A stretch of DNA of 64,000 bases from Marisa cornuarietis (lineage: Eukaryota > Mollusca > Gastropoda > Architaenioglossa > Ampullariidae). Position 1 is the first letter of the stretch, and the number at the start of each line of letters is the position of its first letter. The notes under the pieces are model-generated. The model was given only the letters and a program-made list of their open reading frames with translations, was not told where the DNA came from and did no database searches. Location: the NCBI GenBank assembly GCA_004794655.1, contig SMMW01000056.1:1364001-1428000 (forward strand), in the 5' to 3' direction. This document shows positions 1-64,000 of the stretch, one piece after another. The translations under genes were made by a program, and so were the position numbers.

Positions 1-1428
1 ACAATTGAATGTATTCTCCATAAATAAATAAAGAGAAAACTAAAGACGAGAAGGATGAATAGCAGAAATGACACAAACACAAAGACAACTGGATTTAAAA
101 ACAATTGATGGGGAGAAGGCTCGTACCATCAAAAGGGCTAGGACCAGTTTAGCAACGATGGTTTTGTTTGTGTGTTCTCCCTTGTGAGAAAAGAGAGAGA
201 GAATGAGAAAGGAGACAAGGATGAACAACCCAAATGACACAAGTGGTCATTAGTTCACGCCTGCGACACAGTACCCATTCGCCATCTTGAAAAGTGTTTT
301 TTCACTCCAGATATCTCCTGTCTCTCCAAAGTCCAACAAAGTCTAGCATTTTACAATATCGCATGTATATGCTATTTTGTATAGCTTGAGTTTGGGGACA
401 AGCTGCCTGTCCATTCCCGATGAGGTCACGGCCTCCTGTTGTTATGCAGGCTGTGTGGACACTCAAGTGCCGTGCCTTTTCAGGATGGCGAAGTTACTCC
501 ACCCTCACTGGCCAGTACATCACTAGCTTTGTTAGATATCGAGGTGTATGACAGAGCCTACAGCCACTGATTTTGTTTGCATACCTGTATTTCACCTATG
601 TCAATAAGAAACGCTGAATTCCTTGTGATGTTAGGTAAATCATGAGATAAAGGGGAAGGTGTTTGGAACTGTAAAAATAAATTAAACTAATTTCTGACGC
701 AAACTATATTTTGTTGTTGGTGGTGCTTTTTTTTCCCCTCTCTTACTCGTTTTCGTTCAGTTGTCCAAACAAACTACACCAGAGCCAAACTAACAGCAGT
801 GTAAATGCAAGCTCTGCCCTCTACACTCAGTCCTAACCATGACAGTATGTTCAGATAGAAGCCGTCTCACCTCACCTCTCAGACCCTACAGCAAGTATGG
901 GTGAGAAAGATGTTTTATTGCTAGGCTAGTCGGCAGTGCCTGTGATCTCCACCCTGCCTATTGTCAGGGTAGTAATTGTAGACTACTGACCGCCTGTCCT
1001 AGTCAGCAGAGCGTGAACTCCTACCTCCCCTAGCACGGGTGAAACCATTTTCTTACTCCGGCTAGAAGAACCTCGGCCTTTAAGGAAATGTAAGCAAAAA
1101 TAAAAGTGAAAATTACATAATGAACAGTATACATAAATACAGTATCCAAAGCTAAATGAAAGTCTAGAATATAGAAATACTGCGATATAAAGGATCTGGC
1201 AACCAGTATAGTAAACCATTGTGATGCAGACCTGGCAGGCTGCCTTGACCCTAAAAAACAATAACTGGAAGAGAACAGCTAGTTACCAACACCTGCAGCA
1301 TCACAAAACAACAACTCTTCTCCCCTACCTACCTACCTGAACCATTACCCTTCTCACCCCTTTATCCCATGTGAAGTTGTCATTTAGGTAGAAACACTTT
1401 TCCCTTTAAAACTTAGCAACACAAACTC

Positions 1429-1461
<33 letters not shown>

Positions 1462-1544
1462 TTATATGTGGGCATGTCAGTTTCTGTGAATACGTGTTGT
1501 GTTCGGTGGGTGCATGTCTCTACCATAAACCGTTGAGCACTACA

Positions 1545-1575
<31 letters not shown>
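1429..1575. repeat. TG/GA microsatellites in a duplicated segment
   Basis: A (TG)n(AG)n run at about 1429-1460 and a (TG)n run at about 1549-1575 are each preceded by the motif AACTCTG. Each is followed by a related GTGTTGTGTTYGGTG segment. The pair therefore looks like a diverged tandem duplication of roughly 120 bp that carries the microsatellite with it. Confidence 0.7.
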
Positions 1576-1663
1576 CATTTTCTTGAATATGTGTTGTGTT
1601 TGGTGCGTGTGTATCCTTATTATAATCCTAATTGGTATTAGCCTTAGTTGCGAATCTGAGACT

Positions 1664-1812
1664 TAGGTCATTTCATGGCAAGGCAGCCAGCCCTGTAAAT
1701 GGATGCCACATGCAGAGAAAGAACAGCATGCCCAAGAGAAGAGTTGAACCCATGACTGCCAACCTTCACTGTATTGGCGACAGGCAGTAACCGTTGCCCC
1801 ACCAGGCCGCCC
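1664..1812 (-). mobile_element. tRNA-derived SINE, minus strand
   Basis: Read on the minus strand, the segment starts with a tRNA-like head. It has an A-box-like GGTGGGGCAACGGTTACTG (about 1784-1803) and, about 35 bases on, a B-box-like GGGTTCAACTC (about 1741-1752). No cloverleaf with a paired acceptor stem is seen, so I call it a SINE rather than a tRNA gene. The 5' end is near 1812; the 3' end is uncertain. Confidence 0.55.
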
Positions 1813-2811
1813 AAGTCTTAGTGGGAATAGCATATGACAGTGCTTATCATTACAGAAAATTATATTATATTAAATATTGTGATACTAAATAATAATTTTT
1901 ATGAATATTTAAAAATACTATAATAAAACAAGAATACTACGTGATTTTTTTTTTCGTTTATCTGAGGCGACTCAGAAATGGAAAATTTGTTTGGAAACTT
2001 ACACTTTTCACAGAGGCGGCCAATGGCTGCAACAACAAAAAAATGTGGGCCAGAATTTAGTCAGAATCCACAAAAGCAATTTAAAAAATGTTCAGAAATC
2101 ACAATTTTTTTTTAACAGAACCTCTCCCGTGAGATATGAAAAGCGAAAGATAAACACAATAGGAAAAAAGCCCGATTTATTCAGACACATAACTCTACTT
2201 AACTTAGCAAATCATGCAGTCAATACTGTTTTCGATCGATTTCGTGTGTGAACACTAAAAACAAAGTTTCGAAAATATAAAAAAAAGGAACTGCACTTTA
2301 AACTCTAAAACACGACGAACCCGCGTTCTGCGAGAAAGATGTAGGTTCAAACCCGCGTTCTGCGAGAAAAATGTAGGATCAGAACGTCACATAATACATC
2401 AACACTAACACGGATGCCTAACAAATCCCTGCTAAACATGGATATCATGACATTAACACATTCTGAAACTGCTTCTTCGAATGTGATTAACAACTTATTT
2501 TTCAAAGAATGATTGGTGCGTACCGACGCCTGGCTGTTTTCTGCAAAATATCAAATCGGGATGATGCTTCGCCATTTTGAATAGTTTTAAAAAAACTGGA
2601 ATGCAAAAGTTAAACAGTAATTAAAAAGAAAACTTAGATTAATATTAGAAAAATACGAAACAATAATCACATTACAACTAAGAGGTATTTATTTACAATT
2701 TTAGAGTATTTTTGAAAATTTTTTAATAAAAATAAAATCTTGAACCGCAGGGGAGAGAAATGATAACTTCCTGTTTACCAAGCATGTGGTTTTGCCGTAC
2801 AGCCGAGAAGC

Positions 2812-5800
2812 ATGGATGACACAGAAGCAACGGACGTAACAGCCAAGTCGTTTTTAGATCTTGTAAGTTTCTGTCGACATTAAAGAACGTATCGAGTACA
2901 TAAGTGAATTGATCCTTCTTATGAATCTTCGACAAATTAGCCAATAATACAAATACATTCCTAAAACTTCCTCAAGACGATATCTGTAATTTTCCTTCTT
3001 CAGGGCGTTGTTGATGTGCTTGCAAGTGCTTGTGAGCAACTGAAATGGAAAACTCCGACGAAAATTCAGAAAGAGGCCATTCCAGTGGCATTGTCAGGTA
3101 TATGTCTATATTTACAAAGTACGCGCGTCATGTGTAGTGGGGTATTGTGTGTTATAGGCCTGCATTTAACGTTGTCATTACAATACAGTTTTCTTACATT
3201 TAGTATAGATTGGCTTGTTTGATGAGCCAGAGGGTGGTCAAGATTGCCACCAAGATCACTGGCTTACCACTTACGTGATTTCTATACGCTGGTCACCAAG
3301 TCCTTACCATCTGTGACAGCATTCTTGAACAATATAAACAAATGTACCTAATTTGTGTGTGTGTCGTGCCGCTGGCAATCATCACTAGGAAAATGTGGGT
3401 TTAAGTGTGTGAGGTGTGACCACATTTTGTTTAGTTGTTTATTGATTGGAGTGCACAATAAAGGAAAATTATATAGCAGACAAAAGTTGAAAGTACAGAT
3501 GTGTTGTATAGTCTTCCTTGAGCATTACTCTTAACACAGTCCACACAATGCTCGTCCTTCTTACCCTCCCCCTTCTGCTCTTGCTACTTGTCTACCCATC
3601 TTTCTCTGCAGAATCGCTATATTTTCTATGTTTCTGTTACTTGGTGTCTTTTTGTGTTTTCCATCTTTGTTTTCTGTTTGTCGTCAGTATTGTCGTTTAT
3701 TTTTACGCCCTCTTGTTCTATCCATTTAGTCCATGTCTCTTTCTTGTTTTAAGCGCTAAGAGCATGCTCTCAATGAGTGTGAATATGCACTATAAAAATC
3801 TTCATTTATTGTTGTTGTTATTATTATTATTATAATACAATAATCAGGCCAACCATGGTGCTTTGCTTCCTTTACTGGTTGCCTGTCACAGAATATCACT
3901 TACAAACATGACTATCTTTGCACTAAATGTCTCCATCACTGGGCTTCTAATTACCTTTCTTCCTGCATCGCTCCCTAGACTGCATCCCACCCACATTGTT
4001 CAGCAGCTGACCAACTCCCAACTCTTCACTCCCTGCACTGTGCACTGCTGGCCAGTGAGCCTTTGGATGCGCTGGTCCCTCTTTTCGAACACTTCCCATG
4101 TAGTCCTGGCACTTCAAACTTTGACGTCTTTAAACATTCGTGGTGCCTTGAACTGTTTATTTAGGATCAGTATGCTTCATAGTCTTATAAACTTAATTGA
4201 AATGGCCTCCATTTGAGTCAATAATAATAATAATGTGAACTTATAACACTCAGCATCATGATCAAGATAGATCACACTCTCTGCGCAGACCATTAAATGA
4301 AAGATAACAGTGGATGGTGAGGTCACTATATGCACACTGAACAACATAAAGATGAGGTACAAGAGTAGAACATAAAGCAATGGATGAAGGGATATAGGTG
4401 AGATGGAGTCATTACATGGTTGTTCGCTTGACAAACAGTATTGCAAGGGCGTTAAGTAATTTAGGGATAGTACCTTATGAAAAGATATGTTTTCAGAGAG
4501 CATTTCGAGTCAGAGTCGTGAATGTGGAAGAGAGTTCCACTGCTTAGCAGCACAGTCGGAGAACCTTGTTGATATATTTTTCAGGAAGAGATGTCATTGG
4601 TCTTGCCGAAACAGGATCTGGTAAAACTGGAGCCTTTGCTCTCCCCATCTTGCAAGCACTTTTGCAGGCTCCACAGCGATTGTTTGCTCTTGTCTTGACA
4701 CCTACACGAGAGCTTGCTTACCAGATTTCTGAGCAGTTTGAAGCCTTGGGATCATCTATTGGTGTCAAGTGTGGTGTGTTATTTTATACACTAATCATTC
4801 ATTGCCGTTACTTGCAGCCTCTACCTATTTACAATAATTTTTCTTTAAAAAGCCTTTTATTTTACTCAAAATTTATTTTATGCTGCTATGGCTGGCATAT
4901 GTGATATATCACTTATTTTATGCTTGCTATTCAGACTGACAGAAAAAAATCTTACCAAAGCTTCTGTTCATAAATGCTTTTCTAATTTTTGAATTGAGAC
5001 TTGAGAGCAAAAGGTGTAAACATCAATGTTTTGTTTAATTTTTTTTATTTTGAACAGTCATATTGATAATCAACCATTTAGAACTGTTGCGTTTATATGA
5101 TATATATATATATTCGCTTTTTATTTTACCTTATCACATAAAATGCTTTACCAGTTCTTTACAGGATTCGGAAGTAAATTGTCATGAATTTAGATTTTGG
5201 AAAATATTTAGCTTTAAATTTAATTGAAAGGCATTCAAGAATTTTTTCAGAATCTTGCACTTTCATCCACTTATTACAGCTGTGATTGTTGGAGGGATGG
5301 ACATGATGACCCAAGCAATTATGCTTGGGAAAAAGCCTCACATAATTGTTGGTAAGTGGAGTCTCCCTCTTTCACAAGTCTTTGGGTGTCTGCGTTTAAT
5401 TCATGAAGTAATTGGGTTTCTCTGTAACAAAAAAAAAAGGCAATGAATGACTACAAAATGCAAAAGGATATTCATATCATCATGCCTTGTCAATTCATTT
5501 TCCTTTCAGCCACTCCTGGTCGGCTGGTTGATCACTTGGAAAATACAAAAGGTTTCAGTCTTCGATCTGTGAAATACCTGGTAAATCTTTCTGTTGTTTT
5601 CTTAAATGCTTTTTTGATTTTGTGTGAATATGATGATCATAATGGCAAGTCTATAAGCAACAATTATGTTTTGTATTTAACTTTATCTTTTATAATTTAT
5701 ACTGATATTGACATTGTATTGTGTTGATCCACCCAGAGGGAGGTTTTTTTATAGACAATTTTGTTTTATTGAGTCCTGTCAATCAAAATAACCATCTTCT

Positions 5801-8800
5801 TTGACATTACTTTTGATTGACTTTGTTGAAGGTTATGGATGAAGCTGACAGGATCTTGAATATGGATTTTGAATCCGAGGTAATTAGTCGTGATTTGATA
5901 GAAATTTTCTCATTCAGCTCAAATATTTCTATATGTTTTAGAAGTTTTAGGAGATATCGTAATTTCACACCAGTGTGCCTACTTGTGGCTCAAGTGATAT
6001 TTAAGAGAAAAACAAGCTTTTTTTATCAGGACGCCAAAAGTCATTTGTAAAAGTGTACATAATTTGTTAGAGCTGTTATTGTGTCCTTAGTTAATAGATG
6101 AGTCTTTTGTTCAGGTAGACAAAATACTAAAGGTGATTCCAAGAGAGAGAAGGACATACTTGTATTCAGCCACAATGACCAAAAAGGTACATTTCTTCAG
6201 CATAATTTTGTCTGTTTTATGGTAAATTTTTGTTTTGATGTACAAGTTCACCTGTCCGTGCATACAGATGCATCTCTTGCTTGTGCTCCCCCCCCCACAA
6301 CCTTCTCACTCCCCCTCCTCTCTCTGTCATCATCGTGTTTAATCATTTTTCCCTCGTTAGGATGAGGGATAGATGCAAGAAAGCAGCATGTGGTCCTATT
6401 TTAATACTGTCATTCCTGCATCCTAAACAGGTTCAGAAGCTGCAAAGAGCCTCCCTTGTGGATCCCGTTAAAGTGGAAGTTTCCAATAAATATCAGACAG
6501 TTGCCACCCTTCAGCAGTCCTACATATTCATCCCAGCTAAATATAAGGTTCGTTATTTATAAATGACATGAAAATTGTTTTTTAGATTAGTCAAGAATTA
6601 TTCTTAGATTAGCCAACTTCTTACAGACAAGATCACTTATCTTTTGTATTCTTCTGGCAGGTATAACACAGACAAGAAAAGTTAAAAAGAATGCTTGTTA
6701 TATTTTTCTTGTTCATCATTTAATTTTTCCAGATCTGTCCATTGTGTGATGTTTGGATGAGGTGTGTAGGGTCAGATACATTTAAAGCATATTATGAAGA
6801 CAAAAAAGTAGATTCTGTAGCAGTTTTTAGTCTGTAATGGAGGCCACTTCTTTTTAACCCTACATGGCAGTTAATAAGTGCAACTGGTGTTCTCTTATGT
6901 GTACTGCTGCAAGCCCATGTCTTATCAAATTCAGAGGAAGATTACTTTTCATTTACAAACATGAATTCTAAAAAGGCTGTATTTGGTCATCTTACAGGAT
7001 GTCTACCTGGTGTACATCTTAAACGAACTTGCAGGCAACTCCTTCATGGTGTTTTGCAGTACATGTGCCAACACCCAGCGCATCGCTCTCTTGTTGCGCA
7101 ACATGGGCTTTACTGCCATTCCTCTGCATGGGCAAATGAGTCAGGTAACTTGGCATTGAGTCATTACTGAGCATCAAAGCACATCTTTTCCATAAGCACT
7201 ATTCTTAAACACAGTCCACTACTAACCTGTTCTCTCCTTTTCTTCCTTCCTCTTTTATAGCTCATAATTCGTGTATCCTTCTGCTCTTGTTACTTGTCTA
7301 CCCATCTTTCTCTGCAGAATCACTATATTTTCTATGTTCCTGTTACTTGGTGTCTTTTTGTGTTTTCCATCTTTGTTTTCTGTTTGTCGTCAGTTTATTC
7401 TTACGCCCTCATGTTCTGTCCATTTAGTCCATGTCTCTTCCTTGTTTTAAGTGCTAAGAGCATGCTCTCAATGAGTGTGAATATGCGCTATAAAAATCTT
7501 CGTTTATTATTATTATCCTGCCTATATCCCTTTGTTGATAACTTTTCATTGTTACTGTGTTGTCTTTTTGTGTTCAGTGTCTTATGTACTTTATTTTCAT
7601 CATTGCCTGTCTTTTTGTTCCTTCATGTACAACACATTAGCCTATTGTTTTATCAGATGTTGAGTGGATTCTCTTGCACATTCTGCACTATATATTGCAC
7701 ATTTTGTTATCATACTTTTGTCCTTTTGTATTCTGCATTTTATGCTTAAGGTTAAATCAGCTCAACCCATTCACCATTGAGATATTCCACTCTTTTCCAG
7801 GAGTTATCTACAATTTATAGTTTCTTCTTCATCATGCTTTCATGTTATTTCTATGCACACATTCGCCTGCTCAATATATGGTCTCTTTATGCATGCTTGC
7901 ACACACACATACACCAGAGAAAGGCACTTACGGTTATTCCAGGAGAACAGCTTGAGGCTGGCAGGAAGGAAAACAAACTGACCGATGGACAATTGTCAGC
8001 CGTAACTGAATGTCATCCTGAGACGCTACCGAGTCAATAGCCTGCTTCCTTAAAGACAACCACTCCCTATACCATTTTTAGTAACAAAATTTCTTTCTTT
8101 GAGAAATCTTTCAAAATAAATATTATCTAGTTCTCTTTCATCTTCATCTGTGGGGCCCTTCTCAGTTCTGGTGAGACACTGGAGAGGCATACTCACCAGC
8201 CAGGCAAGAAGGGATGAGGGGTGGGTTGGTTGATTTTGTGTTCTCTTCGTTCATTGGTCATCACTACCCAATCAGGACTGGACAGCTGGAACTGGGTAGC
8301 TAGAGGGCAATATCTGCATCTAGTAATTACTTGAAGAAAGAAATTTTACTACCAAAAGTGGTGTGTCGTGAAACAGCATGAGACATTTAAGCAGCAAAAC
8401 CAGTCCTGAAAGTACATTGTCTTTGAGCAGGCTTTTTGTTCCCATCCATCTTATTCTCTGGTTGGTTGGTTTATTTAGTAGGAAAGTGCCTCCACCTTGT
8501 GGTGATTTTGCACGATGGGGGAAAAGGTTCGGGTGTAGGAAACCAGAGTACCTGGAGAAAACCCCCGGCGCCCAGGTTCGAACAGGTGTCACAGAGAGTG
8601 TCTTGAGACGAGATCTGAACCCTGAGCCGCTCACTGCAGTGTTGACAAGCGAGTGTTTTAACCACTACACGAACCAGGGCCCCTATCTTATTCTCTGTCC
8701 TCTCCCACCTAAGAAAAGTTTTATTACTTACTGTGACCAGCATATACTAGACCTATTCTTGAAATACAACATGAAATTGTAGAACCACATCCAGCTGCTT

Positions 8801-11800
8801 TATTCAGTGTAGAGGGAAATTATTTTACCAAGCCAGACAGCAGAGAACTGAAATTTACATGAGCTTTTCAAGGAAAATTGTCTCAGGGCTTGATGTACAT
8901 TTGTTGTAAATTATTTTTCTTTGTGTTGCAGGCTAAAAGATTGGGTGCTCTTAATAAATTTAAGAGCAAAGATCGGTCAATCCTAATTGCCACCGACGTT
9001 GCCAGCAGGTAATTTTAGATTATTGTTTTATTTATTTTCTTTAATATTTTTTGTCTTTGGATGGGTTTTATTCTTATGTGTTAGGTTTGCATTTGTTAGT
9101 TTGTAGCGATTGACTGTTTAAACACCCTTGTGTGCATCTGTGCTGACTTTTGTGGGGAAAAAAAGAGAGAGGAAAGGTTTTCTTCAGAATATTTGAAAAT
9201 ATTTGTTAAAGAAACCTTGACATGTCTTACAAAGTGCATCAAATACTGTAATGCTGTTATATCTTCAAAAGTATTTTCTGTCGTAATCATTTTTATATTA
9301 TATACAAAATCTCCAGGCTACCAAGAAAATAGGCTCAGTTCATCCTAAAATGCAAGCCTATTTGCATGAAAACTTTTATCTTTTGTGTGGTGTCTTAGAG
9401 AATCTTTCAGGCATGCATCAGTACACCTGATGCTAATGTCATACAAAAGTTATGTGGTGAGAAAGTCCTGTATGACTTTAGTTCAGGTAGGATGGCCCCT
9501 CCAGTGCTAACAGTCAAACTTGGTTTAGCATATAAAGCACTTTTCTAAGGAAATTGAGAGCATCACAAAAAAGTCAAATTGCACAGGCAAGACTCTCATT
9601 TCTTTTGTTTGCAAGTGATACAAAGTTTTTATCACTAATTATTTTTACATTTATTTACATGTTCATATTTTAAAAATCTCGCCTATGCAATTATAATATG
9701 CTGGCATGTATTTTTAAACATTATCAGCACCTATGATTATCATGGGTTACATGGTTTAAATAATGTTAATATATTTTTATGTCTGTCGACATTACTTCAG
9801 TAGGAATATTTGAATACTGGTTATAGATGCTCCAAATTTGCCGTAACTGTTATAAGATCCATGATAGTGTCACTGTAATAGTCAAGTAAAAGTAATGATC
9901 TTTTAACCATAGAAGTACCTAGGTTTTTGCATTTTCTAATGGGTTTAGCAAAAGTTTTGTGGGTCTTTGTTAGAGTTCTACTCTAGAGTAAATGTGGGCA
10001 ATTTCTGAAAAACGTGTGGAATTTACTGCATGCTACATGTAAACCAGCAATTTATATATATTATTAGTGTGTTTGCTTTAAATGTCTACAGCAACATAAT
10101 TACAACTGTGAATTCACACATAATTAAAATGTCTCAATTTAAGATACAGCAAACAAATATATTTCAGAGAATTAAAAATCATAAACAAATATGAATGTGA
10201 ACACCATGCATTATATTCACATGCGAAACAGCAAATTATACAGGTTGTGACACAAATTCAAGAAATATGTACGCCCTGTGCAGTCTATACACATGGGACA
10301 AAGCAAATTATGTATTGTAAGTTAGAGACACCAATGTAAGATATGTACACTACTACACAGGTCTTTGTTTTTTGTTAACTGTAAATGTGGGAACATGGAT
10401 TGAATTCCAGATTCTTTATTATGGACCTTATTACGAATACATAAATCGGTGCTTATCTAATTTGATAGCCACTACACCAGCCCAAGAGGTCTTATTCTGG
10501 TTTCAAAATAATTTTTGCATGAATAGAAACTATGGGAAAGAATAGTTTTGCATCTTTTGATCTCTTGCATTGAAAACTATTTGGATCAAATCAAGTGCCT
10601 ATGTTGTCACTGTATTGGCCGTCTCTTCTGATGTTTTTTGGTTTATTAGAATCAGTAAGCTATAGACACGTGAATCCTATTGTGAGCACTTTGTTTATGA
10701 TATTGGGGATTGATTTATTTCAGAGGCCTTGACATTCCACATGTGGATGTTGTGTTGAATTTAGACATCCCCACTCACTCTAAGGACTACCTCCACAGAG
10801 TTGGTCGCACAGCACGTGCAGGTCGATCTGGCAAAGCCATCACTTTTGTTTCACAGTAAGTTGCAACAGACATGGTTAACAAAGTATTACAAACATTTTA
10901 TCAGGAAGTTTTGCTTTGGTGTCACTTCAGTTTCAAAATATACAGCCAGTAATGCGGATTATCAAATAGTCAGAGCCAAGATGACTGTCTAAATGGCTTG
11001 AAAAATTTGTCACTGATATCATATGAACATGGAGTCAGAAAATGTGATTGATGGTGTATTCATTCTTTAAAATATTTTTGCATCTCTATAACAATAATGA
11101 ATACTTGGAGAGTAATGTCCCTTCGCATAACTGGCTGGAGGGGGCTAGCTCTCTGTATTTGTTGTTGTCTTCGATGACCTGTTGTGAGTTTCGTGCCTAT
11201 TATTTGACACATGCTTCTTCGTCTTTCTGTTCGATGATTTGCTTGTCTGCGGCCACTTTGGTTCTGACTACGGCCTTCTGCGTTCCCATCAAAAGCCAGC
11301 CTGTTCGTGACGGTTTCTTGCGCCATTCGTCGCATGATTTTGTTGACTTGAGATCTTTACACTCATATTTTATCCACTTTGATCACTGCAAATTTGACAA
11401 TTTCTCATCACCGAATAGCTTCGCTACATTTTAGCTTCTAGATCAACATGCACCAGCAGTGTGGACTGAAACCTTCTGATGTCTTGTGAACTGTTGCACA
11501 CGGTCTTTGTGTTGAGGCGACGCCTCTGCCAGCAATTTGTGTGTACACGCCAGACATGGATCTACAGTTTGATCTACAACTACAGACTTTGCGTTTGCTG
11601 CGTGGTCATGTAGACCCCAGCTTATCTAGGATGATGTGCTCTATGGACAAGAACTATTTCCAGTTATATATTAATATATATATATATATATTAATATATA
11701 TATATTAATCTGCTTTTATCCTGGATTAATAATGACGTTGTGGATCTGCACTACTTTATCGATACCTCTTTCACATCCTAATCTGTGAAAAAGATCATCT

Positions 11801-13178
11801 GTGAAAGCTGACGAACAGTTGAACATCTTGACACTAATATATCAGTGGATTTGCAGTGCTTCTCTTCTCATTTTGGTTTTTCAAATAGACATTCTGCAGG
11901 CAACCTAATGAGCAGCCAAAACAAAAAAAAAACAACTCTCATTCTATGACAGGACTTATGGTGTGAACAGGAACATTTGCCGCCTGGATAAGTTTTTCAA
12001 ATGATTTGTGCACAGTGGAGCACCTTCTTGCTAGATATCATTCATGCTATCTCATCTGGCATTCTCTAGACAACAATGTTGCATGTTATGTTGCGTGCAT
12101 CCATATCTGGTGGGGTTTTTTTTGGGGGGGGGTCGTAAAGTGCCATGAGCCTGTTCATAGGACCAGGATATGGCGCTGTACAAATTTACTATATTATATA
12201 TTATTTTACTTGCCACCACTGACTTAAGACAGACATGACGGAATTGCAAACATTTTTTTTATCTAGCCTGATAAAATGTATATTCACTAATGGTGCAGAA
12301 CTTTTGTACATATGAAGCAGACTGTTTCTAAAGTGTTGACCAGTGTGGCTTTCTGCTCAGATATGACGTGGAGCTGTATCAAAGGATCGAGCACCTTATC
12401 AACCAGAAGCTTCCACTCTACAAGACAGAGGAGCAGGATGTGATGCAGCTGATGGAGCGAGTGACTGAAGCTCAGCGCATTGCCAAGATGGTGGGTGTAT
12501 CTTTAGAACCTGCAGTAAAAATTGTGGAATTTTTTACAGTTGAGGGTTCCTTTAAGCAAATAATTTTAAGCATTATTAACAGCAGGGTGCTATCTTAGTG
12601 TCAACTGTGGCAGATAATTTCATGCATTTCAGTGGCAATTACAGACAATGTTAGGTGAAATTATCAGATGGTGTGTGGGCTACAGGAATTATTAGGATAA
12701 CAATGGTTGACAGTTTATTAGTTAGGCTCTCAGATGAACATTGTGAACATTAAAATACTATCCCAAGTTACTTTTCTTTTAGCAGTGTCAGCAGCTGTTA
12801 TTGCTGACTCAAAATAAATTTCACTTTTTTTCCAGCTGGTCATAAACCCATATTCTGGACATTATAATTCTGAGAATCTTAATAATAACAGTACATTTCA
12901 TATGTGAGACCATGGACTTTTTTTTATAAACTCCTCTTTACACCTTAGATCAATTTAGAGAAAATGTAATAATAAAACCATCATCAAACTTGCACCATAC
13001 GGAAATTCCTGTTATATCAATTATATTCTATATAATTTTATATGATTTTCAGGAAATGAATGATGCTGTTGACAAGAGGAAGAAGAGAAGAGCTCGTGAA
13101 GATGATGATGATAAGGAGGACACAGAAGAATCCAGGGGGATTCGCAAAAAGTTTAAAAAGAAAAAGAACAAGAGCTGA
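2812..13178 (+). CDS. DDX47: DEAD-box ATP-dependent RNA helicase, DDX47/Rrp3 family (13 exons)
   Basis: Exons: 2812-2862, 3004-3097, 4585-4773, 5280-5351, 5510-5580, 5832-5879, 6115-6186, 6431-6547, 6998-7144, 8932-9008, 10724-10855, 12361-12490, 13053-13178. All are joined by GT-AG introns with consistent phase and give 441 residues, close to animal DDX47 (about 455). In order: a Q-motif region ([11 protein letters not shown]), Walker A AETGSGKT (56-63), PTRELA (88-93), TPGR, DEAD (162-165), SAT (193-195), motif [12 protein letters not shown] (337-346) and a lysine/arginine-rich tail. All helicase motifs are intact. DDX47 and yeast Rrp3 are nucleolar helicases needed for pre-rRNA processing of the small subunit; that role is inferred from the family. 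The start is the only early ATG in frame with the exon 1 donor (CTT|GTAAGT). The gene is single copy here and shows no link to its neighbours. Confidence 0.96.
3510..3836 (+). mobile_element. dispersed ~300-bp repeat with (TTA)n tail, copy 1 (DDX47 intron 2)
   Basis: It matches segments near 7195-7520 (plus) and 27151-27450 (minus, with copies in the other tandem units). Shared landmarks are AACACAGTCCAC near the 5' end, a central TTACTTGGTGTCTTTTTGTG, then AAGAGCATGCTCTCAATGAG, then GCNCTATAAAAATCTTC followed by a TTA/TTG trinucleotide tail. The simple tail on one end suggests retroposition. No tRNA head was found. The long hydrophobic open frame here is a by-product of the T-rich repeat, not a gene. 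Confidence 0.7.
3860..4233 (+). pseudogene. decayed 3' end of a non-LTR retrotransposon ORF
   Basis: One frame reads LHWLPVTE near 3870, the hallmark of the C-terminal segment of many animal LINE reverse transcriptase ORFs. A later frame carries an FKHSW-like stretch near 4125, where intact elements have FK..LKTHLF. Several stops and frame changes interrupt it. It ends near an (AAT)n tract at about 4220-4233, as expected of a LINE tail. It is non-functional and lies in DDX47 intron 2. Confidence 0.5.
7190..7520 (+). mobile_element. dispersed ~300-bp repeat with (TTA)n tail, copy 2 (DDX47 intron 9)
   Basis: This is the same family as 3510-3836, with the same order of landmarks and a tail GCGCTATAAAAATCTTCG followed by TTATTATTA near 7488-7517. 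It shows small indels against copy 1, so it is an independent, older insertion. The 151-residue hydrophobic frame over it is a composition artefact. Confidence 0.7.
8458..8686 (-). mobile_element. tRNA-derived SINE in DDX47 intron 9, minus strand
   Basis: On the minus strand it begins near 8686 with a head containing GTGTAGTGGTTAAAACACT (A box) and GGGTTCAGATCTC (B box, about 8618-8631). A body follows with GCGCCGGGGGTTTTCTCCAG and a pyrimidine-rich end. The same head and body occur on the plus strand at 44401-44612, which defines the family. Confidence 0.72.
9009..10723 (+). other. DDX47 intron 10, no recognised content
   Basis: This 1.7-kb AT-rich intron lies between the exons that encode the [11 protein letters not shown] and [10 protein letters not shown] parts of helicase domain 2. 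The donor is AG|GTAATT and the acceptor TTTATTTCAG. I see no repeat family, exon or RNA gene in it. Confidence 0.7.
10856..12360 (+). other. DDX47 intron 11 with a TA microsatellite
   Basis: The intron is flanked by CA|GTAAGT and GCTCAG|A. It holds an imperfect (TA)n tract at about 11664-11709 and a more GC-balanced stretch at 11120-11440 that is open on both strands without a recognisable domain. The latter may be an old transposon piece, but I could not name it. Confidence 0.55.
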
Positions 13179-14379
13179 ATTTCTCCTACATTGCTGTTGA
13201 TTGGGAAACTGACAGTGGATGCATGTTATCCTCTGCATGAATGAGAGGTGGTTGGGGGAAAGGGTGAAAGGTGAAGAGTGACTGGCTGTGTGTATTTTCA
13301 AGAACATTTAGCTCATTAAACATGCTCTTTACTGTAGAATTATTTTTCTGTTTTACTATTTATAGGCAATGGCATTTTATAAGAAAGTGTGTGTTTAGTA
13401 ATCTATTTAGTGGGAAAGGTTCCAAAAATTTTTTTTAATTATTTTATAATATAAAAACATCGTCACAACAGATGCTATTGATTTGTTTTACAACTAACAA
13501 TTTAAAAAAAAACATTGTTTTTGATTTTGGGGAAACAATTGTATAGATTGTTTTGTTACAAAAACAAAACATCTACTTTAAGAATTTAAGGTATGCAAAC
13601 AAAGAACCGGAAACACGAAGCCTGTCTAAAGGAAAGTCGATACTTACACCGGGCCTGAAAATGATGGAGCTGAGGGGCATCCCATAATAATCCTTCCAGC
13701 AGTGCAAAGCAATATGCCAGAGGATGGAAAAGTGCATTAGACTCGAGGGGGATTATTTTGAAAGGGATACCATGTTGTTTGTTGTTCGGAATTGAAATAA
13801 ATTGTTTGTGACACCAAACCGGTTACATTTTAGACACACCTCGTATGTAGGCCAAAAGAACATGGTAGCAAACAGGAACTCCTTACTGTAGATCCTGTGT
13901 AGGATATTCGGTAATAGGGGTAGGGCCAATTTTAAAGTGTGGGGCTTGATGAGAAGATATTTTAGTAATGTGGCACGTGAATTGATCGCATGATCATGGC
14001 CAATGATTGGTTATAACCACACCTATGTGGGGCTAGTTTGTAATAGTGATGATAATAGGGTTTGTACAGCCTATTACCTAGTGTGGATGTAAAATCAACA
14101 TGCTGCACACAAAAGACTACAAGCAAACCGACAGTCAGCCATATGATAAACAAATCGTCAGCAAACAGATAATAGCATGAAAAAAGTGCAAGGATGAATT
14201 CAGCATAGGTAAGCAGTGTATGGAATTATGTGAGAGATAACTGGTTTGACCTCGGAGAAGACTGCGTTTTTGATATGCGGCTTGACTGTTTAAACGCGTG
14301 TTGCCTTAAATCCATTCATTCGTGCATTTTCTCTTTCGTTGTCACATTTATATTCATGTCATCTCTTGTCCCGGTCCTG

Positions 14380-14735
14380 GGGGCGTGGGTACAGTAGCGT
14401 AATGGTAAAGCTCTCGTCTCTCTTCAATGTTAGGCCTGGGCTTAGAACTCGTTAGAGTTCAGGTTTTTTCCGGGTGCTTTGATACTGTTTTCCAATCACC
14501 CTAATTGTTGTGAAATCATAGCTAAGAGGAAGCACTTTCTTACTTCATAAACCAAACAACCCTCTTTTTGCAGAGGCGCAACTTTTAGAACACTGCTCCA
14601 ATGTTCCTTGGTTCGGATCTCGCTTGAGTTCATTCTCAGTGGACATACCACTTGTTTACAGGGCTGGAGTAGTTCACCGTGATACAGCCTTAGATGATGA
14701 CTCCGCATAAAAGCAGTAACTGACTCTCCATTCAC
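14380..14735 (+). mobile_element. two adjacent, decayed tRNA-type SINE fragments
   Basis: The first (about 14380-14560) has a head AGTAGCGTAATGGTAAAGC and a later TCCGGGTGCTTTGATACTG body with GGAAGCACTTTCTTAC, which resembles the body of the 44401-44612 SINE. The second (about 14560-14735) has a B-box-like GGTTCGGATCTCGC near 14611 and the phrase TTTACAGGGCTGGAGTAG. That phrase recurs, slightly changed, near 15250. Ends are approximate. Confidence 0.5.
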
Positions 14736-15349
14736 ATTTTTTTCTTATTTTTAAGAGTATTGGACGAGAGTTCGTTAGGCCTAGACCTGTGATTGGAAAA
14801 CGTTCTATGGTCACACAACCTCTGCCTGGCTATGGGACCAGTCCTGTATGTTCTGTAATCATGCAAACATTTTCTAACGTGCACTTAAATGCTAAACCGT
14901 CTGTCACCACGATGAGAATCGGGTGTCACAGGTTCAGATCGCAACCCGAGAAACCTGGATACGGGGCTGACCGTCGATGGTTTTCTCAGTGCTCTTGTTT
15001 CCAGCATCATTAATTAATCACATTATTAAATGGAGCGACCAATCCGGCTTCTGTCTCGAGAACTAGATGACATCATTAGAATGTACATTTGTGTGGCTGT
15101 ATTGTGGGGGATGTAGGAAGTACGTGTCGCTGTCGCTCGGCGGTCCGGTTGCGCAACGGTCGCCATTACAATGAGGTTTAGCTGTCCTGGACTCAGGTGA
15201 GTCAGGTCTAGCGCATTGGGTTTTTTTTTAATGCATGTGACATCTATTTACAGGGCTGGATGATACAATCTTAGTTGCTGGCTCAGCGTAAAGCACCAAT
15301 TCCCTCCTCACCTCTTTCTTGTGGTCATCTCTTCCCTCTGGAATTTTCA

Positions 15350-15445
15350 CCAACTGCCGAGTGGTTAGAGCATTTTTGCCCAAACGTGGAGGGACACCGG
15401 TTCGATACCCCAGTCTACCTGGCTGTACTTAACAATATCGAACAC
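15350..15445 (+). mobile_element. tRNA-like SINE head
   Basis: An A box CTGCCGAGTGGTTAGAGCA (15356-15374) and a B box CCGGTTCGATACC (about 15399-15411) are spaced as in class-II (Leu/Ser-like) tRNAs. The acceptor stem does not pair and the sequence runs on into non-tRNA DNA, so it is a SINE head. It shares GCCGAGTGGTTAGAGCA with the SINEs at 16161-16431 and 63054-63326. Confidence 0.6.
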
Positions 15446-15747
15446 TGACCCCGCTTGCAAGCCTAAAAATCCAATGTGACCGTGTTTGTCAAGAACTGGT
15501 CGAAAGAATAAGTAAACCTGCTGCACGACTGCTTTGGTCGTATCGAATGGATCATTTTTCTTGTGGGGGATGTAAACCAAGCGACTGAAATTATGTCTGA
15601 TTACATTTTATTTTTAATAACATGATCATTCATAGGGAATTTGTCAAAATATATCTTAACAACATTCATGGGTCTCCCAATCACTAAAAAGTATCGTAAA
15701 CGAGAAGACGGCTTTCCAGAAGAAGGATCATGTCGAAGAAGACAGAC

Positions 15748-15915
15748 AATGACAATGACAATTCTTTATTAACGAGAGGTAAATAAGCGAGAAGGTGCTT
15801 TTTTCATTTAGCCCTCGCCCCGTACGGGGAAAGAATAAACAAATAATTAAAAGAATACAAAAATAATTGGTAATAAACATGAGATAAAACATCAAATAAG
15901 AGTGGAAGGTGAATA
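15748..15915 (-). mobile_element. (TCATTG)n-tailed dispersed repeat, minus strand
   Basis: On the minus strand it reads from CACCTTCCACTCTTATTTGA through a palindrome CCCCGTACGGGG and CACCTTCTCGCTTATTTACC to AATAAAGAATTGTCATTG, with the hexamer repeated. The same order is seen on the plus strand at 26971-27138. The simple tail points to retroposition; the family name is unknown to me. Confidence 0.72.
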
Positions 15916-16160
15916 TGTACAAGGTGATTGTTAAGAGAAAAAAAGTACAAACAACAACAACAACAAAGCTTAAGTCAAGAGATCGACATGGTGAAGATAA
16001 TAAAGAAAGGGTAGAACGTAACTTTCGGACAGGAAAAATGAGAGATGCATGACGAGGGTTGAAAATTCTTGATAGTACAAGTATCATTACAAGATTCACT
16101 TGGATCAAAACTGAACAGATTTTTCCAATGGGCAGATATGAATTCGGAGTGGGGCAGGAA

Positions 16161-16431
16161 GGTAAAAAGGTAAAGGTCATCCCATAATCTTTTCAGGTCG
16201 TTGGGGAGTGAGGTGTTAGAGACCCCACTTTTCTCGGAGCCAGCTTTTACATGAGGGTGGTGCCAATATCCTCTCCCTCGCTTCCTTACCTTCCCCAACA
16301 CTCTATGGAGTCAGGTACCCATTCCCATCAGCTGGGTCGACTGGGGGAAAGTATGCTGCGCTTATCGGCAATTGAACCAGCGCTCTCGGTTCGGTCGCCA
16401 GCGCTCTAACCACTCGCCCATCCGCTTCCCC
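16161..16431 (-). mobile_element. SINE with tRNA head and 11-bp target-site duplication
   Basis: On the minus strand it starts GGGGAAGCGGAT and has a Leu/Ser-like A box (GAGTGGTTAGAGCGCTGG) and a B box (GGTTCAATTGCC). A roughly 180-bp unrelated body follows, ending in CTTTACC-type repeats. TGGGGCAGGAA occurs at 16150-16160 and again at 16432-16442, a direct duplication exactly at the ends. It aligns along its length with 63054-63326. Confidence 0.85.
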
Positions 16432-16830
16432 TGGGGCAGGAAACAGTGTGACTAAGAGTCGAGGTGCTTGCACAGTCTCCCAATCCTTCATCGACAACTC
16501 AACACAAATCGTGGAGACTGGAGTCCAAAGACGGTCGCCAGCCCCAGGGTCAAGCTGCTGCCATGGTCCACCTAGTGCATGCATGCGTGGGTGTTTGTGT
16601 GCGTGTCTGCCTGTGTTTGTGCGCTTGCTTGTGTCGGGTTCTGTCCTGCTCCACACTACTACAGCATGAGTGCATTGTATGAATGTCGGGCGAAGACTAA
16701 GGCTACCTTGATTTAAGATTGCTGCCGAGTGTTAGCCAATAATTACCAGCTACTTCCATCAGGTGCCCAGATTATCAACTGGCAGACTACAGAGGAGTTT
16801 CATTCCTTTGTCTATAATTCGGCTGAACAA

Positions 16831-16864
<34 letters not shown>
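16831..16864. repeat. (GT)n(GA)n microsatellite
   Basis: About eight GT units run directly into about nine GA units. The compound TG/GA type also occurs at 1429-1460. Confidence 0.9.
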
Positions 16865-17049
16865 CGTCTGTGCGTAGGTTTGCTAGAACTGAGCGTGGAG
16901 AATAATTTACATTCATCTATTTTTGTGACCGTGTCAACGTTAAATGAAACTGAGCTCCTTTTTAAAAGATATTGTCATTTCTTCACTTTTCACGTTTTTC
17001 TTGTAAATGTTTGCAGCAAAATACCTACATGAATTTCTCTTATGAGACA

Positions 17050-18180
17050 ATGAAGTTGTTTTGTATGTAGAAGGTCGGGAAAGCAAGACAACGAAGAGAT
17101 GGGCACCGCCTTCACAAGAAGCTGACATCAGCACCACTGTGGACAAACTGCTGTCAGAAAAACAGGCTGGCTTCAGACTAGGTACAAGCACAGTTAAACA
17201 CATTCATCCTGATCGAGAAGTACCTTCAGCTTCAGCGGGACCTCTATCCCAACTTCATTGACTTTTAAGAAGGCTGTCGACAGAATTCTGGGTCGAGGGG
17301 CTATGGCATGTGATGCGAAAATTCAACATCGAAGAAGGCCTCGTCCAAGTCATCGAAGCGCTGTATGATAGATAACTCAACGAGCGCACGTATTAACAAA
17401 AAAAAAAAAAAAGAAACCTCCAAGATCTTATTAGCAGATAGACAGTTCGAAAGCATGTGGAATGGAGACCATAGCACTGATTAAAAACAAAGTTATGATC
17501 ACTGGTATGGCAAAGCCGAGATCTACATGAATGGGGTACAGGTACAGCTCAAAGAAGCAAACAGCTTTAAATACTTGGCAGTCACCCTCTCCAAGGATGG
17601 CATCTCAACGACAGGCATCTGCATAATCTGCAACAGCGACAGCGGCAATGGCTAGACTGGATAGGACCTGGCATAGGTTTGATACAAAGTATACAACCTA
17701 TGCTGTAGTACAGATACCGTTATACGGGTGTGAAACGTGGATTCTGTTTGTCGGTACGGATAGAACAATCCGGGTATTCGAGAGCACGTGCCTAGGAATG
17801 AAGGAGACTGTTCCGAATCCCACACAGTGACCACGAAATCAAGGACTTTGTACGCAGCACGGTTGCCACAGTCGTAGACCACCAGGAACCTCTACTTGCA
17901 AGAGTCAAGCGACCTAAGCTGGTCTGGTTTGGCCATGTGATCCGACACAACACCTGTCGAAGACTGTCCTTTGAAGTACCTTGGAGGGTGGTCAACACCC
18001 TGGTGGTCAGAAAAAGAATTGGCTTACAAGTTACAAGCATCAAAAACTGGACTGCAGTGCCGAATATGCTCACCATCGCCTCAAAAATAGGCAGGAGTGG
18101 AGGGCGCTATATCAGGTGCCAGCGCCACATCTATCTATATGCTCCCTCCCCACTCCTAGGTACCAGTCAAGGGCCATGAC
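17050..18180 (+). pseudogene. fossil LINE reverse transcriptase, internally deleted
   Basis: Broken frames on the plus strand follow the order of an animal non-LTR element ORF2. KQAGFRLGTST (near 17160) is followed by an FKKAVDRI-type palm motif (near 17262), NSFKYLAVTLSKDG (near 17560), AAMARLDRTW (near 17640), a degraded LYGCETW block (near 17720), a WFGHV-like block in another frame (near 17925) and EWRALYQVPAP (near 18094). The catalytic YADD/FADD segment is missing; an A15 run near 17398 sits at that point. There are many stops and frameshifts, so it is inactive. Confidence 0.75.
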
Positions 18181-18428
18181 ATTCATAACAAAGAAACTAC
18201 GACAGTCTCTGTCTCAGGCCAGATGACAACACGTGGGGCTTTATGAAGCGCAGCCTTTAGAATTTTGCTCGCGACGCCCCCAAACAGGGCCTCAGCACGA
18301 CTGGTTCACCTGTCATGACCTACTTTCTTCACCTGTCAGCGCGGGACTGTCCTCGCGGCGTCAACGAACTGATCGAAAGAGAGGTTACAGGAGTCAGGGC
18401 TTCGACGAGCGATGAGAGAGTGACGACG

Positions 18429-21400
18429 ATGAAGGCGGTGTTTGTGATTTTCGTCGCCATCGGCACCATTTTTCTGGCACTCGAGAGTGGTAAGTCTCGC
18501 CAACTTTGTGACCGCCACCTGCACGGGACACGTGAAAGTATTTATTTGACTTTATCAACCCTTTGACAAAATGCGGAAATGCAAGTATGGCAGCCATGAT
18601 AAGCCCTCGGTAGTGTTACCTTCACGAGAATCAGTAACATAATTTGACATGTAATAGCTCAGTATTAGATACAAAAACCACGTGTGTTCAAAGTATTACG
18701 GCCATTTATGTTTGCTACTTACATGTTTGTCATAATACACTTACTGTATGTGAGTGGGGAGAACCAGTTTCCTCCCAGAGACAAGAGAAGAGGGGAGAAG
18801 AAAAAAATAAGAGCGCGTGCACGATACACTAATCCCATTCACGCAGAAGTAACGAGATGACTGGATGAATAAATAACAGGCTCTTGCGTGATGCTTGTAC
18901 ACAGTGCAGTGAACAGACAGCACAGACCTTTATTAATCTCACTTTTAGTATACTAATAGACACCCCTGTCCTAAAAAAAATCATACAAGACAGTTTAAGC
19001 ATGTCTGCTTTCACATCAGATTTGGGTATAGCTGTGTTAAGGGCCTAATTTAACTGTGAACAGTGAACACAGTACTGTATAGTATATTTTGGGTCCAAAA
19101 TGTGTTATTGTTATATTAAAAATGTGTTTTAGGAACACTGTAACATAACCTTAACCTCATATATTAAAAAATAACCACATAGAAAATAAACAACAGGTTT
19201 ATATTCCTGCTGTGGCAGATATTGTAATCTTGTTCACTCAGTTCTTTCTTGCATTGTTTACAGGAATTGCCATCAAGTGTTTTGTTTGCAATTCTTACCA
19301 CCAAGCAGACTGTGCGGATTGGTTTGATAACGTCACACAGCACTTAGTTCAGTGTGAAGATGATCAAAATAGATGTCGTAAAGTTGTTCAGGAAGGTTGG
19401 TAACTGTTGATTCCCTAATTTATGTTTTCTTATTGCTTAACTGGTTAAGTTTGTTGATGATTTTCATGTAGACTTCCTTTGACACAATTTGTTTTTCAAA
19501 ATGTATACTTTCATATAAAGATGAGAAAAACTTTTAAAATCTTGTAAAAGTTGACTCACGCACAATTATTTTCAAATTACTGTGCATAGTACTTTCCTTA
19601 AATCCAACAGATAAAGATAAGTTTGTCCTTCTTTGAGGTAAAGTCCTCTAAATTTTAAAGTTGTCTCTTGCATTTTGAAAAGAAATTGCAAAGTTAGGCT
19701 TGCTATCACCACAGGGCCTCATTAATAATAGCTGTTAGATCTTTATTTGGGGCTAACTTTGTTTGACAAGGGTTAAGGGCTATTCTCACATTGCATTGTT
19801 TTCAGGGTTTTGCGCATGCAAGATTTTGCTTATAATGTAGCTTTGCAATAGTTTTCCTTTCACACAGCAAGGCCACTTGCAAATGGCTTGCAAGGTGACA
19901 TCATCCGTAAGAGGAGTATGGGTAGTTAGCAATGTAGCCGACAACATTGACGAAAAGATACAGTAACCCCATGTGGCTGCCTTATTCATATTACTTAAGG
20001 AAACAGAGAGAGAGAGAAGAAACAGATGTGGGCGAGGGAGTGAGTTAATTATACATAGGTATATTAATCTCCCACAGTAATTATAACATACAACATTTCT
20101 ACTCAGACCTCTTCAGCATTTTCACCATGGACCATCATCTACTGGATAAGTGTCTCAGGTTTATATCCGGTGTACGTCTCGGCTTTCCTTATCAGCGAGC
20201 CCGTGTTTCTGGTTCCGGTTTGCTGTTGCGAAGAGACACGGACCTTCATTTAATTTTAATAAAAGTCAGTGGTTTGCAGACATAAATGGATTCGAAAAAA
20301 ACTGACAGGTGCAAATTGTTGCATTGTTGGATGTCATACCAATAAAGCGAGATGTCGTTATCCTCAACAAACAGTAAACATCTATCCTCGTCGCCATCAT
20401 AGCTTACAATACCAACCGACCTTAGCAACGGGGGACTTCCCTATTGTCGTCTGCTAGTAAATGGCGTTGTCGTGAACTCAGTGTTACCACAGACCTTCAT
20501 ATGTGGCATTTATTAAATTAGTTCTTAAAGTAAAGGCTTTTTGTAACAACATAATCTATATAATTGTTTCCAAAAAATCAAAAACGATGCTTTTTTTAAA
20601 AATTGTTAGTGGTAGAGCAATTCAATAGCATGTGTTGTGACGATGTTTTTATATGATAAAATTGATGATAAACCCACATGCGTTTTCTATAAACAACCAA
20701 AATACATTTTACAGAAAATACTACTGTTGATTTTGCAGTCAGTCTTCTTTAACAAGGATCTTATGACAGAAAAGCTTAATTACTTCTAAAATTTCTTCGA
20801 CGTTAGGAAAACCCGCCATTTTGAAATCGGAAACGGAAGTGAAAACCTAACGTTGTAGGGTTTGTAACAATTGGTCACTCCTGTGATAGCGCAAAGAGGC
20901 AACGAATGAGAGACACTCATCCAGTAGATGAAGGTTCATGCTTTTTTTTACCTTGGAGGTAAAGGGGAGTCTACTGTGTTCCAGTATTTTGATTGGCTAC
21001 AGCCATACAATGCAGGTCATGCCTTGTGAAAAATAGAATCGTGTCCTATCCGTATCTGTGCAAACCTTGCTTCAAGACCCCTTGCAAACCATGTGCGAAG
21101 GTTACAAGGCTTGTATAACCCCAGTAGTGAGGTACATTGCAACGTGATTATAGCCCTTTAGCCTTTAAGGATGAATGTTGCTTTGTATTTTGTTTGCTTT
21201 TGCGTGAGCCCTGCTTATGTCATTTTTATTTTGTTTGTGCAGTCTGGATTGATGACCACTGGGATGTTCGCTACATTCGCCAGTGTGCGAAGGATGGTAC
21301 AATAGGTCCTTACCAAGGTCGTATATGTCAGGAAAGATACGGCTCCTACAATGTGCGCATGCGCTACTGTCACTGTGACAACCAAGATGGCTGTAATTCT

Positions 21401-21505
21401 GCTCTGTCAACTAAAATGACACCAGGTTCACATCAGTTAATGCTTTTGATGCTGACTTCCTTTTTCGCTTTTTGTTTGCCACATCTGCTCGTTCTTCGGA
21501 GATGA
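18429..21505 (+). CDS. Ly6/uPAR domain protein, gene A (3 exons)
   Basis: Exons 18429-18489, 19264-19395 and 21243-21505 join with phase-1 GT-AG introns to give 151 residues. Exon 1 encodes a signal peptide (MKAVFVIFVAIGTIFLAL). Exons 2-3 encode a three-finger Ly6 domain with ten cysteines that starts IKCFVC and ends DGCN. NVT is a likely N-glycosylation site. The last 25 residues are hydrophobic and end LRR, consistent with a GPI-attachment signal or a membrane anchor. The nearest style is the invertebrate quiver/sleepless/crooked-neck-like Ly6 group; the ligand is unknown. Exon 3 lies in tandem unit 1, while exons 1-2 lie outside the units and are unique. It looks like one of the two parental genes of the array. 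Confidence 0.88.
20126..20940. mobile_element. TIR DNA transposon in gene A intron 2, with a possible THAP-like remnant
   Basis: The ends are about 31-bp imperfect inverted repeats. CATGGACCATCATCTACTGG starts at 20126, and its mirror, ending CAGTAGATGAAGGTTCATG, finishes at 20940 (about 27 of 31 match). Inside, near 20310-20335, one frame reads NCCIVGCHTN, like the first zinc ligands of THAP domains found in P-type transposases, but the frame soon breaks. It is about 815 bp long and non-autonomous or decayed. No target duplication is clear. The left edge of the 7.36-kb tandem unit (20657) falls inside this element. Confidence 0.62.
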
Positions 21506-24500
21506 TCGTCTTATTTTTTTCTGTTCTCATTTTGCTGTTGGCAACATGTCTGGTAAAAGGCCGTCATATCATTTGCTTTTCTACTGATATGAAGGACTTT
21601 TATTTTGTAGAATGTGGTAGATTCCCTATCAATAGTTGCGCCTTCATCCTTCTCAGTTGTTAAGCAAGTTGGTCTTGAGCAATATGTTCAGCATGCATTA
21701 GCCATTAATGATCCTTCATGATATTACTGTACTTTTGTCACTCTGGTTTCATTCTAGAAGTCAGCAGATAAACACTAACTCCTTTGAGAAGGATGTCAGC
21801 AGATAAACACCAACTCTTCTGAAAAGCCATTTTTAAAGTATAGATATGATTGTAGTTGGGTGGAACAAATTGTCTTGTAAATTTTACCATATCATTTCAT
21901 AAACTCACATCTTTATTTTGATAAAAACTAATTTTCCCTTATGAATATGATTTTTTTGTATCTCACATATCTGAAGAAATATTTTGACGAACAATTCTTG
22001 TGCATATGTTAAGAAGCAGTTTGTGTGTGCATGCATGTGAATATGTGTGTTAATAATATAAAAGTGGCTGGAAGAGCAGCAGAAAGAGAAATAATCATTT
22101 GAATGTGATGCTACCTTAGAGTTTAAATTTTTTTTCTAAACAATAATTCTATACATTTCATTTTTTCCATAAGCGAGTACCTTTATTCATTAAAAGGAAC
22201 ATTATGTGTCCTGTAGATCCTGTGTGACACTAATCATGTATCAAAAGACAGTTTGAAAGCAACAATCCCTGTGAATTTAGAGAGATAATAGTGCAAATCC
22301 ATTTCTTCAACACAGCAGTTTGATGCTGTTATGCAACACTGAAGTTTAATGGTTGAGATGTCGGCAAAACCAACAAAGAAAACCTAGGCATCCTACATGT
22401 TCAGGCAAATCCATTCCTTTTAGCCGTTTCTTGAAGTGTATCTTATGTCCACTTTTTGGACTCAATTTTGGCATCATAGAGGCCTAGTTATCTCCGTGTA
22501 CTTATTTACGTGTAAATTATATAGGAGTTATTCCATATTTCTATACTCCAAACCGACCACGTATTTGATGATTTATAAAGAGGCTCAGCAGTTTTGATTT
22601 TTCCAGCATATTCTTTGTCAGCCTTTACTTTCGGCTGTTCCTCTTGAGAAAAAATTCCATTTGCCCATGTTTTTTGTGCATATGTTTATGTGTTCAGCCA
22701 AAATATTTCACCCATCCCCCTCCCTGAAACAAAAATTCCAATTTGTATCATTGGTCAGTGCTGTAGTCAGCCTGATTGTGTGTCCAAATATCGGTGTCTT
22801 ATGCCATGCATTCTTTCATGAGTTGCAGCAACATCAGTGTCTTTGAATGATGAGTCATGAATGTTACTTATAGAATAAGCTTCCCCATAACTTTTCAAAA
22901 CAATGTTTTAAAGAGGAACATTGAATGGGGTATGTTTGTCACTGGCAGAAGCAATCTTTTGCTCTGCATTGTTATGGATCTGAGTTAGCAATGACTGTTC
23001 ATAATAGGCAGTAGGGGAGAGATTAACACCATTTATTTCTTCCTAATATAACAACATTGTTTACAGTAAATGAATTCACCACACTTACAGTATGACAACT
23101 TCTGTTTTAAAGACCAGTCTCTTCTGCATTATAGTACATACAGATACATGGAGTATGATCTGTACTGTTTATTGTAATGCTGTACTTCCTAGAGCTGCAT
23201 ATTATGATAAAGTCTGTTGGCAAACAATTGAAAGAACATTTGATAGGTTTTTGTAATATTCTTGACAAAATCTGTCTATGAGAAGAAAGACAAAAAGTAC
23301 TGGATGCACAACCTTTGTAAAACTGCTTTAGGAATCATGGTTTTTCTGTGATGTCAGATTGAGCCTATCGGTCCTAAGGATTGTTTTGTTTCCATATTCG
23401 AAAGTTGTATATTTATGACTTTCAAAGTCTTTAGATCTCTGCCAAGATAGTTTTCCAGTGTTGGCTTATACCATTAAATTTTTCTAAAAGATATTTGAAT
23501 TCTGCCCACCTCTTCCTATGGAGGAGTTCCCCTTATAGCTAAAATTATCAAATGATCAAGGTGATGCTAGATAACTAAGCCTGTAATATTAAATATGTAC
23601 GTTTATGTACAACATTTATAATATTTCAGTGAAACAAAGCAGGTTGCAGTAGTAAAGGCATTTTTGAAGTTCTGTATATATGCATATGTTTGCATGTTTT
23701 TTTTGTGCTGTAACTGTCACATTAGCATCAGATTATTTTTTTAACTAGTTTTTAATGAAAAGAAGTATAATCACTTTTCATTTTCTTCAAACTCAGGTCA
23801 TGCATTTCTAATGATGGTATATGATTTAGTTATACATTCAGTTGATGCACTGAAAAGATTTGTTTTTTCCCTTAAGTTGACAGAAGGGGGATGGTGTTGA
23901 TGAATTACCATATGGCTTGTGCTTAACTTGATGTTAAACAAAGTACACATAATCGTCATCACATATCATTTTACAGCAGTTTCAGATGTCAAGGAACTTA
24001 ACTGTGGTAGATCTTCCTAGTTGAATTGTTCTCATATTAACATAAAATTTCATTTACTGCTGTCAATTTTAGGTACATGGCTAATAATGTCTTGCATGCC
24101 ATCTTCCCTTTGTGTTTGGGCTCAGAAGCTGATTGTGTTTTTGTTTTTGTTTGTTTTTTTGTTTTGTTTTTTTGCAAAATTTGAAAAAACAGTGCTATTT
24201 GCAGTCACATCATAATTGTGATGGTGAAGGTTCAATATGTAAGCAAACGAGATTATTTCATGTCATTCATGTGCTTTGTGATTGAAATTGCATTTCATTT
24301 TTACCTTGCAATTAAAAGCTGTTGACATAATGTTAAACCTCCAGGGAAGATAGTTGCTAAAATAGTTTTGAATAACCTGTGAATAGTGTAATAGTAGTGA
24401 TTCAAACTATTGTCATAAGAATGAAACAGCCTGCAGAGTCAAAGCAGGGCCTTAGACACTTACACTGTTTAAATCTTTAATCTAGCTAGCATTATATGCA

Positions 24501-26441
24501 AAAATAATTACTGATTTAGTGATAGGAGATGTAAACTTGGTGTCATTTAGTTTTGCCAGTCACAATCATTTCTGACATGTCAATTTTTTTTTCTTGCTAA
24601 GAGGTACATTTGTCTTGACCCAAACAAAAAGGGTAAGCAGATAAACTGGTAATACTAATAATACCAAATGAAGGGCAATGTAGGATAAGTAATCAAATGA
24701 TGTTTGTCTAACAAGCTTCCACTTAAGCACTGCGATTGGTTAAAAAGTGGTGCAGATGTTTCTTATCACAAGTACAGCATGTTTTGTGGCCTTATTTTTT
24801 AATTTCACAAGAATAATATGCATTGTACATATGTAAAGTATTACTCTCTGTACATATACAAATATACGCAGGATTGCTTTGTAGGAAAACGTATCATAAT
24901 TATGTGGAGCTTAAGTGAAATTTTTAACGATTTCAACAGGCTTCTCTTATGCTCAAAATCCCACCATGACTCACTATATTAACAGACTTTTGAAAATCTT
25001 CTGTGACATTTTTCTAGAAATCGCTATGGTATACCTTCACAAGTTGTTAGCGCCTTGATGTCATGGTGTGATACAAACGGCTTCTAAAACATCTGTAGAT
25101 AGCTGTGCTGTCATTCTGTCAACAAGGGTGGACTGTAGAAACAGTGAAGAATTGTGAAGACTTTGTGACACACATACATGTATAGTGTAGCCTCGTTCAT
25201 GTCATAGTGACTGACAGCAGAGATATTGCAAATAAATAAATAAATAAATAAATAAACATAAAAATCAATCAAAATCGGAAAGCTGTTGCTCAGGAGCACA
25301 AAATAAAACAGTGAAGATCAGTATAGCAGTCTACAACATTAGACAAACATTCAAAAAGTATTGGTGTGCAGAGGCAGTGCATATTCTTATAAATACTGTA
25401 ATAGTCATAGTCACAGGCGGTGTACCAGGTGTATGTGTTTGATCATAATAACAAAGCCTTATCACTTGCTTCTTAAAGTACGCTGTTAAGGTGTCCACTT
25501 GTATGTTTTTGACAGAAATCCTCAGCAGCTTAACTTAAAGCTGTAATGTATCCAGCAAAGGATATACAATTCTGTCTCTAGAAATTATAACTACAGTGTA
25601 ATCGAAGGGAGGTAGAGTACCCGGAGACATTTGCCGGAATGTTCTGTGGCCAGTTTATCAGCGTCCGTGGAAGTGACCCTCCGGGCAATCCATTGCTCCC
25701 TCCTCCATTATTATATTTTCACTTTTAAATCAAGAGTTCCATTTACTATCCAGCTTTCACAGCATGTACTTGCATCGTTTTTAACAGTTGTATAAAAATG
25801 TAAATAAAAGTTTATTGATCTGCTAAAGTACGGTTTATATTTACAAAGATGTTTGTAATAAAGAAAATAAAATCTGACCAGGCGTTTTGTCTCATCGTGT
25901 CCAGTGTGCAGAATGCATTTTAGGGTAGTAGTCATGATGGAGTAAATGATTTTTCAGTTCTGTTTATGTGCATGATCATGCAGGCTCATGGATAAGTGAC
26001 AACTTGTCAAATTATTATTATTCTTAAATTGGAGCTGAATTCACAGATCTTTGCATGCTAGCCACTCGCTGTGTGTGTGTGTGTGTGCATATTATATTTA
26101 GTTCCGGAAGCTGTATAAATAATCTGAAGTAAAATTAAGATTCCGTTGGAAGGGAAAAAGAAGACGGAAGTGTTCGGGGAATCGAGGTATGTCAGCATGA
26201 TAAAAAAAATTAGAGTTAAATTCTACCCTAATGACGAGGGTGTCGTGCGTGGAGGCTTGTTGGAGTTTTGTGAACACCTTTACAACACACCTTATTACTA
26301 AAGCAATCCTCAACAGAGCCCCTCAGGTACAGAGCGCCATCAGTCATGTAGGAGACAGCGGCCACCATACCTGTGGGCTGTCAGGAGACCTTCTAGTGGC
26401 AAACAACAGCCGGGACGACCTGAAGACACAAGACAGGGACA
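21506..26441 (+). other. spacer and 3' UTR region after gene A (repeated after B and C)
   Basis: This is 4.9 kb of AT-rich DNA without a recognised gene. It contains a short direct repeat GTCAGCAGATAAACAC (about 21757 and 21796), an (AAAT)n tract near 25230-25256, a compact GC-rich island at 25597-25707 and a GT microsatellite near 26071-26086. The same stretch recurs at 28872-33805 and 36236-41169. The 3' UTRs and any promoters of the next genes must be here but cannot be delimited. Confidence 0.6.
25597..25707. other. GC-rich island of unknown nature (also at 32963 and 40327)
   Basis: A sharp GC-rich block of about 110 bases sits in very AT-rich spacer, just after an acceptor-like CTACAG. 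One plus-strand frame stays open for 43 codons after that site (YPETFAGMFCGQFISVRG within it) and then stops. No family is recognised. It could be an unannotated exon, an old mobile-element piece or a structured RNA; the sequence alone does not decide. Confidence 0.35.
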
Positions 26442-28871
26442 ATGAAGACAGTTCTACTTGCTTTCGTGGTGGTTGGGACAATTTATTCGTTTCTGGATAC
26501 AGGTAAGTTCGAACACGCATTCGTAACGGTGCCAATAACACACCTTCAAACAATTGCTCGTTGCAGATGTGAGAAAAAGAGAAGAGGAAAAACAAGACAA
26601 ACGACATCATTTGTCTTTCCGTTTACTTTCACGCTTGAGTGAACTCAACCGTCCGCTCGCCGTCCGTTTCAGGAAAAATCTGTGCACTTACAGGAATTCG
26701 CAACATACTGCAGTTGCCGTCTTTAAAAACAACTGTTTTTGCGATGTGTCTAACATGAGATGTTCTTTAAAACACGTGAACACTTTTCGAGTGTGGGTCA
26801 GCTTGTGAAAGAGAAACTATGTCAAGCGTGACAGCTATAAATTCTCCCCTCCCCTAGTTTTGTAGGGGAAGAGCTTTTGTCGTGTTTCAGTAATAACACA
26901 ACAGGACTGTATATGTTTCTGACCATCTTTACAAAGAACTGTACTTGGTCACCTGTGCTAGTCACTTCCCTCACCTTCCACTTGTATTTGATATTTTATC
27001 TCATGTTTATTACCAATTATTTTGGTATTCTTTTAATTATTTGTTTATTCTTTCCCCGTACGGGGCGAGGGCTAAATAAAAAAAAATCACCTTCTCGCTT
27101 ATTTACCTCTCGTGAATAAAGAATTGTCATTGTCATTGTAACATGTAGCTAATAATAATAATGAAGATTTTTATAGCGCATATTCACACTCATAGAGAAC
27201 ATGCTCTTAGCGCTTAAAACGGGGAAGAGACATGGACTACATGGATAGAACACGAGGAATAAACGACAGTACTGACGACAAACAGAAAACAAAGACAGAA
27301 AACACAAAAAGACACCAAGTAACAGGAACAGAGACTATAGTGATTCTGCAGAGAAAGATGGGGAGAAAAGTAACAAGAGCGGAAGGAGGGAGGGTAAGAA
27401 GGATGAGTATTGTGTGGACTGTGTTAGGAGTAATGCTCAAGGAAGAGGTGCTAACATCTGTATTTGTTGTAAACATCTGTCCTGTCATTTGTAAATTTAT
27501 TTATTACGCTCGTCCACATTCTCTTTACTCTCTGATGTGTTCTTTATTTATATTTTCTTCTCTTCTCTTTTCTTCTCTGCTTTTCTTTTGTTCTTAGTTT
27601 TATCCTGTAAACCTCTTTCACTCTAAGTTGTAGTGTAATACTTTTTTTAAATTGCAAGTGTCTGTACATTATGAATTTGTTGAGGTTTAGTAGTCATTTG
27701 TTTTCTTCTTGAAATATCTGCGTTGTAATCCACGAAGATAGCATTTCCATAACATGCATGATTGATTTACTTGCCGAGATACAATCCTGCAAAGACTATA
27801 ATGGTCAATCGCCTCTACAAACCTCTACAAACTTTTACTTTATTTCAGTATTTGCCATCAAGTGCTTTAACTGCAATTCCTACCACCAGCCTGATTGTGG
27901 GGATTGGTTTGACAATGTCACCCAGCACCTGGTCAACTGCTTCGACTGGCAGACAAGGTGTCGGAAGGTGGTACAAGAAGGTGAATCTTTGAGATATTTA
28001 GTTCCGGTGGTTCTTTGTTTTGTAAAATTGATGATAAACCCACATGCGTTTTCTATAAACAACCAAAATACATTTTACAGAAAATACTACTGTTGATTTT
28101 GCAGTCAGTCTTCTTTAACAAGGATCTTATGACAGAAAAGCTTAATTACTTCTAAAATTTCTTCGACGTTAGGAAAACCCGCCATTTTGAAATCGGAAAC
28201 GGAAGTGAAAACCTAACGTTGTAGGGTTTGTAACAATTGGTCACTCCTGTGATAGCGCAAAGAGGCAACGAATGAGAGACACTCATCCAGTAGATGAAGG
28301 TTCATGCTTTTTTTTACCTTGGAGGTAAAGGGGAGTCTACTGTGTTCCAGTATTTTGATTGGCTACAGCCATACAATGCAGGTCATGCCTTGTGAAAAAT
28401 AGAATCGTGTCCTATCCGTATCTGTGCAAACCTTGCTTCAAGACCCCTTGCAAACCATGTGCGAAGGTTACAAGGCTTGTATAACCCCAGTAGTGAGGTA
28501 CATTGCAACGTGATTATAGCCCTTTAGCCTTTAAGGATGAATGTTGCTTTGTATTTTGTTTGCTTTTGCGTGAGCCCTGCTTATGTCATTTTTATTTTGT
28601 TTGTGCAGTCTGGATTGATGACCACTGGGATGTTCGCTACATTCGCCAGTGTGCGAAGGATGGTACAATAGGTCCTTACCAAGGTCGTATATGTCAGGAA
28701 AGATACGGCTCCTACAATGTGCGCATGCGCTACTGTCACTGTGACAACCAAGATGGCTGTAATTCTGCTCTGTCAACTAAAATGACACCAGGTTCACATC
28801 AGTTAATGCTTTTGATGCTGACTTCCTTTTTCGCTTTTTGTTTGCCACATCTGCTCGTTCTTCGGAGATGA
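26442..28871 (+). CDS. Ly6/uPAR domain protein, gene B: chimera of D-type exons 1-2 and A-type exon 3
   Basis: Exons 26442-26502, 27849-27980 and 28609-28871 join with phase-1 introns to give 151 residues. Exon 1 is a signal peptide (MKTVLLAFVVVGTIY). Exon 2 reads AIKCFNCNSYHQPDCGDW, as in genes C and D. Exon 3 is identical to that of gene A. The ten Ly6 cysteines, the DGCN end, the NVT sequon and the hydrophobic C-terminus are all intact. Intron 2 is itself hybrid: 42 bases of D type up to 28022, then A type carrying half of a TIR transposon. All splice sites are kept, so the chimera should be expressible. Its function is unknown; it is probably GPI-anchored or secreted. Confidence 0.86.
26971..27138 (+). 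mobile_element. (TCATTG)n-tailed dispersed repeat in gene B intron 1 (also in C and D)
   Basis: It runs from TCACCTTCCACTTGTATTTG through the CCCCGTACGGGG palindrome to GAATTGTCATTGTCATTG. It is the plus-strand counterpart of 15748-15915. The tandem amplification carried it to 34335-34502 and 41699-41866. Confidence 0.75.
27151..27450 (-). mobile_element. dispersed ~300-bp (TTA)n-tailed repeat, copy 3, minus strand (also in C and D)
   Basis: On the minus strand it has the landmarks of the copies at 3510 and 7190 in the same order, ending GCGCTATAAAAATCTTC plus (ATT)n at 27151-27163. It is carried along at 34515-34814 and 41879-42178. The 121-residue open frame that crosses it is not a gene. 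Confidence 0.72.
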
Positions 28872-31800
28872 TCGTCTTATTTTTTTCTGTTCTCATTTTG
28901 CTGTTGGCAACATGTCTGGTAAAAGGCCGTCATATCATTTGCTTTTCTACTGATATGAAGGACTTTTATTTTGTAGAATGTGGTAGATTCCCTATCAATA
29001 GTTGCGCCTTCATCCTTCTCAGTTGTTAAGCAAGTTGGTCTTGAGCAATATGTTCAGCATGCATTAGCCATTAATGATCCTTCATGATATTACTGTACTT
29101 TTGTCACTCTGGTTTCATTCTAGAAGTCAGCAGATAAACACTAACTCCTTTGAGAAGGATGTCAGCAGATAAACACCAACTCTTCTGAAAAGCCATTTTT
29201 AAAGTATAGATATGATTGTAGTTGGGTGGAACAAATTGTCTTGTAAATTTTACCATATCATTTCATAAACTCACATCTTTATTTTGATAAAAACTAATTT
29301 TCCCTTATGAATATGATTTTTTTGTATCTCACATATCTGAAGAAATATTTTGACGAACAATTCTTGTGCATATGTTAAGAAGCAGTTTGTGTGTGCATGC
29401 ATGTGAATATGTGTGTTAATAATATAAAAGTGGCTGGAAGAGCAGCAGAAAGAGAAATAATCATTTGAATGTGATGCTACCTTAGAGTTTAAATTTTTTT
29501 TCTAAACAATAATTCTATACATTTCATTTTTTCCATAAGCGAGTACCTTTATTCATTAAAAGGAACATTATGTGTCCTGTAGATCCTGTGTGACACTAAT
29601 CATGTATCAAAAGACAGTTTGAAAGCAACAATCCCTGTGAATTTAGAGAGATAATAGTGCAAATCCATTTCTTCAACACAGCAGTTTGATGCTGTTATGC
29701 AACACTGAAGTTTAATGGTTGAGATGTCGGCAAAACCAACAAAGAAAACCTAGGCATCCTACATGTTCAGGCAAATCCATTCCTTTTAGCCGTTTCTTGA
29801 AGTGTATCTTATGTCCACTTTTTGGACTCAATTTTGGCATCATAGAGGCCTAGTTATCTCCGTGTACTTATTTACGTGTAAATTATATAGGAGTTATTCC
29901 ATATTTCTATACTCCAAACCGACCACGTATTTGATGATTTATAAAGAGGCTCAGCAGTTTTGATTTTTCCAGCATATTCTTTGTCAGCCTTTACTTTCGG
30001 CTGTTCCTCTTGAGAAAAAATTCCATTTGCCCATGTTTTTTGTGCATATGTTTATGTGTTCAGCCAAAATATTTCACCCATCCCCCTCCCTGAAACAAAA
30101 ATTCCAATTTGTATCATTGGTCAGTGCTGTAGTCAGCCTGATTGTGTGTCCAAATATCGGTGTCTTATGCCATGCATTCTTTCATGAGTTGCAGCAACAT
30201 CAGTGTCTTTGAATGATGAGTCATGAATGTTACTTATAGAATAAGCTTCCCCATAACTTTTCAAAACAATGTTTTAAAGAGGAACATTGAATGGGGTATG
30301 TTTGTCACTGGCAGAAGCAATCTTTTGCTCTGCATTGTTATGGATCTGAGTTAGCAATGACTGTTCATAATAGGCAGTAGGGGAGAGATTAACACCATTT
30401 ATTTCTTCCTAATATAACAACATTGTTTACAGTAAATGAATTCACCACACTTACAGTATGACAACTTCTGTTTTAAAGACCAGTCTCTTCTGCATTATAG
30501 TACATACAGATACATGGAGTATGATCTGTACTGTTTATTGTAATGCTGTACTTCCTAGAGCTGCATATTATGATAAAGTCTGTTGGCAAACAATTGAAAG
30601 AACATTTGATAGGTTTTTGTAATATTCTTGACAAAATCTGTCTATGAGAAGAAAGACAAAAAGTACTGGATGCACAACCTTTGTAAAACTGCTTTAGGAA
30701 TCATGGTTTTTCTGTGATGTCAGATTGAGCCTATCGGTCCTAAGGATTGTTTTGTTTCCATATTCGAAAGTTGTATATTTATGACTTTCAAAGTCTTTAG
30801 ATCTCTGCCAAGATAGTTTTCCAGTGTTGGCTTATACCATTAAATTTTTCTAAAAGATATTTGAATTCTGCCCACCTCTTCCTATGGAGGAGTTCCCCTT
30901 ATAGCTAAAATTATCAAATGATCAAGGTGATGCTAGATAACTAAGCCTGTAATATTAAATATGTACGTTTATGTACAACATTTATAATATTTCAGTGAAA
31001 CAAAGCAGGTTGCAGTAGTAAAGGCATTTTTGAAGTTCTGTATATATGCATATGTTTGCATGTTTTTTTTGTGCTGTAACTGTCACATTAGCATCAGATT
31101 ATTTTTTTAACTAGTTTTTAATGAAAAGAAGTATAATCACTTTTCATTTTCTTCAAACTCAGGTCATGCATTTCTAATGATGGTATATGATTTAGTTATA
31201 CATTCAGTTGATGCACTGAAAAGATTTGTTTTTTCCCTTAAGTTGACAGAAGGGGGATGGTGTTGATGAATTACCATATGGCTTGTGCTTAACTTGATGT
31301 TAAACAAAGTACACATAATCGTCATCACATATCATTTTACAGCAGTTTCAGATGTCAAGGAACTTAACTGTGGTAGATCTTCCTAGTTGAATTGTTCTCA
31401 TATTAACATAAAATTTCATTTACTGCTGTCAATTTTAGGTACATGGCTAATAATGTCTTGCATGCCATCTTCCCTTTGTGTTTGGGCTCAGAAGCTGATT
31501 GTGTTTTTGTTTTTGTTTGTTTTTTTGTTTTGTTTTTTTGCAAAATTTGAAAAAACAGTGCTATTTGCAGTCACATCATAATTGTGATGGTGAAGGTTCA
31601 ATATGTAAGCAAACGAGATTATTTCATGTCATTCATGTGCTTTGTGATTGAAATTGCATTTCATTTTTACCTTGCAATTAAAAGCTGTTGACATAATGTT
31701 AAACCTCCAGGGAAGATAGTTGCTAAAATAGTTTTGAATAACCTGTGAATAGTGTAATAGTAGTGATTCAAACTATTGTCATAAGAATGAAACAGCCTGC

Positions 31801-34800
31801 AGAGTCAAAGCAGGGCCTTAGACACTTACACTGTTTAAATCTTTAATCTAGCTAGCATTATATGCAAAAATAATTACTGATTTAGTGATAGGAGATGTAA
31901 ACTTGGTGTCATTTAGTTTTGCCAGTCACAATCATTTCTGACATGTCAATTTTTTTTTCTTGCTAAGAGGTACATTTGTCTTGACCCAAACAAAAAGGGT
32001 AAGCAGATAAACTGGTAATACTAATAATACCAAATGAAGGGCAATGTAGGATAAGTAATCAAATGATGTTTGTCTAACAAGCTTCCACTTAAGCACTGCG
32101 ATTGGTTAAAAAGTGGTGCAGATGTTTCTTATCACAAGTACAGCATGTTTTGTGGCCTTATTTTTTAATTTCACAAGAATAATATGCATTGTACATATGT
32201 AAAGTATTACTCTCTGTACATATACAAATATACGCAGGATTGCTTTGTAGGAAAACGTATCATAATTATGTGGAGCTTAAGTGAAATTTTTAACGATTTC
32301 AACAGGCTTCTCTTATGCTCAAAATCCCACCATGACTCACTATATTAACAGACTTTTGAAAATCTTCTGTGACATTTTTCTAGAAATCGCTATGGTATAC
32401 CTTCACAAGTTGTTAGCGCCTTGATGTCATGGTGTGATACAAACGGCTTCTAAAACATCTGTAGATAGCTGTGCTGTCATTCTGTCAACAAGGGTGGACT
32501 GTAGAAACAGTGAAGAATTGTGAAGACTTTGTGACACACATACATGTATAGTGTAGCCTCGTTCATGTCATAGTGACTGACAGCAGAGATATTGCAAATA
32601 AATAAATAAATAAATAAATAAACATAAAAATCAATCAAAATCGGAAAGCTGTTGCTCAGGAGCACAAAATAAAACAGTGAAGATCAGTATAGCAGTCTAC
32701 AACATTAGACAAACATTCAAAAAGTATTGGTGTGCAGAGGCAGTGCATATTCTTATAAATACTGTAATAGTCATAGTCACAGGCGGTGTACCAGGTGTAT
32801 GTGTTTGATCATAATAACAAAGCCTTATCACTTGCTTCTTAAAGTACGCTGTTAAGGTGTCCACTTGTATGTTTTTGACAGAAATCCTCAGCAGCTTAAC
32901 TTAAAGCTGTAATGTATCCAGCAAAGGATATACAATTCTGTCTCTAGAAATTATAACTACAGTGTAATCGAAGGGAGGTAGAGTACCCGGAGACATTTGC
33001 CGGAATGTTCTGTGGCCAGTTTATCAGCGTCCGTGGAAGTGACCCTCCGGGCAATCCATTGCTCCCTCCTCCATTATTATATTTTCACTTTTAAATCAAG
33101 AGTTCCATTTACTATCCAGCTTTCACAGCATGTACTTGCATCGTTTTTAACAGTTGTATAAAAATGTAAATAAAAGTTTATTGATCTGCTAAAGTACGGT
33201 TTATATTTACAAAGATGTTTGTAATAAAGAAAATAAAATCTGACCAGGCGTTTTGTCTCATCGTGTCCAGTGTGCAGAATGCATTTTAGGGTAGTAGTCA
33301 TGATGGAGTAAATGATTTTTCAGTTCTGTTTATGTGCATGATCATGCAGGCTCATGGATAAGTGACAACTTGTCAAATTATTATTATTCTTAAATTGGAG
33401 CTGAATTCACAGATCTTTGCATGCTAGCCACTCGCTGTGTGTGTGTGTGTGCATATTATATTTAGTTCCGGAAGCTGTATAAATAATCTGAAGTAAAATT
33501 AAGATTCCGTTGGAAGGGAAAAAGAAGACGGAAGTGTTCGGGGAATCGAGGTATGTCAGCATGATAAAAAAAATTAGAGTTAAATTCTACCCTAATGACG
33601 AGGGTGTCGTGCGTGGAGGCTTGTTGGAGTTTTGTGAACACCTTTACAACACACCTTATTACTAAAGCAATCCTCAACAGAGCCCCTCAGGTACAGAGCG
33701 CCATCAGTCATGTAGGAGACAGCGGCCACCATACCTGTGGGCTGTCAGGAGACCTTCTAGTGGCAAACAACAGCCGGGACGACCTGAAGACACAAGACAG
33801 GGACAATGAAGACAGTTCTACTTGCTTTCGTGGTGGTTGGGACAATTTATTCGTTTCTGGATACAGGTAAGTTCGAACACGCATTCGTAACGGTGCCAAT
33901 AACACACCTTCAAACAATTGCTCGTTGCAGATGTGAGAAAAAGAGAAGAGGAAAAACAAGACAAACGACATCATTTGTCTTTCCGTTTACTTTCACGCTT
34001 GAGTGAACTCAACCGTCCGCTCGCCGTCCGTTTCAGGAAAAATCTGTGCACTTACAGGAATTCGCAACATACTGCAGTTGCCGTCTTTAAAAACAACTGT
34101 TTTTGCGATGTGTCTAACATGAGATGTTCTTTAAAACACGTGAACACTTTTCGAGTGTGGGTCAGCTTGTGAAAGAGAAACTATGTCAAGCGTGACAGCT
34201 ATAAATTCTCCCCTCCCCTAGTTTTGTAGGGGAAGAGCTTTTGTCGTGTTTCAGTAATAACACAACAGGACTGTATATGTTTCTGACCATCTTTACAAAG
34301 AACTGTACTTGGTCACCTGTGCTAGTCACTTCCCTCACCTTCCACTTGTATTTGATATTTTATCTCATGTTTATTACCAATTATTTTGGTATTCTTTTAA
34401 TTATTTGTTTATTCTTTCCCCGTACGGGGCGAGGGCTAAATAAAAAAAAATCACCTTCTCGCTTATTTACCTCTCGTGAATAAAGAATTGTCATTGTCAT
34501 TGTAACATGTAGCTAATAATAATAATGAAGATTTTTATAGCGCATATTCACACTCATAGAGAACATGCTCTTAGCGCTTAAAACGGGGAAGAGACATGGA
34601 CTACATGGATAGAACACGAGGAATAAACGACAGTACTGACGACAAACAGAAAACAAAGACAGAAAACACAAAAAGACACCAAGTAACAGGAACAGAGACT
34701 ATAGTGATTCTGCAGAGAAAGATGGGGAGAAAAGTAACAAGAGCGGAAGGAGGGAGGGTAAGAAGGATGAGTATTGTGTGGACTGTGTTAGGAGTAATGC

Positions 34801-35386
34801 TCAAGGAAGAGGTGCTAACATCTGTATTTGTTGTAAACATCTGTCCTGTCATTTGTAAATTTATTTATTACGCTCGTCCACATTCTCTTTACTCTCTGAT
34901 GTGTTCTTTATTTATATTTTCTTCTCTTCTCTTTTCTTCTCTGCTTTTCTTTTGTTCTTAGTTTTATCCTGTAAACCTCTTTCACTCTAAGTTGTAGTGT
35001 AATACTTTTTTTAAATTGCAAGTGTCTGTACATTATGAATTTGTTGAGGTTTAGTAGTCATTTGTTTTCTTCTTGAAATATCTGCGTTGTAATCCACGAA
35101 GATAGCATTTCCATAACATGCATGATTGATTTACTTGCCGAGATACAATCCTGCAAAGACTATAATGGTCAATCGCCTCTACAAACCTCTACAAACTTTT
35201 ACTTTATTTCAGTATTTGCCATCAAGTGCTTTAACTGCAATTCCTACCACCAGCCTGATTGTGGGGATTGGTTTGACAATGTCACCCAGCACCTGGTCAA
35301 CTGCTTCGACTGGCAGACAAGGTGTCGGAAGGTGGTACAAGAAGGTGAATCTTTGAGATATTTAGTTCCGGTGGTTCTTTGTTTTG
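28023..35386 (+). repeat. 7.36-kb tandem unit, copy 2 (7364 bp)
   Basis: This is the middle copy. It contains gene B exon 3, the spacer and gene C exons 1-2. It joins copy 1 at GTTTTG|TAAAATTG, where D-type intron sequence meets A-type intron sequence with at most one base of overlap. I see no base difference from copy 3 in the stretches I compared. Confidence 0.95.
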
Positions 35387-36235
35387 TAAAATTGATGATA
35401 AACCCACATGCGTTTTCTATAAACAACCAAAATACATTTTACAGAAAATACTACTGTTGATTTTGCAGTCAGTCTTCTTTAACAAGGATCTTATGACAGA
35501 AAAGCTTAATTACTTCTAAAATTTCTTCGACGTTAGGAAAACCCGCCATTTTGAAATCGGAAACGGAAGTGAAAACCTAACGTTGTAGGGTTTGTAACAA
35601 TTGGTCACTCCTGTGATAGCGCAAAGAGGCAACGAATGAGAGACACTCATCCAGTAGATGAAGGTTCATGCTTTTTTTTACCTTGGAGGTAAAGGGGAGT
35701 CTACTGTGTTCCAGTATTTTGATTGGCTACAGCCATACAATGCAGGTCATGCCTTGTGAAAAATAGAATCGTGTCCTATCCGTATCTGTGCAAACCTTGC
35801 TTCAAGACCCCTTGCAAACCATGTGCGAAGGTTACAAGGCTTGTATAACCCCAGTAGTGAGGTACATTGCAACGTGATTATAGCCCTTTAGCCTTTAAGG
35901 ATGAATGTTGCTTTGTATTTTGTTTGCTTTTGCGTGAGCCCTGCTTATGTCATTTTTATTTTGTTTGTGCAGTCTGGATTGATGACCACTGGGATGTTCG
36001 CTACATTCGCCAGTGTGCGAAGGATGGTACAATAGGTCCTTACCAAGGTCGTATATGTCAGGAAAGATACGGCTCCTACAATGTGCGCATGCGCTACTGT
36101 CACTGTGACAACCAAGATGGCTGTAATTCTGCTCTGTCAACTAAAATGACACCAGGTTCACATCAGTTAATGCTTTTGATGCTGACTTCCTTTTTCGCTT
36201 TTTGTTTGCCACATCTGCTCGTTCTTCGGAGATGA
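33806..36235 (+). CDS. Ly6/uPAR domain protein, gene C: chimera, identical to gene B
   Basis: Exons 33806-33866, 35213-35344 and 35973-36235 encode the same 151 residues as gene B, with the same signal peptide, ten cysteines, NVT sequon and hydrophobic tail. The exons are shifted by exactly 7364 bases from gene B, and the introns are also identical. Exons 1-2 belong to tandem copy 2 and exon 3 to copy 3. It is either a very young duplicate or an assembly copy of gene B. Confidence 0.85.
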
Positions 36236-39200
36236 TCGTCTTATTTTTTTCTGTTCTCATTTTGCTGTTGGCAACATGTCTGGTAAAAGGCCGTCATATC
36301 ATTTGCTTTTCTACTGATATGAAGGACTTTTATTTTGTAGAATGTGGTAGATTCCCTATCAATAGTTGCGCCTTCATCCTTCTCAGTTGTTAAGCAAGTT
36401 GGTCTTGAGCAATATGTTCAGCATGCATTAGCCATTAATGATCCTTCATGATATTACTGTACTTTTGTCACTCTGGTTTCATTCTAGAAGTCAGCAGATA
36501 AACACTAACTCCTTTGAGAAGGATGTCAGCAGATAAACACCAACTCTTCTGAAAAGCCATTTTTAAAGTATAGATATGATTGTAGTTGGGTGGAACAAAT
36601 TGTCTTGTAAATTTTACCATATCATTTCATAAACTCACATCTTTATTTTGATAAAAACTAATTTTCCCTTATGAATATGATTTTTTTGTATCTCACATAT
36701 CTGAAGAAATATTTTGACGAACAATTCTTGTGCATATGTTAAGAAGCAGTTTGTGTGTGCATGCATGTGAATATGTGTGTTAATAATATAAAAGTGGCTG
36801 GAAGAGCAGCAGAAAGAGAAATAATCATTTGAATGTGATGCTACCTTAGAGTTTAAATTTTTTTTCTAAACAATAATTCTATACATTTCATTTTTTCCAT
36901 AAGCGAGTACCTTTATTCATTAAAAGGAACATTATGTGTCCTGTAGATCCTGTGTGACACTAATCATGTATCAAAAGACAGTTTGAAAGCAACAATCCCT
37001 GTGAATTTAGAGAGATAATAGTGCAAATCCATTTCTTCAACACAGCAGTTTGATGCTGTTATGCAACACTGAAGTTTAATGGTTGAGATGTCGGCAAAAC
37101 CAACAAAGAAAACCTAGGCATCCTACATGTTCAGGCAAATCCATTCCTTTTAGCCGTTTCTTGAAGTGTATCTTATGTCCACTTTTTGGACTCAATTTTG
37201 GCATCATAGAGGCCTAGTTATCTCCGTGTACTTATTTACGTGTAAATTATATAGGAGTTATTCCATATTTCTATACTCCAAACCGACCACGTATTTGATG
37301 ATTTATAAAGAGGCTCAGCAGTTTTGATTTTTCCAGCATATTCTTTGTCAGCCTTTACTTTCGGCTGTTCCTCTTGAGAAAAAATTCCATTTGCCCATGT
37401 TTTTTGTGCATATGTTTATGTGTTCAGCCAAAATATTTCACCCATCCCCCTCCCTGAAACAAAAATTCCAATTTGTATCATTGGTCAGTGCTGTAGTCAG
37501 CCTGATTGTGTGTCCAAATATCGGTGTCTTATGCCATGCATTCTTTCATGAGTTGCAGCAACATCAGTGTCTTTGAATGATGAGTCATGAATGTTACTTA
37601 TAGAATAAGCTTCCCCATAACTTTTCAAAACAATGTTTTAAAGAGGAACATTGAATGGGGTATGTTTGTCACTGGCAGAAGCAATCTTTTGCTCTGCATT
37701 GTTATGGATCTGAGTTAGCAATGACTGTTCATAATAGGCAGTAGGGGAGAGATTAACACCATTTATTTCTTCCTAATATAACAACATTGTTTACAGTAAA
37801 TGAATTCACCACACTTACAGTATGACAACTTCTGTTTTAAAGACCAGTCTCTTCTGCATTATAGTACATACAGATACATGGAGTATGATCTGTACTGTTT
37901 ATTGTAATGCTGTACTTCCTAGAGCTGCATATTATGATAAAGTCTGTTGGCAAACAATTGAAAGAACATTTGATAGGTTTTTGTAATATTCTTGACAAAA
38001 TCTGTCTATGAGAAGAAAGACAAAAAGTACTGGATGCACAACCTTTGTAAAACTGCTTTAGGAATCATGGTTTTTCTGTGATGTCAGATTGAGCCTATCG
38101 GTCCTAAGGATTGTTTTGTTTCCATATTCGAAAGTTGTATATTTATGACTTTCAAAGTCTTTAGATCTCTGCCAAGATAGTTTTCCAGTGTTGGCTTATA
38201 CCATTAAATTTTTCTAAAAGATATTTGAATTCTGCCCACCTCTTCCTATGGAGGAGTTCCCCTTATAGCTAAAATTATCAAATGATCAAGGTGATGCTAG
38301 ATAACTAAGCCTGTAATATTAAATATGTACGTTTATGTACAACATTTATAATATTTCAGTGAAACAAAGCAGGTTGCAGTAGTAAAGGCATTTTTGAAGT
38401 TCTGTATATATGCATATGTTTGCATGTTTTTTTTGTGCTGTAACTGTCACATTAGCATCAGATTATTTTTTTAACTAGTTTTTAATGAAAAGAAGTATAA
38501 TCACTTTTCATTTTCTTCAAACTCAGGTCATGCATTTCTAATGATGGTATATGATTTAGTTATACATTCAGTTGATGCACTGAAAAGATTTGTTTTTTCC
38601 CTTAAGTTGACAGAAGGGGGATGGTGTTGATGAATTACCATATGGCTTGTGCTTAACTTGATGTTAAACAAAGTACACATAATCGTCATCACATATCATT
38701 TTACAGCAGTTTCAGATGTCAAGGAACTTAACTGTGGTAGATCTTCCTAGTTGAATTGTTCTCATATTAACATAAAATTTCATTTACTGCTGTCAATTTT
38801 AGGTACATGGCTAATAATGTCTTGCATGCCATCTTCCCTTTGTGTTTGGGCTCAGAAGCTGATTGTGTTTTTGTTTTTGTTTGTTTTTTTGTTTTGTTTT
38901 TTTGCAAAATTTGAAAAAACAGTGCTATTTGCAGTCACATCATAATTGTGATGGTGAAGGTTCAATATGTAAGCAAACGAGATTATTTCATGTCATTCAT
39001 GTGCTTTGTGATTGAAATTGCATTTCATTTTTACCTTGCAATTAAAAGCTGTTGACATAATGTTAAACCTCCAGGGAAGATAGTTGCTAAAATAGTTTTG
39101 AATAACCTGTGAATAGTGTAATAGTAGTGATTCAAACTATTGTCATAAGAATGAAACAGCCTGCAGAGTCAAAGCAGGGCCTTAGACACTTACACTGTTT

Positions 39201-42200
39201 AAATCTTTAATCTAGCTAGCATTATATGCAAAAATAATTACTGATTTAGTGATAGGAGATGTAAACTTGGTGTCATTTAGTTTTGCCAGTCACAATCATT
39301 TCTGACATGTCAATTTTTTTTTCTTGCTAAGAGGTACATTTGTCTTGACCCAAACAAAAAGGGTAAGCAGATAAACTGGTAATACTAATAATACCAAATG
39401 AAGGGCAATGTAGGATAAGTAATCAAATGATGTTTGTCTAACAAGCTTCCACTTAAGCACTGCGATTGGTTAAAAAGTGGTGCAGATGTTTCTTATCACA
39501 AGTACAGCATGTTTTGTGGCCTTATTTTTTAATTTCACAAGAATAATATGCATTGTACATATGTAAAGTATTACTCTCTGTACATATACAAATATACGCA
39601 GGATTGCTTTGTAGGAAAACGTATCATAATTATGTGGAGCTTAAGTGAAATTTTTAACGATTTCAACAGGCTTCTCTTATGCTCAAAATCCCACCATGAC
39701 TCACTATATTAACAGACTTTTGAAAATCTTCTGTGACATTTTTCTAGAAATCGCTATGGTATACCTTCACAAGTTGTTAGCGCCTTGATGTCATGGTGTG
39801 ATACAAACGGCTTCTAAAACATCTGTAGATAGCTGTGCTGTCATTCTGTCAACAAGGGTGGACTGTAGAAACAGTGAAGAATTGTGAAGACTTTGTGACA
39901 CACATACATGTATAGTGTAGCCTCGTTCATGTCATAGTGACTGACAGCAGAGATATTGCAAATAAATAAATAAATAAATAAATAAACATAAAAATCAATC
40001 AAAATCGGAAAGCTGTTGCTCAGGAGCACAAAATAAAACAGTGAAGATCAGTATAGCAGTCTACAACATTAGACAAACATTCAAAAAGTATTGGTGTGCA
40101 GAGGCAGTGCATATTCTTATAAATACTGTAATAGTCATAGTCACAGGCGGTGTACCAGGTGTATGTGTTTGATCATAATAACAAAGCCTTATCACTTGCT
40201 TCTTAAAGTACGCTGTTAAGGTGTCCACTTGTATGTTTTTGACAGAAATCCTCAGCAGCTTAACTTAAAGCTGTAATGTATCCAGCAAAGGATATACAAT
40301 TCTGTCTCTAGAAATTATAACTACAGTGTAATCGAAGGGAGGTAGAGTACCCGGAGACATTTGCCGGAATGTTCTGTGGCCAGTTTATCAGCGTCCGTGG
40401 AAGTGACCCTCCGGGCAATCCATTGCTCCCTCCTCCATTATTATATTTTCACTTTTAAATCAAGAGTTCCATTTACTATCCAGCTTTCACAGCATGTACT
40501 TGCATCGTTTTTAACAGTTGTATAAAAATGTAAATAAAAGTTTATTGATCTGCTAAAGTACGGTTTATATTTACAAAGATGTTTGTAATAAAGAAAATAA
40601 AATCTGACCAGGCGTTTTGTCTCATCGTGTCCAGTGTGCAGAATGCATTTTAGGGTAGTAGTCATGATGGAGTAAATGATTTTTCAGTTCTGTTTATGTG
40701 CATGATCATGCAGGCTCATGGATAAGTGACAACTTGTCAAATTATTATTATTCTTAAATTGGAGCTGAATTCACAGATCTTTGCATGCTAGCCACTCGCT
40801 GTGTGTGTGTGTGTGCATATTATATTTAGTTCCGGAAGCTGTATAAATAATCTGAAGTAAAATTAAGATTCCGTTGGAAGGGAAAAAGAAGACGGAAGTG
40901 TTCGGGGAATCGAGGTATGTCAGCATGATAAAAAAAATTAGAGTTAAATTCTACCCTAATGACGAGGGTGTCGTGCGTGGAGGCTTGTTGGAGTTTTGTG
41001 AACACCTTTACAACACACCTTATTACTAAAGCAATCCTCAACAGAGCCCCTCAGGTACAGAGCGCCATCAGTCATGTAGGAGACAGCGGCCACCATACCT
41101 GTGGGCTGTCAGGAGACCTTCTAGTGGCAAACAACAGCCGGGACGACCTGAAGACACAAGACAGGGACAATGAAGACAGTTCTACTTGCTTTCGTGGTGG
41201 TTGGGACAATTTATTCGTTTCTGGATACAGGTAAGTTCGAACACGCATTCGTAACGGTGCCAATAACACACCTTCAAACAATTGCTCGTTGCAGATGTGA
41301 GAAAAAGAGAAGAGGAAAAACAAGACAAACGACATCATTTGTCTTTCCGTTTACTTTCACGCTTGAGTGAACTCAACCGTCCGCTCGCCGTCCGTTTCAG
41401 GAAAAATCTGTGCACTTACAGGAATTCGCAACATACTGCAGTTGCCGTCTTTAAAAACAACTGTTTTTGCGATGTGTCTAACATGAGATGTTCTTTAAAA
41501 CACGTGAACACTTTTCGAGTGTGGGTCAGCTTGTGAAAGAGAAACTATGTCAAGCGTGACAGCTATAAATTCTCCCCTCCCCTAGTTTTGTAGGGGAAGA
41601 GCTTTTGTCGTGTTTCAGTAATAACACAACAGGACTGTATATGTTTCTGACCATCTTTACAAAGAACTGTACTTGGTCACCTGTGCTAGTCACTTCCCTC
41701 ACCTTCCACTTGTATTTGATATTTTATCTCATGTTTATTACCAATTATTTTGGTATTCTTTTAATTATTTGTTTATTCTTTCCCCGTACGGGGCGAGGGC
41801 TAAATAAAAAAAAATCACCTTCTCGCTTATTTACCTCTCGTGAATAAAGAATTGTCATTGTCATTGTAACATGTAGCTAATAATAATAATGAAGATTTTT
41901 ATAGCGCATATTCACACTCATAGAGAACATGCTCTTAGCGCTTAAAACGGGGAAGAGACATGGACTACATGGATAGAACACGAGGAATAAACGACAGTAC
42001 TGACGACAAACAGAAAACAAAGACAGAAAACACAAAAAGACACCAAGTAACAGGAACAGAGACTATAGTGATTCTGCAGAGAAAGATGGGGAGAAAAGTA
42101 ACAAGAGCGGAAGGAGGGAGGGTAAGAAGGATGAGTATTGTGTGGACTGTGTTAGGAGTAATGCTCAAGGAAGAGGTGCTAACATCTGTATTTGTTGTAA

Positions 42201-42750
42201 ACATCTGTCCTGTCATTTGTAAATTTATTTATTACGCTCGTCCACATTCTCTTTACTCTCTGATGTGTTCTTTATTTATATTTTCTTCTCTTCTCTTTTC
42301 TTCTCTGCTTTTCTTTTGTTCTTAGTTTTATCCTGTAAACCTCTTTCACTCTAAGTTGTAGTGTAATACTTTTTTTAAATTGCAAGTGTCTGTACATTAT
42401 GAATTTGTTGAGGTTTAGTAGTCATTTGTTTTCTTCTTGAAATATCTGCGTTGTAATCCACGAAGATAGCATTTCCATAACATGCATGATTGATTTACTT
42501 GCCGAGATACAATCCTGCAAAGACTATAATGGTCAATCGCCTCTACAAACCTCTACAAACTTTTACTTTATTTCAGTATTTGCCATCAAGTGCTTTAACT
42601 GCAATTCCTACCACCAGCCTGATTGTGGGGATTGGTTTGACAATGTCACCCAGCACCTGGTCAACTGCTTCGACTGGCAGACAAGGTGTCGGAAGGTGGT
42701 ACAAGAAGGTGAATCTTTGAGATATTTAGTTCCGGTGGTTCTTTGTTTTG
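35387..42750 (+). repeat. 7.36-kb tandem unit, copy 3 (7364 bp)
   Basis: This is the last copy. It contains gene C exon 3, the spacer and gene D exons 1-2. At 42750 identity to the other copies stops: the next sequence is TTTTGTTTAGATTGGGTC, the native continuation of gene D intron 2, instead of TAAAATTGATG. This marks the right parental breakpoint. Confidence 0.95.
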
Positions 42751-45555
42751 TTTTGTTTAGATTGGGTCTTTGTTGTTGTTGTTGTTGTTGTTGTTTAAAT
42801 GCTGTCGACTTACCGTACCATGTAGGACTTGCTTACTACTGCCCAAGAAGGCCTCAGCTGCACACCGTTTATTCAGCCTGTCTATCCAGTCTCTCCCGTC
42901 CCCGATGACCTGTACTAGCTTACTACCAGCATATGACAGCGATTTCCGGTCTAAGGAATGAATGAATTTCCTCAGGAAAAAAAAACCGCGGATAGATGAA
43001 GGTAGGGAATGAGAGACTGTGGCAAGATAGAGGAACTGAGGGAATGGGAAACGGTAGCAAGAAGAAGGAAAGGAGGAATGACAAATATAGCAAATCTTTA
43101 TTTGCGAGGGTAACAGAATAAGCAAACATGAGTTTTTACATCTCGCCATCGAACTAAGGAAAGGAAACTTAAACACTACTAAACTGTAAAACAAATCCAT
43201 TCAAGAGAGAAAATTAGAATATACACAAAGATCGAGGTTGTTGTCTACTTTGAACAGTACTGTCCACACTTGCTCCAAGATCACTGGTGTCAATTAAAGA
43301 TTTTGCTTCTTTTGGTGAGATAGGATATGATATACTGTAGCAGAGCACTTGTTTCAGACAGCATGTACCGCTGACAGTACTTTGTTCCCTCCACCCTGCA
43401 CACCCTTCAGCCCCACGCTTGGTCGTGCGAGCGGAGTATCACGAGACAAACAGACGACACAGGGGGTAATGTAGCACCCAAATATTTTAGTATAATTAGC
43501 CGGAAAAAGTCGGTTCTTGCAACCGTTACCGAAAGGCGACTGGTCCTGCTTGGAAAAGCAGCAAAAGCATCCTGAGTACGAGCGATTACCATTTTGCCAC
43601 AAGGTGCCATGGTCCTGCTGGAAAGCGGCTCACGTCTCTCAACCCCCTGTCTTACCTCCTTCACCCCAGGTTTTAGTAGGTTAGCTAGAATAGAAATAGT
43701 AGTCGTAGGTGTAAATTATGTAAGTAAAATCTATGTTTTTGAACTTATTTACCTGTGTGAGTCCGCACGAATGCTAGCGTGATGTACGTGTGTCCTCGTC
43801 GTGTGAATGAGATGAACGAGTATCACTAGAGCGAAAGAAATTGTGTCCGTAATGGTGACACAGAAGAACACACATAAAGATCCGTGGAGTTGAACAATAC
43901 ACCAGAGAAAACACACTTTTTCTGGGAAAAAGCAGGGTCTTTTGTGGATTCCAAGGTCGACTAAGTGTGGGTGTGTAGTAGATGGGGAAAAAGAACACAA
44001 CGCGAGGTATCACCTTAGATAACGCACCCGACGAACGAGAGCTAGAATTTTAACAGAAAATTCTCCTCGGGAACTTCCGTCCTCTTCCCTGGAACCCTAA
44101 AGAGGAAGGGACTGATTTGGTGCTAGGACCGTATGCAGTGTTAGTCCGAGTGATGAAAGCGGATCGTTTTCTAGTGTTTATAGTCCGGCTACAATACAGT
44201 CCACAGGGGCCGTAGTCTCCTTATAGCGTCTAGAGCCGCTTATAGACCGTGCTGCTTCAACAGGAAAATTTGTTTTATTGACTTCAGGCAAAAGTCGCTT
44301 TCTCTATGTATGTAGAAGCCATAGACATTTAAAAATCGATTCTACTCAGCAATAGTGCAGGAAATGGTACGTGTGTGTGTGTGTGTGTGTGTGTTGAGGA
44401 GGGGGGGGGCAGTGTAGTGGTTAAAACACTCATTCATCACCCCTGCAGCCAGAGGCCCTGGGTTCAGATCTCGCCTGGATGTGACATATATTTGCAGGAC
44501 CTGCCGTCGGAGGTTTTCTCCGGTTTTTTTCCCCGCCCCCCTCTTTCCGCATAGTGTGAAATCACCTTTAGGAGGAAGCACTTTCTCGCTAAAACAACCA
44601 TCCAGCCAATCAACAAATGCGCGCTCGTGTGCGTGTGCACGTGCGTGCGAAACGCACTGAACATTTTTAAAAGCTATAATAATGAGACGATGTGTTCTTT
44701 CTTATAATTATTTAACACACGCCATTTGATTAGTTAGTCGTCTCTCGTTCGTTACATGCATTTATTGTCATTAAAAAATTTTTGTTACTTTACTTTTTTC
44801 GAAACGCCCCTCGTGGACAAAGACTATACCGTATCCTCACTATTCATCGCTGTTCCCCTCATATCTCTGCCTCACTGACTCTACCTCACTCATGTCCCAA
44901 CATTATTGTCCTTCCTCGCTCTGTCTCACTCATGTCTCTATTCCACAGTCACTTAGTCCTCACTGTCTCTTTTTCCTGCCCTGTCTTTGCCTCACTCATG
45001 GTCCTCTATCAACCCACGACCTCGTCTAATGTCCCTACCATGTGTAGTTACTCTCCTTGTCTCAATCATGTCTTTGTCTCATTGTTTTTACCTCAGCCAT
45101 GACCCTACTTCCCCTGCCTCACTCATGTCCCCACCAATCTTGTCAGCATTTAAGATTTATATCGTCTACGTCACTGATCGCTCATGAATTTTCGGCAAAC
45201 GGCAAATTTCACCAAGCGATGCAAACACATTACTTGTTGAGTTGTTGTAGAATATCTCTCAAAGTTGTTGTAATCGTTCTCAATGTTGTTGTCTGCAGTG
45301 TGGGTAGAAGACCACTGGGATGTGCGCTACATCCGCCAATGTGCTGGCGGCGGCGAGATCGGTCCCTACGACGGGCGCGTGTGTCAGGAGCGCTACGGCT
45401 CCTACAACGTGCGGATGCGCTACTGCCACTGCGACAACCAAGATGGCTGCAACGCCGCGCCGCCAGCCCTCGCTCCCGCCACTACCCAGTATCTGCTGCT
45501 GCTGCTGACGTCGGCAGCGTTTCATGTCCTGGTCAGCGGCTCTCGTACAAGATGA
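41170..45555 (+). CDS. Ly6/uPAR domain protein, gene D (3 exons)
   Basis: Exons 41170-41230, 42577-42708 and 45299-45555 join with phase-1 introns to give 149 residues. Exons 1-2 equal those of genes B and C. Exon 3 is unique: it matches the A-type exon at about 46 of 54 domain residues (DHWDVRYIRQCA and YGSYNVRMRYCHCDNQDGCN are unchanged), but its codons are much more GC-rich. The ten Ly6 cysteines are present. The tail is an APPALAPATT stretch followed by LLLLLTSAAFHVLV and SRTR, compatible with a GPI signal or a membrane anchor. It is probably the second parental gene of the chimeras. Role unknown beyond the three-finger Ly6 family. Confidence 0.87.
42751..45298 (+). other. unique part of gene D intron 2
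   Basis: This is 2.5 kb that lies outside the tandem units. It holds a (GTT)n run at about 42772-42794, a GT microsatellite near 44371-44394, the SINE at 44401-44612 and an unassigned, more GC-balanced stretch (about 43370-44240) with no recognised coding. The intron ends TGTCTGCAG. Confidence 0.6.
44401..44612 (+). mobile_element. tRNA-derived SINE in gene D intron 2
   Basis: The head has GTGTAGTGGTTAAAACACT (A box) and GGGTTCAGATCTCGCC (B box, about 44459-44474). The body follows with GGAGGTTTTCTCCGG and GGAAGCACTTTCTCGC. It is the same family as 8458-8686. A G-run of nine and a GT microsatellite sit directly upstream. Confidence 0.75.
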
Positions 45556-47304
45556 TGCATAAGCGATCCCTGCTGAACACCACCTGCAGTTACCTGCTCG
45601 CTTGCTCGTGGCCCACGGCGGCAGCGTGCGCGTTTGTGTGTATGTGTGTGTGTGTGTGTGTGTGCACGCGCGCGTGCAGAGTGGATGGGCTGGCGGGAAA
45701 ATTTGTCTGTGCCAGCATGTCATCACTAGTCTTATTTACGCTGTGTTACAAGCTGCTTACCTGTTTAATATTCTGTGCATGCAGCATTTATATTTGACTT
45801 TTCTTTGACAATTTCGATTGCTAATTGTTTATTTTCTGACCAGTAGTATAGCACTCAATAGCCTTTTCCTTGTTCGCCTAGTATATTATAACTTCTTGAT
45901 TTTGTGACCGGCAGTTTGGCATGCTGCCAGCATTGTGCAGACATTTTCTTTCTTTTCTTCACATCGGAACACCTCTTATAATGTGTAGCATCATATTTTA
46001 AATCAAACTTTTCTTGAAACATAGAGTTTTCTTAGTTACTTTTACCAACTTCAAAGATTACCAACGAAGCGCTTCCCCCCCCCACCACCACCACCACTGA
46101 GCCAGTGATGTTATTTTACGCACACACCACTGACATGCAAAATGAAAGCTATGGTTACTACCTGGCGAGTAAATTGTCTGGTACGTGCATCTGATTATGG
46201 AAGAGTAAAGACGGCCGCACACATTTAGAAACAACTGTTTTTCCCAGTCCAAACACTGCTTGACCAAACCAACTGTTAAAACTAATTTGTCGGTACTGCG
46301 TAAAAGCTTGATTTCTGAGCAAACAACACTTACTTGTATTAAACTGACCATTACAACGATCGACTTCTTTGAGTTCTTCAGCTGTTTCCTCTATGTAACG
46401 ATAAGATTAGGAAAAATAATTGACCGACTTGTAACTCTTGCGAAACTGTATGTGGTAATTAACATGTCACAGCAATTTTGTTATAAGTATAAACTGCACA
46501 CATTTAATTATAGGCACCATGCATTTCCATCCTCATCACCAATGCCAGAAACACACTATGAAAGAAATTACCAATAAAGTGTTTTGACCTTAATTTTGAA
46601 CGTGTTGAAGAAAGAAAGAAAGATTTTGAAAAAAAAACACCGTGTCATGTACTAACAAAAATGCGTCGTCATCGTTTGCACTAATCATTTTAGTTGACAC
46701 ATGTTGAAGAAAGAGTAAGAAAAATAACTAAGGAAAGAAAAAAAAAAGGGGGGAGGGAGAGTGTGACGTTAGTAGAACTACTGAACTAACACCAGCACAG
46801 TCGTCTCGACATCTAAACACTAATTCAGACTCCGACAGACAGCTAACGTCAATGACGTCACAGCACGCGCATTTATCGCCGCCAGTCAGCCCTCGTCCAG
46901 CATCTGCATCGTATACGCATGCGCATGGATTAGTCTACACATATTTAGAAAAAGCGCGATAGGCTTCAGATGAAAAATGAAAGTTTTGTTGCTAGTTCAT
47001 AAAACGTCTTTAAAAAAAAAAAAAAAAAAGTAAAGTCTATCCCAAACAGGGCCTCAACAGTATACCCTCGTACCTTCAATGAAAGAAAAATGTATACTAC
47101 TTCCTAAAATAAGACAAAATTGTCTAAATAAGTTGTAAATTCAACATATGTCGTCCATGTAATTAACATACGATGTCAAAAATTAATTTGGCGTACTGCG
47201 ATGATTGCGCACCTTGACAGGTAAACTAATAGGTCACGCACAGGTGCAAGGGACAGACAGCTTCGCAGCAGTGCGGAAGAGGTGACAAACAGTCGTGTTC
47301 CGCC
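45556..47304. other. spacer between Ly6 genes D and E
   Basis: This is the 3' UTR of gene D and the upstream region of gene E. A TG-rich microsatellite running into CGCGCG lies at about 45635-45680. A long poly(A) run is near 47012-47029. No further gene is seen. Confidence 0.6.
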
Positions 47305-50300
47305 ATGATGGCGACAGGTCGCTTGTTTGTGGTGCTGTTGGGTGTAGTGTCATTTTCAACGCTTGGTAAGTGAAGAGTGGAAGTAAGATGACGAGAAATT
47401 CTGTCGGTTTAATAAATCGACATTTTCTACAGAATATTTTTGTGGTGGGATGTTTTAATTTGTCTTTCAAAGTCAAGAAAGCGTTGGCAGTCGTGAGCAA
47501 AACAGCAACAGCGCTTCCGGTATTTGGGGTGACACTGAGCTTAGTACACAACAAATGTGCTATTATTCTGATGTCCTTTTTTTTTGGTGATTTTTTGATG
47601 ACTTATTTGAAAATGCTAGTAAACTATATATTTAACAAGCCGAAAAAAATTGCATACTGCGTGGGAACAAACTAGTCCTTATCATGAAAATCTGAAGTGC
47701 TCAATAAAGACTAATTTGCAGGCTCCAGTACATGACCAAAACCATCTCTGCGTTGGAAAATATATAAATCATGGCGTGTGGCTGTTTCCAAGTCTTTTTG
47801 TGTGTTTTTTGGGCTCAAGCCAGAATATTCTGCATGTCTGTCCTCATCACAAAGCTTTCATTCCAACCTGTCCCTTTCATTGTGTGCTGACCTCTTGATC
47901 CAGCTTCGTGTTGTACCTGTTTCAAGTTATTTTTCAGCCAGCTTAATAATGTAAATTGTGTTTACAGGTTTAGCCATTCAGTGCTACCAGTGTGACAGCA
48001 ATGAAGATGTTACCTGCCCTGCGGATGACAGATTCGATACAACTATCAATGCAGTGGTGGACTGCAACAGCTTTGAGGCAAACATACCCGGGCAGTTCTG
48101 CATGAAGGTCTACCAGGAGAGCCCTGGGTGTAAGGCAGATTTTATTATAATACAAACCATGTAATTTTTAGTTTGAGACACAGGGTATTCCTGTGTGCAC
48201 TGTACATGTCTGTGCCATTCTAGGAACAAATTTGACAGGAGGGGGACCAGCATTGGAGAGTGTATTTGACCTACACTGTGGTAGAAATTCAAGGCAGGAC
48301 TATGGAAATGTATGCAGTGACATGTAGAAATTGTCTTGTGGTATACATTTGCAGTCAAGTGATGTTTGCCATCCAGTGGTGGTATTTTATTGAACAAGTT
48401 GGTATTTTTGGTGGATAATTTAGTCATCTGTTCTTGTAAAAGATAAAGTGCGGTGACCAGACACTTAATCCCCTAGACATTTAATCCCTAGCCACTTAAT
48501 CCCCAGACACTTAATCCTCAAAAATGCCCCCAAATCGCGTCACAACACTCAAAACTATTTTGTGAACTTGAAATATTATAACCGTAAGAGAAGTGTGTCG
48601 CGTGGTAACTCTAATGAGATGTAACAATCGCCCCAACTAGGGTACCTCCGATCATTAGCTTACCTGTCATATTGATTAACAACACTTTTCATGTCATATT
48701 GTTGAAGAACATTGACTATAATAGCTCACATGAACTTTAACTAATGTTATAGATGTTGAAGTATTATTTTAATTGTCAAACTTACTTTGATGTTTACATG
48801 AAAATAATTATTTGAATTTGAATTAAATTTTTCATTCACTTCATAATTTTTTTAGTTGAAATTTAATTTTGAGGATTAAGTGTCTGGGGATTAAAAGTTG
48901 GGGGATTCGATGTTTGCCATCCAGTGGTGGTATTTTATTGAACAAGTTGGTATTTTTGGTGGATAATTCAGTCATCTGTTCTTGTCAAAGATAAAGTGCA
49001 TAGAAGCTGTTACAGAAAGTGGCGTAGGAAGATGCTCGGCTTTGGGGGGTGGGGGGCAGCTCCATGCTGACAGTGAATGACGTTCACATTTTTGCCTTCC
49101 CAGTATCTTTTTCTTGCCCCCGTGGTTCCTACACCACTGAGAAATGAAGTGCTTGGTATGATCACATTTGAACAGAAGTACAGAGAGCTGAGGAGATTAA
49201 AGCAGAGGAGAATGGGACTGATGATAACTGTGATGATGGTGATAATATATATTTTTTCCATCAGTTAAAATTAAGTGTAAGGTCACACAGCTAAATTTGA
49301 AGGTCTGCCTAGTGTTGGTTTGGTATATTGGTTGAACAGTGCATGAGCAGCTGCTACTCCCCAGTCACATTTGTTCTGCATTTTGAAATTAAATAGTAGA
49401 ATACATTATGTACACCCACTTGCCACTCATCACGACTATCATTCCTGCCTATTAGCTAGCAAACTGAATGCCTGCTAACTCTGAAAGTATGGGTGGATTA
49501 CATTAGTTGATGAGCCATTATCACTTATTTTTTTTGCTTGGCTAGGGGGAGGATGGAAGAAGCTAACCAGGAGATGTGGCTCCCGAACAGATTTTGGTAA
49601 GACCATTTTGCATTAAGCAAGCATTTTAACTGCATAGAAAGAGATTTAGAAATTGTTCAAAACAGATATTTTACAAAAATGATACTTTCTACTTTAATAT
49701 TAATTGCATAAAGAGCATGAATGAAAGGTTTTGATTCAATAATATGCATGTTCGTTCATATTTAAAAGGATAATTTGCATCCCTCTCCGTAAAATAGTCT
49801 AGTTCTGCTGAAAGGTTGGTTTGATAATTCCTCTGCATGTGGACGTTAATGACTAGATCACTTTGAAAGAGGGAAATGATGTATATGACACATTATGAGG
49901 ATCAGAGCGCTCTCTCCATTTATAGACGTTTCCTCATTTTAACTCTGATTGCCTCCCTTACAGGCAAAATGTCTCCTTCAGGGACCAGTTGCACAACACA
50001 TTTCTAATTTTAAACACTTTTAGGCCTTAACTCTATTTAGATAATTAGTTTAAAGTGCACACCACAATTTTAGAATATTTACAACTCAAACTGCTTTAAG
50101 TAAGATAAAGTTGTTTAAGTCTGACTTTCCGTCCTGTCAGTACAATTTTTTGTATGTTTTTCTGCAATCCATCAAAATTGCTAAGAAGAGATTTTGCTTC
50201 TTTAGAACAGTTTTAAGGTTTAGAAACGTGTTGTGCAACTGGCCCCAGATCGCCACCATTTTGCCAAAAAGAAAGAAAAGATTGTCACAAATATATATAA

Positions 50301-50668
50301 TTTCAAACGATTTGTAGCAAATACCTTTATGCAATAGAATATTTTACACTTTTAGATAATCCACACATTTCAGCTAACACAAAACTGTTTGTCAAAAATT
50401 AAATGCCCGACATATTTTGTCTCCCTGGACAGCTGAAGCTTATTCCAGGGCTGCAGCAAGCCAGTGCATCATTAACTTGTGATGATTGACTTTCACAGGT
50501 GTGGCCTGGGGATGTCGTTGGACGTGGGATTACACAGGAGTCTTTAAGGAGACCTGCTATTGTGAAGACAAAGATGGCTGCAATGGTTCAGGACAGTTAT
50601 TCCTCAGTTTTACAGCTGCACTGCTGGTGTTATTTGCTCTGGTTCTCAACATGTCATGGACATTATAA
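47305..50668 (+). CDS. Ly6/uPAR domain protein, gene E (4 exons, divergent)
   Basis: Exons 47305-47365, 47968-48129, 49546-49596 and 50499-50668 join with phase-1 introns to give 147 residues. The first ATG pair is MMATGRLFVVLLGVVSFSTL, a signal peptide; either ATG could start. The Ly6 domain begins AIQCYQC and ends CYCEDKDGCN, with ten cysteines. The tail FLSFTAALLVLFALVLNM is strongly hydrophobic, as in GPI-anchored or membrane Ly6 proteins. It differs from A-D by an extra 51-base exon (GGWKKLTRRCGSRTDF) and low identity, so it is an older paralogue. It lies outside the tandem units and converges on the dynein gene. Confidence 0.85.
48361..48999. mobile_element. inverted-repeat element flanked by 91-bp direct duplications (gene E intron 2)
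   Basis: Two 91-bp direct repeats (48361-48451 and 48909-48999; 89 of 91 match) flank a 457-bp insert. The insert begins with several CACTTAATCCCC-like units and ends with their inverse (GAGGATTAAGTGTCTGGGGA near 48872-48891), so its termini form inverted repeats built from short tandem units. It has no coding capacity. The family is unknown. The flanks are far too long for an ordinary target-site duplication. Confidence 0.65.
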
Positions 50669-52493
50669 TCATCATCTGAGCACATTCTTCTAAAGGGATC
50701 TCTGCTGTAAAAATCATTCTTGTGTGTATATATATATATCTTGTATGTCACAAATTGAAGAATGGTGGTTGTTTACCAAGTAAAAAGACATTTTTGACAC
50801 TGAGTGGATTGGATGAGGACAAGAATGGTAGACGACTCAATGTAACATAGTTCTAGCAGAATTAAAGATGGTGTGGAATGTAGATGCTGAACCAACATTA
50901 AAACTTGAGCACTGTAAGAAGTATCGTCAATTCTCCCTTCAAAGACATAATACATGGGGAGAATTACATCTGCTTGCTTCCAGGTTTATGTAGAGCATAG
51001 AAGCCAAACATCAATTTGCATCATTTTGTTAATTTTTGTTTTAGGTGTATGGATTGTTGGAGTGGTCAGGATACTTGTGTTACAAAGTGTTACAAACCTG
51101 CATGAGGAATAAGTTTATTTTGAACTGCTGTTTTGGAACGACTGCTTTAGGATTCTTTGCATCTAAACAGTACTTTTTTTCATGTCTTTTGTGTTCTGTG
51201 CGATAGTCAACTATTAGAGCTTATCCTGGAAATGATTAAGGTGCAGAAAGTCACCATTATTATTTGATGGACTCTCCAGCTACATTTCTGCTCGAGTACT
51301 TTGTAGAAAAATTGGCATTTAAAATGAAACTCTTCTTATTCTTGGCATTCATAAAGTCAATTTGATGTTTGAGGAATTTTGCAGTGGTTGTGCTGGTTCA
51401 CAGTTTGTGTGTTTGTGAGTGGGTGTGGTATGCCTGCAGACTTGAAAGAGGATGAGTGGGCTTGTTAACAAATGGGTCTTTTATTTCAAAAGCCCAGCCA
51501 TTATATGACACATATCAACTTGTAATATAAACAGTGTATGGAAATGTATGTATATTTTTATATTTTCTTTGTATAGCTCTTCTGACTGGAATGAGAAGTT
51601 GTATGCAGATACAAAGAGCTAGAGATGTTTTATGCCTCTTAGTACCAGTTTTGCTACCATCTCTTATTTCAAAACTGTCCATTGAACTCCGCTCCTAATT
51701 GCCTAAACAAACCACGCATGATGTCCAGAATCTTATGCAAACTTACTGTAACGATCTAAAATGTACAAATATAGTCATGTTAAACACAAGTGCTTCTGCC
51801 CTAAATGGGGATAATTTCGTCCATATTTGTCCATTTTACAAAGTGGCAAAGTGAATCACTTTAAGTATAGAATTCCTATTTTGACTTGAAGAGTTTATGC
51901 TACATGTTGCATATAAAAGAGAAAACAACGCAGTCTTTACCCCTTTGTTAAATTTTATTATTGCCTTCCCTAACAAAACACTACATAGGAATCATTACTA
52001 ACATTTTTCCATTTGTTGTTTCTGAGTCTATTTGTAAAATGAAATGTTTTTTCATTTATATCCTGGAATAAATATTTTGTACACTCTGAGTTTCCTTTGT
52101 ACTTGTATAAAAGATCTAAAAGATGGTAAAAAAGCCTACCATTTCCTAAATCACGTAGAGCTGAGCTGAGTAACTTGAGAAAAAACAAAACATACAGTAT
52201 TGAGGAATTAAAGAACTGCAGGATGAGACAAAAATGAAGTGTTAGCCATATAGGTGCACTGGAACAGGCATTGTGCAGCTTGGCACTCGCTGTTATACGG
52301 GTTTCGAATTTAAAAATGGTTAACCCTGAATGGCACTTCAGCTTAACACTGCATTTTAATGTTTATAAAAACAAAAACAAACAGGTGACTTTGAATGATG
52401 TTGGGGTAAATGCCAAGGAGTTAAAAATTCACATTCCTTAGGGATTCCAGGGTGCCCTATATCAAACATGACGAGCGGGCAAAGTTACTGCAG
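50669..52493. other. convergent 3' region between Ly6 gene E and the dynein gene
   Basis: This is 1.8 kb of AT-rich sequence that should hold both 3' UTRs, since the flanking genes point at each other. AATAAA occurs on the plus strand near 52070, and the minus strand has an AATAAA near 51953; neither can be proven as the poly(A) signal used. No further gene is seen. Confidence 0.55.
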
Positions 52494-55400
52494 TTAATCA
52501 CTGAGCTGACAGAGAGAGGCCACTCCCCGGTTGATCCAGTAGTTTTCTGGTTTATTCGAGGGCAGGAGAATAATCATGACAAAGTTGGTAGAGTGGCCAG
52601 TGGTAGACAGGACACCTCGTCTTGCTGACGTTTTGTATACAGGGCACTTGTAGTGAGGAATCTCTTTGAAATTCTCAACACGATTAGGTTTCAACCAGAT
52701 CTGCAAGCATCTTGTTAAGGATTTGCCTTTTATTACAAAGAAAATATCTACAGCCTCACCCAATAACGTTTATTTCTTCTGAGGCATTGACAACAAAACT
52801 AAGAAAATAAATCATTCATGCAAAAGTGACTAAATATTAACTGTCTTCCATTGACAATCTTACCAGATGATTATAGGAGTTGCGCTACATTTTCACCAGG
52901 TCAGATGTAGTACCTCCTCTCTCAAACCCATGGATAAACTGCCCATGCCCATGTATATGAGTCCTGAGAGTAATTCTAAGGCAACAGCTAGTGAGGTTAA
53001 AAGGGCCTTCCGACTGAGGCTGTTAGGAGAAAGATGATACAAACAGCTGACGATGCCAAAAAAGTAGTGTCACTCCTATGATCATGTCATTTGGTAAAGT
53101 TAAAGAAGAAAGACATGTTTCAAAAAGACAAAAAAGGGTCAGATGGTGAGTCACAATCTCAGACATAAATAAAAGTATTACAGTCTGAAACATGAAGTAT
53201 GAAGAAGACAGTCATCAGCCTTGAAGTCGGCTATTTTTATAGTCTGTGACTATGAAAATGGATTTTAAATGAAAGTTTCATTACAATTATTTTCTGTTGA
53301 ATTTTAGTGAAAGGATGCAACCGGCAATGCGTCAAAGAGGATCTTAGGCACAGACTCTCCAATGACCCTTGCACGAGGGTCCCAGCGAGCTCCCTCCAAG
53401 AACAACCCCTGCACAAGAAAAGACTGGCTTTATCTTGGATTTAATTTTTTTCTTAATGAGTGTCCATTTAAGGACACATCTGCTCTGTTTTGTGCATTTT
53501 AAAATTTTTAACACAAATTTTAAAATTTACTACAGCAGGCTTTGGGAAAAGTGAGGCTTATGCTAGTAGCCTCTTAAATCTGATATTCACAACACCAAAC
53601 CAGGATACTTCCCCTAAAACAAAAATCAGATAACGTTAGGCCTTCTTCATCAACAACTTATGATAAGGAGCTGCCTATATGCACATGCCCTTTAAATGTT
53701 TTGTTAATGTGACTGGGGATGAATATATCCTGTGTGTGCCAAACATGAAGCAGCTTCAGAGTACATGACATCAGAGTCGACGCTAGGGGGATGCAGGGCA
53801 TTGGCCAAATAGAATTGTAGGGCCTTTTGAAGCTGGCACACATAGGTAGCAGGGCAATAAAAAGTGCTGGATGTCTTCTGAATGATGACTAACCATATCA
53901 GATTTATAACAATAGTATACATACATTCAAGCAAATTACAGACTGTCTCATCCCAAAGGTGTACTTGTTAGCACAGAGTCCCCATCAGGCGCAGGGCCTT
54001 GGGTGGTTGCCCCTGGTTGCCCCCTCCCTAGCGCCGGCTCTGATGACATCTAAGACTCATCAGGCTTACGTTTTCATAACACCACATTAATCAGTACAGT
54101 GAACAATAGACTTTCATATAAACTTACATAAATGTAGGCTCCATTATTTGGTTTGCATGCCACTTCCTTTTCTTCCTTCATGACTTCAAACTCAAACCCT
54201 ACTAAATCAATGGGATTATGATACTTACGAGCAAAGTTTTGTAAAACACCTGTAAGGGGAACAAAATAAGAAATACCTTGTGTGAGAAACTACAACATAG
54301 AACAATGTAGAAAGCTGGTGAATGATCACACAAGCCAACAACTGTACATGACTTAGTTTAACATCTAGCAATTTTCCCAGTGTTCCAGCATGAAACAAAG
54401 AGGTATTATTCACTAGCCAAATGTCTCAGCATTTGCCACAGTACTTATGCACCTAAGACTTTCAGTCAGTCAGTCAGTTGGTCTTATTCTTGTAAACTTC
54501 ACAGATCTAATTTTTACAAAAATGTGACAGAACGAGACTACACATTAAATCTACCTTTTGTGGCCTGTATACAGAGTTCAGGAATAAGAAAACTGTCATA
54601 ACACTTCACTTAATTTTAGAGATGTACATGCACAGAAGTGCATCCACACATGCTCTCTAAGATAAATATATATACCTGTCAGAAAGGACTGTGTGAAATA
54701 AATGTTATATATATACCTGTCAAAAATGACTGTGTGAAATAAAAGCCTGAAATCCAGAATGCTTTTGGTGCTCCACTGCTGACCCAATCCTGGAAAAAAT
54801 TAAGCCTGAAGACAGATTACTGTCACTTGTAAAAATCTTCATGGCTCTTTATCACATCACTAGGTGACAAAACAGTTAATTTTGTAAAAATTCTGTAAGC
54901 AAACATTGCCAATGGCTTCTCCCAGTGCTAAATATAAAATGCTTACAAATTTAGTTTCTTTTGTCTCTTCCTCTCCACATGCACACAACTATGATTCACC
55001 TCATCAGTAGGTCGTTGATGTAAGAACCAAGAGGTTTGAGGGAAGGGTAGGAGTTGGCTGCCCACACAGAAGGCAATCTCCCAACAAGCATGCTGTTGAA
55101 GACCTCTTCCAGCTGAGAAGACATGACCACTAAGCCTTTGATGGCTTTGCGTAGATTGGTGAGAGAATTCCGAACAACTCTGGTCAGCCGATTGAAGCGG
55201 ATGAGCTCCTGCCTCAGCACAGTGTTCATCGACTCCTCATACACCACTGGGTATTTATTCATGATCTGTTTGCACAAGGTGTCATGACAAATCCTGTCTT
55301 CTGCTAGATGGAGCTTCAGTAAGGCATGCCTTAAGGTGTGCAGTAAGTTTTTAGAATGCATTCTACTATATTACAACTCATCACAGAACATATAGTCTGA

Positions 55401-58400
55401 ATCAGCCTTGTTTATAACACTTACAAAAAAATTCCAAACATCAGCATGTGATGAGCATGAGATAAAAATACAGTTGGACCTCGCTAAGTCGAACTCAAAG
55501 GGACCCGAAAAAAAATTCGACTTACGGAGTTTTCGAGTTAGGGAAAATGGCATAATAGGTGCAGGTTAACCAAGGACAATGTTCTCCGGCTTAATTACTG
55601 TATTATATTATAACCGTTTATTATATAGTATTATTGTTTTATACGGATGCATGTACTGCCATTTCCGCGGCACGTACCGCACAGGAAAAACCACACTGAC
55701 ACGAACTCTATTCAGTGCTCGTCCCGATAAGAGACTGACAAAGTGTAGAAAACGTATTTTTCACAGTAAGTTTGCGTGTGAAGCCCCAACAGTCCACTGG
55801 TCAAGTTACCACCGCCACCGCCTGAAAGGATTGTCAAGGCGGGTGGCCATAAATCTTGACCAGTGATACGCGGCCCGTCGACTCGAAGTGACCGTGGGAA
55901 AAGTCTCGTGTCGGCCAGTTCCCCTGAATCGGTAAACTTCAAAGGGGGGACTGGTGTGAGAGTCAGTTAGTTGTCCCCTGCGCAACAGAGCACGCAACGA
56001 ACCTTTTACATAAAGATGAAAGGAAAATGGGATAAAAGTGTCTTTCTTGAGACAGTTTGGAACATAGTTTGGAACAGTTTGAGACATAGTTGCGTCTGGT
56101 TGGTGATGACTCAAAATTCGACTAACGGAGGTTGGAAGCCAAAAAATCTTCGAGTTAAGGAGATCTAAAATGTACATTGTTCTTATGGAATTTGGCCAGG
56201 AACTAACAATTAATTCCATATAGGGAAGTTTTCAACTTAGGTAAGCTCGACTTAGCAAGGTCCGACTGTACCATGAAACAAATTTTGCTGAAGAGCTTCA
56301 TGACACACACACACAACCAAAGAAGTGCTCACATGTTCCATATCGAAGTCTGGTGGCAACTTGCTAAGTATATCAGCAGCAAGTTCCTCGATGACTTCAC
56401 CAGAAGATTTACCACCACCACCTGTCTGCCTAGGTAGGGTCAACAGGATGCTTTCAAACAACTGTAACAAGCCCTAACATGCATTAATAAATGAAATCAA
56501 TCTGACATTAGGAACTAACAAATTACAACAAACGTATGGGGCGAAAACAATTGCAGCATCTGGCATTCAATCATCATTTTAATTAGTACAGGCTAACACT
56601 CTAAAATGCTTCAGGGTAAACCTGCTGTAACCTTTCTAGTATATTTATTTGATCTTCTTCCTCCCACTCAATCACTTAAGCAGCAAGAGAATCTATATCT
56701 TGGGCTATGGGTAGCCTTGAACCACATGTACCAGCTGAGTCTCCTGGTTGTCTTTTGTGATATCTGCATTTTCATGGAGACCAAAAACTTCTGGGTTGGG
56801 GTTGATTGGAAGTGTTCGAATGTACTCAATGTAGCTTTCATAAGGTCCCTCGCTTGGAACATAGTAGATGCCACTATCAGACAGCCTGAAAAAGGATGTG
56901 ACCATAGTCAAAAAGCAGTCTGTGAGCAAACAGCACAGCACACAATATTATCAGCTGCGTTTACAGTTTCTGGAAGGATATCTCAAAAGACCAGGCAGTT
57001 TAAATGCACACAATAGGAGGAAGCAATTTCTGTGCAATCTATGCAATTTTAGTACAGAACATTGAATAAAAACTTACTTTTTCACTAATATCCTTTTTGC
57101 AAAATACATTAATCATGAAATATTCTTTTTCACAAAATACATTAATCATGAAGACATTCAAACTGACAGACAATGGGTTTCTTTCTGTTTACTTGTAATT
57201 ATGATCTGTGATGATTTTCTCATTGTAGAAGTTGGAAAGAAGAGAAATCAACAGCCTGCGGTCTTTATCATCTGTTACACGACCACCATAGTTGCACTCT
57301 CCTGTCAGGTAAGTTAAGGCAGCCAGGGGCAGCTCTTTGTAGTCATTCAAAAACATCTGATACACATACACAATGCAGCCTGTGACAAATGCCAAACAAG
57401 AACTCTCCACAAAGCATGTTTCATCAAACCAATTAATCACCACATCAACCCACAACATATTCTTAAATGTAAACTATAACAACCAGTTTGTTCTGTGGTA
57501 GAGGCTGGCTTAGAAGCCAGTTGATGACCAACTGGTCAGCAGCACCGTTTGGCATGCAGGTTTGTTTTGATTCAGAGAGGATGGACGAGGCTGCTGTAAG
57601 TAGGAGGGATGCACCCAACACACTAGGTGGACCTCATCTGCAAAAGCAGTGCTGTATTCCGATATGGCTGAGCACCTTTAACACAAATGTTTGTGTTTTA
57701 TGCCATGCCAGCATTTAATCCATTGCTTACACATGGCTGAGAGGCCGTTACAACCATAGCTGGTACCATGAATTTACCCCTTTTTCAAAAAATTATATAA
57801 AATTAACGGAAAGAGGTAGACGAACAATTTAAATTGATAATGATAGATCAAACTGTGTAGAAAAGAAACATCTTTACCTTTTCTTTGCTTAAAAAAACAC
57901 TTTTATGGTATTCCCAACAGAAAATGCCATGATAATGATCAATCAGAAAATTTTTTATAGAGGTTTTACGAGCCCCCCCCCCCCAAAAAAAAATAAAAAT
58001 AACATAAGGGAGGAAACTACTAAAACCGTTGGGAAATCGTCTACCATGATTCCCTCCCTTGAACTGACAGGAAGTCAAAAGATTTTTTTCTGTAAACAAA
58101 GGAAAGTTCGAGAATCGAAGCACGTTGTCTCACTTTGACATGGATTTTTACTTCAACAACCACAAAGGAGAAGAAAATAGTAAGTAATATTAAAATTCTA
58201 ATGTATATTCTAATAAAAAAATATGTTTGTTTGGTACTTTATATCTGTATATTTACTGTGTAAATAAATTTTTTTGTTAATATCTGACCGGCAATTTCCA
58301 AAAGTTCTAAAGCGGGTACAGTCGTAATCTTTCATTTGATTTTAATACTCGAAGACAAAACCTATGTATCTTAAAATTTATACCAAGTGAATGTTTTAAA

Positions 58401-61400
58401 AATGCTCTTTAAAACGGTGTATTACTAATGGTTGTCTTTACTGTAGGTTAATAAATATAAATTTTCAAAGCTGCCGGTCGAAATTTCTACCCGGTTATTT
58501 GCTAGCCATTTCTAAACAGAAAGACAGGTACCGTGGGAAAACACAGAAAATTACTGTCAGACATAAAAACTACGACATAAAAAGAAGATCAATCGATAGA
58601 AAAATGAATCAACTATCGAATTCATTAATTTTTTTTATCCAAAACAACGCATTTTAAAACGTAAAAAAATAGACAAAAGCCAAGGGCGAATTTGCCCTTG
58701 TCGAAACCAAGCGTGGACCGCGCGTCGCGAATGGATTAAGGCTATATCACAGTGAGAGATGGTGAAAAACAGGACTTCAGGGTGAGACAATAACAATACT
58801 ACTAACAATACAAGCTAACAAAAAAGGAAAAAAAGAACAATATAAAATTGAGTGAGGTGAGGGAGGAGCTGATAAGGGATGATGTCTAATCCAGGTTCAG
58901 ATACAGAACATGTTTTTGAGAACCTGCTTAAGTTCAGAGACAGAAAAGGGAGAGCTGTACACTTCAGACCTGTCAGAGGAAAAGTTACATAAGGTAGACT
59001 TCCACATACTTTTAAAAGTCTGAACAGTGGTGGAGTATTGGGCTAAAAAGGAGTAATGGGCTGTGCTGTCACCCAGATAACTAGCAATGTCCCACCGATC
59101 TTAAAGAACCGAACCTCCAACCTGCAGATGGCTATAGCTGAAGATGCCTGATATCTTTCCGTAATCTTCTGAACGGCCGCCCACACCTTTGGGATGGGGT
59201 ATTGATTTACATGGAGGACACAAACATCTATCATGAAAGTTTTCTAGCTTGTTTAAAAAAATATGTTGATCTTACACTCGGCAGCATTTTAATAAGATAC
59301 TCTGTAGTGGGGCAATGGATGGCTATGGCATTGGGCTTTCTTCGGTGCTTGTTGGGCCAGTCTGTGGTATGGTAGCCAAAGCAACGTCATTTAACGCTGA
59401 TGTAAAAAAGTTCCATCAGGTGGTCCTGTAAAGGGGGACCTGCAATAGCCCCATTAATATCTAGGTCAAAACTAGAGCCTGAATGAAGTCAGGCGGTGCA
59501 GAAGGGCTTAAGAGTCAGCCAGCCTGATTTAACAAGTTCCACCTGTCCTCTGGCAAATTACTGTATGATTGTAAGATTGTAAAAATGACATAGTTGCTGG
59601 AAAATAATCAGTGCCACTAAGGTCATCATGCACCACCTTCCAATTTAAAACCAATGGGTGGGGCCAACAACTGAAAATCAACTGCAGAAACAGTCCTGTT
59701 ATACGGTCTGAAAAATGTAAGTAAACCAGCATTTAAAAAAACTGAAATCATTTTCCAAAAAACAGATCCAACAACTCTTCCCTAGCATCACTCAATGCCC
59801 AGTTCCACAGGGGTAGTGCTCACTGCTCCCCCAAAAGAAGGATGGGATAAGGAACTTGGGTCAGCAGACTCTCCAGGTCTTGTTAGGAGATTCGAGCAGA
59901 AGATGGAAGATACAGCAGACAGTGATCATCCTGCCCATAGTTATATTGGCCGCAACAGCTTGGGGAGAAGTGGATAGTGAAATCTGGCTAAACAAGCTGT
60001 GGCAGCAGTGAAGAGGGACAGCCCTACCTGAAGGGATGTCATTTGTGAGTCCCTATGCAAAACTTGAAAGCCTTTGAAGGAAAAAGATGTGGAAGAAGGA
60101 GAAGAGTCTCTCATAAAACTATGAGAGAGAGAGAAAAACAAGATGCAAGACAGTGTAGTTCTTCAAGTAGTTCCAAGATAGCATGGATAATCCGACAATT
60201 CTACTGAAGTATAATAGACATTTTGACCTACTGGTGGGAGATGCAGATGAGACACAGAGCATCTGCTGGGAGGAGAAGGGAGGGGATGATGGGATGAAGA
60301 AGGCAGTGAGATCAGAGGTATTATCTATATCAAGCCCCTACTCATCAAGGGAGATAAAACAATTAGAAGTTGGTAAAGTTGCTGAGAAAGCGTGTCAGCT
60401 ATGTGTTGGTTTTAAGGTATGAGTTTTTTGATGTAGTGATTTCTGGGGTGTCGTTTTTTTATTGTTTGCAGTGTGTAGTGCTTCATATTTGGAGATTTTC
60501 CTGCTTGTGTACTCGTGTCTGTGTGCATGTGATGTTTCTATGTGAGCTTGCTTGTGTGGACTGTGAAACATGGAGGACCCAGAAGAAAAGGGAGGAGGCA
60601 AAGTAGTAGACAGAAAGATGAGGACCTCAGAGGAGATCCATATCTCTGTCTGAAACAGAAATTGACAGCCATTTTTACTACAATGGTTACACCATGTGTA
60701 TGTTCACATATCTGATAAAATCTGTTGCACACTTGATCACTCACCAACATCTGCCTCATACTGATGCGCAGGTCTGACTCATTAAATTCATATGGGATGT
60801 TCCAGCCCAGTGGCCCAAACTTGCGGCGCTCTTGAACCAAGGCATGGAAGAAGCACAGGCCAAACAGCATCTTGTGCCACTTTTCTGGCTGTTCTCTCAA
60901 GCAAAGAGGCAGAAGTGCATCATGTAAAGAATGTTTTTAAGCACATGCAGGGCTATGCTTTAAAAGAATGTCCTAAATACCTTGATGCTGGCAAGATTTT
61001 TTTTATTTACGAGATTTTCAGAACACAGTAATAAACGTAAATTAAAAAGCACCTTATTGCAACCATTGAAAAATTCTGGATCTGAAATAGGGTCATTGAG
61101 AAAAGATCTCAGCATATTGGCACGCAAACCCTTGGGAGGTTCATTGGTCATCTTTACACCTGCAAAGAGTGACCATAAAATATCAGGGCTAAAGATGTTA
61201 ATGATTCACTAAACTGTGAAACCTCCTAAGCAGAACTACAGGATGATTGCTTTTTAAAGACTATGTAGCACCGTTAACTCTGAGATTTAACTTTGTGAAT
61301 ATGCGCTATAAAAATCTTCATTTATTATTATTATTATCATTATTATATTTAACGTTCTCCACTTCACAAACAATGTCTGTGTGCACTCAACGATTTTTTT

Positions 61401-63740
61401 TAAACCATCACTAGCAGAGGCACCATGAAGGACCAAATGGGAGAAAAATCTGTTGAAACAATAACCCTTACCATTTTGTAGAATGGACACAGGAAAGTGT
61501 TCTGAGGGATAGCTGGTCAGCCAGAGGCGAAAGTTCTCATTGGTGTTAGCTGGAACTATCACCTACACAACCATCATTACATGTACAGATTAAAACTTGA
61601 CTACTTATACAAAAATTAGAACTACCCTTCAACACTTTAGTGTTTTTCTTTACTGGAAGAAGCTTGTGAAGCATGAGAATTCTGCACTTAACACCCATCA
61701 TTCTTACATATATGGTAGCATGGGTTTGGGTAGGGCCTTACGCATGCGCGCGTGCACACCCACACCCACACCCACAGAAGAGCTGCCATGGTGCTCCAAA
61801 GTCTAAGCAACCTCTTGGTCTTGCTCTGAAAGTTTTTTCCAGAGAGGTGGAGGGGGAAGGAACTCACAGACCCATGTCACCTGGTTTTTCCAACTTCATG
61901 GCCAGCGACCCTGTGACCTCCTAGTTTTTCCAGAGATAGGAAGACAGGTGGAAGGGGGGCCCATGGCAACAAGGTATATTCTATATGGGGTAGGAGAAAT
62001 AGGGTGAAGCAAGAAGGGATAGGGAATTCTGAAAGAGAGTTGTAAAAGTAGAAGCATTAGTCCACCAAAGAGTTTAAGGATTTCTGGTGAACATTTCAAC
62101 TGTGCCAGAAACATCAACTGGGGTAAGATCAAAACCCGTTATACACACAATGGTGTTTGGAGTTATCTTGAGGAATGGTGAGACTGGGCAAGCAATCCCC
62201 ATCTCCTCTGTTGCACAAAAACCCACACATTATTCTCACAAACACCCAGACATCATTCTTACAAACTGACTAAATGTGAAAACTAACATAAAGAAGAAAT
62301 GTCATTAAGCCTACAGATTGTAAATTTCACTTTTAAATACTTCTTGCTCACAAATTTAACAACAAAGAAACACGTTTTGTACAAGCATCAAGTATTGCAA
62401 GAGACACCAGGATTGATATCATCACCTCTTCACATAATTTGTCCAGTGAGGGCATCCAGCTTGTGGCTAAATGACAGTTCTGAAGCACCACCCACGTACC
62501 ATCTCTGATGGCAGCATCAATCATGGCTGCTGCAATCGGACCCTGTGCAGGTAAAAGGTAAAGACTGGGTCAGGCAGGTGAGAAAAAGGTATCTCCAGTG
62601 GATTAAATGACAGCAAATTTTAACATATATTAAGAAAATATTATGACACTGTTCTCAGCAAAATACCGAGCTTTCACAGTTTTCACTGCAATCAAATACT
62701 GAAGTGGATGGGGATGGAGAATCAGTGTTTGATGCTACTAACAATGCAAGACTTGCAATGCAGCCAGCACTGTAAACAGGTGCCACACAGAGCAGAGGTA
62801 TGACGGGTGGTACGAGAGCACCATGCGCCAAAATAAACGAATGCGTATATATATTTTACGGGGGTTGTATGTAGGGTTCAGAGGTGGTACTCGGTCAATT
62901 CCAATTTTCGAAAGTGGTACTCGTCTGGAAAAGTTTGAAAACCACTGACATAGAGAGAAGGAGTAGCACACTTCTGACATGATCTGAACCCAGGATAGCT
63001 GATTCTCAGTACACTGGTGACAAGCACTTAGCTTGTACCACAGATTGTATAAAAGGTAAAGGTAAAGGTCATCCCATAACCTTTTCAGGTCGTTGGGGAG
63101 TGAGGTGTTAGAGACCCCACTTTTCTCGGGGCCAGCTTTTTACATGAGGGTGGTGCCAATCTCCTCTCCCTCGCTGCCTTACCTTCCCAAACCCTCTATG
63201 GAGTCAGGTACCCATTTCCGTCAGCTGGGTTGACTGGGGAAAGTATGCTGCTCTAATCGGGAATTGAACCAGCGCGCTCTCCGTTTGGACGCCAGTGCTC
63301 TAACCACTCGGCCATCCGCTTCCCCAACAGATTGTATAAATGACATCAAAGACACACAAAAGAATACTTAATGCTCACCTGGCCCTGTCCAAGTGAAATA
63401 GGTTTGATCTTGTCACTGGTGTACCCCATGTCAGCACCAAACTTGAGAAGAGCAGCCATGGGGTCAGCTCCGGGGGATAAGATAAAAATTAAAGGTGCAC
63501 AGCAGTTGGAGTCTGCAAATGACCCCGCCAAGTCGAATGTTGGAGGCTCAATGAAGTTATGACCCAGATTTGAGGATATGAAGTCTTGTGTTGCTGCTAC
63601 TATTTTGTCCGGACGGAATATGCGCAGAACGACCATGAAGTCTAATCCTTTCAGGTCAGCAAAATATGAAGGAAGCGTGCATGTCTGTGGAGAAGACGAG
63701 TCGTAGAAGTCTCTCCACAGTATTGTGTTCTCCTGTACAT
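52494..63740 (-). CDS. DNAH6: axonemal dynein heavy chain, C-terminal 679 residues (partial, DNAH6-like)
   Basis: Thirteen minus-strand exons join in phase: 63379-63740, 62426-62542, 61472-61562, 61053-61159, 60745-60888, 57193-57356, 56732-56885, 56333-56461, 55000-55265, 54717-54805, 54128-54249, 53322-53408, 52494-52700 (stop at 52494-52496). The 5' part lies beyond the right edge. Family signatures in order are [98 protein letters not shown] and [19 protein letters not shown]. These cover the AAA5-AAA6 end of the motor ring and the C-terminal domain; the nucleotide-binding P-loops are upstream. Dynein heavy chains are ATPases that move cilia and flagella. The single-headed inner-arm group (DNAH1/3/6/7/12) fits best, DNAH6 most from remembered motifs, so the symbol is tentative. 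Odd points are the 53322 donor and a duplicated exon end near 54676; both are described in the findings. Confidence 0.9.
54664..54750 (-). repeat. 41-bp tandem duplication of a dynein exon end with its splice donor
   Basis: TATACCTGTCARAAAKGACT followed by GTGTGAAATAAA occurs at 54671 and again at 54712, with two mismatches. On the minus strand each copy encodes YFTQSFLTG followed by a GT donor. The upstream copy (54717 donor) is in frame with the next exon. Use of the second donor would add 41 bases and bring a stop. Confidence 0.75.
55471..56268. mobile_element. pogo/Tigger-like TIR element (798 bp) in a dynein intron
   Basis: The termini CAGTTGGACCTCGCTAAGTC (from 55471) and, inverted, CAGTCGGACCTTGCTAAGTC (ending 56268) match over about 25 bases. 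The element is flanked by TA on both sides (55469-55470 and 56269-56270), the target duplication of Tc1/mariner/pogo elements. Subterminal blocks with TTCGACTTACGGAG and TTCGACTAACGGAG repeat the motif. The open frames inside are short and show no DDE transposase, so it is non-autonomous. Confidence 0.82.
57357..60744 (-). other. large dynein intron (3.4 kb)
   Basis: It lies between the exon ending RISMRQML and the exon starting [10 protein letters not shown]. It holds a C-run/A-run near 57974-57990, a perfect short inverted repeat CAAGGGCGAATTTGCCCTTG near 58681-58700 and a purine-rich stretch at 59800-60370. I recognise no gene or named repeat. Confidence 0.6.
61285..61345 (+). mobile_element. 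3' tail fragment of the (TTA)n-tailed dispersed repeat
   Basis: GTGAATATGCGCTATAAAAA followed by TCTTCATTTATTATTATTATT matches the last 45 or so bases of the repeats at 3510 and 7190. The upstream part is missing, as in a 5'-truncated retroposed copy. Confidence 0.6.
62780..62947 (-). mobile_element. possible hAT-like transposon end
   Basis: Read on the minus strand from 62947, the sequence begins CAGTGGTTTTCAAACTTTTC, close to the terminal repeat seen in many hAT elements. A second end is not recognised, so this is a solo or truncated end and its left limit is approximate. Confidence 0.4.
63054..63326 (-). mobile_element. SINE with tRNA head and 14-bp target-site duplication
   Basis: This is the second full copy of the family at 16161-16431. 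On the minus strand it has a head GGGGAAGCGGATGGCCGAGT, A box GAGTGGTTAGAGCACTGG and B box GGTTCAATTCCC. A long body and a (TTTACC)n tail follow. ACAGATTGTATAAA is duplicated exactly at both ends (63040-63053 and 63327-63340). It lies in the dynein intron between the exons at 62426-62542 and 63379-63740. Confidence 0.87.
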
Positions 63741-64000
63741 CTGCAAGCAAACACAGTTTCCATCTGAAAGCACTTATAAGTAAATGGCAATTTAATAGTT
63801 ATGTTCTATTGTCTGAGAAACACTATATTCATTTAAGCATCTATGTTTACATAATAGGGAAGCCTTTCACAATCAAAGGTGAGTGTTGCAAAAAAATGTT
63901 GGTTATAATTATTTGTTCAAAATGCAAATTATGTGTGCTCAACAAAGAAATACTTCAAATACAAAATATCTTTAAAACAAGATTTTGTGCAACCAGTCTT
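63741..64000 (-). other. dynein intron, continuing beyond the window
   Basis: This is AT-rich sequence upstream of the acceptor TTGCTTGCAG|AT at 63740. No exon is seen in these 260 bases. The first exon in the window begins in phase with one base missing, so a further coding exon must lie to the right of the window. Confidence 0.7.

Follow-up and report, generated by a model that had tools for sequence, protein, structure and literature searches.

Two identical copies of a putative D/A hybrid Ly6 gene in Marisa cornuarietis, probably formed by tandem duplication with breakpoints inside introns

In the 64,000-nt stretch of Marisa cornuarietis DNA analysed here (the window), two Ly6 genes, A and D, flank two further genes, B and C, each consisting of the first two exons of D and the last exon of A. 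It is likely, taking the explanation as a whole, that the stretch between A and D was duplicated in tandem very recently and that this produced D/A hybrid genes with D-like expression. The gene models were read from the sequence, and their exon 3 coordinates include the full stop codon. The features are as follows.

18429-18489, 19264-19395, 21243-21505, plus strand: gene A, QVR/Ly6, orthologue of Pomacea canaliculata LOC112566812
26442-26502, 27849-27980 (both D-type), 28609-28871 (A-type), plus strand: gene B, chimera (gene model)
33806-33866, 35213-35344 (both D-type), 35973-36235 (A-type), plus strand: gene C, chimera, protein same as that of B
41170-41230, 42577-42708, 45299-45555, plus strand: gene D, QVR/Ly6, orthologue of P. 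canaliculata LOC112576234
20657-28022, plus strand: tandem unit copy 1 (self-comparison and alignment of copies), 2 bp longer than copies 2 and 3
28023-35386, plus strand: tandem unit copy 2 (self-comparison and alignment of copies)
35387-42750, plus strand: tandem unit copy 3 (alignment of copies)
28022..28023, no strand: junction 1, D intron 2 joined to A intron 2 (copy alignment and edge comparison)
35386..35387, no strand: junction 2, same sequence as junction 1 (copy alignment)
20538-20662, plus strand: repeat element, with an inverted copy at 13441-13564 that is 88% identical

In all four genes, both introns have GT-AG borders and are in phase 1. Intron 2 measures 628 bp in B and C, 1,847 bp in A and 2,590 bp in D. 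The intron-2 donor of A, GTTGGT, looks weak; B and C use the donor of D, GTGAAT. The D-type exon 2 of the chimera encodes NCFDWQTRCRKVVQE and its A-type exon 3 encodes VWIDDHW...AKDGTIGPYQGRI. An earlier note on this DNA had placed the unit edges in the second introns of A and D, had described B and C as exons 1-2 of D joined to exon 3 of A, and had reported phase-1 introns with intact splice sites; the gene models, the alignment of the copies and the comparison of the introns agree with all of this. The ten cysteines that it considered to be kept are present in the domain, while the totals are 11 in A, B and C, which carry one more in the C-terminal tail, and 10 in D. The two chimeric genes of that note are better described as one chimera in two copies, as the B and C proteins are identical at 151/151 residues.

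A putative fifth, more distant Ly6-like gene lies downstream of D on the same strand (47305-50665), and the Ly6 cluster thus extends past D. Three exons can be recognised: one at 47305 resembles a signal peptide, another lies near 47969 (AIQCYQCDSNEDVTC), and the C-terminal one, within 50486-50665, has a product that ends in CYCEDKDGCN. A direct repeat of 91 bp is found at 48361-48451 and 48909-48999 (97.8% identical, 548 bp apart). At 12332-13178 the window contains open stretches which, we presume, resemble the end of a DDX47-type RNA helicase.

Self-comparison of the window revealed a 7,364-bp unit in three head-to-tail copies. The unit contains, in order, part of A intron 2, A exon 3, the A-D intergenic DNA, D-type exons 1-2 and 42 bp of D intron 2. 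Its left edge lies 1,261 bp into A intron 2, and its right edge lies 42 bp past exon 2 in D intron 2. Base 42751 (T) is common to both edges and amounts to a 1-bp microhomology. The hybrid gene thus sits at the junction of adjacent identical copies and both parents are intact, as in chimeric genes formed by tandem duplication. The match of the repeat element at 20538-20662 to its inverted copy stops about 6 bp inside the left unit edge, which places the breakpoint at or adjoining the end of an element.

When the three copies were aligned, no substitutions appeared; they differ only in a dinucleotide run that is one TG longer in copy 1. Such perfect identity over 7,364 bp in three copies is also expected from assembly or polishing, so the copy number could be an artefact in which a single real duplication (two copies), or no duplication at all, was expanded or homogenised during long-read assembly and polishing. 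Exact copies of about 7.4 kb cannot be counted from short reads. This explanation is nevertheless unlikely, since the two junctions are identical to the base, the window contains no N bases and the edges fall at non-homologous sites inside two genes, a combination that overlapping haplotypes or scaffold gaps do not usually produce. These observations say nothing on the exact number of copies.

The tandem duplication of the A-D stretch would have started from the neighbouring paralogous genes A and D. The founding duplication would have run from A intron 2 to D intron 2, and its ends, which have 1 bp of microhomology, would have been linked through end joining or a replication slip. Recombination between paralogous intron sequences was considered as the founding event and rejected. 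At E 0.001 the second introns of A and D showed no similarity to each other, and introns 1 and 2 and the 2-kb flanks of A and D gave no mutual match on the plus strand at the same threshold. The 600 bp around both edges yielded only short matches with E of at least 0.15. The founding event was therefore probably not a recombination between paralogous sequences. The array may then have grown from two to three copies through homologous unequal crossing-over within the initial pair of identical copies, or through another slip. Two base-identical junctions fit one founding event followed by copy gain between identical copies. Under this order of events, which we infer together with the two-to-three step, every internal junction would form a gene of D exons 1-2 and A exon 3, and both parents would be left whole.

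The absence of substitutions among three 7,364-bp copies sets a 95% upper bound of 1.4 x 10^-4 changes per site in each lineage. If the rate is assumed to be 3 x 10^-9 per site per year, this corresponds to an age of at most about 45,000 years, a bound that gene conversion or polishing would void. The array is either very recent or its copy number is a product of assembly. The event is so recent that a copy-number variant may still segregate in the population. Dating of the A-D split by dN/dS was uninformative: by NG86, dS returned -1 (not computable) for residues 1-115 and 1-64, exon 3 gave dN 0.11 and dS 1.95, and YN00 gave no value for any of the three spans.

The parentage of the chimera can be compared with the related snail Pomacea canaliculata. 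The protein most similar to A is LOC112566812 of this species (95% over 151 residues), and the one most similar to D is LOC112576234 (94% over 148). A contig of 45,418,568 bp is given for both, which are therefore most likely on one chromosome. The same two proteins are the top matches to the chimera, at 83% each. A and D differ at 27 residues within 1-116; at 22 of these each parent agrees with its own orthologue, and these were taken as informative (the other 5, where one orthologue differs, were left out). At these sites B matches D in 16/16 cases as far as residue 56 and A in 6/6 cases from residue 67 onwards. This split follows from the DNA identity of the copies and is not independent evidence. 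Independent evidence comes from the two P. canaliculata proteins, one of which is A-type and the other D-type at 22/22 sites. In a script test, the pattern of a D-type front and an A-type back appeared in 0/52 matches to the chimera, some of which are exon-3-only fragments unable to show it. The earlier note had proposed looking in related species for the parents without the chimera, and P. canaliculata gives this picture, with one A-type and one D-type protein, as far as its predicted proteins and only the representatives of 90% clusters are compared (the D-type cluster has 4 member sequences).

Relatives more distant than P. canaliculata carry the A and D states in other combinations. An Argonauta protein (P0052, 41% identical) has 5 D and 0 A states in the front part and 3 A and 0 D in the back, which is below the test threshold; this hybrid-like lean at 8 sites is most simply ascribed to chance at that distance. 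In the other caenogastropod proteins, A and D states are intermingled from one site to the next. The Batillaria protein P0003, for example, has 7 A and 8 D states in the front and 2 A and 2 D in the back, with no block pattern of the B type. Such mixing could faintly favour the view that the hybrid is ancestral and that a pure A or a pure D gene arose later through gene conversion or deletion, although it indicates that the states are old rather than that B's block pattern is. That view is very improbable: it is largely contradicted by the pure A-type and D-type proteins of P. canaliculata, and junctions in unrelated intron sequence between identical copies look like those of a new event. With P. 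canaliculata represented by its predicted proteins, A and D are best read as ancestral and B and C as derived.

A protein tree of 26 rows (24 of the 52 matches together with A and D of the window; the hybrids B and C were left out) placed A and D within a group of ten rows that we take to be caenogastropods (support 93/96, drawn open), with the order unresolved. The timing of the A/D split was thus not settled by the tree. The two P. canaliculata proteins and the crok-like and sleepless-like proteins of Batillaria, Littorina and Babylonia are orthologues or paralogues of A and D; the mollusc matches differ from B and C in the script test described above, where none has the D-front, A-back arrangement. 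The names crok-like, quiver and sleepless come from the source records of the relatives and are names only, not tested functions.

With the Pfam QVR profile (PF17064), A scores 47.9 bits, the chimera 48.4 and D 50.0, against a curated cut-off of 27.3. With UPAR_LY6 (PF00021), A scores 13.1, which is below the cut-off of 24.8, and the chimera and D are not listed. By these scores the predicted products of B and C are QVR (quiver/sleepless-type) Ly6 proteins. The ten domain cysteines and a C-terminal CN are present in the Ly6 proteins here. In an alignment of 36 of the 52 matches, 9/10 cysteine columns are invariant and the first cysteine is conserved in at least 90%. According to PMC6600238, QVR/LU genes have three exons, mostly phase-1 introns, the second intron at the tip of loop 2 and ten cysteines, and LU gene clusters are attributed there to gene duplication. 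The genes here have the same exon plan, phases, cysteines and clustering as those described in that source. They depart from the gene duplications described for LU clusters in it in that halves of genes are joined.

The exon boundary was placed on a structure predicted for the A orthologue (mean pLDDT 74.9, pTM 0.50). In this model the strands of the finger-2 hairpin span residues 57-67 and 70-80. Exon 3 starts at residue 65, in the first strand, so the statement of the earlier note that the chimera takes its last finger from A appears inaccurate, the boundary being predicted inside finger 2. The second intron would then lie near the tip of loop 2, which fits the LU gene layout rule of PMC6600238. 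A C-terminal helix at residues 125-150 of the model would fit a GPI signal. In a fold search of the PDB with the model, 0/760 matches reached E 0.001 (best E 0.075) and the TM-scores were low. Among the first 29 rows, judged by title, 28 are LU proteins or complexes with a TGF-beta-receptor-type or LU chain, and the remaining one is titled only Wnt signalling. Searching PDB sequences with the 36-member alignment drawn from the 52 matches yielded no Ly6 relative; the 4 PDB entries that it returned, at E 0.23-0.94, are all immunoglobulin E chains by name.

An intact reading frame is not surprising for these genes. When breakpoints are drawn uniformly at random in the coding spans of A and D, 76% of the pairs are intronic in both genes; 43% of the pairs produce an intact three-exon hybrid, including 35% with both breakpoints in second introns, the case seen here. 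A preserved frame and splice sites are therefore no evidence of function, and the layout of Ly6 genes makes an intact chimera a common outcome. Within residues 24-116, B and D differ at 7 positions that all belong to exon 3, and B and A at 7 that all belong to exon 2. Finger 2, which holds the boundary of exons 2 and 3, scarcely differs between A and D: after the first cysteine of the hairpin (58), only residues 67 (I/V) and 68 (D/E) differ, both conservatively. In Drosophila SLEEPLESS, loop 2 is the target-binding loop (PMC4735452). If loop 2 has this role here, target binding in B and C would be as in their parents, and the two would differ from them in which loop 1 accompanies which loop 3 and in the tail of the anchor.

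Upstream of the start codon, B and C match D over about 5.78 kb except for one TG, and their 3' DNA is that of A. D-like expression is thus the simplest prediction. B and C would be transcribed from copies of the upstream DNA of D and end in the 3' region of A. Their products are putative three-finger proteins, newly formed if the models read from the sequence are right; they would be GPI-anchored QVR-type Ly6 proteins that act for the most part like additional D, but with loop 3 and the anchor signal of the A type.

There is about an even chance that B and C are real genes without a protein role of their own, being silent or merely adding to the dose of D, which is compatible with the tandem duplication of the A-D stretch as far as B and C being real genes is concerned. 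The 43% of intact chance products and the mere 7 mature-domain residues that separate B from D would agree with this. Tandem duplications that form chimeras are also at lower frequency in Drosophila than whole-gene duplications, which according to the authors suggests predominantly detrimental impacts (PMC5460883). Against it, the Drosophila chimeras bear signs of selection for spread more often and often change expression (PMC5460883), and B and C keep the upstream DNA in common with D. The copies are too young to show purifying selection. It is rather improbable that the array is a real, recent and possibly segregating D/A hybrid in two copies, active in the tissues of D with loop 3 and membrane tail of the A type, and positively selected for copy number. 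Were that reading true, gene birth would have been caught with zero decay time, in a Ly6 family where any breakpoints in introns of the same number yield a full-length protein.

The formation of genes through tandem duplication with intragenic breakpoints is already well known, and this locus is ordinary in kind, though a neat example. One D. yakuba data set contains 76 chimeric genes among 1,116 tandem duplications (PMC5460883). The Drosophila chimeras, as described in PMC5460883 and PMC4503668, are alike to the one found here in that intragenic breakpoints give a hybrid that is often polymorphic and young. At the present locus, taken by itself rather than against the Drosophila parent pairs, the parents are paralogues with the same exon plan, and the hybrid is a normal full-length member of the family, present twice. 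Among the titles and abstract openings listed in a literature search, no report of a mollusc Ly6 chimera appeared. General ideas on gene birth are left unchanged by this locus. If confirmed, it would be a clean natural case in which recombination through the introns of three-exon phase-1 Ly6 genes immediately yields full-length proteins, and one where the two parents, the junction and the parental orthologues are all known. The chimera exchanges loop 1 against loop 3 while loop 2 stays nearly constant, and it could thus help to ask which loop sets the specificity of these proteins.
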